From positions 1 to 64,000 of the forward strand of contig CANRPU010000001.1 of NCBI GenBank assembly GCA_947632555.1: 64,000 bases of DNA, in the 5' to 3' direction. Of this stretch, positions 1 to 64,000 are shown in pieces. The notes below the pieces were generated by a model that searched no databases, was not told the DNA's origin, and worked only from the letters and a program-made list of their open reading frames with translations. The position numbers and the translations under genes were made by a program. The first letter of the stretch is position 1. Each line of letters starts with the position of its first letter. Origin of the DNA: an uncultured Lachnospiraceae bacterium (GTDB taxonomy: Bacteria > Bacillota > Clostridia > Lachnospirales > Lachnospiraceae).

Positions 1-348
1 TTGGTTCGGAATAGTGTAGTGCTGGCGGTCTATCTCTTGTTTTCGGTTGCTTGCTTCCTTACCGTACATGAGCATTTAAAAACGGAATAAAGCATTCATA
101 AACTATGCCGAACTATCAAGCATAAATAGATGATCAAATACTTTTTCTTGAAATCAATTTTTTCATGAAGATTCCTCCTGTAGCGAACCTCACAAAGCCC
201 AATTTATCGTTGCTTTATTTCTACCACCCCCAGCCACAAAAAACAATGTCCTGGCGCTCTCAATTTCCCTGTCTGGGTTGTTGCGCTCTGGCTCTGGATA
301 TTCCCCATACCCGTGACCCGCCCAGCAACACTGTAGGCTTCTATATAG
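1..348. other. Left-edge stretch without a recognised gene
   Basis: No gene of recognisable family is visible. On the minus strand a 10-codon ORF (166 down to 134) begins ATG AAA AAA TTG and ends TGA. It is preceded by a perfect AGGAGG seven bases before the ATG, so it may be the start of a decayed gene or a very short peptide. The plus-strand ORF at 165-473 runs opposite lysS and its terminator and is treated as a shadow. Confidence 0.4.
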
Positions 349-376
349 AAAAAGCCTTGATTCCTCAAGGCTTTTT
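349..376 (-). terminator. Rho-independent terminator after lysS
   Basis: A perfect stem AAGCCTTGA/TCAAGGCTT with a four-base loop is flanked by A and T runs, seven bases beyond the lysS stop. It can work in both directions, but on the minus strand it ends the greA-lysS unit. Confidence 0.85.
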
Positions 377-382
377 GATATT

Positions 383-1894
383 TTATTCTAATGTCCTCAT
401 TGTAGGGAACAACAGCACATCCCGGATCGCGGGCGAATTGGTGAGCAGCATGACCAGTCTGTCAATGCCGTAGCCGATACCGCCGGTAGGCGGCATACCG
501 ATCTCCAGCGCGTTCAGGAAATCCTCATCGGTAGTGTTGGCTTCTTCATCTCCGGCCGCCAGCGCCGCTTCCTGCGCCCTGAAACGCTCCCGCTGATCAA
601 TGGGATCGTTCAGTTCCGAATAGGCGTTGCACATTTCACGTCCGTAAATAAAGAGTTCAAATCGCTCCACGTAATCGGGCTTGTCCGGTTTCCGCTTGGT
701 CAGGGGAGAAACTTCCACAGGATGATCCATTACAAAGGTGGGCTGGATCAGATGTTCTTCCACATATTCCTCAAAGAACAGATTCAGGATATCTCCCTTG
801 GCATGGCGCGCCTCATAGTGCACGCCCTTTTCATCAGCCAGTTTTCTGGCGGTTTCCGTATCCGGAACGGCATCAAAGTCCACGCCCGCGTATTTCTTCA
901 CCGCCTCTACCATGGTAAGACGCTCAAAGGGTCTGCCCAGATCTATCATTTCTTCCGCGTAGGGCACCAGCGTTGTCCCGCATACTTCCCTCGCCACATA
1001 ACGGAACATGTCCTCCGTCAGGTCCATCATGCCGTAATAGTCGGTATAGGCCTGATAAAGCTCCATCAGGGTAAATTCCGGATTGTGCCGGGTATCCAGT
1101 CCTTCGTTGCGGAACACGCGCCCGATTTCATAAACTTTTTCCATACCGCCCACGATCAATCTCTTTAAATACAATTCCAGAGAAATCCGCAGCTTTACAT
1201 CTTCATTCAGCGCGTTATAGTGGGTTTCAAAAGGTCTTGCGGCCGCGCCGCCGGCATTGGCCACCAGCATGGGAGTTTCCACTTCCATGAAACCTCTTTC
1301 ATCCAGATACCTGCGGATGGCGCTGAGTATCCTGGAGCGCTTCACAAAGGTTTCCTTTACGTCGGGATTCATGATCAGATCCGTATAACGCTGGCGGTAA
1401 CGGATATCCGTATTGGTAAGGCCGTGAAATTTCTCCGGCAGTATCTGCAGACTTTTGCTGAGCAGCACCACCTCCGAAGCGTGAACGGAAATCTCGCCGG
1501 TCTTCGTCTTAAATACTTCTCCGCGGATACCTACGATATCACCCACATCATATTTTTTAAAATCCGCGTAGGATTCTTCTCCGATATTATCCCTTGCCAC
1601 ATAGGCCTGAATATTTCCCTGCAGATCCTGTACATTGCAGAAGGAAGCTTTTCCCATTACCCGCTTCTGCATAACGCGTCCCGCCACGCTTACCGCCGTG
1701 CCTTCCAGAGCCTCAAAATTATCTTTGATCTCCTGGCTGTGATGGGTGGCTTCATACTTGGTAATACGGAACGGATCCCTGCCCGCTTCCTGCAGAGCGC
1801 TCAGTTTCTCCCGTCTGACTTTTAAAAGCTGGCCGATGTCCTGCTCCTGCGCTCCATTGTTCTGCTGTTGATTCTTATTCTGAGTATCTTCCAC
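383..1894 (-). CDS. lysS: Lysyl-tRNA synthetase, class II
   Basis: This enzyme charges tRNA-Lys with lysine in the cytoplasm. The 503-residue length is normal for bacterial class II LysRS. An N-terminal OB-fold anticodon-binding region (about residues 60-170) is followed by the class II catalytic core. Motif 2 is seen as the [15 protein letters not shown] stretch and motif 3 near the C-terminus as [12 protein letters not shown]. The start codon is GTG, placed behind AAAGGAG. The first 20 residues are Gln/Asn-rich and poorly conserved. It lies 12 bp after greA and very probably shares its promoter; a strong hairpin terminator follows. Identification is secure. Confidence 0.97.
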
Positions 1895-1906
1895 GGTTCC
1901 GCTCCT

Positions 1907-2389
1907 TTAGTTGGATCTCTGGATCTCCAGTACTTTATACTGCAGTATCCCTGCCTGGGTTTCCACTTCCACCACATCGCCCAGCCTGCTGCCGATCAGA
2001 GCCTTGCCCACCGGGCTTTCGTTGGAGATCTTTCCTTTTAAGCTGTTGGCTTCGGTAGAACCTACAATCTTATATTCCAGTTCTTCACTGTATTCCAGAT
2101 CCAGAATCCTGACTTTGCACCCGATATTGATCCTGTCCAGATCCACTTCGTCTTCCACTACCACTTCCGCGTTCTTCAGGATCTTTTCCAGTTCCTCGAT
2201 ACGGGCCTCTATGTCCCGCTGTTCGTCCTTGGCCGCGTCATACTCCGCGTTCTCGGACAGATCTCCCTGTTCTCTGGCCTCCTTGATCTTCTGGGCAACT
2301 TCCTGCCGTTTTACTACCTTCAGTTCGTGCAGTTCGTCTTCGTATTTCCGCAGCCCTTCATAAGTCAGGATATTTTTCTTGGATTCCAT
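1907..2389 (-). CDS. greA: Transcription elongation factor GreA
   Basis: GreA binds the secondary channel of RNA polymerase and stimulates cleavage of backtracked transcripts. The 160-residue protein has the family layout: an N-terminal antiparallel coiled coil (about residues 10-75) with the acidic tip motif DLSENAEYDAAKDEQ, then a C-terminal FKBP-like domain with SPVGKALIG. It is the first gene of the greA-lysS unit, a pairing common in Firmicutes. A near-perfect sigma-A promoter lies about 80 bp upstream. Confidence 0.96.
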   Translation of the reverse strand: MESKKNILTYEGLRKYEDELHELKVVKRQEVAQKIKEAREQGDLSENAEYDAAKDEQRDIEARIEELEKILKNAEVVVEDEVDLDRINIGCKVRILDLEYSEELEYKIVGSTEANSLKGKISNESPVGKALIGSRLGDVVEVETQAGILQYKVLEIQRSN

Positions 2390-2470
2390 GTCGTGCGCCT
2401 TTCTATTTTTAAAATTTTTCTGTAGTTATAATGTTCGCTCCCAAAACGGGATACCTGAATTAACGTAGGT

Positions 2471-2499
2471 ATTATACTGAATTTTACCGATAGTGTCAA
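2471..2499 (-). promoter_or_regulatory. Sigma-A promoter for greA-lysS
   Basis: On the minus strand the sequence reads TTGACA, a 17-bp spacer, then TATAAT. Both hexamers match consensus. It sits in the gap between the upstream hypothetical gene and greA, leaving a leader of about 75 nt. Confidence 0.85.
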
Positions 2500-2519
2500 G
2501 GCAGGAGCGGTTTTTTCTC

Positions 2520-3260
2520 TTAAGAGGCAGAAGGCTTTCCGCAGTCCCTCAGAAATACCTGCGTATCCACATATCTCACTCCTTCCGCCCTGCCGCAGAG
2601 CTTCTGACCTTCTCCCCTGTCCGTGCAGATGAAAAGACTTCCGGGCGGCAGCATCGCCGGCTTCAGGCCATAGAGAGCGCGCCCCGCCACAAAGACATTG
2701 TTTCCCTCAGGTGGTATGTGAAGGCTGCCGGCCCTGTCCCATACGCGCAGCAAAAGACCGTACTCCTGGGACAGCCTTTCCCGGAGTTCTTCCATCTCTT
2801 CCGGCTTTTCCGTCACCACGCTGACAGTACGGGCTTTTTTGACATACCGGAGAATCAGGTCCTCCGTTTCCATGTCCCCGTCTTCCAATATGATCAGGTT
2901 GTCCGGAACGGCTTTGTAATATTCCAGCATTCCCTGCAGCCACGGATAGGGAGCGGGCTCCTGCTGCCTGCGCAGCAGACCGCGCGTTTCCTTTTCATAC
3001 AGATAACAGACCGTGCCGCTCTGAGGCGGTATGGGCAGACTGTTCTGATATTCCGCCAGCGCTTCCCTGGTCCATGCTTTTCTTTTCCTGTAGTTTCGCG
3101 GAAAACGCACCATGATCTGTCTGATACGGCTCTGTCCGTTTTCTCCGGTCTTCACCGGCAGTACCTGTTCCGTTACAAAAAAACGCCATCTCCCGAAGCG
3201 GCTCCTTTTGGCCGGTTCTATCGGCTCCACTGTAAAGCAAACGGCTGTCAGATCTTCCAT
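2520..3260 (-). CDS. Conserved-looking hypothetical protein (246 aa)
   Basis: I do not recognise this family. The protein is soluble by appearance, with no signal peptide or membrane segment. The first third is basic (PRNYRKRKAW), and the central part alternates strands and helices (NLIILEDGDMETEDLILRYV) in a way that resembles a Rossmann-like fold, but no catalytic motif stands out. It is the last gene of the argF-birA-coaX-dusB unit, 62 bp after dusB, and ends just before the greA promoter. Several out-of-frame ORFs inside it are shadows. A role linked to its operon partners cannot be deduced from the sequence. Confidence 0.75.
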   Translation of the reverse strand: MEDLTAVCFTVEPIEPAKRSRFGRWRFFVTEQVLPVKTGENGQSRIRQIMVRFPRNYRKRKAWTREALAEYQNSLPIPPQSGTVCYLYEKETRGLLRRQQEPAPYPWLQGMLEYYKAVPDNLIILEDGDMETEDLILRYVKKARTVSVVTEKPEEMEELRERLSQEYGLLLRVWDRAGSLHIPPEGNNVFVAGRALYGLKPAMLPPGSLFICTDRGEGQKLCGRAEGVRYVDTQVFLRDCGKPSAS

Positions 3261-3322
3261 CTTGATTCCTCCGTCCCTTTAAGATATGCCGCCGTCCGCC
3301 CCTTATTCCTGAAAGCGGGGTC

Positions 3323-4288
3323 CTATTCCTTAAAAATCTGGTCCAGCCCCGCCAGAAGCTCGTCCATGGTTTCCATGGAGTTGATCAGCTGTCTGAATCT
3401 GGCCGAATGGGGATAGCCCGCCGTATACCAGGCCAAATGTTTCCGCATTTCCCGTACTCCCGTATATTCTCCCTTCACCTCCAGCTGCAGTGCGGCGTGC
3501 CGCCTGATCACCGCTTTCACTTCGGCCGGGGAAGGCCTTGGGGGAATGGTCCCCTCTTCCAGATAGGAAACGATCTCCCGAAATATCCACGGATTGCCTC
3601 TGGCAGCCCGCCCTACCATGATGCCGTCGCAGCCGGTTTCCTCCAGCATCGCTTTGGCGCTGCGGGCATCCGTTACATCCCCGTTGCCGATGACCGGGAT
3701 CCGCACAGCCTCCTTGACCCGGCGGATACAGTCCCAGTCCGCCCTGCCGGAATAGTACTGCTCTCTGGTCCTGCCATGCACTGTCACCGCCGCTGCCCCT
3801 GCCGCTTCCGCGATCTTCGCGAGTTCCACCGCGTTTTCGCGCGCTTCGTCAAAACCCTTCCGTATCTTCACGGTCACGGGCTTTTTGACGGCACGGGACA
3901 CTTTTCTCACGATCTCCTCCGCCAGGCGCGGATTTTTCATAAGAGCGGAACCTTCTCCGTTATTGACCACCTTAGGTACCGGACAGCCCATGTTGATATC
4001 CAGAATATCAAAGGGCTTTTCTTCGATCCGCGCGGCTATTTCCGCCATCAGGTCCGCATCGGAGCCGAACAGCTGCAGGGAAACGGGATGTTCTTCCCCG
4101 CTGACGGCCATCAGTTCTTCCGTATTTTTATTATGATGATAAATGGCCTTGGCGCTCACCATCTCCATGCACAGCAGGCCCGCTCCCTGCTCTTTGCACA
4201 AAAGCCGGAAGGGCATGTCCGTCACTCCGGCCATAGGCGCCAGGACCACCTGATTGTCCAGTTCCGTTTTACCGATTTTTAATTTCAT
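3323..4288 (-). CDS. dusB: tRNA-dihydrouridine synthase (DusB family)
   Basis: Flavin-dependent reductase that converts uridine to dihydrouridine in the tRNA D-loop. The 321-residue protein starts with the FMN TIM-barrel signature [13 protein letters not shown]. It carries the catalytic-cysteine motif [19 protein letters not shown] and the phosphate-binding GNGDV and [12 protein letters not shown] segments, followed by a helical C-terminal tRNA-binding domain. Its ATG overlaps the coaX stop by 4 bp (ATGA), which implies translational coupling. The next gene downstream is an unknown. Confidence 0.94.
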
Positions 4289-5070
4289 GCTCCCCGTTCC
4301 TGCTTTTTGTTCTTCTCGTAGATCATGCGCAGGCCGTCCAGGGTCAGCGCGCTGTCATAGATCTGGATACTGTCCGTTTCTCCCGCGATCAGCTTTCCCA
4401 GGCCTCCGGTAGCCACTACTTTCAGATCCTTTTCGCCGCTCTCTTCTTTTACTTTGCTGACAATATACTCCGTCTGCCCGATCTGTCCGTAGAAAAGCCC
4501 CGCCTGCATACTGCTCACGGTTTCCTGAGCCAGAATGCTCTTCGGCTTTTTGATCTCGATACGCGGCAGCATGGCCGTCCTCTCTGCCAGCGCCTCAATA
4601 CTGATACGCATGCCCGGCGCCGTGATGCCCGCCACAAAGCTTCCGTCCGCGCTGACCAGGTCGTAGGTGGTTCCCGTCCCAAAATCGATCACCAGCACCG
4701 GTCCTCCGTACTTTTCATAGGCCGCCACCGCGTCCGCGATCCTGTCCGCTCCGATCACGCGCGGATTCTCCGTCGCGATCCGGATACCCGTTTTGACGCC
4801 CGGCCCTACCACCAGCGGCGCGTGTCCGATATAATTCCGGATAGCGGAAGTCAGGGCATGCATCACATCCGAAACTACGCTGGCGATAATGGTGCCCTCG
4901 ATATGTCCCAGGGAGATCCCTCTCAGCCGCAGCATTTCATCCAGCAGTATCCCGTATTCGTCCGAGGTTCTGGGCAGTTTGGTGGTAATATGGAAAGTAG
5001 CCTTTAAGTCCCTGTTCTCAAACACCCCAAATGTGATATTGGTGTTGCCCACATCTATTACCAGTATCAT
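4285..5070 (-). CDS. coaX: Type III pantothenate kinase
   Basis: Catalyses the first step of coenzyme A synthesis, ATP-dependent phosphorylation of pantothenate. ASKHA-fold signatures are visible: [14 protein letters not shown] at the N-terminus, [16 protein letters not shown] in the middle and [12 protein letters not shown] place the start at 5070 (261 aa) rather than the track's 5106, because GGAGG precedes this ATG by a usual distance and the protein then begins directly at the phosphate-binding strand. The preceding gene stops one base earlier. Overlap with dusB and proximity to birA show an operon for cofactor and tRNA maintenance. Confidence 0.95.
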
Positions 5071-5071
5071 A

Positions 5072-5449
5072 TCATTCTTCCTCCAACAGGCCGCTGATGT
5101 CCTCATGCAGAATGAAAACGCGGTAATACAGGCTTAAACTCTCCAGCAGTTCCCGCCGCTTTCTGCGCACCTCGGATACCATAAGGCCGCTGCTGATCTC
5201 ATCATAATAAATATCGTCATCGTCCGCGTTGGTTTCCAGCAGCACGCTGCCGTCCGCCGCAAAGCCAATGGTAAAAACGCCGCCCACCTCTTCGGTGAAC
5301 AGCACGCAGAGTATATGCAGTTCATCCTTGATGGAATCGGGGATCCCGTTGAACTTTTCATTAAAGTAATACTTCATTTCATAGGAATTGGCCCCGCAGA
5401 GCACGATCTTTTCTTCTGTTTCTCTCTTTTCTTCCTGTTCCTTACACAT
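5072..5449 (-). CDS. Small conserved protein, DUF6145-like
   Basis: A roughly 125-residue acidic protein with no signal peptide or membrane helix. I recall proteins of this kind, sitting between birA and coaX in Lachnospiraceae, being labelled DUF6145, but I cannot confirm that here. The preferred start is ATG 5449 (MCKEQEEK), which overlaps the birA stop by 8 bp and follows GAGGGG; the track's 5485 start lies deeper inside birA. A run of Asp residues ([11 protein letters not shown]) is the most distinctive feature. The function is unknown. Confidence 0.7.
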
Positions 5450-6251
5450 ATCCGTACACCCCTCTGACCGATACCTCTCCGGCATAAACTTCCCTGCATC
5501 CGCCGTCCGCCACGCGCACCAGCAGGCGGCCGTCCGCGGTGATCCCTTCCGCCACGCCCATATAGGCTCCCGACGGTTCCAGGACCTCCACTTCCCTGTT
5601 CCGGTTTATCAGGCAGTCGTTATAGCGTTCCCGCAGCAGGGACAAATCCAGTGTTTCCAGGAAAAGGGCATAATCCTTTTCAAAACGCTCCAGGATTTTT
5701 TCCAGCAGGAGCGCGCGGGACACGTTTTGCTTCAACTCCGTTTCCAGGGAAGCGGCCCTGTCCGCCAGTTCCCCCGTAAACTCCTGCGCCTTCACGTTGA
5801 CTCCCACGCCAATGACTACACTGTTGATCCTGCCATCCCGCGCATCCATTTCCGTCAGAATGCCCGTTATCTTCCTGCCGTTGAGCACAATGTCATTGGG
5901 CCATTTGATCATCGCCCGGCAGCCGCAGGCTTCCTCTATGGCTCCCTGTACGGCCAGCGCCATGACCAGCGTGAGCATGGAGGCTTGATCCGGCGCGAAC
6001 GCGGGACGCAGCAACAGCGTAAAATACAGATTCTTTCCGGGCGGAGAAACCCAGTTTCTGCCCCGTCTTCCTTTCCCTGCCGTCTGGGACTCCGCCAACA
6101 CCAACGTGCCTTCCGGTGCCCCTTCCTCGGCCAGCAGGCGGGCCCTGTTGTTGGTGGAATCCAGGGAATCGTGGTATTCCAGCCTGTTTCCCGCCCATTT
6201 TGTACGCAGGCGGATTTCTCTCAGCGGCCTGTCATCCGGCTTTTCTTTCAT
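5442..6251 (-). CDS. birA: Biotin-[acetyl-CoA-carboxylase] ligase
   Basis: Attaches biotin to carrier-protein domains via biotinyl-AMP. The biotin/ATP motif GKGRRGRNW, the active-site segment [17 protein letters not shown] and a small C-terminal SH3-like domain (from about residue 220) are all present. The 269-residue protein lacks the N-terminal helix-turn-helix domain of E. coli BirA, so this is a monofunctional ligase and probably not a repressor. Its ATG overlaps the argF stop by 4 bp, and it is followed by the DUF6145-like gene with an 8-bp overlap. Confidence 0.93.
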
Positions 6252-7243
6252 AAGGTTGCCGCCATTACAGCCTTGATGGTATGCATCCGGTTTTCGGCCT
6301 CGGCAAATACCACGGACTGGTCCGATTCAAATACTTCGTCCGTGACTTCCATTTCGGTGATACCGAATTTCCTCCCCATTTCGGCCCCTATTTTGGTCTT
6401 CAGGTCATGAAATGCCGGCAGACAGTGCATGAAAATGGCCTGTTTCCCCGCGTTTTCCATCACCTTCCTGTTCACCTGGTAAGGAGATAAGTCCCGGATA
6501 CGGCTTTCCCATATTTCATCCGGCTCCCCCATGGATACCCATACGTCCGTATAAATAACGTCAGCTCCCCGGCTTCCTTCTTCCACATTTTCCGTCAGCG
6601 TAATGCTGCCGCCGCTTTCTTCGGCAATTTTTTTGCAGACTTCCACCAGTTTGGCATCGGGGAAATAGTGAGCGGAAGTGCAGGCCGTGAAATGCATACC
6701 CATTTTCGCGCATGCCACCATCAGGGAATTGCCCATATTGTAACGGGCATCTCCCATATAAGTCAGCTTCACCCCTTTGACGCGGCCCAGCTTTTCCCTG
6801 ACAGTCAGCAGATCCGCCAGCATCTGGGTGGGATGAAATTCGTTTGTCAGACCGTTCCAAACCGGCACACCGGCATATCTGGCCAGTTCCTCCACGATCT
6901 CCTGTCCGTAACCGCGGTATTCTATCCCGTCAAACATGCTGCCCAGCACTCTGGCTGTATCCGCAATGCTCTCTTTTTTCCCTATCTGGGAGCCGGCAGG
7001 ATCCAGATAGGTGGTGCCCATTCCCAGGTCATGGGCCGCCACTTCAAAGGAACAGCGGGTGCGGGTGCTGGTCTTTTCAAAGATCAGCGCCACGTTCTTT
7101 CCCCGCAGCGTGTCCATGGGGATCCCTTTTTTCTTTTTTTCCTTCAGGTCTGCCGCCAGATCCAAAAGATAGGTGATCTCTTCCGCGGTATAATCCAAAA
7201 GTTTTAAAAAATGACGTCCTTTTAAATTCATCTTTTTCTCCAT
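6248..7243 (-). CDS. argF: Ornithine carbamoyltransferase
   Basis: Forms citrulline from ornithine and carbamoyl phosphate, or runs the reverse phosphorolysis in arginine fermentation. The carbamoyl-phosphate motif [15 protein letters not shown] and the ornithine motif HCLPAFHD are intact, and 331 residues is the usual length. A second possible start (MNLKG, 7231) lies four codons in and has the better-spaced GGAG. Carbamate kinase is encoded about 15 kb away, so a catabolic role is possible, but no arginine deiminase gene is in the window. It heads the birA-coaX-dusB unit and sits directly behind a hairpin terminator. Confidence 0.95.
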
Positions 7244-7261
7244 TCCAAGTTCCGTATTCCG

Positions 7262-7310
7262 AAAAAAAGAGGCAGGGACAACCTCCCTTCGGAAGCGTCC
7301 CTTGCTCCTC
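7262..7310 (-). terminator. Hairpin plus T run between the SPFH gene and argF
   Basis: On the minus strand an imperfect stem pairs GAGGAGCAAGGGAC with GTCCCTGCCTC, followed by seven T residues. It lies after the SPFH gene and only 18 bp before the argF start codon. There is no room for an argF promoter after it, so it either ends the SPFH transcript incompletely or acts as an attenuator for argF. Confidence 0.7.
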
Positions 7311-7339
7311 TCCTGATTGTATTTTCCCGGCCGCGCGCC

Positions 7340-8257
7340 TTATTTTTCGCTTACTTCCCTGAAGGCGGTCGCCAGTGAAGCGATCCCCTGCAGATCCGCG
7401 GGCAGCAATATCTTGGTGGCTTTGCCGTCCGCCGCTTTTTCAAAGGCTTCCAGGCTCTTGATCTTCAAGACCGCATCGTCAGCTTCGGCTTCCTTCAGCA
7501 TACGGATACCATCCGCGTTTGCCTGCTGTACTTTCAGGATCGCTTCCGCCTGACCTTCCGCTTCACGGATCATTTTCTCTTTTTCAGCCTCCGCCCGCAG
7601 GATCGCCGACTGCTTTTCCGCTTCCGCGCGCAGGATGGCGGATTCTTTTTCACCTTCCGCGGACAGGATCTGCGCTTTCTTTTCACCTTCCGCCCTGGTT
7701 ACCGCTTCACGTCTTTCACGCTCCGCTTTCATCTGCCTTTCCATGGCGTTCTGTATCTCCGCCGGCGGAATGATGTTCTTCAGTTCCACGCGGTTCACCT
7801 TGATACCCCAGGGATCGGTAGCGATATCCAGCGCCGCCCGCATCTGGGTATTGATAGTTTCACGGGAAGTCAGCGTTTCATCCAGTTCCAGGTCACCGAT
7901 GATATTACGCAGCGTAGTGGCTGTCAGATTCTCAATGGCCATCATGGGATTTTCCACGCCGTAGGTAAAAAGCCTGGGATCCGTGATCTGATAGAAAACC
8001 ACGGTATCGATCCGCATGGTTACGTTATCCTTGGTAATAACGGGCTGGGGCGGGAAATCCGCTACCTGCTCCTTCAAATTGACTCTTCTGGCCACCTTAT
8101 CCAGAAACGGGATCTTAACATGCAGTCCTACCGACCATGTCCCCTGATAAGCTCCCAGCCGCTCCACTACATAGGCCTGCGCCTGCGGCACGATCTTGAT
8201 ACAGGATACCAGTACCACTAACAGCAGCACGATCAGGATAATAATAATCCATTCCAT
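7340..8257 (-). CDS. SPFH/band-7 family membrane protein
   Basis: A stomatin/QmcA-type protein of 305 residues. One N-terminal membrane helix (about residues 2-22, WIIIILIVLLLVVLVSC) is followed by the band-7 domain (about 25-190) and a long Ala/Glu-rich coiled coil containing repeated SAILRAEAEK units (about 190-260). Such proteins oligomerise in membrane microdomains and affect protease or membrane-protein turnover. The upstream neighbour is an NfeD protein, the classic partner, 54 bp away. Identification of the family is secure; the cellular role is inferred. Confidence 0.92.
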   Translation of the reverse strand: MEWIIIILIVLLLVVLVSCIKIVPQAQAYVVERLGAYQGTWSVGLHVKIPFLDKVARRVNLKEQVADFPPQPVITKDNVTMRIDTVVFYQITDPRLFTYGVENPMMAIENLTATTLRNIIGDLELDETLTSRETINTQMRAALDIATDPWGIKVNRVELKNIIPPAEIQNAMERQMKAERERREAVTRAEGEKKAQILSAEGEKESAILRAEAEKQSAILRAEAEKEKMIREAEGQAEAILKVQQANADGIRMLKEAEADDAVLKIKSLEAFEKAADGKATKILLPADLQGIASLATAFREVSEK

Positions 8258-8311
8258 TTAAAAATACCTCTCTTTCTTGTTTTATAGGAAAGTCCTTCCT
8301 AATGATCTTTG

Positions 8312-8749
8312 TTACTTAGGCTCTACCAGCAGCTTGACCCCGTTGATGGCGCGTACAAATACCACCGTACCTACGGGTATCTTCAGTCCTTCTTCCAGGC
8401 TGCGGGCCGACCATTCCTGTCCACCCACGGTCACCTGCCCAATGCCTTCCAGATTATCTATTTCACTGATCACGATGGCCTGCCTGCCTACCATGCTCTC
8501 CACATTGGTCTTGACGCGTTCTTTATTAAAGAACCGTACCGCCAGCGGCCGGGTAAACAGCAGCAGCACGACGGAAACGATCAGAAACAGTCCCGCCTGC
8601 ACCACAATGGGCGCGTTTACCAGGGCGGCAAGCGCCGCCGTCAGCGAACCGGCCGCGAACCAGATCGTGGTCAGCCCCATAGTCACCAGCTCTACGATAA
8701 TAAACACGATCAAAAGCAGCAGCCATACAAACAGCATCTTATCCTGCAT
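8312..8749 (-). CDS. NfeD family membrane protein
   Basis: A 145-residue protein with two or three N-terminal hydrophobic segments (residues 5-70: FVWLLLLIVFIIVELVTMGL and LFLIVSVVLLLF). A C-terminal soluble OB-fold domain carries the NfeD pattern LEGIGQVTVGGQEWSAR. It is the short form without the ClpP-like protease domain. It is cotranscribed with the SPFH gene, as in many bacteria, where the pair acts as a membrane scaffold. Confidence 0.9.
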   Translation of the reverse strand: MQDKMLFVWLLLLIVFIIVELVTMGLTTIWFAAGSLTAALAALVNAPIVVQAGLFLIVSVVLLLFTRPLAVRFFNKERVKTNVESMVGRQAIVISEIDNLEGIGQVTVGGQEWSARSLEEGLKIPVGTVVFVRAINGVKLLVEPK

Positions 8750-8892
8750 AACAATCCTCGCTTTCCAGAGCCGGGCCGAAACACCCTCGGCCCCTTTTCC
8801 TTCATCTTACTACAGCTCTTTGTTTCCGTCCATACTTTTATTCGCACGTTTTTAAAATTTAATATACCAAACGGCGCACTTTTCATACAGAT

Positions 8893-8931
8893 AAAAAGGG
8901 CTTTTCCGCTTTTCACGGCAAAGCCCTTTTT
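8893..8931. terminator. Bidirectional hairpin terminator
   Basis: AAAAAGGGCTTT pairs with AAAGCCCTTTTT around a short loop. It lies after the cell-wall hydrolase gene on the minus strand and before nfeD, so it separates the two units. Confidence 0.85.
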
Positions 8932-8957
8932 GAAAGATCTCTCTTCCGGATTCTGTT

Positions 8958-10025
8958 TTAGTAGAACACGTGATTGCCGATGACCAAGCCTTCCCGCCCG
9001 TTATTGCGCCGGAAGTGGGTCATATCTCCTACATTGGACACGCCGGAAATGGCTTCCGTTGCCGCGTCTATACAGCTCTGTTTGATCCTGCCGGATTCCA
9101 GCAGCCTGTTTACCTTGCCGCTCTGAGCCGGCGTGAACTGCCCGGATGCATAGATAACGCCGTGGATGGTATCCGGGTACGCCGCGCTTCTGACACGGTT
9201 CATCACCACCGCGCCCACCGCGAGCTGCCCTTCGTAGGTTTCTCCGCCGGCCTCACACTGGATCAGCGCCGCCAATAACAGCGTCATATCCGCATCCGTC
9301 GTATACTGCCCGTAATTTACATGGCGCTTTGCCTCCGCTTCCGCGGCCTCGCGCTCCTTAATGGCCTCCATGGTTTCTCCGGCATCGATCTTAAATTCAA
9401 TAGTCACATATTCCAGGGACACATAACCGTCCCCGCCCTCGTAGTCGATACAGGCCCATCCGCTTTCTTCGTCGGAGAAAATAACTTCCTCCTCATCGCC
9501 TTTCGGCAGGATACCCAGTATCGCGGCATCCGCATCCGGCTTTTCTCTCACATTCAGTCCCGTATTCATATGGGCTACCGTAACGCCCACGCTGGACGCC
9601 AGTTCCCTGGCTTCGTCCCCAAACAGCAGATATTCGTCACTGGCCCATCCGATCAGGTCACCTGACTGGAGTTTGGTCCAGCCATCCTTTCTTTCCAGGA
9701 TCGTGCCGCCGCAGTCTTTATAAAGTTTTCCCGCTTTTTCGGCATCCGTATCCGGTTCCGTACGCACGTTCAGCGCGTTGCTGACATTTGCCATGACCAG
9801 AGTGGATTCTTCTTTGGAAGAATCGGTGTCCAGATTCAGTTCCTTCGCCGTAGCGATCAATAAGTCCGAGGTGTCCGTCGCGCCGGGGTCGAGGATCGCC
9901 GACACGCCTCCGTTAAATCCGTTCAGGTAGTTCCTGCTGTTGCCAGCATCCGCATACAGGCTTGTCTGCAGCACCAGAATACATGACAAACACAGTCCGG
10001 TAAACAGCTTTCCGCCTCTTGCCAT
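8958..10025 (-). CDS. Secreted SH3-domain cell-wall hydrolase, SleB-like
   Basis: A probable exported cell-wall lytic enzyme. An N-terminal signal sequence (LFTGLCLSCILVLQTSLYADA) is followed by two bacterial SH3 domains (about residues 80-135 and 150-205, each with a NVRxxPDxDA pattern) and a short charged linker. The C-terminal Hydrolase_2 domain has the SleB-type catalytic region QCEAGGETYEGQLAVGAVV. I choose ATG 10025 (MARGGK): it follows GGAGG at proper spacing, while the track's start is a TTG overlapping that same GGAGG. Proteins of this kind act in spore cortex lysis or vegetative wall turnover. It is monocistronic with a strong promoter and a terminator. Confidence 0.88.
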   Translation of the reverse strand: MARGGKLFTGLCLSCILVLQTSLYADAGNSRNYLNGFNGGVSAILDPGATDTSDLLIATAKELNLDTDSSKEESTLVMANVSNALNVRTEPDTDAEKAGKLYKDCGGTILERKDGWTKLQSGDLIGWASDEYLLFGDEARELASSVGVTVAHMNTGLNVREKPDADAAILGILPKGDEEEVIFSDEESGWACIDYEGGDGYVSLEYVTIEFKIDAGETMEAIKEREAAEAEAKRHVNYGQYTTDADMTLLLAALIQCEAGGETYEGQLAVGAVVMNRVRSAAYPDTIHGVIYASGQFTPAQSGKVNRLLESGRIKQSCIDAATEAISGVSNVGDMTHFRRNNGREGLVIGNHVFY

Positions 10026-10124
10026 TTTACTTACCTCCAAAATGTAAAATTTTCTCCCCGGTCCTCCCCCGTCCCCGGAGATATCGGTTCTTCTTAAGAA
10101 TATGCCGATTTTATTACATTTATT

Positions 10125-10144
10125 ACAAAATTATTAAATTTTGT
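10125..10144. promoter_or_regulatory. Inverted repeat in the leader of the wall hydrolase gene
   Basis: ACAAAATT and AATTTTGT flank a four-base centre, about 10 bp downstream of the -10 box. Nearby the minus strand has TGTAAT-AAA-TGTAAT, resembling half-sites bound by WalR-type wall-stress regulators, but with a 3-bp instead of the usual 5-bp gap. Operator function is a suggestion only. Confidence 0.4.
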
Positions 10145-10154
10145 TACAGAGGGT

Positions 10155-10183
10155 ATCATAGCAGAGCTTTTCCCATTTGTCAA
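10155..10183 (-). promoter_or_regulatory. Sigma-A promoter for the wall hydrolase gene
   Basis: TTGACA, 17-bp spacer, TATGAT on the minus strand. The implied leader is about 120 nt and contains the inverted repeat and a further small hairpin (ATCGG/CCGAT). Confidence 0.8.
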
Positions 10184-10226
10184 GTTTTGATTTGTGAGCG
10201 CTTACATTCTGTGAAGATCCCGCGAT

Positions 10227-11021
10227 CTACATGCTTTTTGACTTTTCCACGCAGGTCTTTACCGCATCCATGACCGCCGCGCGCAGGCCTTTTTCTTCCA
10301 GGACCCGTACTGCTTCTATGGTGGTCCCACCCGGTGAGCAGACCATATCTTTTAACTGTCCCGGATGCATGCCGGTTTCCAGGACCATTTTCGCGCTTCC
10401 GAGCACGGACTGGGCCGCCATTTCATACGCCTGTTTCCTGGGCATGCCCGCTTCCACCGCTCCGTCGGCCAGCGCTTCCAGGAAGAGGAACACATAGGCC
10501 GGGGAGCTGCCGCTGACACCAACCACCGCATCCATCAGGGATTCCGGCACAAAATGAACGGTGCCAAATGACCGCAACAGCTTTTCCGCCTGCGCCGCTT
10601 CCGCATCCGTCACCATTGCCCCGCGCGTACAGGCCGTACAGCCCTCGCCCACGAGCGCCGGCGTATTGGGCATGCACCTCAACAGTTTTAACGGGCGCCC
10701 GAACAGTTCTTCAATGCAGGCCATGGTCCTGCCTGCCGCAATACTGATCACCACCGTGCCTTCCCCTACCGCGTCTTTTATCTCTCCGATCACTTCCGGG
10801 AAAAATGCAGGCTTGACCGCCAGGAAAAGATAATCCGCGCCGGAGGCGGTGACTCTGTTGTCGGTTCCCGTGTGGATCCCGTATTTTTTGCCCATTCTCT
10901 CCGCCGTATCCACGGTTTTGGAAGAACCGTATATCTCTTCCGGTTTTATTAAATCCTGTTTTAGCATTCCGCCGATCATGGCATCCGCCATGTTTCCCAG
11001 CCCAATAAATCCTATTTTCAT
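10227..11021 (-). CDS. proC: Pyrroline-5-carboxylate reductase
   Basis: Last step of proline synthesis, NAD(P)H-dependent reduction of pyrroline-5-carboxylate. The Rossmann motif GFIGLGNMADAMIGG opens the protein. The C-terminal helical domain holds the family signature region (DAVVGVSGSSPAYVFLFLEALADGAVEAG). I start at ATG 11021, giving 264 aa: it is preceded by CAGGAGG and leads straight into the Rossmann strand. The track start adds 22 unlikely residues overlapping the upstream gene's end. It is 16 bp after the RNA methyltransferase gene and probably cotranscribed with it. Confidence 0.95.
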   Translation of the reverse strand: MKIGFIGLGNMADAMIGGMLKQDLIKPEEIYGSSKTVDTAERMGKKYGIHTGTDNRVTASGADYLFLAVKPAFFPEVIGEIKDAVGEGTVVISIAAGRTMACIEELFGRPLKLLRCMPNTPALVGEGCTACTRGAMVTDAEAAQAEKLLRSFGTVHFVPESLMDAVVGVSGSSPAYVFLFLEALADGAVEAGMPRKQAYEMAAQSVLGSAKMVLETGMHPGQLKDMVCSPGGTTIEAVRVLEEKGLRAAVMDAVKTCVEKSKSM

Positions 11022-11037
11022 ATTGATCTGCCTCCTG

Positions 11038-11862
11038 TCAATGCTTTGAATGTTCGTTGAAAATCCTTCTTTGTCTGTACGCCTCATAGAGCAGAAGAGA
11101 AGCGGAAACCGCCGCGTTTAAGGATTCTACTCTTCCCTCCATGGGAATCTTCACGTAAAAATCCGCCAGATCTGCCGTTTCCTTTTTCAGACCTTTCCCT
11201 TCATTTCCTATCAGAAACGCGCTGCTTCCGCGGAAGGAAAACTGATCATACACACTGCTGCCCCGCAAATGCGCGGCATATACGGTCACGTTTCTCCGGC
11301 GCATTTCCCCGATCACCGGCCGGAGGCTGTCCACATAACAGAACGGTATCCTGAATATGGAGCCCATGGTTGCCCGCACGGTCTTGGGGTTAAAGAGATC
11401 CACCGTCCCCTTTGTCATAATAACGCCTGTTATTCCCGCTCCTTCGCCGCTTCGCAGAATGGCTCCCAGGTTGCCCGGGTCCTGCAGATCCTCCAGCAGC
11501 AGATACAGCCCGTTTTCCGCCTCCAGGATCTCCTTCCGCTCATACGCGGGCTGCTTCAGGACCATCAGCGCTCCCTGGGGCGTCCGGGTATCCGAAACCT
11601 TTTTCAGCGTTTCCTCTGTCACCGTTTCAAAGCCGATTCTTGATGCCTTATTCCATAACGCATGTTCTCTTTCTGTTCTGCCCGACTGCAGTCTTGCTGC
11701 CGTTTCCGGTGTCAGATAGATCTCCCTGATCAGGGCCTCCGGCGCTTCTTCCAGCATTTTCAGTCCTTCCGCCACAAATACGCCGTCCCTGCCGCGTTCT
11801 CTGCTTTTGCTCTGCCACTGCGCGAGCTGTTTCATGCGCGGATTGGATGCACTGCTTATCAT
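11038..11862 (-). CDS. RNA 2'-O-methyltransferase, SpoU/TrmH family
   Basis: A SAM-dependent SPOUT-fold methyltransferase of 274 residues that probably modifies rRNA or tRNA. An N-terminal substrate-binding domain (about residues 1-100) precedes the knot domain with its three motifs: LEDLQDPGNLGAILRSG, FLIGNEGKGL and VKIPMEGRVESLNAAVSASL. The exact target nucleotide cannot be read from sequence; the family includes RlmB- and TrmH-like members. A terminator for pfkA lies just upstream. Confidence 0.9.
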   Translation of the reverse strand: MISSASNPRMKQLAQWQSKSRERGRDGVFVAEGLKMLEEAPEALIREIYLTPETAARLQSGRTEREHALWNKASRIGFETVTEETLKKVSDTRTPQGALMVLKQPAYERKEILEAENGLYLLLEDLQDPGNLGAILRSGEGAGITGVIMTKGTVDLFNPKTVRATMGSIFRIPFCYVDSLRPVIGEMRRRNVTVYAAHLRGSSVYDQFSFRGSSAFLIGNEGKGLKKETADLADFYVKIPMEGRVESLNAAVSASLLLYEAYRQRRIFNEHSKH

Positions 11863-11880
11863 ATTCCCGACCTTCCTAAG

Positions 11881-11924
11881 AAAAAGAACCCCGAAAACCG
11901 GTTTCCCGGCATCTCAAGGTTCTT
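11881..11924 (-). terminator. Terminator after pfkA
   Basis: Minus-strand AAGAACC ... GGTTCTT outer stem with a nested CCGGGAAACCGG hairpin and a following T-rich stretch, about 20 bp beyond the pfkA stop. Confidence 0.75.
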
Positions 11925-11942
11925 AAATCCTGATTTATTTTA

Positions 11943-12917
11943 TTAACGTGACAGGAGCTTGCTGACTTCCAGTGAAAATTCAGGCAGATTTTTCTGCATT
12001 GCCAGCGCTTCTTCAATATCGAAATCCACAAATTCTCCGTTCTTGTAGGCTACCACCCGCTTGGTCTTCCCTTCCAGGAGCAGCGTAACCGCGTATGCCC
12101 CCATGATGGAAGCGTAGTAACGATCCTTACAGGTAGGACTGCCGCCGCGCTGCATATGCCCCAGGATCGTGGCGCGGGTTTCCACGCCTGTCGCGGCTTC
12201 GATCCGCTTCGCCATGGAATTGGAATGGCCGATGCCTTCCGCATTAATGATAATATGGTGTTTTTTGCCCATTTTACGTTTCTCTATGATATTGTTGATA
12301 ATGGCCTGCTCATCGTAATCATATTTTTCCGGCAGCAGAATGTCCTCGGCACCGTTGGCAATGCCGCACCACAGCGCGATATAGCCCGCGTTCCGTCCCA
12401 TAACTTCGATAATACTGCAGCGTTCATGGGAAGAGGAAGTATCCCTGACCTTATCAATAGCCTCCATGGCGGTATTGATCGCCGTATCAAATCCAATGGT
12501 GTAGTCCGTACAGGAAATATCCAGATCGATCGTCCCCGGCAGCCCGATGGCATTGATCCCCAGGCGGGCCAGCGCCTGCGCGCCGCGGTAGGAGCCATCT
12601 CCGCCGATTACGACAAGACCGTCAATACCGTGTTTTTTACAGACATCCGCGGCCTTCTGCTGCACCTCCGGCTGAACAAACTCGGGACATCTGGCCGTCC
12701 CCAGAACGGTGCCTCCCTTTTGAATGATATCGGAAACATCCCTGGTCTGCATATCTTTGATCTCTTCATTCAGCAGCCCCATGTATCCTCTCTCGATCCC
12801 TTTTACTTTCAGTCCTTTCGCGATAGCGGTTCTGACTACCGCGCGGATCGCGGCGTTCATACCGGGCGCATCGCCGCCGCTTGTCAGTACACCGATTGTC
12901 TTTACCTGATCAGCCAT
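11943..12917 (-). CDS. pfkA: ATP-dependent 6-phosphofructokinase
   Basis: Commits fructose-6-phosphate to glycolysis. The 324-residue protein has GGDAPGMNAAIRAVVR, the ATP-site GGDGSYRGA, the catalytic PGTIDLDI segment and the substrate loop MGRNAGYIA. GGDGS rather than GGDD argues for ATP instead of pyrophosphate as donor. TIDLDI in place of the E. coli TIDNDI is, from memory, common in clostridial enzymes. GGAGG lies 7 bp before the ATG. It follows dnaE by 61 bp and has its own terminator. Confidence 0.95.
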   Translation of the reverse strand: MADQVKTIGVLTSGGDAPGMNAAIRAVVRTAIAKGLKVKGIERGYMGLLNEEIKDMQTRDVSDIIQKGGTVLGTARCPEFVQPEVQQKAADVCKKHGIDGLVVIGGDGSYRGAQALARLGINAIGLPGTIDLDISCTDYTIGFDTAINTAMEAIDKVRDTSSSHERCSIIEVMGRNAGYIALWCGIANGAEDILLPEKYDYDEQAIINNIIEKRKMGKKHHIIINAEGIGHSNSMAKRIEAATGVETRATILGHMQRGGSPTCKDRYYASIMGAYAVTLLLEGKTKRVVAYKNGEFVDFDIEEALAMQKNLPEFSLEVSKLLSR

Positions 12918-12978
12918 GACTCAACCTCCTCACCGGTTTTCTCTATTTTAATCTATTTTTGCGGCATTTTCAATCTCT

Positions 12979-15900
12979 TTATGAGATTTCTTTCGCCACC
13001 ACCTTCACGTTTTCCTCTCCGTAGAGTCTGTAAAGCGCCTGCAGCAATGCCTCGTCCGCTTTGACATTCCGGCTGCGGGGCAGTTCCTTTTTCACCCTGG
13101 GCGTTTCAATATAGATCACCACACTGTCATCCCCTTCGGATTCCGCCATGGCCGCGAAAAGTCCCGCTTCCGCCGCCTGATAGGCTTCCTTTGTGGGGAA
13201 TTTGATCCACAGGGTTTTGGAAAGCCTGTCAAAGGGCACGATCCGCTCGCAGATCAGCTTACCGTCCTTTTCCTCCTCCACGGATACCCGACCGGTGATA
13301 AAAACTTTGGAATCTTCCGTTAAAAGCGCGGCATTTTTTTCGTAGTCCCGGGGAAATACCACCACCTCCACCGTTCCCACCAGATCTTCTAAGGTAAGGA
13401 AGGCCATCACTTTATCATTCTTAGTATACTTGATGGATTTCTCCGCGATCAGGCCGCCGACGGTAACAACGGCGCCGTCCTGAATGCCCACTTCGCCGCT
13501 CTCTTCGTCCAGCGCGAACGCCGCTGTGGTGGCGGTGATCTTCTTTTCCCAGATTTTCCGGTATTCTTCCAGCGGATGGCCGCTGACATAGATGCCCAGC
13601 ACTTCTTTTTCAAAATTCAGCAGGGTTTCTTTGGCATATTCCCCCACATCCGGCAGCTTTATGTCAAAATCTTCCTTTTCCTCTTTCTCCACCATGTCAA
13701 ACAGAGAAAGCTGCCCGGCCATATTGTTCTTCTTGTCTTTCTGAATACCGTCCACTACCTGTACATACACCGTCATCAGCTGTTTGCGGGTGCCTCCCAG
13801 ACTGTCCAGGGCCCCCGCCTTGATAAAGCTCTCGATGGCGCGTTTGTTCAGTTCCTTATCCGCCAGTCTGTCCACGAAATCCCGCAGACTGCGAAAAGGT
13901 CCCCGGGCCTGCCTTTCTTCCACCACGGTATTGATAATGGGGCGCCCTATGCTCTTAATGGCCGTGAGCGCGTAACGTATGCAGCCGTCCGACACGGAAA
14001 AACCGCTCTCCCCGTGGTTGATATCCGGAGGCAGGATCTTAATTCCCATATTCCGGCAGACCAGAATATACTCGGAAACCTTTTTGGGACTGTCGATCAC
14101 GGAAGTCAGCAGCGCCGCCATAAACTCCACCGGATGATAATATTTCAGATAGGCGGTCTGATACGCCACCACCGCGTAGCAGGCCGCGTGGGACTTGTTG
14201 AACGCGTACTTGGCGAAATCCATCATCGTTCCGTAGATTTCATCCGCCACTTTTTCGTCGATCCCCCTTGCCACGCAGCCCGGTACACCCTCCTCAGGAT
14301 TCCCGTGGATAAAATTCTCACGTTCCTTCTCCATGACATACTGTTTCTTCTTGCTCATGGCGCGGCGCACCAGGTCGCTCCGTCCCAATGTATAGCCGCC
14401 CAGTTCCCTGACTATCTGCATAACCTGTTCCTGATAGACGATACAGCCGTAGGTCGGCGCCAGGATCGGTTCCAGCTGGGGACAGGCGTAAGTAATTTCT
14501 TCCCCGCTGTTTTTCCCTTTGATATATTTGGGGATAAAATCCATCGGCCCCGGCCGGTAAAGGGAGATCCCCGCGATGATATCCTCCAGATTCCTTGGTT
14601 TCAGCTCCTTCATGAAACTGCGCATCCCGGCGCTTTCCAGCTGGAACACGCCATCGGTCCTGCCTGTGCCCAAAGACTCCAGTACCGCTTTGTCATCATA
14701 GTCTATCCGGTCTACGTCTATATGCTCGCCGGTATCTTTTTCAATCATCTTCACCGCGTCGTTGATCACCGTTAAAGTCCGCAGTCCCAGGAAATCCATT
14801 TTCAAAAGTCCCAGTTCCTCCAGTGTGGTCATGGTAAACTGGGTGGTGATAGAACCGTCGGACCCCCGGGAAAGCGGTACGAACTCATCCGCCGACTTCT
14901 GGCAGATGACCACGCCCGCGGCATGCATGGAAGTATGTCTGGGCAGTCCCTCCAGCCTCCTGCACATATCTATCAGATGCCGCACCTGCTCGTCCGATCC
15001 GTAAAGTTTTCTGAACTCCGGATTGATCTCCAGCGCCCTGTCAATGGTGATGTTCAGTTCCCCCGGTATCATTTTGGCGATGGAGTCCACATAGGCATAG
15101 GGCAGATCCATCACTCTTCCCACATCCCGGATCACGCCCTTGGCCGCCATGGTACCGAAGGTCACTATCTGTACCACTTTATCCGCTCCGTACTTACGTC
15201 CCACATAATCGATCACTTCCTGCCTTCTTTCAAAGCAGAAGTCTACATCAATATCCGGCATGGATACCCGTTCCGGATTTAAAAAACGCTCAAACAGCAG
15301 ATTATAGCGGATCGGATCGATATTGGTGATCTTCAGGCAGTAGGCAACTATGCTGCCCGCCGCGGAGCCTCTTCCCGGTCCCACCGGGATCCCGTTCTCC
15401 CTGGCATAGTTGATAAAATCCCATACGATCAGGAAATAGTCCACATATCCCATGGTGCGGATCACGTTCAGTTCATAGTCCAGCCTCTCCCTGAGCGTCT
15501 GACCGGTATCTCCCGCCTGCGCGCCGCCGTCACCATAACGCTGCGCAAATCCCTCATCGCAGAGCTTATTCAGATAACTCCAGGAATCATAGCCTTCCGG
15601 CACATCGTATTTGGGGAGCTTTATCACGCCGAACTCTATTTCCACATTGCACCGGTCCGCAATCCTCTGAGTGTTTTCCACAGCCTCCCAGGCGTACGGA
15701 AAAAGCCCCTTCATCTCCTCTTCACTTTTGACATAATACTGCCCGCCCTCGTAGCGCATACGATCTGTATCCGCCAGCTTTTTGGCGGTCTGCAGACAGA
15801 GCAGCACATCATGGGAATCCGCGTCCTCCGCGTAGGTATAGTGCACGTCATTGGTCACCACCAGCGGGATATCCAGTTCCCTGCTCATTTTCATCAGTTC

Positions 15901-16464
15901 GGTATTGACCAGCCTCTGCTCCGGGATCCCATGATCCTGCATTTCCAGGAAATAATTGCCTTTTCCGAAACACTCCTCATATTTGCGGGCGATCTTTCCC
16001 GCTTCGTCCACCAGGCCCTTTACAATATAACGCTGCACTTCTCCCGCCAGACAGGCGGACAGCGCGATGATACCCTCATGATACTGCCGCAGCACTTCCA
16101 TATCCACACGGGGCTTATAATAATATCCTTCCGTAAAGCCTTTGCTGACTATCTTCATCAGATTAGCATAACCGGTATTATTTTCAGCCAGCAGCACCAG
16201 ATGATAATATCTGTCCTCCCCGCCGGTCAGTTCCTTGTCAAATCGGGAATTGGGCGCCACGTAAACTTCGCAGCCCAGGATCGGTTTGATCCCCGCGGCT
16301 TTCGCTTCTTTATAAAAATCGATCACGCCGTACATAACGCCATGGTCGGTGATCGCCGCGCTGTCCATGCCAAGTTCTTTGACGCGCTTTACATATTCCT
16401 TGATCTTGTTAGAACCGTCCAGAAGAGAATACTCTGTATGGACGTGTAAATGGGTAAAAGCCAT
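12979..16464 (-). CDS. dnaE: DNA polymerase III subunit alpha (DnaE)
   Basis: Replicative C-family polymerase. From ATG 16464 the protein has 1161 residues and starts with the PHP-domain motif FTHLHVHTEYSLLDG. The catalytic acidic triad region appears as GPGRGSAAGS and PDIDVDFCFERR. The helix-hairpin-helix region and a C-terminal OB fold (VTVGGLIAEKSIKYTKNDK) follow. The track's start at 16497 is rejected because it lies in the hairpin terminator of the preceding gene, and GGAAAGGAG sits correctly before 16464. It is the DnaE1-type enzyme, not PolC, as no exonuclease domain is inserted in the PHP region. It probably forms a unit with pfkA. Confidence 0.96.
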   Translation of the reverse strand: MAFTHLHVHTEYSLLDGSNKIKEYVKRVKELGMDSAAITDHGVMYGVIDFYKEAKAAGIKPILGCEVYVAPNSRFDKELTGGEDRYYHLVLLAENNTGYANLMKIVSKGFTEGYYYKPRVDMEVLRQYHEGIIALSACLAGEVQRYIVKGLVDEAGKIARKYEECFGKGNYFLEMQDHGIPEQRLVNTELMKMSRELDIPLVVTNDVHYTYAEDADSHDVLLCLQTAKKLADTDRMRYEGGQYYVKSEEEMKGLFPYAWEAVENTQRIADRCNVEIEFGVIKLPKYDVPEGYDSWSYLNKLCDEGFAQRYGDGGAQAGDTGQTLRERLDYELNVIRTMGYVDYFLIVWDFINYARENGIPVGPGRGSAAGSIVAYCLKITNIDPIRYNLLFERFLNPERVSMPDIDVDFCFERRQEVIDYVGRKYGADKVVQIVTFGTMAAKGVIRDVGRVMDLPYAYVDSIAKMIPGELNITIDRALEINPEFRKLYGSDEQVRHLIDMCRRLEGLPRHTSMHAAGVVICQKSADEFVPLSRGSDGSITTQFTMTTLEELGLLKMDFLGLRTLTVINDAVKMIEKDTGEHIDVDRIDYDDKAVLESLGTGRTDGVFQLESAGMRSFMKELKPRNLEDIIAGISLYRPGPMDFIPKYIKGKNSGEEITYACPQLEPILAPTYGCIVYQEQVMQIVRELGGYTLGRSDLVRRAMSKKKQYVMEKERENFIHGNPEEGVPGCVARGIDEKVADEIYGTMMDFAKYAFNKSHAACYAVVAYQTAYLKYYHPVEFMAALLTSVIDSPKKVSEYILVCRNMGIKILPPDINHGESGFSVSDGCIRYALTAIKSIGRPIINTVVEERQARGPFRSLRDFVDRLADKELNKRAIESFIKAGALDSLGGTRKQLMTVYVQVVDGIQKDKKNNMAGQLSLFDMVEKEEKEDFDIKLPDVGEYAKETLLNFEKEVLGIYVSGHPLEEYRKIWEKKITATTAAFALDEESGEVGIQDGAVVTVGGLIAEKSIKYTKNDKVMAFLTLEDLVGTVEVVVFPRDYEKNAALLTEDSKVFITGRVSVEEEKDGKLICERIVPFDRLSKTLWIKFPTKEAYQAAEAGLFAAMAESEGDDSVVIYIETPRVKKELPRSRNVKADEALLQALYRLYGEENVKVVAKEIS

Positions 16465-16495
16465 GCCCGCTCCTTTCCTTCCGATCCCGTCTGCC

Positions 16496-16520
16496 AAAAA
16501 GGGCGGCCCGCAGGCCGCCC
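16496..16520 (-). terminator. Terminator after the sugar-isomerase operon
   Basis: GC-rich GGGCGGCC/GGCCGCCC hairpin followed by TTTTTGG on the minus strand, about 32 bp after the isomerase stop. It supports the shorter dnaE start. Confidence 0.85.
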
Positions 16521-16551
16521 GCCTTAAATCATTATAACCCTTTCCGCTGGC

Positions 16552-18039
16552 TTACGCAAAAGGATTTTCCGTGGGATACATCATTCCCCTGGGCTGATTG
16601 AAGTTCAGATCCTCTATCGGCACACCGATATATTTGAACACTTCAAACAAGGCTTTTCCATAATGGCCGAACGCTACGGCGCCATGATGAGGATAGTTTT
16701 TCTCGATCAGCACATGGCGGTAAAATCTCCCCATTTCCGGAATGGCAAACACGCCGATACTGCCGAAGGAACGGGTTGCCACGGGCAGTACCTCGCCCTG
16801 CGCGATATACGCGCGCAGTTTGCAGTCCGCGGTGCTCTGCAGACGATAGAAAGTGATCTCGCCCGGAACGATATCGCCTTCCAGCGTACCGTTGGTCACC
16901 TCTTCCGGCAGCGTCCTGGCCATGATCATCTGGTTCTTCATATTGCAGAACGCCAGCTTTCTGGAACAGGTATTGCCGCAGTGGAATCCCATAAAGGTAT
17001 CCTGATGCGTATAGTTGAACTTGCCCTTGATCGCTTCTTCATACATATCGTCAGGCACGCTGTTGTTGATATCCAGAAGCGTAACGGCATCCCCGCTGAC
17101 GCAGGTACCGATAAACTCGCTTAAGCAGCCGTAAATATCCACTTCACAGGATACGGGGATCCCCATGCCGGTCAGACGGCTGTTGACATAGCAGGGTACA
17201 AAGCCGAACTGCGTCTGGAACGCGGGCCAGCACTTTCCGGCAATGGCCACATACTTTCTGTAGCCCTTATGCGCTTCCACCCAGTCTAACAGGGTCAGTT
17301 CATATTGGGCCAGCTTAGGCAGTACCTCCGGTTTTAAGTTGCCGCTTCCCAGCTCCGCCTCCATCTCCTTTATCTTATCGGGGATACGGGCATCACCCGC
17401 GTGTTTGTTATAGGCCTCAAACAGATCCAGTTCGGAATTTTCCTCAATTTCCACGCCCAGATTATAAAGCTGTCTGATAGGCGCGTTGCAGGCCAGGAAA
17501 TTCAGCGGCCTGGGTCCAAAGCTGATGATCTTCAGATCGGAAAGACCCACGAGGGCTCTCGCGATGGGAAGAAACTCATGGAGCATATCCGCGCATTCCG
17601 ATGCCGTTCCTACCGGATACTCCGGGATATAGGCCCTTACATTGCGCAGCTTCAGGTTATAGCTGGCATTGAGCATACCGCAGTACGCATCACCTCTGCC
17701 GCCTACCAGGTCATTCTGGGACTCCTCCGCCGCGGCGATAAACATAACCGGTCCGTCAAAATGCTTTGCCAGAAGGGTTTCCGCGATCTCAGGACCAAAG
17801 TTGCCCAGATATACGCAGAGCGCGTTGCAGCCGGCCTTTCGCACGTCCTCCAGCGCCTGTACCATATGGATCTCGCTCTCCACAATACATATCGGGCACT
17901 CGTACACGTCATCCGCGCCATATTTGGCGGTATAAGCCTCCATCAGCGCCTTTCTCCTGTTGACAGATAAGGATTCGGGGAAACAGTCACGGCTGACCGC
18001 CACAACGCCCACCCTGACCTTGGGTAAGTTATTGAACAT
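16552..18039 (-). CDS. L-fucose/L-arabinose isomerase-family protein
   Basis: A 495-residue aldose-ketose isomerase of the FucI/AraA-like superfamily. The N-terminal half has the Rossmann-like pattern of this group (VRVGVVAVSRDCFPESL, then NALCVYLGNFGPEIAETLLAK). The C-terminal half carries the metal and substrate residues, seen in FMGFHCGNTCSRKL and HHGAVAFGHYGKALFE. The exact substrate is unknown. The gene lies in a unit with a xylulokinase-like gene, so the expected product is a ketopentose or deoxyketose such as D-xylulose or D-ribulose. It is the last gene before a strong terminator. Confidence 0.85.
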   Translation of the reverse strand: MFNNLPKVRVGVVAVSRDCFPESLSVNRRKALMEAYTAKYGADDVYECPICIVESEIHMVQALEDVRKAGCNALCVYLGNFGPEIAETLLAKHFDGPVMFIAAAEESQNDLVGGRGDAYCGMLNASYNLKLRNVRAYIPEYPVGTASECADMLHEFLPIARALVGLSDLKIISFGPRPLNFLACNAPIRQLYNLGVEIEENSELDLFEAYNKHAGDARIPDKIKEMEAELGSGNLKPEVLPKLAQYELTLLDWVEAHKGYRKYVAIAGKCWPAFQTQFGFVPCYVNSRLTGMGIPVSCEVDIYGCLSEFIGTCVSGDAVTLLDINNSVPDDMYEEAIKGKFNYTHQDTFMGFHCGNTCSRKLAFCNMKNQMIMARTLPEEVTNGTLEGDIVPGEITFYRLQSTADCKLRAYIAQGEVLPVATRSFGSIGVFAIPEMGRFYRHVLIEKNYPHHGAVAFGHYGKALFEVFKYIGVPIEDLNFNQPRGMMYPTENPFA

Positions 18040-18080
18040 ATGTATGTCCTCCTCTTTCTATTTTAATCAGGTTCCCTGAT

Positions 18081-18716
18081 TTACAGCCGCAGATTCTCTC
18101 CTTTGAGTCCAAGGAATGTGCCTTCCTCCAGTCCGCCTTCCGCATGTCCTATCAGCCATTTGTTTACCGCGGCAAGCAGCGCGTCTTCCTCCGGCGCTCT
18201 GCCCCCGGATACCTTCGTATGGGAAGCTTTTAAGGGATAGTTGGTTCCTTTGGGCAGGATCACCGCCACCCTGAACCCTCTGCCGTTCAGATCGCAGGGC
18301 GCGTAATGCAGCGTCGTGGCGTAAATTTCCACTGCCGTTCCCGCCGGGATCAGAAAAGCTTCCACCCGGGAAGTATCGTAGGTGAAATCCTCTTCCACAT
18401 CCTGCAGAAGTCCCAGCATCAGCACCGCGTCGGAAGCGGCCACGTTGATCTCGCTGTCCCGGTGGTATTCCAGCGCGTTCAGCAGCGTATTGTGCCCGTT
18501 ACAGTATCCTATCTGCACCGGCATCTCCCCATAGACCTTTACGGAAATATCTTCCGCCACGGGAAGCGCCTCCAGCATGGAAACGGAAGGCTCATAGGCT
18601 ACGCCCTCCGGCAGAGGCGTATCGGCCATCTTTGCCACTAAAGCGGAAAAATCCACATTGTCCACGATCCTGCCGTATTTTCGGAATGCGGCATCCGTTA
18701 CTTTTTTGATCTCCAT
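18081..18716 (-). CDS. DUF4867-like cupin-type protein
   Basis: A 211-residue soluble protein between the isomerase and kinase genes. The pattern of short strands with conserved His/Glu (MPVQIGYCNGHN, then LIPAGTAVEIYATTLHYAPC) resembles a cupin barrel with metal ligands. I recall proteins of this type being called DUF4867 in Clostridia, which I cannot verify here. Its placement suggests a step in the same sugar route, for example epimerisation or isomerisation of an anomer or ketose. The function is undetermined. Confidence 0.7.
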   Translation of the reverse strand: MEIKKVTDAAFRKYGRIVDNVDFSALVAKMADTPLPEGVAYEPSVSMLEALPVAEDISVKVYGEMPVQIGYCNGHNTLLNALEYHRDSEINVAASDAVLMLGLLQDVEEDFTYDTSRVEAFLIPAGTAVEIYATTLHYAPCDLNGRGFRVAVILPKGTNYPLKASHTKVSGGRAPEEDALLAAVNKWLIGHAEGGLEEGTFLGLKGENLRL

Positions 18717-18749
18717 ATCAGCTCCATTCCGCAGGCGGCCCGGCGCCTG

Positions 18750-20219
18750 CTATTTTATCAGCGCGAATACCGGCTTCAAAGCCGGATAGATCGCTTTAAA
18801 CTGCGCGTAGCGCGCCTCGTATTTGGCGGCGGTTTCCGGATCCGGCTCCACCGTATCCACTACCTTCACCAGTTTTTCGGCGGCCTCTTTCACGTCGGCG
18901 TATTCTCCGCAGGCCACCGCGGCCAGCATGGCTCCTCCCATAGCGGGCCCTTCCTCGCTCTCCGGGATATCCACCTTCAGATTCAACACATTGGCAATGA
19001 TCCTGCGCCAGAGCGGGCTTTTGGCTCCTCCGCCGCAGATCTTGGTCCGCTCAATCCGTATGCCCAGACTTTTCGCCACCTCCAGAGAATCCCTGAGGGC
19101 AAAGGCCACTCCCTCCAGAACGGCCTGCGTCATATCCTGCCTGGTGGTATCCATGGTCATACCCACAAAGGTGCCTCTGGCATCGGGATCGTTATGAGGG
19201 GAACGTTCCCCCATCAGATACGGCAGGAAATACACATGGTTTTCTCCCAGCTTTTCAATGCCCTGCTGCTCTTTTCCGTAATCTCCGGTACCGATGATCT
19301 CATCCATCCACCATTTGTTGCAGGAAGCCGCGCTCAGCATGCATCCCATCAGATGATAAGTGCCGTCCGCGTGGGCAAAGGAATGCAGCGCGTTATATCT
19401 GTCCACTCCGAATTTCTCAGAAGAAATAAAGACGGTTCCGCTGGTCCCCAGGGAAATATTGCAGCTTCCGTTTCCCACCGTACCGGTGCCCACCGCGGCC
19501 GCCGCGTTGTCACCCGCCCCCGCCGCCACTTTTACCGTTTCCGGCAGATCCAGCTCTTTCGCGATCTCCGGCTTCAGACAGCCCACGCACTCATAGCTTT
19601 CGTATATCTTCGCCAGCTGTTCTTCCTTCACATGGCAGATCTCACACATCTCCTTCGACCAGCGGCGGTTTTTCACATCAAACAGCAGCATGCCGGAGGC
19701 GTCCGAAACATCGGTGCAGTGCACGCCTGTCAGCCGGTAAGCCAGATAGTCCTTGGGCAGCATGATCTTTCTGATCCGTGCGAAATTTTCCGGCTCCTTG
19801 TTCCTTACCCACAACAATTTGGGCGCAGTAAAGCCCGTAAAGGAAATATTGGCGGTATATGCCGACAGCTTTTCCTTTCCGATCACATTGTTCAGGTATT
19901 CACATTCTTCGTAGGTACGGCCGTCATTCCAGAGAATGGCGGGACGGATGACCTCATCGTTTTCGTCCAGGATCACCAGTCCGTGCATCTGGCCGCCGAA
20001 ACTCAGGCCTGCCACCTGCTTCCTGTCCGCATCCTTCAGCAGTTCCTTTAAGCCGGCCATGGTTTCCGAAAACCAGTCCTGCGGCCTCTGCTCCGACCAG
20101 CCGGGATGGGGAAAGAACAAGGGATATTCTCTGGATACCACGTTTTGTATCTTCCCCTTCCCGTCCATCAGGAGCAGTTTGACCGCGGATGTACCTAAAT
20201 CCACTCCGATATACAGCAT
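18750..20219 (-). CDS. xylB: Xylulokinase (FGGY family)
   Basis: Phosphorylates D-xylulose or a related ketose with ATP. The N-terminal ATP-site motif GVDLGTSAVKLLLMDG and the substrate region GLSFGGQMHGLV are clear. SLGTSGTVF and the C-terminal FGGY signature region ICGGGAKSPLWRRI complete the family pattern. I use ATG 20219 (489 aa): GGAGGG lies 5 bp before it and the hydrophobic phosphate-1 strand follows at once. It is first in the unit xylB, DUF4867-like, isomerase, with intergenic gaps of 33-41 bp. The nearby promoter carries a palindrome. Confidence 0.9.
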   Translation of the reverse strand: MLYIGVDLGTSAVKLLLMDGKGKIQNVVSREYPLFFPHPGWSEQRPQDWFSETMAGLKELLKDADRKQVAGLSFGGQMHGLVILDENDEVIRPAILWNDGRTYEECEYLNNVIGKEKLSAYTANISFTGFTAPKLLWVRNKEPENFARIRKIMLPKDYLAYRLTGVHCTDVSDASGMLLFDVKNRRWSKEMCEICHVKEEQLAKIYESYECVGCLKPEIAKELDLPETVKVAAGAGDNAAAAVGTGTVGNGSCNISLGTSGTVFISSEKFGVDRYNALHSFAHADGTYHLMGCMLSAASCNKWWMDEIIGTGDYGKEQQGIEKLGENHVYFLPYLMGERSPHNDPDARGTFVGMTMDTTRQDMTQAVLEGVAFALRDSLEVAKSLGIRIERTKICGGGAKSPLWRRIIANVLNLKVDIPESEEGPAMGGAMLAAVACGEYADVKEAAEKLVKVVDTVEPDPETAAKYEARYAQFKAIYPALKPVFALIK

Positions 20220-20251
20220 ATCAGCCCTCCGATACATTTCATATTACTATC

Positions 20252-20280
20252 ATGATAATATGTTCGGGCCGGGAAATCAA
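20252..20280 (-). promoter_or_regulatory. Probable promoter of the xylB operon
   Basis: TTGATT, 17-bp spacer, TATCAT on the minus strand. The -10 overlaps the perfect 10-bp palindrome TATCATGATA, a plausible operator for a sugar-responsive repressor. Confidence 0.5.
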
Positions 20281-20298
20281 GGTGTTTGCTTTACTTTT

Positions 20299-21237
20299 TT
20301 ATTCTTCCGCGAACATGGGCGTAGAGAAGTACCTGTCACCGGAATCGGGCAGCAGTGCCACGATCACCTTCCCCGCGTTTTCAGGCCGCCCGGCCAGAAT
20401 CGTGGCCGCATGGACCGCGGCGCCGGAAGTGATCCCCACCAGGAAACCTTCGTTCCTCGCCACAGCTCTCCCCGCCGCAAAGGCTTCTTCGTTTTCTACC
20501 CGGATGATCTCGTCGTAAATATCGGTATCCAGCACTGCCGGCACAAAACCCGCTCCAATGCCCTGCAGCTTGTGCGGACCGGGCGCCCCGCCGGAGAGCA
20601 CCGGAGAACCCGCCGGCTCCACCGCTACCACTTTTATGGCCGGATTCCTGCTTTTCAGGTATCTTCCCACACCGGTAACGGTTCCGCCAGTGCCCACGCC
20701 GGCCACAAAAATATCCACTTTGCCGTCGGTATCCTCCCAGATTTCCGGACCGGTCTTCTGTTCATGCGCCTCAGGATTGTGCGGATTGTCAAACTGCCCC
20801 ATGATCACGGATCCCTCTATTTCTTTGTTCAGTTCTTCCGCTCTGGCGATAGCTCCCTTCATACCCTTGGCGCCTTCCGTCAGTACCAGCTGCGCGCCGT
20901 AGGCCTTCAGCATGTTCCTTCTCTCCACGCTCATGGTATCCGGCAGGGTTAAAATGGTCTTGTACCCTTTAGCCGCCGCCACACTGGCCAGGCCGATCCC
21001 CGTATTTCCGCTGGTGGGCTCGATAATGGTGGCACCGGGCTTTAAGATTCCTTCCTGCTCCGCTTTCTCTACCATATTCAGTGCGATCCGGTCTTTTACG
21101 CTGCCCGCCGGATTAAAGTATTCCAGTTTTGCCAGGATCACAGCGTCTGTTACGCCGGCATACTCCATATAACGCCCCATCTTCAGCAGGGGGGTGCCAC
21201 CTATCAGCTGTGTGGCGTTCTCATAAATTCTTCCCAT
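20299..21237 (-). CDS. cysK: Cysteine synthase A (O-acetylserine sulfhydrylase)
   Basis: PLP enzyme that makes cysteine from O-acetylserine and sulfide. The PLP-lysine motif [14 protein letters not shown], the substrate loop [15 protein letters not shown] and the phosphate-binding [16 protein letters not shown] are present; 312 residues is normal. GGAGGAAG precedes the ATG. It is transcribed alone from a consensus promoter, back to back with aroA. An inverted repeat in its leader may be the site of a sulfur-responsive regulator. Confidence 0.96.
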
Positions 21238-21256
21238 ATTCTTCCTCCTTTTTAAT

Positions 21257-21281
21257 TCCTATTATTCTTATATGATTAGGA
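21257..21281. promoter_or_regulatory. Inverted repeat in the cysK leader
   Basis: TCCTA, 15-bp spacer, TAGGA. It lies between the cysK -10 box and its ribosome binding site and could be an operator. The resemblance to sites of Rrf2/CymR-type cysteine regulators is loose. Confidence 0.35.
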
Positions 21282-21289
21282 TACATTAA

Positions 21290-21318
21290 ATATTACACCG
21301 TGAGATCTCCATTGTCAA
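21290..21318 (-). promoter_or_regulatory. Sigma-A promoter for cysK
   Basis: TTGACA, 17-bp spacer, TAATAT on the minus strand. Confidence 0.8.
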
Positions 21319-21337
21319 CCGCATTTTGGATTTTCCT

Positions 21338-21366
21338 TTGACAGCGGCACTTTTTTTCAGTAATAT
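21338..21366 (+). promoter_or_regulatory. Sigma-A promoter for aroA
   Basis: TTGACA, 17-bp spacer, TAATAT on the plus strand. The -35 box is only 19 bp from the -35 box of the divergent cysK promoter, so the two may compete or share a regulator. Confidence 0.75.
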
Positions 21367-21413
21367 GATAGCAGTATCAAAGACAGGCTCCGGTCTGTAG
21401 AAAGGAAAATGTT

Positions 21414-22727
21414 ATGACAGCCACGGACATTTACGCGGTCCCCTGCCTTGCGGGGAGGTCCTTCGCTTCCAAACATATCACCGTTGCCGTCCCCGGTTCC
21501 AAAAGCATCACCAACAGGGCGCTGCTTCTGGCCATGCTGGCGGACGGCAGGAGCACCCTGACGGGAGCCCTTTTTTCCGATGATTCCCGAAATCTGCTGA
21601 AATGCCTGCAGGAACTGGGCTTTACGGCCTGGGCGGACGAAGAGGCCAAAACCATAACCGTAGACGGCCTGGGCGGAAAGCTTCCGAAACAGGAAGCCTC
21701 CCTGTATGTGGGGAGCGCAGGCACGGCCGCCCGTTTTTTAAGCGCCTGCCTGGGCGTTTCCCAAGGCGTTTTTCATATGGATGCTTCCGAACAGATGCGC
21801 AGACGCCCCATGGCGCCCCTGCTGGCTTCCCTGCAGGAACTGGGCTGTGAGATCGTTTTTGAAGAAGCGGAAGGGCATTTCCCTTTTACACTGAAAGGCC
21901 ACGGCTTTGGCAAGCAGGATATCTGTGTGGATATCGAGTCCAGCAGCCAGTTTCTGAGCGCCCTGCTGATAGCCTCCGCCCTTTCCCCCAGGGACATGCG
22001 TATCCGGCTGGAAGGCACCCATGGCATGGCCTATATCGACATGACCTGCCGTATGATGGCCCAGTTCGGCGTAGATTGTGAGAAAACCTCCGCCTGTTCC
22101 TTTACGGTTCCCGCCGGCAAAGGGTACCGTGCCCGCGAATACGCCATAGAGCCGGATGCCTCCGCGGCTGCTTACTTTTACGCCTTAGGCGCTCTTACCG
22201 GCTGTTCCGTCACGGTAGACGGCGTGGCCGCCCGCTCTTTACAGGGGGATGTGGCGTTTCTGTCCTTCCTGGAGCAAATGGGCTGTTCCCTTCGGGAAAC
22301 GCCGCAGGGGCTCTGCCTGTCCGCTCCGGCCGACGGCATCCTGCGGGGCATTACCGCGGATATGTCCGCCTGCTCCGACCAGGCCATTACTCTGGCCGCT
22401 ATCGCTCCCTTCGCGGACTCCCCCGTTACCATTACCGGCATCGGGCATATCCGCCACCAGGAAAGCGACCGCCTTGCGGCCATAGCGGAAAATTTAAACG
22501 CCATGGGCATCCGCTGTGAACAAAAAGAGGACGGGATCACCGTTTATCCCGGCACTCCCCGTCCTGCTCTCATTCATACTTATGATGACCACCGCCTGGC
22601 CATGGGCTTTGCCCTGACCGGCCTGCGGGCAGAGGGCATTGTCATCGAAAATCCCCTCTGCTGCAAAAAAACCTTTGAAAACTATTTTGACGTATTGAAC
22701 AGCGTCATCGCATCGCTGCTCGCGTGA
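21414..22727 (+). CDS. aroA: 3-phosphoshikimate 1-carboxyvinyltransferase (EPSP synthase)
   Basis: Sixth step of the shikimate pathway, joining PEP and shikimate-3-phosphate. The 437-residue protein has PGSKSITNRALLLAMLADG, the GSAGTAARF loop, the HQESDRL segment and DDHRLAMGFALTG, all family landmarks. AAAGGAAAA lies before the ATG. It is the only substantial plus-strand gene in the window and is separate from any other aromatic-pathway gene. Its stop is 1 bp from the convergent carbamate kinase stop, with no clear terminator between. Confidence 0.96.
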   Translation: MTATDIYAVPCLAGRSFASKHITVAVPGSKSITNRALLLAMLADGRSTLTGALFSDDSRNLLKCLQELGFTAWADEEAKTITVDGLGGKLPKQEASLYVGSAGTAARFLSACLGVSQGVFHMDASEQMRRRPMAPLLASLQELGCEIVFEEAEGHFPFTLKGHGFGKQDICVDIESSSQFLSALLIASALSPRDMRIRLEGTHGMAYIDMTCRMMAQFGVDCEKTSACSFTVPAGKGYRAREYAIEPDASAAAYFYALGALTGCSVTVDGVAARSLQGDVAFLSFLEQMGCSLRETPQGLCLSAPADGILRGITADMSACSDQAITLAAIAPFADSPVTITGIGHIRHQESDRLAAIAENLNAMGIRCEQKEDGITVYPGTPRPALIHTYDDHRLAMGFALTGLRAEGIVIENPLCCKKTFENYFDVLNSVIASLLA

Positions 22728-22728
22728 T

Positions 22729-23664
22729 CTAAGCGGTGATCACGGTCCCCGCCCTGCCTTTTACGGCATCCTTGACATGCCGCAGAGAAGTGATCAGCAC
22801 GCTGCCGGAAGGAACGGCTTTCAGATAGGAAACCGCCGCCTCGATCTTGGGCAGCATGGTGCCCGCTTCAAACTCTCCTGCCTCCGTCAGGCGCTGGGCC
22901 TCGGCCACGGTCATGCTCCTGACAGGCTCCTGATCCTCCCTGCCGAAATTTTTGTATACATAATCCACAGAAGTCAGAATGATCAGAATATCCGCTTTCA
23001 GTTCCGATGCCAGCCTGCCCGCGATGCTGTCCTTTTCTATCACGGCGGATGCCCCCTTCAGGGCATGATGCTGCTCAATAACGGGAATCCCGCCTCCGCC
23101 GCAGGCGATGACGATCTGATCCGCTTCCGCCAACGTCCGGATGCTTTCTATTTCCACGATATCAATGGGTTTGGGCGCCGCCACTACGCGCAGATAACCC
23201 TTTCCGGGCTCTTCCGCCACATAATTCCCCTTCTTGATCTCCATTTCCGCGTCTTCCCGGGACATATATCTTCCTATCTTCTTGGTAGGTTCATAAAAAG
23301 CCTCGTCATAAGGGTCCACCGTCACCTGCGTCAAGATCGTGCTGACCGGCGTGCTGATACCCCGGCTTACCAGTTCCGCGCGCAGGGAATTTTGAATATC
23401 ATAACCTACATAACCCTGGCTCATGGCCGAGCAGACACACATGGGCGCCGGCGTATAGTCAATGTATACACGCCGCAGTTCCGTCATGGCCTTATGTATC
23501 ATACTGACCTGTGGTCCGTTGCTGTGGGTGATGGTCAGCTGATAGTTCTCCTCTACCAGATCCGCCAGCGCTCTTGCCGTCACCTTCACCGCATCCCACT
23601 GCTCCAGGGTAGTATCCCCCAGTGCTTCGTGGCCTAAAGAAACCACCGCTTTCTTTTTGCTCAT
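22729..23664 (-). CDS. arcC: Carbamate kinase
   Basis: Converts carbamoyl phosphate and ADP to ATP, carbamate and hence ammonia and CO2, the energy-yielding step of arginine or purine fermentation. Family landmarks are the N-terminal HSNGPQV, IVEIESIRTLAEADQIVIACGGGGIPV and the SVDYVYKNFG segment; 311 residues is typical. It lies 9 bp after a 120-residue unknown with which it is probably cotranscribed. ArgF is 15 kb away, so a split arginine pathway is possible. Confidence 0.94.
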   Translation of the reverse strand: MSKKKAVVSLGHEALGDTTLEQWDAVKVTARALADLVEENYQLTITHSNGPQVSMIHKAMTELRRVYIDYTPAPMCVCSAMSQGYVGYDIQNSLRAELVSRGISTPVSTILTQVTVDPYDEAFYEPTKKIGRYMSREDAEMEIKKGNYVAEEPGKGYLRVVAAPKPIDIVEIESIRTLAEADQIVIACGGGGIPVIEQHHALKGASAVIEKDSIAGRLASELKADILIILTSVDYVYKNFGREDQEPVRSMTVAEAQRLTEAGEFEAGTMLPKIEAAVSYLKAVPSGSVLITSLRHVKDAVKGRAGTVITA

Positions 23665-23673
23665 AAAACCCTC

Positions 23674-24033
23674 CTACGCTCTTGCCGCCGCCCGCTTACG
23701 CTCCTCGGTAATATCAAAATACTTATCCGCTATCACACCGTGCTCCACCAGAGCACTGTAGGTCTTTTTCTGCTGGCTGGTCATGGCTTCTCCCACGGAA
23801 GAATAATCGTCCGTGATCACGCAGCCGGTATAATCGATCAGCCAGAACAGGACGGAATCATCCTTGGGAACCATCTCCCAGACCTGTTCCTTGGGAATAT
23901 CCACCAGCCCCAGCAGCGTATGCAGGTGCCCTTCCTTCGTTAAGATATACTGCCCGTCCGGCAGGATCACGCCTGTAGAGTACGCTTTGGCGTCCTCCCC
24001 CACGTTTTCAAAAAATGCTTCGTCTATTTTCAT
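23674..24033 (-). CDS. Small unknown protein upstream of carbamate kinase
   Basis: About 119 residues from ATG 24033, chosen because GAGGAG precedes it. The track's start adds five residues upstream of this. No signal peptide or membrane segment. It has a helical N-terminus, mixed strand/helix core (GVILPDGQYILTKEGHLHTLLGL) and a basic Ala-rich tail. I do not recognise a family. It is the first gene in a two-gene unit with arcC behind a near-consensus promoter. Confidence 0.75.
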   Translation of the reverse strand: MKIDEAFFENVGEDAKAYSTGVILPDGQYILTKEGHLHTLLGLVDIPKEQVWEMVPKDDSVLFWLIDYTGCVITDDYSSVGEAMTSQQKKTYSALVEHGVIADKYFDITEERKRAAARA

Positions 24034-24099
24034 AATACTGCTCCTCACCCGCGCCGTTCTTAACGCGGTCCAAACCTATCCCTGTTTCCTAATAGGCGC

Positions 24100-24128
24100 A
24101 TTATAGCACGGGAAATTTGTTTTGGCAA
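24100..24128 (-). promoter_or_regulatory. Sigma-A promoter for the arcC unit
   Basis: TTGCCA, 17-bp spacer, TATAAT on the minus strand, about 65 bp before the start of the small unknown gene. Confidence 0.8.
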
Positions 24129-24149
24129 GCCTCCATTTGGGATTCGTTT

Positions 24150-26000
24150 TTATGGCTTCAAGGAATAATTGCTTTTACTCAGGCTCAAGTTGGGATTGTA
24201 GTAAGGATCCCCCTCTTTTAAAATACGCGGCCAGTGTTTCTGCATATATAGGATCTCGCCTTCAAAACGTTTTTTCTTTACCGGAGAATCCTCCGTTCCC
24301 CTGGACTTGGATTCATGGTGAATGGCGCGCACTTCCGGGTTGTACACCACCAGATATCCGGCTTCCCTGACCTTCAAACAGAAGTCCACATCGTTAAAGG
24401 CCACCGACAGCTTTTCCGTAAAACCGCCCACTTTCTCATAGATCTCCCTGCTCACCATCATACAGGCCGCCGTTACCGCACTGTAATCCAGCTGGATGGA
24501 AGCCTTGTGCAGATAGCCGCTTCTTTCGGCCTTCATGCCGACAAACAGATTGCCCGCGATACCGCCCATCCCCACCACGATACCCGCGTGCTGAATGGTC
24601 TTATCCGGATACTGGAGCCTTGCTCCCACAATCCCCACCTCCGGGCGCTGGCAGTTGCCCAGCATCTCCTCCAGCCAGTCCTCCGTCAGCAGCTCCACAT
24701 CGTTGTTCAGTAAAACCAGATATTCTCCTTCCGCCTGCGCCGCCCCGAAATTGTTGATGGCGGAATAATTAAAATCCCCCTCATAGGTTATGATACGTAC
24801 CCGCTGCCCGTTCCCGGATTCCCGCTTCAGTTCCTCATAAAAGGCAAACGTATCCGGCTCGGTGCTGTTATTTTCTATAATGATGATCTCATAGTTGGAG
24901 TAAGCGCTCCTCGCTATGGAGGCCAGACAAGTCTTCAGTATTTCCACCTGATCTTTATTGGGAATCAGAATGGATACCCTGGGAGATCCCTGCACCGGAT
25001 AACGCACTCTGTAAAATCCAAAATCCGCCCTCCGGCTTACCGTTCCCGTTTCACCCAGCCTTTCCAAATGCGCCTCGATCGCCTTTTTCCCCGCTTCAAA
25101 CGCATATTCCTTGCTTATGGGATTGTCCGCCGTGGAAGCCCTGGAGATCCTCCAGTGATAGAGAACGCGGGGCACATGCGCCACGCTCTCCGCCCGCGCC
25201 GTACAGCGGAAGATAAAATCATAATCCTGCGCTCCCTCGTAATCTTTGGAAAAGCCTCCCGCTTTTTCCACAATCTCCCGTTTTACCGCGAAAAAATGAG
25301 TGATATAGTTATTGGAACGCAGCAGATCCTCATTGTAATCCGGCTTGAAATGAGGCTGAAAATGTTCTTTTTCCTCCTCGTCCACCTTGTCCTCGTCCGT
25401 ATAGACAACCTGCGCTTTCTTCAGCTTCATCCACGGATTGCTTCCGTAATCCTTCACCAGGGAGGCTCTGGCAGGTCCTTCTCCCGCCGCGGCCAGCACC
25501 TCATAAAGCGCATCCGGCGCCAGGATATCATCATGGTCCAAAAGCCCTATCCATTCTCCCTTTGCCAGAGAAAACGCCGCGTTGGTATTTTCCGCGATCC
25601 CCAGATTCTCCGTGAGATGATGGTAATAGATCCTCTTGTCTTCCGCCCGGCAGGATTCCACCAGCCGCTCCGTTTCCTCTCCTTCGCTTCCGTCCGCCAG
25701 ACACAGTTCCCAGTTATCATAAGTCTGAGCCTGCACGGATTCGATGAGCCTGCGCAGAAAGGCCTCCGGCGTACGGTACAGCGGTACGCAGATGCTGAAA
25801 AGAGGCCTCTCCTTCCAGCGGGCCGCATCCTCCCGCTGCCGCTGCGCCTGCTCAGGGGTGATCTTATGGGCCTCATACCATTCCCCATAGGGTACCTCTT
25901 CCGGTTCCATCCGCTCTCCCAGACGGATCAGAAATTCCCGGAAGCCGTAATGCTTCAGATAGAGCAGTCCTTTTTTGATCTTGTAGGGTGTTATCTTCAT
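24150..26000 (-). CDS. Two-domain family 2 glycosyltransferase (616 aa)
   Basis: Probable cytoplasmic glycan-building enzyme with two GT-A modules. The first (about residues 70-310) opens FSICVPLYRTPEAFLRRLI and has LLDHDDILAP as its metal-binding motif. The second (about 325-560) opens RVSILIPNKDQVEILKTCL and has LNNDVELLTEDW. The C-terminal end GDPYYNPNLSL is shared with the neighbouring gene, so the two are paralogues. No membrane segments. It probably adds sugars, for example rhamnose-type residues, to a wall polysaccharide. Acceptor and donor are unknown. Confidence 0.88.
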   Translation of the reverse strand: MKITPYKIKKGLLYLKHYGFREFLIRLGERMEPEEVPYGEWYEAHKITPEQAQRQREDAARWKERPLFSICVPLYRTPEAFLRRLIESVQAQTYDNWELCLADGSEGEETERLVESCRAEDKRIYYHHLTENLGIAENTNAAFSLAKGEWIGLLDHDDILAPDALYEVLAAAGEGPARASLVKDYGSNPWMKLKKAQVVYTDEDKVDEEEKEHFQPHFKPDYNEDLLRSNNYITHFFAVKREIVEKAGGFSKDYEGAQDYDFIFRCTARAESVAHVPRVLYHWRISRASTADNPISKEYAFEAGKKAIEAHLERLGETGTVSRRADFGFYRVRYPVQGSPRVSILIPNKDQVEILKTCLASIARSAYSNYEIIIIENNSTEPDTFAFYEELKRESGNGQRVRIITYEGDFNYSAINNFGAAQAEGEYLVLLNNDVELLTEDWLEEMLGNCQRPEVGIVGARLQYPDKTIQHAGIVVGMGGIAGNLFVGMKAERSGYLHKASIQLDYSAVTAACMMVSREIYEKVGGFTEKLSVAFNDVDFCLKVREAGYLVVYNPEVRAIHHESKSRGTEDSPVKKKRFEGEILYMQKHWPRILKEGDPYYNPNLSLSKSNYSLKP

Positions 26001-26024
26001 ATTTTCGTGCCTCTTGTCCGCTTC

Positions 26025-28490
26025 CTATTTCAGGGAAAAATCCGCGCTGTCCAAAGACAGATTAGGATTGTAATAAGGATCTCCATTCCTTAAAATGTCC
26101 GGCCACTTTTTTCTGAATATCTCCGCTTCTCTGTTAAAGCGGGCCACTTTTTCCGGCGTATCCTCCAGGCCTCTGGATTTGGACTCATAATGATACAGTT
26201 CCGCGTAGGGCGTATAAACTACCAGTTTCCCCAGCGCGCGTACTTTCAGACAGTAATCAATGTCATTGAAAGCCACCTGCAGCTCCTCGCTCAGGCCTCC
26301 GACCGCCTCAAAAACATCTTTCGGTGTCATCATGCAGGCAGCGGTTACCGCCGAATAATCCTGCGCGCAGGCAATACGGGCCTGATATCCCAGATCGAAG
26401 CGGGAAGCGCCGATAAAGGTATGTCCCGCCACTCCTCCGAAACCGATCACCACGCCCGCGTGCTGGATCGTATCGTCGGGATAGCAGAGTTTGACGCCCA
26501 CGGCGCCCACATCTTTCCGCAGGCAGTAACCCAGCATTTCCCACAGGGCATCCGGACTGATCAGTTCCGTGTCATTGTTCAGCAGGAGCAGATAGCTGCC
26601 CCTGGCCTGTGCCGCGCCGAAATTATTGATCCTGGAAAAATTAAATTCTCCGTCATAATAGACCACCCGCACCTTGTCACAGGCGGCCTCCATCGCTTTA
26701 TAACCCGCGAAAGTTTTCTCTTCCGTACTGTTGTTTTCAATAATGACAAATTCATAGTTGTCATACGTGGACTTGTCCAAAACAGACCGCACGCATTTTT
26801 GCAGATCTTCCAGATGATCTTTATTGGGGATCAATATGGAGATCAGCGGCTTTTCCTTCCAGCAGTAAACGGTATGATACATCCCGTAAAAACTCCCATG
26901 CTCCACCCGGACGGGGATTCCCAGTCTTGTGTAATGCTCTTCCAGAGCCCGCCTCCCGGCCTCAAACGCGTAGAGTTTGCTCTCCGGCCTTACCGCCGTG
27001 GAGTCAGGATGGCATCGCCAGTGATAAAGCACCTTGGGAATATGATGAATGTGCTCCGCCTTCTCCGCGCAGCGCAGGATCAGATCGTAGTCCTGCGCGC
27101 CGTCAAATTCCGCGCGCAGCCAGCGCGCGCTGTCCAGAAGCGTCTTTTTCACCACACACAGATGACAGATATAATTCACGCTGCGCAGCAGATCAGGATT
27201 AAAGTCCGGTTTGAAATTAGGTTCAAAATACTTCCGGCTCTCCATATCCACCTTGTCTTCATCTGTATAGATCATATCTATGCTTCTGTCGGCGTTCAGC
27301 GCCGCGGCGCATTCATACAGGGCTTCCGGCGGCAGTATATCGTCATGGTCCGCAAATACTACATACTCCCCCCGCGCCATGCGCAGCGCGCTGTTGGTAT
27401 TATCCGAGATCCCTTGATTGCTGTCCAGACGTACATAGCGTATCCTCTGATCCGAGCCGTAACGCGCCCTGATGAAATCACCCGCCTCATCTCCCGCGCC
27501 GTCCGCATCTCTGCCGCTTCCGTCCGCCAGACACAGTTCCCAGTTGGTATAGGTCTGGTCCACTACCGAATCCAGCATCTCCTTCAAATAACGCCGCGGT
27601 GTCCGGTAAAGGGGGATCACCACGGAAAACAACGGGGAATACGCCGGCTGTTCTTTACGCTGCCTTTCCAGCTCCTGCGCGCTTATCAGATGCCGCCTGC
27701 GCCATTCATGATACTGCTGTTCCGGTCTGCGCAGCAGCTTGGCCGCCGCCCGCCTCAGCGTCGCGCGGATGCCGTTCCGCTCATAGTATGCCCTGATCTT
27801 CCGCAGCAGTCCCGGCGCCGCGGCATGGGCCTTTGTCCTGCCCTCCTGGATCTTCTTTACAGAGGTTTCATACCGGCTTTCCGCCTTGCCGCTCCGCATA
27901 AAAAGCCGGATCTTTTTCAGTTCTTCCCCCTGTATGGTGATCTTAAATCCCGCTTTGTAATCTTCCGGCATCTCTTCATAGATGCTCATTACATCTTTAC
28001 GGTAATAGCGTTCTGTCTGTATCCGGATCTCCCGATCCTTTTCATCCGTTACCGAAAACTCCACCTGAGCAGCTGCCACGGCCCAGCCGCTGAGCGTGAT
28101 CCTGCCCTCCGCCGCATGCTCCGATTCCAGATAATAATCTATTTCACCCTGCATTTTTCGCAGCCGGGCAGTGGTAAAAACGGCCACGGTCTTTTCCGCC
28201 GTCCCGAGCGCGCATACGATCCGGAATCTGCGGGCCCTCTTCCAGTTCTCCGGCAGCGTTACCTCGCCAAAGATCTCCTCATTGATGTCCGCCACATAAT
28301 GGATATACTTCTGGCGCACCTCCAGACCGCTGTTGACGCGCTCCCGCAGGCACAGTTCTTCCTTATCCAGATAAACCTTCAGCGTGCGGTGATCCGGATT
28401 GTTTTCCCGATACCAGCCGCAGAACACCAGCGTGTTATCTTTCTCCTTATGAAACCGCAGCGTCATCAGCGTAAAATTATAATCCAGCAT
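26025..28490 (-). CDS. Two-domain family 2 glycosyltransferase with N-terminal extension (821 aa)
   Basis: A larger paralogue of the downstream enzyme, 24 bp away. An extra N-terminal region of about 250 residues is strand-rich and looks like repeated beta-sandwich modules (NTLVFCGWYRENNP, then ITLSGWAVAAAQVEFSVTD). Two GT-A domains follow: FSVVIPLYRTPRRYLKEML with ADHDDILPPEAL, then ISILIPNKDHLEDLQKCV with LNNDTELISPDALW. The shared GDPYYNPNLSL end is present. The extension may bind glycan or mediate complex formation. The large plus-strand ORF opposite it (794 aa) is a shadow. Confidence 0.88.
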   Translation of the reverse strand: MLDYNFTLMTLRFHKEKDNTLVFCGWYRENNPDHRTLKVYLDKEELCLRERVNSGLEVRQKYIHYVADINEEIFGEVTLPENWKRARRFRIVCALGTAEKTVAVFTTARLRKMQGEIDYYLESEHAAEGRITLSGWAVAAAQVEFSVTDEKDREIRIQTERYYRKDVMSIYEEMPEDYKAGFKITIQGEELKKIRLFMRSGKAESRYETSVKKIQEGRTKAHAAAPGLLRKIRAYYERNGIRATLRRAAAKLLRRPEQQYHEWRRRHLISAQELERQRKEQPAYSPLFSVVIPLYRTPRRYLKEMLDSVVDQTYTNWELCLADGSGRDADGAGDEAGDFIRARYGSDQRIRYVRLDSNQGISDNTNSALRMARGEYVVFADHDDILPPEALYECAAALNADRSIDMIYTDEDKVDMESRKYFEPNFKPDFNPDLLRSVNYICHLCVVKKTLLDSARWLRAEFDGAQDYDLILRCAEKAEHIHHIPKVLYHWRCHPDSTAVRPESKLYAFEAGRRALEEHYTRLGIPVRVEHGSFYGMYHTVYCWKEKPLISILIPNKDHLEDLQKCVRSVLDKSTYDNYEFVIIENNSTEEKTFAGYKAMEAACDKVRVVYYDGEFNFSRINNFGAAQARGSYLLLLNNDTELISPDALWEMLGYCLRKDVGAVGVKLCYPDDTIQHAGVVIGFGGVAGHTFIGASRFDLGYQARIACAQDYSAVTAACMMTPKDVFEAVGGLSEELQVAFNDIDYCLKVRALGKLVVYTPYAELYHYESKSRGLEDTPEKVARFNREAEIFRKKWPDILRNGDPYYNPNLSLDSADFSLK

Positions 28491-28551
28491 ACAAGCCCCC
28501 GTTTTTTATGCGTTCCAGGCATTCATCCTATGGTTTTTCACAATCATAATC

Positions 28552-28560
28552 ATTATACCA
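28552..28560 (-). promoter_or_regulatory. Extended -10 promoter for the glycosyltransferase pair
   Basis: Minus-strand TGGTATAAT, an extended -10 element with no convincing -35 hexamer, about 60 bp before the 821-aa gene. Confidence 0.5.
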
Positions 28561-28590
28561 AAAGAATCCTGTAATTCCTATCCTTTTTTA

Positions 28591-30288
28591 TCATAATCCC
28601 GCCAGCGTATCAAAAATACCGGTGACATCCAGCCTGCCGTATCCCCACTCCCGATTGGGATAGATCATTTCGCTGCTGCGCGACGCTCCGCGGATAAAAT
28701 ATCCCTTTACCGCCTGGTCCTGCACCAGAGGATAATTCTGCTGTACCACCGCCCACTGAAAAAACTGCGCTACGGCGCCCGCCGTCAGCGCCGCGGACAG
28801 ACTGGTGCCCGTGCGCCTTCCCAGCGCGGTGGAAACCTGTACGCCGGGCGCCGCCAGATCCGGCTTGACCAGTCCGTTGGCCAGAAAACCTCTTCCTGAT
28901 TCCGCGTAGAAACTGTTGTTTACATCGTTGTAGGCAGACACGGTGATGGGATTCTCCGCGATGCCCGGATCCGTCAGAGTAGTATAGGGGCTGGCATTGA
29001 GAAAATACGTGTCGCTGCTTAAAAACTGCGTAATGGGCAGCCACATATGGAATCTGCCGCTGCCGCCGCTCTTTGAGGCGTACACCCGTACCGTCCACAC
29101 CCCGGGAGTGGGGTCCGCGAAGCGGAACGCCACCAGCTCATCTCCCGAGCCGGGTTCCACCAATACGCTGTCAATGGTAACTTTCGCCCGCTCATAAACA
29201 AAGCCAAAGGTCTGGCTCTGGCCTGTTCCCAGCCTGAAACGGGGAATGGTTTCTCCGCCCGGCGTTCTTAAGGCAACCGTCAGCACATCCGGTCCGTTTC
29301 CCCACAATTCCAGCAAAAAGCCCTTCTCATTTTCTCCTACGCGTATTTCCACATCCGTATAGGCATCCCCGGTTTCCGTTCTTTCCCCCGGCACAGGCGC
29401 GCTGAAATGATGTCCCGCGTTTCCTTCGTTACCGCCACAGATCACAATGCCTCTGCTGCGCACATTTGCCAGATCATTGACATAGCGGGCCAGGCTGGAG
29501 CCCGTGGTATGATTGCCCAGATTGGTGCCGATCCCCAGACAGATTACTACCGGCCGCCTGAACGTGACCGCAAAGGATTCCGCGAACTTGACCCCCAGCA
29601 TGATATCCGCTTCCGAATAAGCCGGTACCCCTTCCGGCAGGAGATAAAAATTCCGGAGATGTTTCTTGGCCTGCCGCAGCTTCACTACCACAATATCGGC
29701 TTCCGGCGCGGCCCCTCTGAAACTGCGTCCTCCGTCCACGATACTTCCTGCCGCCGCGCTGGCAATTTCCGTTCCATGCCCGATCTCATCATAGGAAGGC
29801 AGCGCCTCATAAGGATTTTCCTCCCGCAGCGCCGCGTTGATATCCTCTCTGGTAAATAAGGTACCGTATCCGTATCCCTCCGGCGGTTCTCCCGTGTTCA
29901 GGTTCTGATCCCACAGAGCCAGGATCCGGGTATTGCCCGCCGTGTTTAAAAATTCCTCCATGGCAAAGCGGATGCCCGTATCCACAAACGCCAGCACCAC
30001 TCCGTTTCCCTTCAGGGACAGGGGCGGGCCCTGCGCCTGCAAGATTCCCGAACTGCCCAGCGCCGCTTCCGTAAAATCCTGCGCCATCAGACCGAATACT
30101 TTCGGCAGATAACCGTATACATAGAGCAGCCCTTCCTCTTCCGCCATACTTCTGTAGTCGATGGAGATCACGCTGAAGCGCCCGTCCACATCAATCCCGC
30201 AGTATTCCCGATTTTCCGGTTCTCCCATCAGGGCTCCCGTTATCAGTTCCGCGTAGTCTTCCGATTCAAATTGTTCCCTGCAATCCAT
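28591..30288 (-). CDS. S8 subtilisin-like protease, Csp-like
   Basis: A 565-residue serine protease of the clostridial Csp-like group. The catalytic triad appears intact: Asp in VVLAFVDTGIRFAMEEF, His in DEIGHGTEIASAAAGS and Ser in RTGTSLSAALTAGA. An insertion of about 200 residues between His and Ser matches the jelly-roll domain found in CspB/CspC proteins. No signal peptide is seen. Csp proteases act in spore germination, where they process SleC, but many Lachnospiraceae paralogues have no known role. The start has no good ribosome binding site and follows the clpX terminator closely. Confidence 0.85.
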   Translation of the reverse strand: MDCREQFESEDYAELITGALMGEPENREYCGIDVDGRFSVISIDYRSMAEEEGLLYVYGYLPKVFGLMAQDFTEAALGSSGILQAQGPPLSLKGNGVVLAFVDTGIRFAMEEFLNTAGNTRILALWDQNLNTGEPPEGYGYGTLFTREDINAALREENPYEALPSYDEIGHGTEIASAAAGSIVDGGRSFRGAAPEADIVVVKLRQAKKHLRNFYLLPEGVPAYSEADIMLGVKFAESFAVTFRRPVVICLGIGTNLGNHTTGSSLARYVNDLANVRSRGIVICGGNEGNAGHHFSAPVPGERTETGDAYTDVEIRVGENEKGFLLELWGNGPDVLTVALRTPGGETIPRFRLGTGQSQTFGFVYERAKVTIDSVLVEPGSGDELVAFRFADPTPGVWTVRVYASKSGGSGRFHMWLPITQFLSSDTYFLNASPYTTLTDPGIAENPITVSAYNDVNNSFYAESGRGFLANGLVKPDLAAPGVQVSTALGRRTGTSLSAALTAGAVAQFFQWAVVQQNYPLVQDQAVKGYFIRGASRSSEMIYPNREWGYGRLDVTGIFDTLAGL

Positions 30289-30294
30289 CTTGAT

Positions 30295-30333
30295 AAAAAA
30301 GGAAGCAATCCACGATATCCGTTTCCTGCTTCC
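30295..30333 (-). terminator. Terminator after clpX
   Basis: GGAAGCA/TGCTTCC stem followed by six T residues on the minus strand. It overlaps the region where the S8 protease gene's leader would be. Confidence 0.8.
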
Positions 30334-30368
30334 TGCGTTTTTTATTATACTATGCGCTTTTCCCGTTT

Positions 30369-31862
30369 CTATTCCTGTACAGCGGCTCTGTTCACCGGAG
30401 GCAGCAGAGGCGTTTCCCGCTCCTTGACCTGGCTGTCCCGGATTTCGATCACCGGCCCGCCGGTGCCCTCTATATATTCCCTGGTGATCGTCACTCTGCC
30501 GATATTGTCATCCTTCGGGATCTCATACATGATATCCAGCATAAATTCTTCTATGATGGACCGCAGCGCCCTGGCTCCCGTTTCCCGCTCCATTGCCTTT
30601 TCGGCGATCGCCTCCAGCGCCTCATCCGTGAACTCCAGCTTGACCTCATCCAGCTCCAAAAGTTTCTGATACTGCTTCAGGATCGCGTTTTTAGGCTCTT
30701 TTAACACCTTGACCATCATTTCCTTTGTCAGCCCTTCCAACGTGAAAATGATAGGCAGACGTCCGATAAATTCAGGAATCATGCCGAATTTTTTAATATC
30801 TTCCACCGTCACTTTGGCCAGCAGATTCTTTTCTTTGTCAAAGCGATCCTTCAGCTGCGCGTTGAATCCCATGGAACTCTGCTTTGTCAGCCTTTCCTTG
30901 ATGATCTCTTCCAGATCCGGGAACGCGCCGCCGCAGATAAACAGGATATTGCGGGTATTAATGGTGGCCAGAGGCACCATGGCATTCTTGCTGTTGGCGC
31001 CTACGGGCACCTCTACTTCCGCTCCCTCCAACAGTTTCAGCATACCCTGCTGTACGGATTCTCCGCTCACATCTCTGGAGGTAGTATTCTTTTTCTTGGC
31101 GATCTTGTCGATCTCATCAATGAAAATAATGCCTCTTTCCGCTTTCTCCACGTCATTGTCCGCCGCTGCCAGAAGCTTGGATACTACGCTTTCAATATCG
31201 TCACCTATGTATCCCGCTTCTGTCAGAGAAGTGGCATCCGCTATAGCCAGCGGCACGTCCAGCAGTCTTGCCAGCGTCTTCACCAGATAGGTCTTGCCGC
31301 AGCCGGTGGGACCGATCATGAGCATATTGGATTTTTCAATCTCTATCTCATCCATGGTCCCTGTGGCTACTCTTTTATAGTGGTTGTAAACCGCCACCGA
31401 AATCACTTTTTTGGCATGCTCCTGCCCCACCACGTACTCGTCCAGGCTGGCCTTTATCTTATGCGGAGCAGGGATATTCCTGATATCCAGCGCCGGTTCT
31501 TTGGCATCGGCCTCTTTTTTCTTTTTCAGCTTCTGCTTGTTGGGAATGCCGCCTTCCCCCTGGAGATCCGCGATATTCACAAAGCGGATATTCGGAAAGC
31601 CCTTCTCCCCGCCATTGTTAAGATCCTGCGTAAAAGCCGGGTTGTTCAGCATGCCCTGATAATCGAACTGGCTGACCGTATCCATGGTCTTGTGCATACA
31701 GTCGTTGCAGACCGAAATATTGTTGGGCAGCCTGAACATCTTGCCGGTTTTGCTCTCCGGCCTGCGGCAGATAAAACAAACATCCTCATACTCTGGTTTT
31801 TTATCTTTATCTTTATCGTTTTCTTCTTTGTCTTCTGTATCGCGATCGTCGTATTCCGCCAT
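30369..31862 (-). CDS. clpX: ATP-dependent protease ATPase subunit ClpX, long form
   Basis: AAA+ unfoldase that feeds ClpP. The N-terminal zinc-binding domain has CFICRRPES and VCNDCMHK. Walker A is GPTGCGKTYLVKTLA and Walker B is GIIFIDEIDKIAKKKN. RDVSGESVQQGMLKLLEG and the C-terminal sensor region are also present. At 497 residues it is longer than the usual 410-430, because of a linker of about 60 residues with a Lys-rich stretch and an acidic, Asp/Lys-rich N-terminus. ATG 31862 is preferred (GGGAG spaced correctly). No clpP or tig lies nearby, so this may be a second, diverged ClpX. Confidence 0.93.
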   Translation of the reverse strand: MAEYDDRDTEDKEENDKDKDKKPEYEDVCFICRRPESKTGKMFRLPNNISVCNDCMHKTMDTVSQFDYQGMLNNPAFTQDLNNGGEKGFPNIRFVNIADLQGEGGIPNKQKLKKKKEADAKEPALDIRNIPAPHKIKASLDEYVVGQEHAKKVISVAVYNHYKRVATGTMDEIEIEKSNMLMIGPTGCGKTYLVKTLARLLDVPLAIADATSLTEAGYIGDDIESVVSKLLAAADNDVEKAERGIIFIDEIDKIAKKKNTTSRDVSGESVQQGMLKLLEGAEVEVPVGANSKNAMVPLATINTRNILFICGGAFPDLEEIIKERLTKQSSMGFNAQLKDRFDKEKNLLAKVTVEDIKKFGMIPEFIGRLPIIFTLEGLTKEMMVKVLKEPKNAILKQYQKLLELDEVKLEFTDEALEAIAEKAMERETGARALRSIIEEFMLDIMYEIPKDDNIGRVTITREYIEGTGGPVIEIRDSQVKERETPLLPPVNRAAVQE

Positions 31863-31901
31863 AATTTTCTCCCTCATTTCCTTTCGGCTTCAGCCACTCT
31901 C

Positions 31902-31930
31902 ATTATAGCGGATACCGGCGTTCTATACAA
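31902..31930 (-). promoter_or_regulatory. Sigma-A promoter for clpX
   Basis: TTGTAT, 17-bp spacer, TATAAT on the minus strand, about 40 bp before ATG 31862. Confidence 0.75.
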
Positions 31931-31979
31931 GTGAAGTTTTTCTAAACAGTGCTGGAAATTACTGTTATAAAGTACGTTT

Positions 31980-33368
31980 TTAAGGCCTGCTGCCCAGCTC
32001 CACCGTCAGGGTGTTCTCTTTCCATTCGCCGTTTTCAATCCGCATGACCAATATCTCCACGGTTTCTCCGGCCTTATAATACTCCAGCGTTTCTCTTAGA
32101 TCCTCTTCAGAGTAGAGCCGGATCCCATCAAATTTGGTGATGATATCTCCCTGCAGCATACCGCCTTTTGCCGCCGGGGTTCCCTCGTCGATGCCGGACA
32201 CATAGACGCCCTGAGGCATTCCATATATCTCAGCGGCCTGCGCCGTTACGGACTGGGGAATGATCCCAAGATAACCCATGCTGTCTTCGTCTACTCTATC
32301 TCTTGTTTCCCGTAACATCAGATCTTCCAGAATAGGCTGCGCGGCCGAGATCGGGATCGCGTATCCCACGCCGTCCACCAGCGTACCGCCGATCTTGTTG
32401 GAGTTGATGCCGATCACCTCACCGCGTACATTCAGCAGCGCGCCGCCGGAGTTGCCCGGATTGATGGCCGCGTCGGTCTGAATAAAAGTGCCTGTGGAGC
32501 CGTCTTCCAGTTCCACCTCCCGATTCAGGGCGCTGATCCAGCCGCCGGTCATAGACTGTCCGTATCCCAGCGCGTTGCCGATGGCAACAACCGGTTCTCC
32601 CACTTTCAGGCTGTCGGAATCTCCCAGTCTGGCAATGGTAATGGCCGCTCTGGTGCTCATATCCAGCTTGTCAAAAGGAACCGCGATAACCGCCAGATCC
32701 ATATCCGGATCGCTGCCCTTCACAGTGGCTTCCGCTTCCGTATTGTCAATAAAGTGTACCGTCAGTTCCTCCGCCCCTTCTATCACGTGATAGTTGGTGG
32801 CGATCAGAAGTTCGGTATCGTTCTGTCCCACAATAATGCCGGAACCGCTGCCGCCTCCCTGTCTTTCCACTATCTGGCCGAAATAATAGTACTGCTCGGT
32901 CTGCGTGTTCACAATGGATACCATGGCCGGCATGACTTCTTCCACCATGGCAGACATATCGGCCGTTCCGCCCATATCGGAGATATTGATCACAGGAGCG
33001 GTGGAGATGCCGCTGTTACTGTCCGCGTAGTCCGCATTGGCACTTCCTTCATTTTTGCCGTTATCGGAATTGGACGAATTTCCTGCCGCGGGCGGTTTCT
33101 GCGTATGATCGCCCTCCGCTATATTATAGGTTGCTTCCAGTTTTTCCAGCAGCCCCGTGCTCTCACCCACCGCATAGAGGCCTGCCCCCGCGCAGAGGCC
33201 AAAGCTCAGTCCCACACAGGCTCCCGCCAGTATTTTCCTGCAGAAACGTCCAAATCCGCCCTTTTTCTTTTTATTCTTCCCGGGCTGCACATATACAGGC
33301 GGCTGTCCCTCGGTTCCGGGCACCTGGTAATAGCTTCCGCTGTTTGGATTTTCATTTTCATACATCAT
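31980..33368 (-). CDS. HtrA/DegP-like membrane-anchored serine protease
   Basis: Envelope quality-control protease. A short cytoplasmic region with a Lys-rich stop (KNKKKKGGFGRF) precedes one membrane helix (about residues 45-70). A low-complexity Ser/Asn linker and the trypsin-like domain follow: His in TNYHVIEGAEEL, Asp in DMDLAVIAVPF, Ser in NPGNSGGALLNVRGE. A single PDZ domain occupies about residues 365-455. 462 residues fits Firmicute HtrA proteins. It stands alone and may be induced by envelope stress, though no operator was identified. Confidence 0.92.
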   Translation of the reverse strand: MMYENENPNSGSYYQVPGTEGQPPVYVQPGKNKKKKGGFGRFCRKILAGACVGLSFGLCAGAGLYAVGESTGLLEKLEATYNIAEGDHTQKPPAAGNSSNSDNGKNEGSANADYADSNSGISTAPVINISDMGGTADMSAMVEEVMPAMVSIVNTQTEQYYYFGQIVERQGGGSGSGIIVGQNDTELLIATNYHVIEGAEELTVHFIDNTEAEATVKGSDPDMDLAVIAVPFDKLDMSTRAAITIARLGDSDSLKVGEPVVAIGNALGYGQSMTGGWISALNREVELEDGSTGTFIQTDAAINPGNSGGALLNVRGEVIGINSNKIGGTLVDGVGYAIPISAAQPILEDLMLRETRDRVDEDSMGYLGIIPQSVTAQAAEIYGMPQGVYVSGIDEGTPAAKGGMLQGDIITKFDGIRLYSEEDLRETLEYYKAGETVEILVMRIENGEWKENTLTVELGSRP

Positions 33369-33502
33369 ACATTACCTCTTTTCTCTTGCTTGATAAGGTC
33401 AGTATATTTTGTATTTGTGTCTTTTCTGTGATGAAAATATGTGGTTTTTGTTAAAAGGTTCTCATCTTTTTATTAAAGAGGCGGAGGAATCTCTTTTCAT
33501 CT

Positions 33503-34555
33503 TCACTCCTCAAAAAACGCGTCGTACTCTTCTGTCAGGTACAGTTCTTTTTCTTTCTCCGTATGTTCCTCGCAGTTTTCTTTTGTCAAACGGTGATCCC
33601 CCTGCTGTATCCACTGTAAGATCCAGGAATTTACCTTTGCGCTATAGTGCAGAAAATCCTTATAATTGTCCAGATCAAAAATCAAATCCGGATCATCATA
33701 GAAGCAGTAAAGCTCTACGTTATCATACTGCAGCAGCAGATCAGCCGCCAGTTTCTCGGCCTCTATCTGCGCCGAGATCCTGCCGTTTTGATAGCACATA
33801 TCCCAGTAGCACACGCTGTATGGCGTAAAAAACAGGTAAAACCGCGTATCCGGATGCTGCTCTATCACCGGGCACACGTTTTGGCGGACATTTTCCTCCA
33901 CCACTCTTTTTTCTTCTTCCGTCAGACCGCTGTCCGGCGCGGCGCTGTCCCGTCGGGCATAACTGCTTTCCACTGCTTCCCGCCCTGTCGTTCTCTCCCA
34001 GGCAGAGTATTCGTCAAAAGTTGTAGGCGCGGTCCCCTGCAGGGTCATGGCCAGATTGTTCATCACGCCGTGATACATGATCTCTTTGTTCCATACATAC
34101 GATACATCGTTAAACGGATTGTCATCATATAAATAGGATGGATACTCCTCATAATTCTGAAAATCCGGCCTTTGAATCAGATTGGTCCCATCCAGCCCCC
34201 ACAATACCGCTTTAATCCCGTCATGATGCCGGAACGCCCGCTGCAGGCTCTCGGAAATTTCCCGATAACCCGCCCCGGAATACGGCAGCTTAACAGCGTT
34301 ACAGTCAAACAGTTCATTAAATTCCGAGGTTTTAAAATTCTGTGTCATGGATGTGCCGGTAATAATGGCATCATAGTCAAAATGCCGGCTGATGCCGTCA
34401 TTTATATAACGCTCCTCATACAGACGATAAGAAATGCCCGCAAGCGGCGCGTGAAAATGAAAATACGGATCCACCACCACAGTCACGCCAGCGAACACAG
34501 CCATGCACAGCAACAACCATAAAATTGTACGGATAAACCACTTTTTTTCTTTCAT
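33503..34555 (-). CDS. SGNH/AlgX-like acyl-transfer partner protein
   Basis: A 350-residue protein with one N-terminal membrane helix (WFIRTILWLLLCMAVFAGVTVVV) and an extracytoplasmic domain. GTSMTQNF near residue 65 looks like the SGNH block I Ser motif, and KDFLHYSAKVN near residue 300 like the terminal DxxH motif. This pattern matches AlgJ/AlgX/DltD-type proteins that move acyl groups delivered by an MBOAT. The next gene upstream in transcription is an MBOAT, 36 bp away. Its C-terminus ends in a strongly acidic tail. A role in O-acylating the local glycan is inferred. Confidence 0.75.
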   Translation of the reverse strand: MKEKKWFIRTILWLLLCMAVFAGVTVVVDPYFHFHAPLAGISYRLYEERYINDGISRHFDYDAIITGTSMTQNFKTSEFNELFDCNAVKLPYSGAGYREISESLQRAFRHHDGIKAVLWGLDGTNLIQRPDFQNYEEYPSYLYDDNPFNDVSYVWNKEIMYHGVMNNLAMTLQGTAPTTFDEYSAWERTTGREAVESSYARRDSAAPDSGLTEEEKRVVEENVRQNVCPVIEQHPDTRFYLFFTPYSVCYWDMCYQNGRISAQIEAEKLAADLLLQYDNVELYCFYDDPDLIFDLDNYKDFLHYSAKVNSWILQWIQQGDHRLTKENCEEHTEKEKELYLTEEYDAFFEE

Positions 34556-34591
34556 CTCTATCTCCGTTCCGAAATACGGCAGCCGTTTTTA

Positions 34592-36019
34592 CTAAAAATT
34601 GGAGTACAAAAATACGCTGATGCCAGACAGCGAGATAATACTCCAGAAAAGCAGAGCCACCGTCGCTGCCGTCTGTCCCGCGCTGTAAGAAAAGCTCTTG
34701 AGCCTTTCCTGTGTGTTTTTAGGAATCACCGCGATCAAAAGCATGATCAGAATCACTATGAGCAGCATCAAAAACGGGAAGCTGTCCGACAGTCCCTGCA
34801 GTCCCAGCCGGCAGAGAATACGGATCTCTACCAGGTTGTTCACCGCCTCCGCCAGGGCCGTTTCTACCGCTCCGGTACCCGGTACCAAGATCCGGGAAAA
34901 AAACAGTCCCGCATCGCTCAGACTGTCCGCCCGAAAGATCACCCACGCTACATTGACAAACAAAAATGTAAGCCCCCGGCCCAAAACCGGGATCTTTTCC
35001 GTTCTTCTGCCGGTAAGCCGTTCCGCCACCATGGCAAGCCCATGCAGCAGGCCCCACACCAGAAAGGTCAGGCCGGCTCCGTGCCAGATACCGCTCAGGA
35101 TGAACACGATCAGGATATTCACACAGGTCCTTCCCATACCTTTTCTGCTGCCTCCCAGGGGAATATACAGGTATTTGGTAAAGAAACGGGTCAGGCTGAT
35201 ATGCCATCTGTTCCAAAAGTCAGAAACGGACCTTGCCTTATAGGGCGAATCAAAGTTGACGGGCAGATGAATATTCATCATCAGCGCCACTCCCAGCGCC
35301 ATATCACTGTATCCGCTGAAATCATAATAAAGCTGTAAGGAATAAGAAAGCATCACCAGCAGAGCGCTTCCCGTATGGAGGCCGGCAATGTTGGAAAACC
35401 CTATATTGACCAGCTTTGCCAGCGTATCCGCCAGAATTACCTTTTTCGCCAGTCCCATCGCGAACAAATACAGTCCGCCGGAAAGATTTTCAAACTTTGG
35501 CCGGAATATGTTTTTCCCACTCAGTTGCTGCAGAAATTCCCGAAACTGCGTGATCGGGCCGGAAGTGACCTTGGGAAAAAAACTGATATAGACCGCATAA
35601 TCCAGAAAATCATGCCGCAGCCCGTTTTCCTTATAGCAATCCGCCAGATAAGATATCTGCTGAAACGTTATAAAACTGATACCTACTGTCAAAACAGAGG
35701 AGAAACGCCAGTATTTCAGATAAAACAGCGCCGCCAGATTGACCGTAACTCCCAGCGCGAGAATCCCCCTCCGGCGCGCTTTTCCTGTCTGCATCTCCAT
35801 CACGCGCTGAAGCCCAAAATTAATCAGCGCGCTTCCTGCCAGAAACAACGCGTAATATATATTCAGAAACCCATAAAAGCACGCGGAAGCCAGGATCAGC
35901 CAGACCTTTCCCGGTTTATCCGTACTCAGCCTCTTATTTTCAGTTTTTCCCAGCAAAAAAAGGCCGCATAAAGTAACCGGCAGGAATAACAAAATAAATA
36001 CATAGGAGTTAAAAAGCAT
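34592..36019 (-). CDS. MBOAT-family O-acyltransferase
   Basis: A polytopic enzyme of 475 residues with about 10-12 membrane segments. The family signature is clear: FWNRWHISLTRFFTKYLYIPLGG and the invariant-His region FILSGIWHGAGLTFLVWGLLHG. It belongs with AlgI/DltB/PatA proteins that carry acyl groups across the membrane for transfer to polysaccharide or teichoic acid. It pairs with the SGNH-like protein downstream. The gene lies within the glycan locus, so the acceptor is probably the polysaccharide made here. Confidence 0.92.
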   Translation of the reverse strand: MLFNSYVFILLFLPVTLCGLFLLGKTENKRLSTDKPGKVWLILASACFYGFLNIYYALFLAGSALINFGLQRVMEMQTGKARRRGILALGVTVNLAALFYLKYWRFSSVLTVGISFITFQQISYLADCYKENGLRHDFLDYAVYISFFPKVTSGPITQFREFLQQLSGKNIFRPKFENLSGGLYLFAMGLAKKVILADTLAKLVNIGFSNIAGLHTGSALLVMLSYSLQLYYDFSGYSDMALGVALMMNIHLPVNFDSPYKARSVSDFWNRWHISLTRFFTKYLYIPLGGSRKGMGRTCVNILIVFILSGIWHGAGLTFLVWGLLHGLAMVAERLTGRRTEKIPVLGRGLTFLFVNVAWVIFRADSLSDAGLFFSRILVPGTGAVETALAEAVNNLVEIRILCRLGLQGLSDSFPFLMLLIVILIMLLIAVIPKNTQERLKSFSYSAGQTAATVALLFWSIISLSGISVFLYSNF

Positions 36020-36046
36020 GTCACTTCCCTCCTTTTCAGGCGCCGC

Positions 36047-38074
36047 CTATTTCTTTACATAAAGCCTGAATTCAATCCCCTCGCAATAAATAACAGCCGT
36101 AATGGTATGTGATGCCTGCCAGCCTTCAAAATCCCCGCCCGTCATCCAGTAAACCGTATTGAGATACTCGTCGTTTACAAATATCGCGTTTTCCGCTTCC
36201 CATGCACGCAGATAGCTCTCAGCGCCTCCCTGAACCACTTCCAAATCAGGCAGATCAATCCCATAGGAATGGGTTTTCCAACCCAGAAAGCTGTATACCT
36301 CATCCACCCCTATACCGGCGCCGGGAGTTCCTTCCGGGATATTCTCCCGCACCTCCTCCGCGAACTCCTGCAGACTTTCCGTTTTCCGCAGTTCGCTCTG
36401 CCGTTCCCACACAGATATATACCTGATACAAACCAGCAGCGCCAGCAATGCCAGTGAAACAACAGTCCACACCCCAAATGAACGCAGGATCCCGCTTCCA
36501 AGCGCAGACGATCTCCACATTCTCCCGCATAGAAAACGCTCCCCCAGATATGCCATGATCACGGCAAATACCGGCAGTATCTCCCAGAGAAGAAGAAACG
36601 ATGATCGATTGACATAATATGTGAACTGCACCATAACCGCGATCACGCACGCCGCCAAAACAGCAATCTGCGGGTTTACTTCTTCCTGACGGGAAGTATG
36701 TCCGCATAAACCTGTCCTGCTCAGCACCAGCGCCATGCTGCCCAACAGGATCACAATACAAAACATCCATGGCGATATCTCCTTGGGCAGATATATTTCA
36801 TGCCACTGCATATATCCGTCCCCGGTTCCCACTAATGGAAACAGACATTCCTTTACCGTCAGCCATTGTCCTCCTACAGATAGATTATACAGATTGACGA
36901 TACCATACGCCAGCAGAAGCGAGGCCCCTGCCTGCAGAAAACTTTTACCGATACCGTCAGCACTCTTCTTATTCCACAAAGGTTCCTTCTGCAAAATACC
37001 AACAATATCCCATCCCGCCCACGCTGTCAGACATGCGATCCCTGTTTCAAAATTCCAGACCAGCGAAAACGCGCAGAGTATCGTTCCCCCCATCTTCCAC
37101 AAGAAAATCCACCGCTTCTGTTCGCGGATATGTTTGATTCCCCATACGGTATACGCAAGCAGCACGGATACAAAAATGATTCTGTGCGGAAATACCTGGC
37201 AGTATCCGCCCCCCCGCTCCCACACAGGAAATGTACCGATCCCTATGGCCCCCAAAATCTTAAAAACCGGTTTGCTAACCATAAAATCCAGCACATAACA
37301 CAGGCACAACACCGAAATTCCTGTTAAAACAGCTGTGAAAAGCGCCATATCCGTTACGCTTCCCCCCATAAGCCGGACTATAGGAGCACATAATATGCCA
37401 TAAAACCCATAGACTCCTGTATTGATGGCACTGTATGGGGCCATATCCAACGCGCGCTTTATGGAGTGGAAATACGCATTAAAATGATACAAGTCCATTT
37501 TAAAGGGATTGGGCATATACAACAGCCATCCGGCATTCACAGCAGCCAGCAGATATGCCACTCTTACTGCCCATTTTGCTTTATCGGACATAGTTTCTGT
37601 TGTTCTGCCGGTTTTCTTTCCTTTCTGTTTCGTGAAATACCAGTATATTTCTACCGCGGCCGCAAACACCCCAATATTCAACGCGGCCGCTATTATCTTT
37701 TTATGCTGTCCCCCCATATAAGAATCCGCCAGAAAAGCGGCCATATAAGGATTGACAAAGGTATACAGGATTCCTATCCCCATTCCCATGAAAGTAATAC
37801 CGGCCAGAATATTTTCACGCAGAGCGCACTCTTTAAAACATTCCGCAAACTTTACAGACTTTGCAAAGATGCTATAGCACCATATAAAAAGCAGAAATCC
37901 TATGCATACAGAACCGCCATAGTACAGCAGATCTCTGTTCGGCATTTTGAAAATATCCAGTTCTACCCAGAAGAATGTCCAGATTCCCCAAAACAGCAGT
38001 ACCGCCCCTAACGACGCTGCGGCCGCCGCATTGCTTTCACCAGTTCTGTCTTCCGCTATCCCTCTATCCCGCAT
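36047..38074 (-). CDS. Large polytopic membrane protein (675 aa), possibly GT-C-like
   Basis: About 14 hydrophobic segments are visible, with a short hydrophilic N-terminus and a C-terminal extracytoplasmic domain of about 110 residues. An acidic-aromatic stretch in an early loop (PFKMDLYHFNAYF) is reminiscent of the catalytic Asp loop of lipid-linked-sugar-dependent GT-C enzymes, but no family signature is certain. It might be a glycosyltransferase or a polysaccharide polymerase. It lies 24 bp after rfbH and 27 bp before the MBOAT gene, so it is part of the same unit. Confidence 0.7.
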   Translation of the reverse strand: MRDRGIAEDRTGESNAAAAASLGAVLLFWGIWTFFWVELDIFKMPNRDLLYYGGSVCIGFLLFIWCYSIFAKSVKFAECFKECALRENILAGITFMGMGIGILYTFVNPYMAAFLADSYMGGQHKKIIAAALNIGVFAAAVEIYWYFTKQKGKKTGRTTETMSDKAKWAVRVAYLLAAVNAGWLLYMPNPFKMDLYHFNAYFHSIKRALDMAPYSAINTGVYGFYGILCAPIVRLMGGSVTDMALFTAVLTGISVLCLCYVLDFMVSKPVFKILGAIGIGTFPVWERGGGYCQVFPHRIIFVSVLLAYTVWGIKHIREQKRWIFLWKMGGTILCAFSLVWNFETGIACLTAWAGWDIVGILQKEPLWNKKSADGIGKSFLQAGASLLLAYGIVNLYNLSVGGQWLTVKECLFPLVGTGDGYMQWHEIYLPKEISPWMFCIVILLGSMALVLSRTGLCGHTSRQEEVNPQIAVLAACVIAVMVQFTYYVNRSSFLLLWEILPVFAVIMAYLGERFLCGRMWRSSALGSGILRSFGVWTVVSLALLALLVCIRYISVWERQSELRKTESLQEFAEEVRENIPEGTPGAGIGVDEVYSFLGWKTHSYGIDLPDLEVVQGGAESYLRAWEAENAIFVNDEYLNTVYWMTGGDFEGWQASHTITAVIYCEGIEFRLYVKK

Positions 38075-38098
38075 GTATGTTTTCCTTTCCAGTCTGCT

Positions 38099-39436
38099 TC
38101 AGATCAGCGCTTCTTTCACGCACTGCGCCATATAATCCAGCATATCATCCGTCATGCCGGGATACACGCCTATCCAGAAGGTATCCCGCATGATGCGGTC
38201 CGTATTAGTCAGTTTTCCCACAACCCGATATCCTTCCCCACTTCTCCTCATGGAGTCAAAACAGGGATGCTTGATCAGATTGCCCGCAAACAGCATACGC
38301 GTCTGAATCCCTCTTTCTTCCACATATCTGACAACACGGCTCCTGTCCACACCCTCCCTGCAGGTGATCAGAAATCCAAACCAGCTGGGTTCCGAATGTT
38401 CACAGGCTTCCGGTAAGATCAGTTTATCCGAAACCTCCTCTAAAGCCTGCCGCAGTCTTATGAAATTTTTCTTCCGCTTTTCCACAAAAGCAGGGAACTT
38501 TTCCAGCTGTGCGCAGCCGATGGCTGCCTGCATGTCTGTCGCTTTCAGATTGTAACCAAAATGGGAATACACATACTTGTGGTCATATCCCACAGGCAGT
38601 TCTCCATACTGACCGTCAAATCTGTGTCCGCACAAATTATCCCTTCCGGATGGGCATACACAGTCCCGTCCCCAATCCCGGAAAGAGCGCACGATTTTAT
38701 GTAAAAGCGGGTTGTCCGTATACACGGCGCCTCCCTCTCCCATCGTCATATGATGCGGTGGATAAAAACTGGAAGTTCCGATATCTCCGATTGTACCCGT
38801 CAGTCTTTTCTCTCCGTCCAGAGTATATGCTGATCCCAGCGCATCACAATTATCCTCGATCAGCCACAGTCCGTGTCGGTCACAGAATTCCTTGACCTTG
38901 CGCAGATCAAACGGATTACCCAGTGTATGGGCTGCCATGACCGCCTTGGTTTTGGGTGAAAGCGCCTTCTCCAGCATGGAAACATCCATATTGTACTGGG
39001 GGATGGTCACGTCAATAAAAACCGGAACGGCTCCATACTGTATTACAGGCGCCACCGTGGTGGGAAAACCTGCCGCAACAGTAATCACTTCGTCCCCTCT
39101 CTTAATGCTCCTCTCTCCCAGCAGAGGAGATGTCAAGGCCATAAACGCCAGCAGATTGGCCGAAGAGCCGGAATTTACCAGCGAGCAGAATCGAATCCCT
39201 AGGTACTCCGCGAACTTTTTCTCAAACGCTTCGGTATACCGCCCTGATGTAAGCCAAAATTCCAGAGAGCTGTCTACCAGATTCCTCATTTCGGCCCTGT
39301 CGTACACCCGGGAAGCATACGGGATCCTGTCACCTTTCTGATATTCTTTTTTAGGTTCATGATACTTTTCACAGTATTTCTCAACTGCCTGCAGTATCTC
39401 CTCTCTTGCCTGGGCTTCTGTCAATCCTTCAAACAT
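38099..39436 (-). CDS. rfbH: CDP-4-dehydro-6-deoxyglucose 3-dehydratase (E1), RfbH/DdhC-like
   Basis: Removes the C-3 hydroxyl of CDP-4-keto-6-deoxyglucose, the committing step to 3,6-dideoxy sugars. It has the aspartate-aminotransferase-fold pattern of DegT/StrS proteins, but the PLP-lysine is replaced by His in FYPPHHMTMGEGGAVYT, the hallmark of E1. The cysteine set C-x-C-x7-C (DCVCPSGRDNLC), together with the Cys in IEDNCDALGS, matches the [2Fe-2S] ligands. 445 residues is the normal length. Its start overlaps the rfbG stop by 8 bp. No E3 reductase (DdhD) gene is recognisable in the window, so electrons must come from elsewhere. Confidence 0.92.
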   Translation of the reverse strand: MFEGLTEAQAREEILQAVEKYCEKYHEPKKEYQKGDRIPYASRVYDRAEMRNLVDSSLEFWLTSGRYTEAFEKKFAEYLGIRFCSLVNSGSSANLLAFMALTSPLLGERSIKRGDEVITVAAGFPTTVAPVIQYGAVPVFIDVTIPQYNMDVSMLEKALSPKTKAVMAAHTLGNPFDLRKVKEFCDRHGLWLIEDNCDALGSAYTLDGEKRLTGTIGDIGTSSFYPPHHMTMGEGGAVYTDNPLLHKIVRSFRDWGRDCVCPSGRDNLCGHRFDGQYGELPVGYDHKYVYSHFGYNLKATDMQAAIGCAQLEKFPAFVEKRKKNFIRLRQALEEVSDKLILPEACEHSEPSWFGFLITCREGVDRSRVVRYVEERGIQTRMLFAGNLIKHPCFDSMRRSGEGYRVVGKLTNTDRIMRDTFWIGVYPGMTDDMLDYMAQCVKEALI

Positions 39437-40517
39437 ATGATACCTCTTTCCATTTGGCTGTCTGTGCCAAATATTCTTTGATCTGCCTGCTCATGCATAT
39501 ATCCGCGCTGCTGCCGTCCAGATAGTCTTTCTGCCACTCTACTATCTTATGTACTGCCGTACGGGAATCCCAGACCGGAGCCCAGCCAAAAGTCCTCTTG
39601 ATTTTAGCGCAGTCCAGTTTTAAGATCCCCGCCTCATGCGGTCCTCCGTCATACCGGTTTACCCACGATATACGCTCATGAAACAGTTCCTGCCATGTTT
39701 CACAAAAAATATCCGCCAGGCGGCCCGTTTCCAGGCAGTCCGATTCTTCCGGTCCGATATTGTAGCTGCCAGCAAAAGCAGCGTCCTCACATTGTTTCGC
39801 CGCGATCATCAGATACGCGGTGACCGGCTCCAGCACATGCTGATAAGGCCTGATAGAATAGGGATTTCTTATCACGATTTCCTGCTTCCCCATGGCCGCC
39901 CGGATGCAGTCAGGCACAATACGATCCCTGGCAAAATCACCGCCACCGATCACATTCCCCGCTCTGGCGGTAGTGATGGCCGTTCTTTTGTCTGAAAAAA
40001 ACGAGCTGCGGTAACAGGCTGTCACCAGCTCCGAACAGGACTTGGAGTTGGAATAGGGATCATACCCGTTCAGTTCTTCATTTTCCCGATATCCCCAATC
40101 CCATTCCCGGTTCAGATATACCTTATCCGTAGTTACGTTTAAAAAAGAACCGACCGATTCCGTCCTCCTGACACATTCCAGTACATTCACAGTTCCCATC
40201 ACGTTTACGTCATAGGTATAGACCGGCTCGGCATAGGACCTTCTGACAAGCGGCTGAGCCGCCATATGGATCACCACCTGCGGCTGAACACTCTGAAACG
40301 TTTTCTCCAGTTTGTCCAGATCTCGGATATCTCCAAAAACGGAATCCATCTTTTTCTGCAGACCGGCCAGCTCAAACAGGCTTTCCCCCGCTTCCGGCAT
40401 AAGCGCATAGCCGTGCAGATCCGCGCCTGCCTCTAAAAGCATTTGGCACATCCAGCTTCCCTTAAAGCCGGTGTGCCCCGTTACCAGTACCCGCTTTCCT
40501 CGATAAAATTCAAGCAT
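39429..40517 (-). CDS. rfbG: CDP-glucose 4,6-dehydratase
   Basis: NAD-dependent SDR that makes CDP-4-keto-6-deoxyglucose from CDP-glucose. VLVTGHTGFKGSWM is the nucleotide motif, NVTTDKVYLNREWDWGY the Thr/Asp region, and YSNSKSCSELV the catalytic Tyr-Lys motif. From ATG 40517 it has 362 residues, a usual length; the track start at 40538 adds seven residues with no suitable ribosome binding site. The start overlaps the upstream glycosyltransferase stop by 8 bp. Together with rfbF and rfbH it defines the CDP-deoxysugar route. Confidence 0.94.
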   Translation of the reverse strand: MLEFYRGKRVLVTGHTGFKGSWMCQMLLEAGADLHGYALMPEAGESLFELAGLQKKMDSVFGDIRDLDKLEKTFQSVQPQVVIHMAAQPLVRRSYAEPVYTYDVNVMGTVNVLECVRRTESVGSFLNVTTDKVYLNREWDWGYRENEELNGYDPYSNSKSCSELVTACYRSSFFSDKRTAITTARAGNVIGGGDFARDRIVPDCIRAAMGKQEIVIRNPYSIRPYQHVLEPVTAYLMIAAKQCEDAAFAGSYNIGPEESDCLETGRLADIFCETWQELFHERISWVNRYDGGPHEAGILKLDCAKIKRTFGWAPVWDSRTAVHKIVEWQKDYLDGSSADICMSRQIKEYLAQTAKWKEVSYV

Positions 40518-41463
40518 CTTCCTTTTGCTCCTCATCAAAATTAATTCTCTCTTCTTCCACGACCAGCGGCCTCTTCATTACACGCTGATTGATGCTTAAA
40601 ATATATTCTCCCAGAAGTCCCAGAAACAGCAACTGGACGGCGCCCAAAAAGAACATCCCGATCAGCACCGGTGCCATTCCCATATTAAACGTGTCCCAGA
40701 AGACCAGCTTCAATATCAAATACGTCAGAGCGATCAGCACACTGAAAAACGCTATTATAAAACCCATAAACGTTGCCAGCCGCAGCCCGACCTTTGTGTA
40801 GGAGGTAAAACTCAGCATAGCGATATCATAAAGTGAATAGAAATTATTTTTGGTCTTCCCCGCTCTCCGCCTTTGCTGCTCATAAGGAATTTCTTTTCTC
40901 TTAAATCCTAATTCCGCTACAATTCCCCGCAGAAAAGGCGTGGGATCGTCCAGTTCCCGCAAGACCTGTATAAACGATCGATCATACAGACCGAATCCTG
41001 TAAAATGCTCTATCTGCTCCACCTCGGAAAACTTTTTGATCAGTTTATAATAACATGTCCGCAGAAAACGCATAAATTTATTTTCCCGACTGGTTGTCTT
41101 GATCGCGCTGACGATCTTATAACCGTTTTCCCATTCCGCCACCAGTTTGGGGATCATCTCTACCGGATCCTGAAAATCCGCGCACATCAGGATGACACCA
41201 TCCCCCGTTGCCTGCTGCAGGCCATAATAAGGAGAATTGTTCTGTCCAAAATTCTTGGCGTTCAAAATCGCTTTGATCTTTTTATTTCCTCCACAGAGTT
41301 CCCGCAGTTTTTCCCTGGTTCCATCCTTGGAATCATTGTCAATAAAAATAATCTCATAGTCATATTGGGACAGTTTTCGCAATTCTGCTTCAACCGCCTG
41401 GCTTAAAGGTTCCACATTTTCAATTTCATTGTACGTGGGGATCAAAACACTGATTTTTTTCAT
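40510..41463 (-). CDS. Polyprenyl-phosphate glycosyltransferase (GtrB/ArnC-like)
   Basis: A 317-residue GT2 enzyme with the DPM1/GtrB layout. The GT-A domain opens ISVLIPTYNEIENVEPL and has CADFQDPVEMIPKL. Two C-terminal membrane helices follow (about residues 228-252 and 262-287), then a charged tail. Such enzymes put a sugar on undecaprenyl phosphate for later transfer outside. It lies between the SDR reductase and rfbG inside the CDP-sugar block, so it may transfer the CDP-derived sugar or start the chain. The donor is not proven. Confidence 0.85.
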   Translation of the reverse strand: MKKISVLIPTYNEIENVEPLSQAVEAELRKLSQYDYEIIFIDNDSKDGTREKLRELCGGNKKIKAILNAKNFGQNNSPYYGLQQATGDGVILMCADFQDPVEMIPKLVAEWENGYKIVSAIKTTSRENKFMRFLRTCYYKLIKKFSEVEQIEHFTGFGLYDRSFIQVLRELDDPTPFLRGIVAELGFKRKEIPYEQQRRRAGKTKNNFYSLYDIAMLSFTSYTKVGLRLATFMGFIIAFFSVLIALTYLILKLVFWDTFNMGMAPVLIGMFFLGAVQLLFLGLLGEYILSINQRVMKRPLVVEEERINFDEEQKEDA

Positions 41464-41476
41464 ATGTTCTCTTCTC

Positions 41477-42532
41477 CTATTTCATTCTGCACGCAATCAC
41501 TCTGGAGAATCCTTCTTTTATAGTTATTTCCGGATTCCATCCCAAAGCTTTGAGTTTTTCATTATTTGGCGGGACTTCATTTGCGAGCGAATTTTCTAAA
41601 TAAGCATCACCCGTTTCCCTTTGCTCGCAATGCACCTGCAAACGCTTCCATGGATGCAGCGATGCTATGGTTTCCGCTACTTCTTTAATACTGTAAAATT
41701 CCTCTGTATTGCATACATTATATGCCTCCCCCGCTTTTCCCTCCAGTAAGATCAAAAAATAAGCAGCCACGGCATCCGAAATATAACAGAAACTCCGTTT
41801 ACTTCTCCCATCACTGTGCATCACGATATCATGTCCCTGTATAACATCTTTCACAAAAGCAGCAAATACCCGCGGATCTTTTTCTAAATCCATGGTTGGC
41901 GCATAGGTATGCCAGATTCTGGCTATCTTTGTCGGAACTCCATTCTGATGAAAATATGCTTTGCACATGGTTTCCGCCATTCTTTTACTTTCCCCGTAAC
42001 AGCTGTGGATATCCAAAGTATCCATTTCTCCCCAGTCGTTTTCCCGCACAGAGGTTTTTCCTTTTACCTTCCCATATACATCTCCGGTAGAAAACAGCAA
42101 ATATCCCTCTACCTTTTTTTGTACTGCTAATTCCAATAAATGGTAATTGCCCACAACATTTGGTTTTAAAACTTCAATTGGAGAAACGCTATAATACTGA
42201 GGACTGGCCGGACTGGCTGCATGTATGATAAAGTTGACCGGTGCATCCATTTCTATCTTTTCTTCCAGCGTATTTTCCCACACCCTCAAATAAGGATATT
42301 GTTCGACCCTTCCAAACCGCTTCTCAAATTTTTCTTTTGAACGGATCAACGCGATGACAGAAATATGCATTCCCTTTTTTTCATTTAAGTACATAATCAT
42401 GAATACCAGATAGGAAGCCAACATTCCATACGCTCCGGTGATCAATACCGTCTTATGATCCAGACGTTCCCACGGAAGTTTTTGGTTAAAAACCTTTTCC
42501 AGATCCTGTTCAATCGTTTTCTCCATACACAT
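41477..42532 (-). CDS. Extended SDR reductase in the CDP-sugar block (YerF-like role proposed)
   Basis: An NAD(P)-dependent epimerase/dehydratase-family protein of 351 residues. The nucleotide motif VLITGAYGMLASYLV, the LLFSTGDVYGKVKG segment and the catalytic Tyr-Lys in SCYGESKRMAETMCKAY are clear. General similarity is to UDP-glucuronate decarboxylase and 4,6-dehydratase relatives. The upstream gene is the ThDP enzyme (22 bp away). In the Yersinia yersiniose route the carboligation product is reduced by YerF, so this protein is a good candidate for that step. A 4-keto reductase giving a simple dideoxy sugar is an alternative. Confidence 0.75.
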   Translation of the reverse strand: MCMEKTIEQDLEKVFNQKLPWERLDHKTVLITGAYGMLASYLVFMIMYLNEKKGMHISVIALIRSKEKFEKRFGRVEQYPYLRVWENTLEEKIEMDAPVNFIIHAASPASPQYYSVSPIEVLKPNVVGNYHLLELAVQKKVEGYLLFSTGDVYGKVKGKTSVRENDWGEMDTLDIHSCYGESKRMAETMCKAYFHQNGVPTKIARIWHTYAPTMDLEKDPRVFAAFVKDVIQGHDIVMHSDGRSKRSFCYISDAVAAYFLILLEGKAGEAYNVCNTEEFYSIKEVAETIASLHPWKRLQVHCEQRETGDAYLENSLANEVPPNNEKLKALGWNPEITIKEGFSRVIACRMK

Positions 42533-42554
42533 GATTTTTATAATCCTTTGAAAA

Positions 42555-44246
42555 CTATAATTCCATTAAATATGTATATAATTGACGTTCCAACAAGGGT
42601 TCCTGATCTTGATTTGGCTTTCCAAATTCCAGTTTTGGAAACACGTAGGTTTCATCGTCCAATAATAACTCGATCAACGCGGGTGTTCTCTCACGAAAAC
42701 AATCTGTCATATTTTCTTTTCCTGTATATTGATAATACGGAATCCCATAAGCTTCCGCAACTCGCTTAAGATTTGGCACCCCATACCCTGTTTCTTCTGT
42801 AGTCTGTGTATAATTTTCAGAAAAATACATCTCCTGAAAATGGCGTATCATTCCCAATGAGTGATTATTAAAAACCAGAACCTTAATCGGCAGTTTTTGA
42901 GAAGACACCAACTGAAGTTCCTGTATATTCATCTGCAGCCCGCCATCTCCATTAAAGCAAAAAACAACCTGATCCGTTGCGTAGTGTGCGCCAATAGCAG
43001 CCGGTAATGAATATCCCATAGCGCCATGTCCTCCTGAAAACAATATCCTTTGACCCTTAAACACAAATGATTGGGCTACCCATACCTGATTTTGTCCCAC
43101 ATCCGTAGTAATAATACCCTGGGAGGGAATTTGTCTGCTGATGGATCCCACCATATCATTTTCTCTGCTGCTATCCCTGCTCGCAAGCTTGTCCTGAATC
43201 TGCCTGCACACCATAATCCACTTGTCAAACGCATTGTCAGGAAGCTGCCAATGGGCATTCAGGTAGTCCAATACCTTTCCTGCATCCGCGCAGATATCCG
43301 TTTCGTCTGTCCGTGCCGCATAGTTTAATTCACCCTGATCAATATCCACTCTTAAAATTTTTGCATTAGGAGCAAAGTTTTCCCTCTTGGCTCCCACTTG
43401 CCTTACATCCAGTCTGGCTCCCAGCGTCAACAACACATCGCATTTTGCCACAATAAAATTTGCCGTTCTGGAACCATACGCTCCAATAAATCCATAATAA
43501 AGACGCCGACAGTCCTTTGGTACATCCACCGCTATCATACTGGTCACTACAGGTATTCCTGAACGCTCCACAAACTGCGCCAGGGCACTCTGGTTTATTT
43601 CATTTTTTAAACCTGCTCCCACTAAAACGCAAGGACGCTTTGCTCCCTCCAATGCTTCTAATATTTCTAAAAACTCCTTCTTATCCTGAGATTCTTTTGG
43701 GGATTCTACTATCCCTGATGGTTCCATTTCCGCCCGAAAGACATCCATTGGAATATCCAGCAGTACAGGTCCCTTTCTTCCCCTCTGAGCAATTTCCCAT
43801 GCCTGATTTATTTCTGCTTCTACATCCTCTGCCTTCCAAAGGCGGCAGCTATATTTTGTAACCCCCTTTACCATACTTACAATATCGGTTTCCTGAAAAC
43901 CTCGTTGCCGGATTTGGTAATTTCCTCTGGCTTCCGTAGTGTTTACCTGTCCAGTCAAAAAAAGTACCGGAATAGAATCAAAATAAGCATTGCATATCCC
44001 AGTAATCAAATTTGTTGCTCCCGGGCCGCTGGTCGCATACGCTACTCCCACTTTATCTGCAGCTTGCGCATAACCACAAGCCGCAAAAGCCGCTCCCTGT
44101 TCATGATAATTGACATGAGAATGAATCTCCGTTTCTCTCTTCTTTAGAGAATCCATAAAATGCGTTACCATTCCTCCCGGATATCCAAAAATATCTGTAA
44201 CGCCTTTTTTAATCAAAAAATCTACAATATAATCCGAAACTTTCAT
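42555..44246 (-). CDS. ThDP-dependent acetohydroxyacid-synthase-like enzyme (YerE-like role proposed)
   Basis: A 563-residue ThDP enzyme of the acetolactate-synthase superfamily. Catalytic Glu lies in NYHEQGAAFAACGYA, the FAD/linker domain follows, and the diphosphate motif is CFNGDGGLQMNIQEL...FNNHSLGMIRH. ATG 44246 is chosen: it lies one base after the rfbF stop with GGAG just before, and begins at the usual MKVSDYIVDFL. No small regulatory subunit or branched-chain amino-acid gene is nearby. In Yersinia, YerE of this superfamily couples pyruvate-derived acetaldehyde to C-4 of CDP-3,6-dideoxy-4-ketohexose. The same role is proposed here from context; plain acetolactate synthase is less likely. 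Confidence 0.82.
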   Translation of the reverse strand: MKVSDYIVDFLIKKGVTDIFGYPGGMVTHFMDSLKKRETEIHSHVNYHEQGAAFAACGYAQAADKVGVAYATSGPGATNLITGICNAYFDSIPVLFLTGQVNTTEARGNYQIRQRGFQETDIVSMVKGVTKYSCRLWKAEDVEAEINQAWEIAQRGRKGPVLLDIPMDVFRAEMEPSGIVESPKESQDKKEFLEILEALEGAKRPCVLVGAGLKNEINQSALAQFVERSGIPVVTSMIAVDVPKDCRRLYYGFIGAYGSRTANFIVAKCDVLLTLGARLDVRQVGAKRENFAPNAKILRVDIDQGELNYAARTDETDICADAGKVLDYLNAHWQLPDNAFDKWIMVCRQIQDKLASRDSSRENDMVGSISRQIPSQGIITTDVGQNQVWVAQSFVFKGQRILFSGGHGAMGYSLPAAIGAHYATDQVVFCFNGDGGLQMNIQELQLVSSQKLPIKVLVFNNHSLGMIRHFQEMYFSENYTQTTEETGYGVPNLKRVAEAYGIPYYQYTGKENMTDCFRERTPALIELLLDDETYVFPKLEFGKPNQDQEPLLERQLYTYLMEL

Positions 44247-44247
44247 C

Positions 44248-45024
44248 CTATCTCCATACTTTCCATGGCGCTTTTCCCGTTTCCCAAAGTTCCTCCAGTT
44301 TTTCTTTTTCTCTCTTCGTATCCATGCACTGCCAAAAACCATCATGCTGATAGGCTGTCAGTTCCCCCATACCAGCCAGTTTTATTAATGGTTCCTTCTC
44401 AAAAACAGTAGCATCGTTTTGAATCAGAGTAAAAACCTGAGGTTCCAGCACCATATAACCCGCATTGATCCTGTTCCCGTTTCCAGAATCTTTTTCCCGG
44501 AATGAAGTTATTCTGTTTTCATCATCTATATCCATAACTCCAAAACGCTGCTCAATATTTACAGCCGTCAGCGTTGCCCATTTTTTCTTTTCCTTATGGT
44601 ATCGGTACAATTCGGCAATATCTATGTCTGATACCCCATCTCCGTATGTGAGCATAAAAGTTTCATTTCCCACATATTTTTGTACTCTTTTTACACGACC
44701 GCCCGTCATGGTATCCAATCCGGTATCTACCAGAGTTACTTTCCACGGCTCAGTCACATTACTATGTACGATCATTTTATTATTTTCAGTAAAATCAAAT
44801 GTCACATCACTATTGTGCAGATAATAATCCGCGAACCATTCCTTGATCACATGTTGTTTGTATCCGCAACAGATCACAAATTCATTGAAACCATAATAGG
44901 AATATTCTTTCATAATATGCCACAGAATCGGTTTCCCGCCAATCTCTATCATGGGTTTGGGCCTCAGGTAACTTTCTTCGCTGATACGGGTTCCGTATCC
45001 ACCCGCCAGAATCACTACTTTCAT
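44248..45024 (-). CDS. rfbF: Glucose-1-phosphate cytidylyltransferase
   Basis: Forms CDP-glucose from CTP and glucose-1-phosphate. The nucleotidyltransferase signature LAGGYGTRISEESYLRPKPM and the segment IGGKPILWHIMKEYS are followed by the YGDGVSDIDI metal region. 258 residues matches RfbF/DdhA. It is the first gene of the CDP-sugar block, and translation of the ThDP enzyme starts one base after its stop. Upstream lies a 527-bp AT-rich gap that should hold the promoter. Confidence 0.94.
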   Translation of the reverse strand: MKVVILAGGYGTRISEESYLRPKPMIEIGGKPILWHIMKEYSYYGFNEFVICCGYKQHVIKEWFADYYLHNSDVTFDFTENNKMIVHSNVTEPWKVTLVDTGLDTMTGGRVKRVQKYVGNETFMLTYGDGVSDIDIAELYRYHKEKKKWATLTAVNIEQRFGVMDIDDENRITSFREKDSGNGNRINAGYMVLEPQVFTLIQNDATVFEKEPLIKLAGMGELTAYQHDGFWQCMDTKREKEKLEELWETGKAPWKVWR

Positions 45025-45551
45025 TGTCCAATATCCCCTTCCCGTTTATATTAATGTCTGCTCACAGATAATGTGGATAGAACTATGCATTGTTATCTAA
45101 ATTCCCCGGCATGTCCAATAATCACGCAATTCCCTTATGAAATTCTCCACCATTTTATTGCCTTAAGTAGGAATTCAATCCTTCCCTCATCTATATCGTT
45201 TGCTTATTAAAAGCGTACCGTTTGTACAACCTTATCCTGCATATTTTGGGTTAACCCCCAACCTCTTAGCATCTTTTATTCTTTAGAAATCCGTCTTGCC
45301 AACTCCTGAAGATTATCGCATTTCATTTCAACATTATTGTTCACTTCTTATCGCAACATATTATCAGTTACTTTTTCTCCGGCATCCTGTTCTTAAGTTA
45401 TGTCATATTAAAGGCTTTTCAAATATAGTGAAGTAACCTTTTCAAGATAATAGACACACCAGAGAACACTATCAGTACAAAAATCCTGTTGCTTTCAACT
45501 ATAATAAAAAGTAACACTTTTCCAGTAGTTATTCCCCTTCTACAACAATCA
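45025..45551. other. AT-rich 527-bp gap with possible gene relics
   Basis: No intact gene. On the minus strand short open stretches look like lost C-termini. A hydrophobic one near 45420-45510 (FVLIVFSGVSIILKRLL) ends in a stop and could be the tail of a flippase or membrane protein. Others include NLQELARRISKE and VENFIRELRDYW. The promoter for rfbF should lie near its right-to-left end (45030-45130), but none is convincing. The gap marks the border between the CDP-sugar block and module A. Confidence 0.45.
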
Positions 45552-47036
45552 TTATTTCAATAGAATCTTTTCTTTCCCATAGTAGTCCGCGATATTCTCG
45601 TTAATCCAGTAATTCACGTTTCCTTCTTCTACAACATCGGTAAAGTACAATACCTTAGGCCGGACAGTAAAAGGCTCTACCTCTACAACGCTTATTGTAT
45701 CATCCTGATAGAGAGCCAGCCTTTCCTGTGCCTGCTCATAATAACTTCTGGCTTCTCCATTTACCAAAGAACGCAGTGCGGACATGGAAGAAAATGTATT
45801 TTTATCGGAGGTTCCCACAAACACCAGCAGTACTAAGGCAAATGCCAGCCACCGGTATGTCCACAGATATTTTTTCAGAATCTCCTTTATTGCACAGCAG
45901 TCTTTCCAGAAACCCTTTTTACGGTTTTCCATCTTCCTTTGTATCCATCCCGTCCAATAAAACGCGTTTATCCATATCATGATATAAAAAATACTCTGCA
46001 TCTGATTCTGTATTCTTCCCGCGGCTACATTTCCTACTCCATACAGTGAGGGAGTAAACGCTGCCGCGAACAAGCAAAAACTGCCTGCGCTGACCAATCC
46101 CGGCAGCTGATACGTTATATTTTTTTCACGCTTTATAATCTTCCATATGACCGGCAAAGCAGCCAATAGACATACAATTAATAATGGAGAAAACCACTTT
46201 CTGACATATCCCGGCGCCATCAGAAGCGACTTCATTATGGCAGAAAAAGCTGTGTTTCCATATGCGTTAGAACGCCTGATCATATTCCCCGGCGCTGTAA
46301 CGCTAAGCCCAAATCCCAAAAGCAGTGATAAAAAGGGCAGTATATTTTGCCACGACAATTTTTTCCGGTTGATAAACAAATATCCTATATACCATAGCAG
46401 GCACTGTAGTACTGTCGCATACTGACAGCCTCCAATAACAAAAGCGTAAATAGCGATTCCGGCCGCCGCCAAAATCTTACTTGGCATCCGTTTCAAGGAT
46501 TCGCTTTTTATCAGAAAAACAAACAAGAGCAGCATCGCATAATGTAAAAAGGTATAAAGCCCCGCGCCGCCATACCAATATAACGCTTCCACTGGGGAAG
46601 GCAAAGTTTCCAGCAGAAGAAAAGCCATTACTCCCCAAAGGAAACAAATATCTTGCTTTTCTGCCGGATAAAATTTCCGAATTACCGTTTTTACAAATAA
46701 ATAAGTAGCAAGTAAAAGCATTCCCAGCATTAAAATAGGTGTTACACAGGCTAATTTTTCTGAATAAATAACAGGATTCAACCCGCCCAAAAAACAGCCG
46801 GTAAAGTATCCCATCCAATTATGCCATGCCCATATAATGCTTCGAAAAGCTCCCTTCCATACCTCCAGAACATTTCCCGTCTGTTCCCAAATACGATGCA
46901 ATCCCTTACCGCTGGAATAATCATCCGCGGCCATAACATTATAACGTCCGATCACCAGCAGCGGGATTAAGCATCCCACTAAGAGCATTATCATACATAT
47001 CGTTAAAAAGTTATCGTTTTTCCCCCACCGTGACAA
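45552..47036 (-). CDS. DUF6056-like polytopic membrane protein, copy 1
   Basis: A protein of about 494 residues with about 11 membrane segments. The conserved-looking motifs are MAADDYSSG in the first outer loop, EALYWYGGAG and VTAPGNMIRRSN. I associate this pattern with DUF6056, possible GT-C-type enzymes, without certainty. The acidic DDY pair would suit a lipid-linked sugar transferase. The only ATG with a good ribosome binding site (47057, behind AAGGAG) meets an in-frame TGA at codon 4 where copy 2 has GGA. The ORF therefore depends on a weak TTG start at 47036 or an internal ATG. It may be poorly expressed or newly inactivated. Confidence 0.7.
   Translation of the reverse strand: MSRWGKNDNFLTICMIMLLVGCLIPLLVIGRYNVMAADDYSSGKGLHRIWEQTGNVLEVWKGAFRSIIWAWHNWMGYFTGCFLGGLNPVIYSEKLACVTPILMLGMLLLATYLFVKTVIRKFYPAEKQDICFLWGVMAFLLLETLPSPVEALYWYGGAGLYTFLHYAMLLLFVFLIKSESLKRMPSKILAAAGIAIYAFVIGGCQYATVLQCLLWYIGYLFINRKKLSWQNILPFLSLLLGFGLSVTAPGNMIRRSNAYGNTAFSAIMKSLLMAPGYVRKWFSPLLIVCLLAALPVIWKIIKREKNITYQLPGLVSAGSFCLFAAAFTPSLYGVGNVAAGRIQNQMQSIFYIMIWINAFYWTGWIQRKMENRKKGFWKDCCAIKEILKKYLWTYRWLAFALVLLVFVGTSDKNTFSSMSALRSLVNGEARSYYEQAQERLALYQDDTISVVEVEPFTVRPKVLYFTDVVEEGNVNYWINENIADYYGKEKILLK
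45568..45806. repeat. 239-bp perfect repeat, copy 1
   Basis: Identical base for base to 52578-52816 by direct reading. It covers codons for roughly the last 80 residues of the DUF6056-like gene. Similarity falls sharply on both sides, to nothing after the stop and to a partial match upstream. Confidence 0.9.
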
Positions 47037-47101
47037 CTTTTCTTTTCATTTTTGCATATCCCGTTCTCCTTTTTCAGGACTCTCTCTATCCAGCTCAATA
47101 T

Positions 47102-48124
47102 TTATTTAAGAAAAGTTTTCTTTAATACTCCGTATTCTTTATTTGCATTTTTTAGTTTACTGCTCAAAGTATCCCGCATTTCTTCTGTCAGCCAGCTGCT
47201 GCCATCCGCGCAAACTCTGTCACGAAGCTCCGCATAAGCTGGTGCCGGTATCTCAGGAATAATCCCCAATGTCAGAAACGCATGTCCATTAAAGCAGTGC
47301 GTAGAAGGACATTTGGTCCCGACTGCTCTAAAAGGCAGTTTTTTATTAATATTCTCATAAATATTATGACACAGTTCCTTTCCTTCATAGCACTGTGTCA
47401 TGCGTCCGGTCAATAAATCTACCGCGAAAAACCAATCGCCTGCATAGCAAAATTCACAGCGTCGCTTCCCCCAAATTTCGCTCTTAAACGCCAGCAGTGA
47501 GGAATCAAACTCTCCCCATTGTTCTACCAGTTCCTTTAACGAATAGCGGGAAAGAAGTTTATGTTCCAGAGTCGTATCATCTCTCGGGATTGTAACATGG
47601 CATATAGCGCCGGCCTTCTCCATACATATTTTTTTGATTTCTTCCTTTACTTCCAAATATTTATCATCCGGGGTCAATTCAATGGTAAAAGAACAGCCTG
47701 CCTTTTTCATATTATTGATGTTTTCAAAAAAAGTTTCCATGGTCCCCGTTCGGAGCAGTTCAAAATAATGCAGGGAAAACTTAAAAAATATCCTCTTCCG
47801 ATATTCTTCCCGCATATCCATAATCTTTTGAAAAAAGGCAGTATAGATCCCATTCGTAACAACCGAAAGTACATGTCCTTCCGCCAGCAGTTCTTCCATT
47901 AGCAGCGGTAATTCTTGAAGCAGCGTGGTTTCTCCTGCCGCGCATAAATTGATCAGGGCAGGCCCTCCGAGTCTTTTGAAACTCAGTGCCCTGCCGATTT
48001 CTTCAGGATCGTGCGACAGCCCGCATACAACTTTACTGATATTCTTATCCAGATAACAGTAAGAACACTTCATATTGCAGATATTTACCGGTATATAAGC
48101 TTCAATGTACCTTTTCAGCTGCAT
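47102..48124 (-). CDS. Radical SAM protein with C-terminal cysteine cluster
   Basis: A 340-residue radical SAM enzyme. The [4Fe-4S]/SAM motif is NICNMKCSYCYLDKN at residues 16-30. A C-terminal set of cysteines (RRCEFCYAGDW, MTQCYEG, TKCPSTHCFNG) resembles an auxiliary SPASM-type cluster. The gene lies between the pyruvyltransferase fusion and the DUF6056-like gene in a glycan export unit, and a decayed copy lies in the same relative place in module B. That linkage suggests it acts on the glycan, its lipid or a peptide attached to it. No substrate can be named. Confidence 0.85.
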   Translation of the reverse strand: MQLKRYIEAYIPVNICNMKCSYCYLDKNISKVVCGLSHDPEEIGRALSFKRLGGPALINLCAAGETTLLQELPLLMEELLAEGHVLSVVTNGIYTAFFQKIMDMREEYRKRIFFKFSLHYFELLRTGTMETFFENINNMKKAGCSFTIELTPDDKYLEVKEEIKKICMEKAGAICHVTIPRDDTTLEHKLLSRYSLKELVEQWGEFDSSLLAFKSEIWGKRRCEFCYAGDWFFAVDLLTGRMTQCYEGKELCHNIYENINKKLPFRAVGTKCPSTHCFNGHAFLTLGIIPEIPAPAYAELRDRVCADGSSWLTEEMRDTLSSKLKNANKEYGVLKKTFLK

Positions 48125-48136
48125 ATTGCCTTCTCC

Positions 48137-50161
48137 TTAATGAGCGATCATCTCAGCCAACTTGTCAAATTCTTTCCGCAGCAGTCGGGCCGGCCAGTTC
48201 GCGTTTTCCTCGGTCTTTACTAAAACCTTTTCCATTTCCTGTTGTATATTTTCTATACTATCACAGAATATAATGTATTGCAAATCCCCGATCCATTCAT
48301 GTACACCTGAAATCTTATGGTTATAATTATCAAGTACCACGCAGGGCGTTCCCGTTATCGCGGCAAAGATCATTCCATGCAGCCGATCGGTAATTACCAG
48401 TTCCGCGCTTTGATATTGCCGCATAATCTCCCGCAAATATGCATCTCTGTCTTGAAGCATGATATCAAACGCATATTGGTGATCTATATATTTATAGGCC
48501 AATCCACAGGATATTACCGCTTTTTCAATCACCTTTCGCATTTCTTCATTTAAACAACTTTCAAAATCACTTCGAAGGCAGAGTAATGCTCCTTTACGAT
48601 GTCCTCCCATCTCTCTTCTATCCGAAAACAACACAATATCAGGTACTAATTCTACTCTGCCATTAAAAATCATTGCGGCCTGCTGTAAGGACTGTCTGTC
48701 CCGTACTGTCAGCAGCAATTTTTTATGCCCGCAATAAATCTCTCTTGTCCTTTGCGCCTGAAGTTTCCCCTCTTCCGTATTTGAAAAATAAACAGTTTGC
48801 GGGAAAATAATAATTTTATTTTTGGGGAAAGCGCTAATAACATCCCTTCTGATCGTTTCGGAGTACGGATAAGCATCTCCAAGATTGCCACCTCCCGGTG
48901 TGCATATCCAATCCCAATTCCTGACATATTTTTTGATCTGTAACATTTTTTGCCGGTAATCAGAAGCCTCGATCTCAATAATCTTATATTGGGGAAAATA
49001 GTATTTCAAAAATTCCCGTATGGACACAGCGATCTGATGATCTCCCAGATTTCCCGCGTCTTCACTTCCTATCAGAAAAATATTTCTTCTGTGCCTCCAA
49101 TACGCAAGATAAGGAATTAATCCCCTTACAACCACCTTTTGATAAGCTCTTACAGTCAGACTGGGGCGATAAGTCCATTTATCGCCATATAACTTTTCGC
49201 AAAATCCCAACAGTCTGCCTGTATAATCCGGGCCAAAGTACTTCCGAACTTTGGTTGCTTTACCATACAGCGCTTTTGCGTTATGGTATACAAAAGCATC
49301 CTCTCTGATCTGCTTCAATCCGGCTTCTACCGCTTCCTCGCTTTTTTTCTGTCCTTCGTTGAAAAGCAGGATTCCAAAGATAACAGGATAATTTTTCCAG
49401 CATTTTTCTTTGAAACGGCGTTCTTCCAGATATTGCCAAAAACACTTCGCTAATTCCGTAATCTCCTTGGCATTGCACCTTTTACCCTTGTTTCCCATAA
49501 TAGAATTTTCTCTCGTCAGGTAACAGTACAATAAATCTCCGATTCCGGTAATCCTCTCCGCGTACATTAAATACATCAGCAAAAACAAGATATCTTCCGC
49601 GAAAATCCTGTCGTTATCCACAAACCAAAGCGCGTTTTCTCTGATGATATCCCCTCTATAAACCCGATTCCACGCCTCCCAGCATTGTCCGTACTGTAAC
49701 AATACCCGTACAAAATAGTCATACTTTTCCTGTTGGCTTTTCAGTGCATACGATTTTTCCTGAGGCATCACATTCCTTTGTACCTCTTCATTTTCATTTA
49801 TACATTTATAACCAAATGCCACCATATCAGTCCGTGTCTTCTGAAACACGTCCAATACTCTTTCCAACAGATTTTCTTCTATATAGTCATCACCGTCAAC
49901 AAAATAAATATACTCTCCGGCCGCAACACGCAATCCCGCGTTTCTGGCATCGGACAAACCGCCGTTTTCTTTATGTATGACTCGTAAACGGCTGTCTTCC
50001 CTGGCATAGCGGTCACATATGCCGCCGCTCGCGTCCCGGGATCCATCATCTACTAAGATGACCTCAAAATCCTGATAACTCTGACGCAATATGCTTTTTA
50101 AACACTTATCAAGATACTTTTCTACCTGATAAACCGGCACAATAATGCTAAATTTAGGCAT
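48137..50161 (-). CDS. Glycosyltransferase-polysaccharide pyruvyltransferase fusion
   Basis: A 674-residue two-domain protein. The N-terminal GT-A domain (about residues 1-230) has FSIIVPVYQVEKYLDKCL and the DxD region YFVDGDDYIEENLL. After a helical linker a pyruvyltransferase domain starts near residue 355 (FLIGSEDAGNLGDHQIAV), with PGGGNLGDAYPY and the C-terminal ITDRLHGMIFAAITGTPCVVLD. It could add a sugar and then a pyruvyl ketal. It lies 10 bp after the ABC ATPase gene and 12 bp before the radical SAM gene. The broken paralogue in module B shows the fusion is ancestral. Confidence 0.88.
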   Translation of the reverse strand: MPKFSIIVPVYQVEKYLDKCLKSILRQSYQDFEVILVDDGSRDASGGICDRYAREDSRLRVIHKENGGLSDARNAGLRVAAGEYIYFVDGDDYIEENLLERVLDVFQKTRTDMVAFGYKCINENEEVQRNVMPQEKSYALKSQQEKYDYFVRVLLQYGQCWEAWNRVYRGDIIRENALWFVDNDRIFAEDILFLLMYLMYAERITGIGDLLYCYLTRENSIMGNKGKRCNAKEITELAKCFWQYLEERRFKEKCWKNYPVIFGILLFNEGQKKSEEAVEAGLKQIREDAFVYHNAKALYGKATKVRKYFGPDYTGRLLGFCEKLYGDKWTYRPSLTVRAYQKVVVRGLIPYLAYWRHRRNIFLIGSEDAGNLGDHQIAVSIREFLKYYFPQYKIIEIEASDYRQKMLQIKKYVRNWDWICTPGGGNLGDAYPYSETIRRDVISAFPKNKIIIFPQTVYFSNTEEGKLQAQRTREIYCGHKKLLLTVRDRQSLQQAAMIFNGRVELVPDIVLFSDRREMGGHRKGALLCLRSDFESCLNEEMRKVIEKAVISCGLAYKYIDHQYAFDIMLQDRDAYLREIMRQYQSAELVITDRLHGMIFAAITGTPCVVLDNYNHKISGVHEWIGDLQYIIFCDSIENIQQEMEKVLVKTEENANWPARLLRKEFDKLAEMIAH

Positions 50162-50171
50162 CCCCGTTCCC

Positions 50172-51455
50172 TCATGATCTGCTCAAGATCTCAATCTGCG
50201 GCAGAGCTACATGCCCCCAGTAACGGTGGCTCCATTCCATACCATATGCCGCATCCTCTTTTCTTTTAATTTCAAAACAAAACGCGTCCTTAATCCCGTC
50301 ACAATTATATCTGGTCCCATATCTGTTCACTTCATATAATACCAAACTTAACGTATATTTTCCCGAAACGACCTCCGCTAAATTCAAAGAAAATATAATT
50401 TCTTCTTCCTTATCCGCCCTTAGCCGCAATTCTTGCGGACTCGTCATCATACTGACCGGAGATCCATCCGCATAATTCATAACAATCCGCAAACTCAGGT
50501 CCTTAGCATCTCTATATCCTTCATAACGCAGACGGAAACGAACTTTTTCACAGTCCGTAAAACAGCCATTTGCATAATCCAGAGCCTCCAAGCTGAGCAG
50601 TTTGGCTGAAAGCCCCTGAAATTCTTCCGGCCTTTCCATATTTCTCAAATCTACAAGAGAAGAGGATTCTTTTTGGTTTCCCATATATATTTTTACTGCT
50701 TCTTCTACTCCACCGTCAAAGATTATTTTCCCCTGATCCAGCACAATACAGCGATTGCAAAGCTGCTGAATCGTATTCATATTGTGACTGACATACAGAA
50801 CCGTTCTACCCTCTTTATCCGCCACGCTTCCCATCTTGTTCAAACATTTTTCCTGAAAACGCATATCTCCCACAGCCAGGACCTCATCCATTACAAGAAT
50901 CTCCGAATCCAAATGAGCCGCAACCGCAAAGGCCAGTTTTACATACATTCCGGAAGAATACCTCTTGACAGGAGTATCAATAAATTTCGCGCATTCCGAG
51001 AAAGTAATGATATCCGCAATTTTTTCATCTACCTCTCTTTTTTTCATACCTAAGATAGCGCCATTCAGATATATATTTTCCCGCCCTGTCAGTTCACCGT
51101 GAAATCCTGTCCCCACCTCAAGCATGCTGGATATTCTGCCATTCAGTTTAACGCACCCTTCCGTAGGCGCTGTTACCCTGGATAGTATTTTTAGCAGCGT
51201 AGATTTTCCTGCGCCGTTTCTTCCAATAATGCCAAGTGTATCACCTTGATATACTTTTAAATCCAGCCCATTTAAGGCCCAGAATTCCTTAGGGCCTTTT
51301 TCCATATCCACAGCTGTCAATACTGTATTGGGATCCTCTTTTCCCTGTTTTCTGGCCCACCAGCTTTGCAGATCGGCAGCAAAAGAGCCGCTTCCGATTG
51401 CTCCAAGACGATACTTTTTTCTCAGATTTTCTATTTCGATAACCGTTGCCCTCAT
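50172..51455 (-). CDS. ABC transporter ATPase with Wzt-like C-terminal domain
   Basis: Energises export of a polyprenyl-linked polysaccharide. Walker A is GIIGRNGAGKSTLLKIL, the signature VKRYSSGMYVKLAFAVAAHL, Walker B ILVMDEVLAVGD. Beyond about residue 255 there is a C-terminal beta-sandwich of about 150 residues (LSLRIVMNYADGSPV) like the Wzt domain that reads chain ends. It is therefore closer to Wzt than to plain TagH. The permease gene lies 12 bp upstream. A fragment of a second copy remains in module B. Confidence 0.92.
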   Translation of the reverse strand: MRATVIEIENLRKKYRLGAIGSGSFAADLQSWWARKQGKEDPNTVLTAVDMEKGPKEFWALNGLDLKVYQGDTLGIIGRNGAGKSTLLKILSRVTAPTEGCVKLNGRISSMLEVGTGFHGELTGRENIYLNGAILGMKKREVDEKIADIITFSECAKFIDTPVKRYSSGMYVKLAFAVAAHLDSEILVMDEVLAVGDMRFQEKCLNKMGSVADKEGRTVLYVSHNMNTIQQLCNRCIVLDQGKIIFDGGVEEAVKIYMGNQKESSSLVDLRNMERPEEFQGLSAKLLSLEALDYANGCFTDCEKVRFRLRYEGYRDAKDLSLRIVMNYADGSPVSMMTSPQELRLRADKEEEIIFSLNLAEVVSGKYTLSLVLYEVNRYGTRYNCDGIKDAFCFEIKRKEDAAYGMEWSHRYWGHVALPQIEILSRS

Positions 51456-51467
51456 TGTTCTGCTTCC

Positions 51468-52310
51468 TTATACCGTATCCATAAAAGTTTTTTCAACTCT
51501 ATTAAATAAAACCGCGCCCAGCAAGAAAATAACTCCTGTCACCCCCCAGCTGATTCCCCAGGACAAAAACGGAATTTCTCCGATTCCTAAAAAAGCATAT
51601 CGGAAAATCACAATAGCAGGAGCAATAGGGTTCAGCAGATATAAGAACTGATATTTCTCGGGAATTTGACTCAGTGGATAAACTATAGGGCTGGCATACA
51701 TCCAAAGCTGCACCCCAAACGTTACCAAAACACTTAAATCTCGGTATTTCGTTGTCACTGAAGATACAATAATACCGATTCCCATACCCAGTACCGCCAC
51801 CTGCAATACCAAGGCGGGCAGAAGCAGGATGCTGCCATTCATCCGAATGGTTACTCCCGATATCATATAAATTCCGCAAATCACCAAAAACAATACAAAC
51901 TGTATCAAGAAATCCAGTAATCCCGTCAACACTGTTGAAATTGGCATCACTAACCGGGGAAAATACACTTTTCCAAGGATTCCGGCATTATTTACAAAAG
52001 TTCCTGATGTCTGATTAATACAAGTCGCGAAATAGGACCATAAAATATTTCCACCAAAATAGAACGCTAATGCGGGAACCCCTTCTGTCGGTATCTGCGC
52101 GATACCACCAAATACAACCGCATACATAAATGTTGTAAAAAGCGGGTTAATGATCAGCCAAAGAGGCCCCAATATCGTCTGCTTATATCGGGTAGTATAA
52201 TTTCTCTTCACAAACAGGAAGATCAAATCTTTATACGCTGCCAATTCTCTTAAATTTAATTCATACCATTTATTACCCGGTTTTAAAACTGTTGTCCAAT
52301 TTTCTTCCAT
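51468..52310 (-). CDS. ABC transporter permease, Wzm/TagG-like
   Basis: A 280-residue permease of the ABC-2 polysaccharide-export type. It has an amphipathic N-terminus (LRELAAYKDLIFLFVKRN), the RYKQTILGPLWLIINPL region and about six membrane helices. It opens module A, with a TTGTAT/TATAAT promoter about 85 bp upstream. It works with the Wzt-like ATPase encoded next. A second, broken copy lies at 61075-61403. Confidence 0.92.
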   Translation of the reverse strand: MEENWTTVLKPGNKWYELNLRELAAYKDLIFLFVKRNYTTRYKQTILGPLWLIINPLFTTFMYAVVFGGIAQIPTEGVPALAFYFGGNILWSYFATCINQTSGTFVNNAGILGKVYFPRLVMPISTVLTGLLDFLIQFVLFLVICGIYMISGVTIRMNGSILLLPALVLQVAVLGMGIGIIVSSVTTKYRDLSVLVTFGVQLWMYASPIVYPLSQIPEKYQFLYLLNPIAPAIVIFRYAFLGIGEIPFLSWGISWGVTGVIFLLGAVLFNRVEKTFMDTV

Positions 52311-52394
52311 CTTAAATACCTTTTCTTTCTAACACAGACCCTTTCGAAGAATCCTCTTTATGCATCTAATACGTCTATCCTTTTTCCTTTTTAC

Positions 52395-52423
52395 ATTATA
52401 ATACAGCTTGGGATTCAATACAA
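52395..52423 (-). promoter_or_regulatory. Sigma-A promoter for module A
   Basis: TTGTAT, 17-bp spacer, TATAAT on the minus strand. A second candidate, the extended -10 TGGTATAAT, lies about 60 bp further upstream at 52455-52463. Confidence 0.7.
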
Positions 52424-52558
52424 AATATACTATCTTCTTTCTTCTTTAATTTGCATTATACCAGTCATCTTCCAACATATGATTATAAACCCCTGCCAAA
52501 ACAAGTTGAGAAAAAGAGAGCCGACAAAGAACCGGTATTATCCTGATTTATTCTCCTT

Positions 52559-54073
52559 CTATTTCATCAATAATACTTTTTCTTTCCCATAGTAGTCCGC
52601 GATATTCTCGTTAATCCAGTAATTCACGTTTCCTTCTTCTACAACATCGGTAAAGTACAATACCTTAGGCCGGACAGTAAAAGGCTCTACCTCTACAACG
52701 CTTATTGTATCATCCTGATAGAGAGCCAGCCTTTCCTGTGCCTGCTCATAATAACTTCTGGCTTCTCCATTTACCAAAGAACGCAGTGCGGACATGGAAG
52801 AAAATGTATTTTTATCAGATGTTCCCACAAACACCAGCAATATCAGGGCAAACGCCAGCCACCGGTATGCCCACAGATATTTTTTCAGGATATCCTTTAT
52901 TGCGCAACAGTCTTTCCAAAAATCTTTTTGACTGTTTTCCATCTTTCTTTGTATCCATCCTGTCCAGTAAAACGCGTTTATCCATATCACAATATAAAAA
53001 ACGCTTTGTATCTGATTCTGTATTCTTCCGGAATCCACATTACCCACTCCATATAGCGAAGGAGTAAATGCCGCGGCAAATAAGCAAAAACTCCCTATGC
53101 TGACCAGTCCTGGCAGCTGATACGTTATATTTTTTTCACGCTTTATAATCTTCCAGATAACCGGAGCAGCTACCAGCAGACACGCAATCAGCAGTGGAGA
53201 AATCCAATGTCGCAAATAACGAAAAGATTCCGAAAAAGACAACAGTATTGCGCTGGCAGGCGGCATTCCAACCGATTGAGAATGCCTCGTTGCATTTCCC
53301 GGTGCCAGCATACTGATCACAAATCCACAGCCTAAAGACAAAAAAGAAATTACCTTATACCACGTCAGCCGCTTCCGTTCTATGAATATATACACTGCGT
53401 ACCACAGCATGCATTCTAAAACCGTTCCATACTGTCCGCCTCCTATTATAAAAGCAAATAAAATAAGGAGTATTCCTGACACCGTTATCCGTCCATTGCT
53501 TTTTAATCTCTCTATGTGAAACGCAAACGCAAACAACAACAGTGTAGAAAAATGCAGAAAAGTGTAAGCTACCGCTCCGCTATACCAATACAACGCTTCC
53601 ACTGGTCCCGGCAATGTCTGAAGCAATAAAAATACTATCAGAGCCCATAAAATGACTCTATCACGCTTATCATCTGTGTAATATTTTATCAGGATTTCCT
53701 TGACTAGGCAGTACGTACCAAGCAGTATTATAATCAACATTACACACGGTGTTATCCAAGTCAGCCGTTCAGACAGCATTCCCGGATTCAGACTGTCCAG
53801 AAAATCAACGGTAAAGCAGCCTTGCCACGTCCGGTATGCTTCTATTATGTGTATAAATGCGTAATATAAAACAGAACACATATCGTCGGTGGTTACCCAG
53901 ATTTGATGTACCACCTTGCCCATAGCGTAATCATCCGCGGCCATAACATTATAACGTCCGATCACCAGCAACGGAATCAGACTGACCGTCAGCAAAAGTA
54001 GCATATATCGTTCAAATCGGTCATGTTTTTTTGCCAAATTCTGTAATTTTCTCTTTCCCTGTTCCATCATCAT
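52559..54073 (-). CDS. DUF6056-like polytopic membrane protein, copy 2
   Basis: A 504-residue paralogue of the 45552-47036 protein, with about 11 membrane segments and the same landmarks (MAADDYAMG, EALYWYSGAV, LAPGNATRHS). The C-terminal 80 or so residues are encoded by DNA identical to copy 1. This copy has a clean start: ATG ATG ATG directly at the stop of the broken glycosyltransferase upstream, behind AAGGAAACGG. It is last in module B and is probably still expressed. Function is unknown; a lipid-linked sugar transferase is possible. Confidence 0.75.
   Translation of the reverse strand: MMMEQGKRKLQNLAKKHDRFERYMLLLLTVSLIPLLVIGRYNVMAADDYAMGKVVHQIWVTTDDMCSVLYYAFIHIIEAYRTWQGCFTVDFLDSLNPGMLSERLTWITPCVMLIIILLGTYCLVKEILIKYYTDDKRDRVILWALIVFLLLQTLPGPVEALYWYSGAVAYTFLHFSTLLLFAFAFHIERLKSNGRITVSGILLILFAFIIGGGQYGTVLECMLWYAVYIFIERKRLTWYKVISFLSLGCGFVISMLAPGNATRHSQSVGMPPASAILLSFSESFRYLRHWISPLLIACLLVAAPVIWKIIKREKNITYQLPGLVSIGSFCLFAAAFTPSLYGVGNVDSGRIQNQIQSVFYIVIWINAFYWTGWIQRKMENSQKDFWKDCCAIKDILKKYLWAYRWLAFALILLVFVGTSDKNTFSSMSALRSLVNGEARSYYEQAQERLALYQDDTISVVEVEPFTVRPKVLYFTDVVEEGNVNYWINENIADYYGKEKVLLMK
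52578..52816. repeat. 239-bp perfect repeat, copy 2
   Basis: Identical to 45568-45806; see that entry. The two copies are direct repeats about 7 kb apart and could support recombination that deletes or duplicates module A. Confidence 0.9.
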
Positions 54074-55107
54074 CCGTTTCCTTTTTTGCTTCTTAAGATC
54101 TCATATCGGCGGAATAAATATAATTCCATGTGATTCCGCAAGCACGGATTTTCCATAGTTTTCAGAATCCGCTTCATTCTTGAGGATGTCCTTACTTCTT
54201 TTCCATATTTTATCACACATTTCCCTGTATGGGAACCCGCGACCTGCTTTATCGGCGCAGTCAGGCCTTTCTGCCCAAGTATCTCCCGCAAGCGCAAATG
54301 CGGTGTCAGCATATTGTCCAGCATATAGCAGGCGTAGGACCACAACTGCCGTTCCAAAACTTTCCACCGGGATTTCTTAGTCCTGAAGCACTCTTCCAAG
54401 TGTCCCACCAGAAGCAGGAGCTCTTCAGTATAATAAATTCTCACAATGGCATGGGATATGGAGGTTTCCCGCATCCGATAAAAGTAATCATGCTGACCTC
54501 TCAAGTATACAACCTTTTCTGCTTTTAAAAGACACGAAAAAACAGGCTGCACCCTCTCCCCAGCCGGATTCGTTCATCAACAGTTCCCTGCCATAACAGC
54601 AGCAACGCCCTGCGAAATAACTTTGCGCAGAGAGATGGCTGAAATCCAAAAGAAAAATATTCCCCTTTACTCAGCATGCAGGGATATATTTTCTCTTCCA
54701 GTTCTTTTTTCCGTAGACCCCGCCTTCCATATTCTGAGTAAGGGCCTCCTGCTCCTTCTCTTTCGCGAGCATAAAATCCGCGATTACGATATCCGCGGTT
54801 TCCCGTTTCGCCGCCAGGCATAAGTTTTGCAGCATATCGGACGCGATCCAATCGTCCCCGTCCACGTAAGCCGCGTAATGCCCGCCGCCAGACCGGCTTT
54901 TCTGGCGCTGACAAGCCCGCCAAGCACTCTCACCCTTGCATTTACCGTGGCGTACCCGTCACAAAGCTGTCCCGTGCTGTCAGTAGAGCCATCATCCACC
55001 AGCAACAGTTCAAAATCAGTAAAACTCTGCGCCAGAATACTGTTCACACATTTTCTGATATAATCTTCCACATTATAAGCAGGTACGATAATACTTACAA
55101 ACGGCAT
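54070..55107 (-). pseudogene. Frameshifted family 2 glycosyltransferase
   Basis: A paralogue of the enzyme at 55985-57127, broken into at least four reading-frame pieces. Frame one gives FVSIIVPAYNVEDYIRKCVN to about 54900. The DGDDWIASDM segment is in a second frame (ORF to 54671). KGEYFSFGFQPSLCAKLF is in a third (ORF to 54525). The C-terminal part SISHAIVRIYYTEELLLL is in the 54070-54552 ORF. About ten residues around the usual IHKENGG are also missing. The four ORF-track lines here are one dead gene, not separate proteins. Its final TGA overlaps the start of the DUF6056-like copy 2. Confidence 0.85.
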
Positions 55108-55152
55108 CTTCTTTTCTCTCCTACTGCTTTCTGTTGATCCACCATTGTTTCC

Positions 55153-55567
55153 CTACGCATCCTCACGATCCCGGAGAGAGGCATAGATAGGATTTCCCAG
55201 TTTCGGAATATCTCCTAATGTTAAAAATACGTATCCGTTACAACAATGCGCTATTCTGCATCTTTTTTCTACCGCTTTAAAATGCAGTGGCTTATTCGGA
55301 TCATCATATATATTATCCAGCAATCGTCCTTCATAGCACTGTGTCATCACGCCAATCCCCAAATTTACATATACGCTCCATATACGTTAAAATTATACGC
55401 TCCCAGCCGTTTTTGTGACAGACCTTTCTAATCTCATTGGGAGTATGACCTATAGGCAGTATCCCGTCTTTCCATTTCCGTTGCCTTGTAATATAACAGT
55501 AATGACATTTCAGATTACAGGTGGTAATAGGAATATAGCACTCTACATATCTTTTTATCTTATCCAT
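55153..55567 (-). pseudogene. Radical SAM gene with large internal deletion
   Basis: A relic of a paralogue of the radical SAM gene at 47102-48124. The N-terminus keeps the SAM motif TTCNLKCHYCYITRQ. The next part is garbled, and the C-terminus (VMTQCYEGRLL, RIAHCCNGYVFLTLG) follows in another frame. About 200 residues of the core are gone, so no enzyme can be made. The start overlaps the end of the pyruvyltransferase relic, reproducing the gene order of module A. Confidence 0.85.
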
Positions 55568-55984
55568 AAATGATCTTCTTCATAAACTCATGGTACATTG
55601 CGCTTATCTTATACGCATGATATCTGCAAGCACCTTTCGGAAGTTCTTCCAATATTTTAAACTGTCCACCTCATATCGGACATGATCCAACTCCTGCACC
55701 TATTTATAGATTTCCGCCATTTCAATGTCCGTATCGATTTCTTCCACCGTTTCATAAACCGAAAGCAGTGTTTCGCTCAGTTTCTTCCGCGTCTTTATAT
55801 TCAATACTCCCTCCGCATCATTCCTTAAAAGAAGCAGCACTCCCCGCCTATCAGGATCAGATGGTCTTCTTCGCAAAGCAGCTTGCGAAAAAAGATGGCA
55901 TAGTCCCCCAGATTTCCATGATTCGGCGTTCCAAAAATCACTACATTTTTACGCCCTTATTAATTCCGTACTTTTCCCTTATCC
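55560..55984 (-). pseudogene. Pyruvyltransferase-domain relic
   Basis: No ORF in the track covers this, but minus-strand translation shows VVIFGTPNHGNLGDYAI, the characteristic start of a polysaccharide pyruvyltransferase domain. LLLRNDAEGVLNIKTRKKL and the tail KISAMYHEFMKKIIYG follow, in different frames with stops and a large deletion. Just upstream, an alternative frame of the adjacent glycosyltransferase end reads KVRIREKYGINKGV, which joins naturally to this domain. It is therefore the lost second half of the 55985-57127 gene, matching the fusion at 48137-50161. Confidence 0.8.
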
Positions 55985-57127
55985 TCACTTTGTCCTTTGC
56001 CGCTTTGATGGCGTGGGATAACAAGGCAGACACACTCTGTTCCAAAGAATTGAAACTGCCCTGTTTATCAATGGTACTTTTTCATACAGATGGAACAAAT
56101 ATAAATTTATTTTTGGCAGAAGCCCCTCTTCTGCTATTACGCGCAATATCCTTTTCGCTCTCGAAGAAGTTCTGCACTTCGCACAATATGCGATCATTGC
56201 CTGTCCTGCGGATGAAGTTTTTATAACGGACAGCTGCCTTTGAAAACTCTTGGAAAAAAACAACGTCTTAAAATTCAGGCATGCTGATATCATGTTTTCA
56301 AACATATAACACGCATATAGGCATAATTGTCCATGCAGTATATCCTGCCATTCCGCATATTTATTAAATTGTACATTCATACCGTTCAGCAGTCTTAATA
56401 TTTCTTCCGCGTAAAAAGTTTTTTTAACAGAATGAGATATTGAATCAGACCTTATCCGGTAATAATACAGATACTGTTCTTTCAGATAACAGATATTGTC
56501 TGCCGCAAGAAGCACAGGATAAAAACATGCCGCGTCTTCGCCCAGTTTGATATTTTCATCTACCTGCATCTGGACCGCTCCAAGCAGCTCCCTCTTAAAA
56601 ACCTTTGCCCATACATGCGGCCAAAAACCAAAGGAAAAATATTCTCCCTTACACAGCATATGAGGATATACTTTTCTGATCAATTCTTTCTTGGAATACC
56701 GGCCCGCCCTCATATTCTGTGTAGTACCGGATTTTTCTTCCGGACTTGCGATAAAAAAATCCGCTATCACAATATCCGTGTTCTGTGCGGCAGCGCACCC
56801 ACAAAGTTTTTCAAACATATCCCGAGCGACCCAGTCATCTCCGTCCACATAAGCCGCATACTCACCTGCCGCTTCTGCCAGACCGGCTTTTCTGGCGCTG
56901 ACCAGTCCTCCGTTTTCTTTATGGATTACTCTCACTCTTGCATCGTTCTGCGCATAATGATCGCAGATCTCACCCGTGCTGTCCACAGATCCGTCATCCA
57001 CCAGCAGCAGTTCAAAATCAGTAAAACTCTGCGCCAGAATACTGTCCACGCACTCTCTGATATAATCTTCCACATTATAGGCTGGTACAATAATACTCAA
57101 AAAAGGTATATGCTTGTTTCTTTGCAT
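55985..57127 (-). CDS. Family 2 glycosyltransferase, truncated half of a former fusion
   Basis: A 380-residue GT-A enzyme. FLSIIVPAYNVEDYIRECVD, VDDGSVDSTGEICDHY and YVDGDDWVARDMFEKL are intact, so the catalytic domain may still work. The last 20 or so residues (PCYPTPSKRQRTK) are out-of-frame sequence. The true frame continues into the pyruvyltransferase relic at 55560-55984. It begins at the base after the upstream pyruvyltransferase stop. Closest relative in the window is the broken gene at 54070-55107, then the N-terminal half of the 674-aa fusion. Confidence 0.8.
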   Translation of the reverse strand: MQRNKHIPFLSIIVPAYNVEDYIRECVDSILAQSFTDFELLLVDDGSVDSTGEICDHYAQNDARVRVIHKENGGLVSARKAGLAEAAGEYAAYVDGDDWVARDMFEKLCGCAAAQNTDIVIADFFIASPEEKSGTTQNMRAGRYSKKELIRKVYPHMLCKGEYFSFGFWPHVWAKVFKRELLGAVQMQVDENIKLGEDAACFYPVLLAADNICYLKEQYLYYYRIRSDSISHSVKKTFYAEEILRLLNGMNVQFNKYAEWQDILHGQLCLYACYMFENMISACLNFKTLFFSKSFQRQLSVIKTSSAGQAMIAYCAKCRTSSRAKRILRVIAEEGLLPKINLYLFHLYEKVPLINRAVSILWNRVCLPCYPTPSKRQRTK

Positions 57128-58360
57128 TTAATAAAATCTCTCCCTGAACTTATACCACTCCATCTGCAGCCATCGTAAACGTTGGAACTCCTCCTGCAGT
57201 TTTTTATTATCTATGGATAAATCCTCCGTATCGCACTGCTCCGTATATAATACGGCATTCTTATCCTTTTTAAGTTCTTTTAATATTCCCGCGTTTTGTA
57301 AGAACGCTTCATATTCCGCAAATTTCACATTAAAATTAGAATTAAAATCGCTGTAATCCGTTTCTTGATACAGCTGGTATAAATCTTTTCTTTTTTTTGT
57401 ATTGACCGACGGTATCTTAAAAAAATCTACCAGTTCCTGCACTCTTAAATCTGTCCTGCGTGGCGGCAGATACACCATGGCCGGCTTGCCGGCCAGCAGC
57501 GCGATCAGATTTCCATGTATTCTTGAGCCAAACATAAAATCAACATTATGATCCACCCATTGGAACCATGCCGGGAGCTGATAAAAAAAATGTATCTTTT
57601 TTTCACTCAACAATTTCACGCCAAGGCAGGAATATTTTTTTATCAATTCCTTTATGTTTATGTTTCTTTCTCCATATAAAACACTTCTATATTCATCCTG
57701 ATCAATATATTCGGCACGATACTCCCTGAATGCTTTTTGCACAAGCGCATCACGGAAATCTCTTACTCTGCCGTTTAACACCACTCTGAAATCCTCCCTG
57801 CGGACCACAGTCTTGTCTATATGCAGCAATCCATTTTGATACATAGAGGGACATCCTGTCGCAATCACTCTGCCGGCGCTGTCCTTTCCCCACACACGTT
57901 CTATTACTTCTTGTGTCATGTATCCTCTGCACGCAAATTTCCCACCGCTTTTATCTACGATATTTATAAGCTCTTTTAAGGGTACTTTTATCCGACTGCA
58001 TAATTCCGAAAGAGTTTCATATTTATTCCATGATAACCCAATACCCATACAATAGATCGGTATTGTAATGCCTTCCAGCAGTGAAATGACATTATAAATA
58101 AAATCTGTATTTTCCTGCAGTATATTTGCCAGTGGATAAATTACTAAGTCAAACTCCTCATTGATTTTCGATTTATATTGATCCGCGTCATCATGCATTG
58201 CATACCAGTCATAAAATGCATATTCATTTTCTCCAAGCTCACAAGCATACCGGCAGCCTTCCATAAACATCAGGTTTCCGGTATTGCCAATATAGAGCTC
58301 TATCAGTTTGTCAAGATTTCCCCCCCGCACTTTCGTTATTTCGCTTGTTTTCAACAACAT
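57128..58360 (-). CDS. Polysaccharide pyruvyltransferase-family protein with frameshifted start
   Basis: Probably adds a pyruvyl ketal to a sugar. The family pattern is seen in IGNTGNLMFMEGC near the N-terminus and FMFGSRIHGNLIALLAGKPA near residue 280. The natural start seems to be ATG 58397, which overlaps the PIG-L stop (ATGA) and encodes MKILIMQTKNWMN, a typical first strand. A G7 run at 58320-58326 throws that frame into a stop three codons later. With six Gs it would join the 410-residue ORF. The track start at 58360 has a poor ribosome binding site. So the gene is a phase-variable, frameshifted or mis-sequenced one. Confidence 0.75.
   Translation of the reverse strand: MLLKTSEITKVRGGNLDKLIELYIGNTGNLMFMEGCRYACELGENEYAFYDWYAMHDDADQYKSKINEEFDLVIYPLANILQENTDFIYNVISLLEGITIPIYCMGIGLSWNKYETLSELCSRIKVPLKELINIVDKSGGKFACRGYMTQEVIERVWGKDSAGRVIATGCPSMYQNGLLHIDKTVVRREDFRVVLNGRVRDFRDALVQKAFREYRAEYIDQDEYRSVLYGERNINIKELIKKYSCLGVKLLSEKKIHFFYQLPAWFQWVDHNVDFMFGSRIHGNLIALLAGKPAMVYLPPRRTDLRVQELVDFFKIPSVNTKKRKDLYQLYQETDYSDFNSNFNVKFAEYEAFLQNAGILKELKKDKNAVLYTEQCDTEDLSIDNKKLQEEFQRLRWLQMEWYKFRERFY
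58320..58326. repeat. G7/C7 homopolymer at the pyruvyltransferase N-terminus
   Basis: Seven consecutive C on the plus strand (G on the coding strand), inside codons 24-26 counted from ATG 58397. Loss of one base restores a continuous frame. Confidence 0.85.
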
Positions 58361-58393
58361 TCATCCAGTTTTTTGTCTGCATGATCAATATTT

Positions 58394-59899
58394 TCATCTT
58401 ATTATCTCCATCTCATCCCTTATATCCGGCGCGTTTTTTACATACGCCTGAATCCTGATACGCCTATTTCTTAAAAATAAGTTCCAGGGTATCCGCAGCC
58501 TGCCCGAAACTTCTTTCCCATTAATCCGGTACACAATTTCATCTGCACTTTTCAAATTATTAGTACAATATTGATACAAGCCAAGTCTGGGTCTATGAAA
58601 ACGGGTAACATATCTTTCCGCCATATTTCCGTCTGCCAGCAGCTTTATATACTTGATATCAATATTTTTCTTTTCAAATACTTCGATTTCTCCAATACCA
58701 AATTCTTTATTCCTATCATACTCAAAGCTTATCCGCATAGTTTGAACCGGCGGCAGTTCAGGTATCGGCAGGTGAACCTCTCCATACATATGGGTATACG
58801 TCTTTGTAATCTCTTTCCCGGCACATTCCAGTCGGATTTTGACAAAGGTTCCAATTCCCCATATGGAAATACTTTCCAACACATACTGCTTATCCAGCGT
58901 TACCGATACTGCTTTTTTTTCATCTTTTTCTGCCGGCTTCCATAACCCGCTCATCTTTATCTCTTCAACATTATGTATTTCCGAAGCATCAAACAGCATA
59001 AAATCATTTAAACCGCCCGCCTCTCCGGAAGAAGTCCTTACCTCTCCAAATAACAGCAGATTATCGCTTCTTCTTTGCCAGAAAACCTGATCGCTGTTGA
59101 TCATACGCTTTGCAAACACCACGGCGTTCTGGCTTTCGTGACATGAAAGCGCTTCAAAAAATACACTTTGCTCCAGCGTTTTGCCATACCACCTACTTCT
59201 GCTTGGTACACGGACTCTTTTTTCCCAATCGTAAAAAGGATTATCTAATCTGCCTTCATTTTTAACCAGTCTGGTCTGTGGAAATTTGGTACTTTCCAGA
59301 TTTATTTCCCTGTAATCGTCCAAAGCCGAAAAATTGGTGCCATAGGCGAATGCTTTCAGGACAACAGGACAATATCCCTTTTTTTCCTTCAGCACTTCCC
59401 CCATTGCCTTGTCAAAAACAAGTGACAGCATTCGGTGATCCACATGGTGATCAAGGTCAGTACAAACAATCAGATCTGGCAGCAATCTTAGAATAAGGCT
59501 TTTTACATCTTTAAAATAATTTTCCCTATTGTAATCATGATGCCTTCCCTCAGACAAAAACGCGTAATCTTCAAATGTTTCCACACCATAGGTTTGGCTA
59601 TGACCTGCGCGTGATTTTATTTTTGTTCCCCCGCCATAGTAAAAAATATGCCGGCGCATATCCTCATTTGAAGTATCAGGATACCCTAAAACCGTGATTT
59701 TATCCGCTGGAATTCCTAAAATCCGCAAAGCGGCAGCCGCTTCTTGAAACCTTATCCTCGCCGGGAACTCATAATCGCCATTCGTAGCATAGCAAATACG
59801 TACATCCGCATCCGCTTCCGCAAGACCTTTTATGATAACCCCAGCCGTTCCTATTTCATCATCCTGATGTGGAATAAGGATCAACGCCTTTTTGACCAT
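58394..59899 (-). CDS. PIG-L-family deacetylase with C-terminal accessory domains
   Basis: A zinc-dependent N-deacetylase of the LmbE/PIG-L family, 501 residues. The metal motif is LILIPHQDDEIGTAGVI and the third ligand lies in TDLDHHVDHRMLSL. Beyond about residue 270 there is a strand-rich part that looks like a discoidin-type carbohydrate-binding domain (about 275-410), then a short module. No signal peptide, so it probably acts on a sugar nucleotide or lipid-linked intermediate in the cytoplasm, exposing an amine. It lies 18 bp after the NodB-like gene and overlaps the pyruvyltransferase start by 4 bp. Confidence 0.87.
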   Translation of the reverse strand: MVKKALILIPHQDDEIGTAGVIIKGLAEADADVRICYATNGDYEFPARIRFQEAAAALRILGIPADKITVLGYPDTSNEDMRRHIFYYGGGTKIKSRAGHSQTYGVETFEDYAFLSEGRHHDYNRENYFKDVKSLILRLLPDLIVCTDLDHHVDHRMLSLVFDKAMGEVLKEKKGYCPVVLKAFAYGTNFSALDDYREINLESTKFPQTRLVKNEGRLDNPFYDWEKRVRVPSRSRWYGKTLEQSVFFEALSCHESQNAVVFAKRMINSDQVFWQRRSDNLLLFGEVRTSSGEAGGLNDFMLFDASEIHNVEEIKMSGLWKPAEKDEKKAVSVTLDKQYVLESISIWGIGTFVKIRLECAGKEITKTYTHMYGEVHLPIPELPPVQTMRISFEYDRNKEFGIGEIEVFEKKNIDIKYIKLLADGNMAERYVTRFHRPRLGLYQYCTNNLKSADEIVYRINGKEVSGRLRIPWNLFLRNRRIRIQAYVKNAPDIRDEMEIIR

Positions 59900-59917
59900 A
59901 CCAAACTACCACCTTTT

Positions 59918-60715
59918 TTATTCTTCCTTTTCCAGCCATTCAAATGAATATCCTGCTTCCGAAAGTTCGCGCACCGCTTCTTCCAGTTTTTCACTGTTGT
60001 CCATAAAACACCAGGCATGCGTAAAGATTACCAGTACTCTGTCATTTCTTTTTTCTTTCAAAACGGTATTTATGTTTTCCGTGGTTTCCAGCCGGATATC
60101 CGTAACATAATAAATCATGTCATCCGTCTTCAGGATACCATCTCTGGTTGCGTAAAGCTTCTCTATCTGTTCCTGTGTCAGGTCATAGCTGATAGTTTTC
60201 TCATCCTGACATAAAAGTCCTTTTATCCCCTGCGATAACAGAAATTCTACCATTTCATCCGTAGCCTTCCAATAATGCAGTCGAAGGATCTTTGTTGTTG
60301 TAGTCTCCCCCGCAAAGCGTTTTATTTCCTCCTGCGTATTGGCATAGGCTGTCATAAAATCTCTTATAGATTCATCCGGTTCCAGTTCGGTCCCGCTGTG
60401 AAAACCGATTCTCAGCCAATCCGCATTTTCCTCAAATTCTTCATAGTAATCTTCCGGCATATCCTGTAAAGAAAATGTTTCTAACTTATAATAGACGTAC
60501 AGCGTTACCTTCATGCCGTATTCGTCATGCAATTCTTTCAGTTTACCCAGGATCTGATTTTCAAAAATACTGTCATACCGGTTCCAATAAATATCCTGAA
60601 AGATCATGGTAGCATCATCTACACTGATATGCGCCGTTTTTACAACCGGACGTTTCAGGAAGAAGATCCCGCCCGCCAATACCGCCACGGCGAGAAGCAT
60701 GATCCCGGCCGCCAT
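59918..60715 (-). CDS. Membrane-anchored NodB-like (polysaccharide deacetylase-fold) protein
   Basis: From ATG 60715 the protein has 265 residues, with an N-terminal membrane helix (MAAGIMLLAVAVLAGGIFFL). The barrel landmarks are AHISVDDATMIF, LRIGFHSGTEL, LRLHYWKATDEM and VLVIFTHAW. The usual HxxxH zinc pair is replaced (HSGTE), so activity may be altered or lost. The start forms TGATG with the stop of the ATPase relic, so the gene was once coupled to an intact exporter gene. The track's 60763 start is a TTG inside that relic. It is followed by the PIG-L gene. Confidence 0.75.
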   Translation of the reverse strand: MAAGIMLLAVAVLAGGIFFLKRPVVKTAHISVDDATMIFQDIYWNRYDSIFENQILGKLKELHDEYGMKVTLYVYYKLETFSLQDMPEDYYEEFEENADWLRIGFHSGTELEPDESIRDFMTAYANTQEEIKRFAGETTTTKILRLHYWKATDEMVEFLLSQGIKGLLCQDEKTISYDLTQEQIEKLYATRDGILKTDDMIYYVTDIRLETTENINTVLKEKRNDRVLVIFTHAWCFMDNSEKLEEAVRELSEAGYSFEWLEKEE

Positions 60716-61061
60716 CACGATTCTGAAACGATTTCCACTCCTTTTAATGCTATGTGTCCCCAATCCCTATGACTCCAATCCATCCTATGTGCGTAATTTT
60801 TATCTTCTTCAATTTCAAAGCAGTACGCATCTTTTACTCCGTACCCATGGGAAATATACCCTGCTCCTCTTTCCCCGAAATACCCGTGCAGGTTTCCTGT
60901 GTTGTGACCATAGTTACCGGTGTTCCGTCCGCGTACCGCAGAATAATACGAATATACATCCGCAGTCCTGCTTCTTCCACCATATAGCGCAGCTTCTCAT
61001 TCCGTGCGCAGACACTGTCAGCCTTTTCAAGAAACTCCAGTTCCTTCATAGCGGCTACCAT
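60715..61061 (-). pseudogene. Relic of ABC ATPase C-terminal (Wzt-like) domain
   Basis: Minus-strand translation gives RIILRYADGTPVTMVTTQET and, in a second frame, GVKDAYCFEIEEDKNYAHR with WSHRDWGHIALKGVEIVSE before a stop. These match the last 130 residues of the ATPase at 50172-51455 (IVMNYADGSPVSMMTS, WSHRYWGHVALPQIEILS). The nucleotide-binding domain is completely missing and about 35 residues are lost within. It is the dead counterpart of the module A exporter ATPase. Confidence 0.85.
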
Positions 61062-61074
61062 GAGAGCAATAGCA

Positions 61075-61403
61075 AACAGCAGTTCCGGTCAGCGCATAAA
61101 TCACCAGTACAATTCCCAACAGTGCGAACTATACCAGAAAATCTCCCCACCCTGTCAGAACCGTAGCTATCGGTACCACCATTCTTGGGAAATACACCTT
61201 ACCAAATACGCCCGCGTTCGCTACAAAGGTATTAGAAATCTGATTCACACAATATTGCCAAAAACAATGATCTGTTTATACTTTGTAGCATAATTACGCT
61301 TTACAAACAGCACTATCAGATCTTTACAGGAAAACAGTTCCCGCAGATTGAAGTTCAACCATTTTCTTTTTGGTTTCAGTACTGTTGTCCAGTTTTCTTC
61401 CAT
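61075..61403 (-). pseudogene. Relic of ABC permease (Wzm/TagG-like)
   Basis: Begins MEENWTTVLKPKRKW and FVKRNYATKYKQIIVF, nearly the same as the permease at 51468-52310. It then jumps to NQISNTFVANAGVFGKVYFP and VVPIATVLTGWGDFLV, with a frame change and stop codons. About 70 internal residues and the C-terminal third are missing. It abuts the ATPase relic, preserving the permease-ATPase order. Confidence 0.87.
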
Positions 61404-61448
61404 AACGTCATCTCATCCACATTCTTATTAAATCATTTTAAATTTAGT

Positions 61449-62942
61449 TTAATAAATAATCCAGTATAAAATATTACCTTCGAAGATTAGCTGTTCAGAC
61501 GGATTATAATCATCCCAATCTTTTTCCCCAACATATTTTTCATATTCTGCAGTTTCCATATTTAATCCTCTATAATTTGTTCCATTTACATAATTCAAAA
61601 AATTTAATTGTGCCCACTGATCGTATATGATCCGATGATTATATGTCAGCTCACTTGGCAGCAGCAATTCCTTTGCACAATACCTTGGAGAATTATCCAT
61701 TGCCACTTTTACATAAGAAATCTGATTACCTGTATTTTTTTCATATTCTTCTATTTCAGCCTGAATAGAATACATTTCATGATAATCAATAGCCTGACCG
61801 ATAAAAGTATCCATAATACAATTTTGAGTATAGTATATATCCAAAAGTACCATACCGCCAATCAATATTTCTACTCCGACTATTAATTTTGGCGATTGTC
61901 TTAATATATAGACAACTCCAATGATCAAAAGTCCCAATGAAAAAAACATGCTGACAAGCGTTCTTTGTGGATAATATGGGGTAGTAACGAATCCAAAACT
62001 AAACGGCAGTATTACCAATATTCCAGATATGCCGGTAAATATTATGAGCAGAAACATTTTTCTGTTTTTCAGCAATATATATATTCCCATCACAAACAGC
62101 AGGCACAAAAGCAATGGCAAAAGTCCTTTTGCGAACATATTTTGCAGGTTCCACCATGTATTTACTACATTACTTATTATCACTTTTATCTTTGCCCCCC
62201 ACGATTGTGGAAGAGAAGTATTTTTTCCAGGAGATAAATTATGTCCTCCGGATGCTATCATTTTTTGCAGTAACAAATTACTAAATGCAGGTACAGCTAC
62301 ACTTATGCATACCCAAAAGTTTTTCTTTATTATTGTTTTTATGTCATCATCAAAGTGCAAAATAAACACCGCAATCAGTACAGTCATTAAAACTATAAAA
62401 ATATTAGTTTGATAAATAGACATTGCGCAAAAGCTGCAAAATCCGCCTAAAACATATTTATGATCTACAATACACCGCACTGCTATTGCAGAGCACAAAA
62501 TTCCTATCGCCTGCTCTATACAATTATACACATAATGTTCAACAATAAATGGATTAATAAACATTAACAGCACTGCAGCATGCAGCAAAAACAATTGATG
62601 CTTATCATTAAATTTTTGTCGAAAAATTTCAAACAGGATAACTGCTGCCAGCGCATACAGTGCCATTCCGAATAACTGCAAAATCCATGCATTCTGAAGA
62701 TATGATATATGAAGAAACCTATTCAGAAAATAAAAGAGGCCTGCCAGCGCATAAAGAATGAATCTTCCACTGGAAACCAACTGCCAGAAATCCGGCATTT
62801 CTGGATATTCGGAATACACTCCCCCTGTTTTTATACATGGCATATGATCGCTTGTTACATATGTGCGAAAAAATGGCATAAACATCAATAATATTATGAG
62901 TAAATAATATACCCATAATCTAATTCGTTGTTTTCTTATCAT
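61449..62942 (-). CDS. GtrII-like membrane glucosyltransferase
   Basis: A 497-residue polytopic protein from ATG 62942, chosen because AAAAGGAGG precedes it. It has about 11 membrane helices. An acidic first outer loop (YVTSDHMPC), VSSGRFILYALAG and MSIYQTNIFIVL resemble the Glucos_trans_II (GtrII-type) family. Such enzymes move a sugar from undecaprenyl phosphate to a polysaccharide outside the membrane. The gene just upstream encodes a GtrB-like enzyme and overlaps it by 23 bp, forming the expected pair. A small flippase (GtrA) is not seen in the window. Confidence 0.78.
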   Translation of the reverse strand: MIRKQRIRLWVYYLLIILLMFMPFFRTYVTSDHMPCIKTGGVYSEYPEMPDFWQLVSSGRFILYALAGLFYFLNRFLHISYLQNAWILQLFGMALYALAAVILFEIFRQKFNDKHQLFLLHAAVLLMFINPFIVEHYVYNCIEQAIGILCSAIAVRCIVDHKYVLGGFCSFCAMSIYQTNIFIVLMTVLIAVFILHFDDDIKTIIKKNFWVCISVAVPAFSNLLLQKMIASGGHNLSPGKNTSLPQSWGAKIKVIISNVVNTWWNLQNMFAKGLLPLLLCLLFVMGIYILLKNRKMFLLIIFTGISGILVILPFSFGFVTTPYYPQRTLVSMFFSLGLLIIGVVYILRQSPKLIVGVEILIGGMVLLDIYYTQNCIMDTFIGQAIDYHEMYSIQAEIEEYEKNTGNQISYVKVAMDNSPRYCAKELLLPSELTYNHRIIYDQWAQLNFLNYVNGTNYRGLNMETAEYEKYVGEKDWDDYNPSEQLIFEGNILYWIIY

Positions 62943-63918
62943 ATTCCTCCTTTTCCGGCTCCTCAATGCCATGTTCCCCTTCTAGATTGGATTCCTTTTC
63001 AAGATATATCGGTCGTTTCTTTACCTCTAGATAAATCCTAGCTAAGTATTCTCCGATCATACCCAAAATGGTAATTATCACTCCACCTATAAACAATATC
63101 GCGATCATAATACTTGTATAACCATTTCTGCCGCCTTCCCCAGCATATAATGCCGCTATGCCCACATAGCCTGCATATATGAATGCTGCCAGAGTTATCA
63201 CCAGTCCCAGATAAATAACGCCTCTCAGCGGAGTTATCGCAAAAGAAATAATCCCACTATATGCGTAGCGGAACAGCCCTCTCATATTCCACTTTGATCT
63301 TCCTGCCACGCGTTTTCTATTTTCATATTCAATCCATTTATTGTTAAATCCCACCCATGCGTAAAGCCCTTTGGTAAAACGCTCCCTTTCCGGCATTGAA
63401 AGAATCGCATTTACTACTTTACGTGTCATTAATCGATAATCGGTACTTCCTGATATCAAATTAATGGCAGTTATTTTACTTATTACATGATAAAAACATT
63501 TTGAAAGCGTACTTCTAACAGGCAATTCTCCTCTTCTCGAAACGCGTCGTGCTGTAGCGCAGTCGTAGCCTTCATTCTCAATCGCATATAGCATTTCTTT
63601 CAACAATTCTGGCGGATGCTGCAGATCAGCATCCATAACCGTTACGTAATCCCCTGTACTTTTAAGCAGTCCCGCGTAGATGGCAGCCTCTTTTCCAAAA
63701 TTTCTTGAAAAAGATAAATACTGTATTTTTTCTTGTCTGGCAGTTTTCTCCAGCCGTTTGATCTCATTCATTGTGCCATCTGTACTTCCATCATCTATAT
63801 ACGTCAAAATAAGACGATATTGAGATAATGTCATAAATACTTCTTTCAGCTTTTCATAAAATAAAAAAATACACTTTTCTTCATTATAGCATGGTACAAT
63901 AATCTCTACTGTTTTCAT
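62920..63918 (-). CDS. GtrB-like polyprenyl-phosphate glycosyltransferase
   Basis: A 332-residue GT2 enzyme. VEIIVPCYNEEKCIFLFYEK opens the GT-A domain, VMDADLQHPPELLKEM is the DxD region, and two C-terminal membrane helices (about residues 230-255 and 265-295) precede a Glu/Lys-rich tail. It loads glucose or another sugar on undecaprenyl phosphate for the GtrII-like partner. It is related to, but clearly distinct from, the enzyme at 40510-41463. The base composition here is visibly AT-richer than in the housekeeping part. Confidence 0.88.
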   Translation of the reverse strand: MKTVEIIVPCYNEEKCIFLFYEKLKEVFMTLSQYRLILTYIDDGSTDGTMNEIKRLEKTARQEKIQYLSFSRNFGKEAAIYAGLLKSTGDYVTVMDADLQHPPELLKEMLYAIENEGYDCATARRVSRRGELPVRSTLSKCFYHVISKITAINLISGSTDYRLMTRKVVNAILSMPERERFTKGLYAWVGFNNKWIEYENRKRVAGRSKWNMRGLFRYAYSGIISFAITPLRGVIYLGLVITLAAFIYAGYVGIAALYAGEGGRNGYTSIMIAILFIGGVIITILGMIGEYLARIYLEVKKRPIYLEKESNLEGEHGIEEPEKEEYDKKTTN

Positions 63919-63920
63919 CT

Positions 63921-64000
63921 TTATTTCTGACTCCGTTTAATATTTTTATGCAGCCAATTTTGTATTCTTACTATCCATGTGGGATTGAGCCCCAACAACC
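63921..64000 (-). CDS. Possible C-terminal end of an upstream gene (partial)
   Basis: One minus-strand frame stays open from the window edge and ends two bases before the GtrB-like start, encoding about 25 residues (LNPTWIVRIQNWLHKNIKR). The close stop-start spacing suggests a real operon member cut by the window edge. The family cannot be told. Confidence 0.35.
   Translation of the reverse strand, partial: LLGLNPTWIVRIQNWLHKNIKRSQK

Follow-up and report, generated by a model that had tools for sequence, protein, structure and literature searches.

We identified a family of putative radical SAM enzymes of the twitch type whose genes almost always accompany one subfamily of polysaccharide pyruvyltransferases. 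We propose, with a probability of roughly 0.6, that the enzyme tailors a glycan and that its partner is a ketal pyruvyltransferase dependent on PEP, both acting in the cytoplasm on the repeat unit of a capsule or exopolysaccharide. The gene was found in a window of 64,000 nucleotides from an uncultured Lachnospiraceae bacterium, an anaerobe of the gut, this window being the whole stretch of DNA that was analysed (Table 1).

The radical SAM gene and its window

The radical SAM ORF is intact and encodes 340 aa. Its match to the Pfam model Radical_SAM (PF04055) scored 35.3 bits against a cut-off of 29.5 (E 1.6e-8), which places it in the radical SAM superfamily. No curated NCBIfam model reached its cut-off for this protein, and the STM4011 radical SAM family (NF038073) scored 23.4 bits, below its 200-bit cut-off. 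The SAM-cluster motif CX3CX2C (C16, C20 and C23) and four auxiliary cysteines, arranged as C226-X13-G240-X4-C245 and C272-X4-C277, were invariant in both of our 17-row alignments, and these two alignments held no other invariant cysteine. A twitch domain, with a single auxiliary cluster, is recognized by CX9-15GX4C together with another two cysteines, which brings the auxiliary cysteines to four, and this is the pattern that we found. The full SPASM set of seven cysteines (CX9-15GX4C-CX2CX5CX3C-C) was absent, as only four auxiliary cysteines are conserved in the two alignments. The original prediction of a SPASM-like cysteine tail therefore holds for the conserved tail itself, but its motifs make this tail a predicted one-cluster twitch domain and not a full SPASM domain. 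Structure prediction, which had been suggested as a check, gave a confident AlphaFold2 model (pLDDT 91.6, pTM 0.92), and Foldseek searches of the PDB returned twitch/SPASM radical SAM folds. The radical SAM matches were SuiB, SkfB, BlsE, anSME, DesII, MoaA, viperin, BtrN and EpeE; among the matches listed, BlsE had the highest TM-score over the query, at 0.56 (TM 0.56/0.58).

Table 1 Features of the window, in order of position.
Feature	Position	Strand	Basis
DUF6056 membrane protein, downstream of the radical SAM/transferase pair	45552..47036	-	Pfam
Twitch-type radical SAM gene (predicted)	47102..48124	-	ORF calling, Pfam, two alignments, AlphaFold2, Foldseek
GT2 glycosyltransferase fused to PF04230 pyruvyltransferase, 674 aa	48137..50161	-	Pfam; PEP-site residues; Pvg1p 5ax7 profile match
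Pyruvyltransferase part of the GT2 fusion	about 48137-49075	-	
Wzt-like ABC exporter ATPase	50172..51455	-	Profile searches
Wzm-like ABC exporter permease	51468..52310	-	Profile searches
Second DUF6056 membrane protein, downstream of the decayed module	52559..54073	-	Pfam; nucleotide comparison
Broken (frame-shifted) GT2 gene of the old module	54070..55122	-	
Relic, radical SAM C-terminal twitch part (residues about 231-315 and beyond)	55060..55383	-	In-frame stop
Relic, radical SAM N-terminal part (residues 1-53)	55409..55567	-	Sequence comparison
Relic pyruvyltransferase, same subfamily as the window partner, 58 aa open	55700..55876	-	
Intact GT2 glycosyltransferase adjoining the relics	55985..57127	-	Pfam
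281-aa protein without Pfam identity	59918..60763	-	Profile searches, locus comparison

The gene upstream encodes a GT2 domain (E 1.9e-38) joined to a PS_pyruv_trans domain (E 4.4e-32; both from Pfam), and the Wzm/Wzt genes precede it. Its closeness to the radical SAM gene had been noted, and the measured gap is exactly 12 bp. The window also holds a CDP-sugar gene set at 38099-45024 (minus strand), with a glucose-1-phosphate cytidylyltransferase, an acetolactate-synthase-like TPP enzyme, an NAD-dependent epimerase/reductase, a CDP-glucose 4,6-dehydratase and RfbH. We take this set to recall the pathway to yersiniose, a branched 3,6-dideoxysugar, with the TPP enzyme presumably in the role of YerE.

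A second module in the window is decayed. The relic of the radical SAM gene that had been noticed there is real and consists of two fragments, its centre having been lost, and only N-terminal and C-terminal stretches are left. A pyruvyltransferase remnant sits just upstream, and the module retains traces of both partners. The relic is 38-51% identical to the intact window copy and equally near to the copies of other genera; because it is no closer to the former than to the latter, on this comparison it is an old, diverged paralogue and not a recent duplicate, and we rejected a recent tandem duplication. What had been called a duplicated module is thus an old paralogous cluster, and the two modules are nearly identical only where the DUF6056 genes end. 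Their last 300 nt are 96% identical (45557-45856 versus 52567-52866) and the remainder is more diverged, a pattern that looks like gene conversion. The radical SAM relative of one other genome (G210) is likewise broken.

Radical SAM genes and one subfamily of pyruvyltransferases

Relatives were drawn from 397 Lachnospiraceae genomes, class and phylum samples, a scan of 84,980 species, plasmids and one metagenomic scaffold. Deduplication gave 35 radical SAM genes in 34 loci, several of which are MAG contigs, and the genomes are not independent samples. Genes in these loci were simple ORF calls of at least 50 aa. Carriers were found in Lachnospiraceae (16 of the 397 genomes), other Clostridia, Bacilli, Treponema, Synergistaceae and others. 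This survey of genome neighbourhoods, also suggested beforehand as a check, showed that, across the 35 genes and 34 loci, the family belongs to capsule/exopolysaccharide loci and does not neighbour RiPP precursors, which makes a glycan the most likely target of the modification. A sugar, a lipid carrier or a teichoic-type polymer had been named as possible targets; nothing points to the last two, because the radical SAM/transferase pair is present in both Wzm/Wzt exporter and Wzx flippase loci. In Lachnospira eligens, for example, a glycosyltransferase gene is followed by the pyruvyltransferase gene (EUBELI_RS11780), the radical SAM gene (EUBELI_RS11775) and a Wzx-type (flippase-type) gene. 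The setting had been described as a polysaccharide export operon, which the upstream Wzt/Wzm genes bear out for the window, but the constant partner in relatives is the pyruvyltransferase and not the exporter.

A PF04230 pyruvyltransferase lies within three genes of 31 of the 35 radical SAM genes, is fused to two and is absent from two. In 24 of the 33 unfused cases the two genes are direct neighbours, whereas 5.6 such cases would be expected if placement among the same-strand genes of these loci were random. One or two genes separate the partners in seven loci. The two fusions differ in layout. A Treponema MAG has the radical SAM part followed by the transferase, and genome G803 has an extra N-terminal domain ahead of the same order. 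A structure model of the fused protein showed two good domains in an arrangement that is unreliable (pTM 0.56); its PDB matches were led by Pvg1p, then WbbZ (6x1l) and then BlsE, the best radical SAM match. The members without a nearby transferase are L060, a truncated distant gene, and L050, a fusion. In the latter (G344:C4, 8455-10425) the radical SAM member is joined, as judged by eye, to an SGNH-hydrolase-like and a YGAG nucleotide-binding-like domain. It adjoins a RecD2-type helicase gene, and a normal radical SAM/transferase pair lies elsewhere in the same genome (L051).

One relative (L065) lies on an unannotated 5.3 kb scaffold from faeces, MT838384.1, deposited as an unverified bacteriophage, on which the radical SAM gene is accompanied by pyruvyltransferase and GT2 genes. 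Because the latter two are among its genes, the scaffold is probably bacterial capsule DNA. We rejected a phage origin of the gene, as a single-protein search of viral contigs gave no relative.

The partner domain scored 112.6 bits against the PF04230 cut-off of 25.3, and profile searches of the PDB matched Pvg1p (5ax7; E 4.8e-46) and WbbZ (E 1.8e-12). Window residues D374, R487, R530, R593, H595 and K616 align with D106, R217, R266, R337, H339 and K361 of Pvg1 and are conserved in 32 to 36 of 36 family sequences; they correspond to residues for which binding of PEP or of the acceptor has been reported in Pvg1p and CsaB (PMC4872226, PMC10435577). The best reading of the partner is a predicted PEP-dependent ketal pyruvyltransferase.

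This transferase subfamily occurs in 15 of the 16 radical-SAM-positive Lachnospiraceae genomes compared with 26 of the 397 overall (Fisher p 2e-19 across the 397 genomes, without phylogenetic correction). Another 11 genomes have the transferase without the radical SAM gene, a class that may hide radical SAM genes on missing contigs; they are spread across the tree of the subfamily, which takes at least three, and probably seven, changes. Because of these 11 scattered genomes the dependency, as read from gene content, is one-way: the radical SAM gene is accompanied by the transferase, which can itself do without the radical SAM gene. Eighteen genomes held 49 PF04230 places, 18 of them at a radical SAM gene. 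The linked proteins have shorter cores and, with a profile built from linked transferases, scored 144-350 bits where the unlinked scored 10-34, the profile being partly circular. In a 57-row tree all linked proteins fell on one side of a single branch (support 97/95), and in the wider sample their subfamily is not exclusive to radical SAM loci. Distances among the radical SAM proteins correlate with those among their transferases (Mantel r 0.41, with 0 of 2,000 permutations as high; r 0.19 for the nearest GT2). Capsule genes move together and are co-inherited for many reasons, and the surveyed rows are not phylogenetically independent. At one locus (L143 of G273, 7149-9472) a member of this transferase subfamily lacks a radical partner and lies beside a ferredoxin-type iron-sulfur protein, and pyruvyltransferases may therefore have other redox partners.

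A third gene recurs at eight loci (the window, L024, L026, L032, L036, L038, L053 and L057), all with the radical SAM gene, which it often adjoins, and was found in none of the 11 transferase-only genomes. Its products are about 230-280 aa, longer in L036, and share the motifs HFSIDD ... SIF ... FTHEW. Pfam and PDB profiles gave no identity; the family is perhaps a distant NodB-type deacetylase.

Proposed order of steps and alternatives

In the reading that we favour, the transferase would first form a pyruvate ketal on one sugar of an oligosaccharide that is still being built and is probably linked to undecaprenyl. The radical SAM enzyme would then cleave SAM and take a hydrogen from this pyruvylated sugar or from the pyruvyl group. 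The residue would thereby be oxidised, rearranged or epimerised, and the product would afterwards be exported by Wzm/Wzt or, in other loci, flipped by Wzx. We infer that the substrate is a glycan, that it is lipid-linked and that the radical step comes after pyruvylation, both enzymes presumably acting on the same repeat-unit sugar; the substrate of the radical SAM enzyme is probably the pyruvylated sugar. The order of the two steps is read solely from the nested distribution of the two genes. Since the transferase is used alone elsewhere and lipid-PP-linked units have been reported to receive their pyruvate in the cytoplasm (PMC11447030), the radical reaction most likely takes place on the lipid-linked unit after pyruvylation.

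The opposite order, in which the radical SAM enzyme acts first and epimerises, oxidises or deoxygenates the acceptor sugar so that the ketal can form, much as BtrN, NeoN, DesII or BlsE modify other sugars, is possible but in our view rather unlikely. It would account for the adjacency and fusion of the two genes, and the sugar-acting BlsE, DesII and BtrN are among the nearest folds in the Foldseek matches listed. However, the acceptor need not be prepared in the 11 scattered genomes in which the transferase subfamily occurs without the radical enzyme. NeoN- and EpeE-type epimerases use a donor cysteine for hydrogen, and in the two alignments no cysteine outside the clusters is invariant and so available for this role. 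This argues weakly against epimerisation of that type and leaves oxidation, elimination or rearrangement as candidate reactions. A doubtful variant of pyruvylation followed by the radical step has the pyruvate ketal as the enzyme's direct target. If hydrogen were abstracted from the sugar carbon that bears a ketal oxygen, the ketal C-O bond could break, and the cyclic pyruvyl ketal would become a carboxyethyl (lactyl) ether or some other substituent derived from pyruvate. We know of no enzymatic route to carboxyethyl ether decorations by such ketal opening. Carboxyethyl ethers of galactose and rhamnose have been reported in Butyrivibrio exopolysaccharide, and a Butyrivibrio carries the radical SAM/transferase pair (L026).

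It is improbable that the gene is just one of many interchangeable capsule-tailoring genes, next to a transferase that is merely common in such loci. Gene content does shuffle among the surveyed loci and further tailoring genes recur in them, but the excess of adjacency over random placement, the two fusions and the involvement of one PF04230 subfamily despite the presence of others in the same 18 genomes all speak for a special tie to pyruvylation. A role as a maturase, for example of an anaerobic sulfatase or a cross-linked peptide, is far less credible. SuiB, SkfB and anSME are also among the Foldseek matches, but no maturase family model reached its cut-off, the constant partner is a sugar enzyme and there is little space for a precursor, since gaps flanking the radical SAM gene are mostly below 40 bp in the 34 loci. 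As originally noted, no peptide precursor gene is seen, and no short ORF recurs beside the radical SAM gene among the called genes (at least 50 aa) of these loci; we rejected a RiPP maturase on the lack of an adjacent precursor gene there. Viperin models are the best curated matches by E-value, yet the match covers only residues 14-94 and scores 30.1 bits against the NF038283 cut-off of 180, and neither the twitch domain nor the capsule setting fits an antiviral nucleotide enzyme. With N-terminal matches only, far below cut-off, viperin-like defence was rejected and retains a negligible probability.

Significance and comparison with known systems

It had been suggested that a radical modification of a sugar, lipid carrier or teichoic-type polymer would be new in this setting. 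Two radical SAM genes are listed in the Campylobacter jejuni HS:19 capsule locus (PMC8743553), so that radical SAM genes in such loci are known, but they were listed without the transferase pairing. Our search, which covered the open-access literature and left subscription papers largely outside, found no description of a radical SAM gene paired with a polysaccharide pyruvyltransferase. The pairing suggests an undescribed radical step in the decoration of bacterial surface sugars, a step that in gut and rumen anaerobes would be coupled to the pyruvylation of sugars in surface polysaccharides. Because pyruvate groups lend surface glycans charge and a role in recognition, a further radical change would create new epitopes. 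Culturable carriers include Lachnospira eligens ATCC 27750, Eubacterium ramulus and Butyrivibrio sp. AE2015, and the results offer grounds for giving a family name to proteins whose only database label is 'radical SAM protein'.

Viperin and prokaryotic viperins share with the window protein the N-terminal SAM-binding stretch, but the window protein has an extra twitch domain and no defence context. SuiB, SkfB and anSME have a similar fold with an auxiliary-cluster domain, whereas the window protein has four auxiliary cysteines only and no gene for a peptide or sulfatase substrate nearby. On the transferase side, Pvg1p, WbbZ and CsaB (PF04230) resemble the partner domain in PEP-binding residues and, for Pvg1p and WbbZ, in profile matches; unlike the family described here, they have no reported need for, or fusion to, a radical SAM enzyme, and a review of sugar pyruvylation does not mention the term 'radical SAM' (PMC6801904). 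There is also a likeness to the twitch/SPASM-type radical SAM enzymes that act on sugars or cyclitols. BlsE, a decarboxylase of cytosylglucuronic acid (PMC3715490), BtrN and DesII share the partial TIM barrel, the CX3CX2C motif and a C-terminal extension of the auxiliary-cluster type at about 12-14% sequence identity to the window protein, and NeoN is grouped with them by function. These four enzymes serve antibiotic pathways, whereas the window protein stands in a surface polysaccharide setting with a pyruvyltransferase as its partner.
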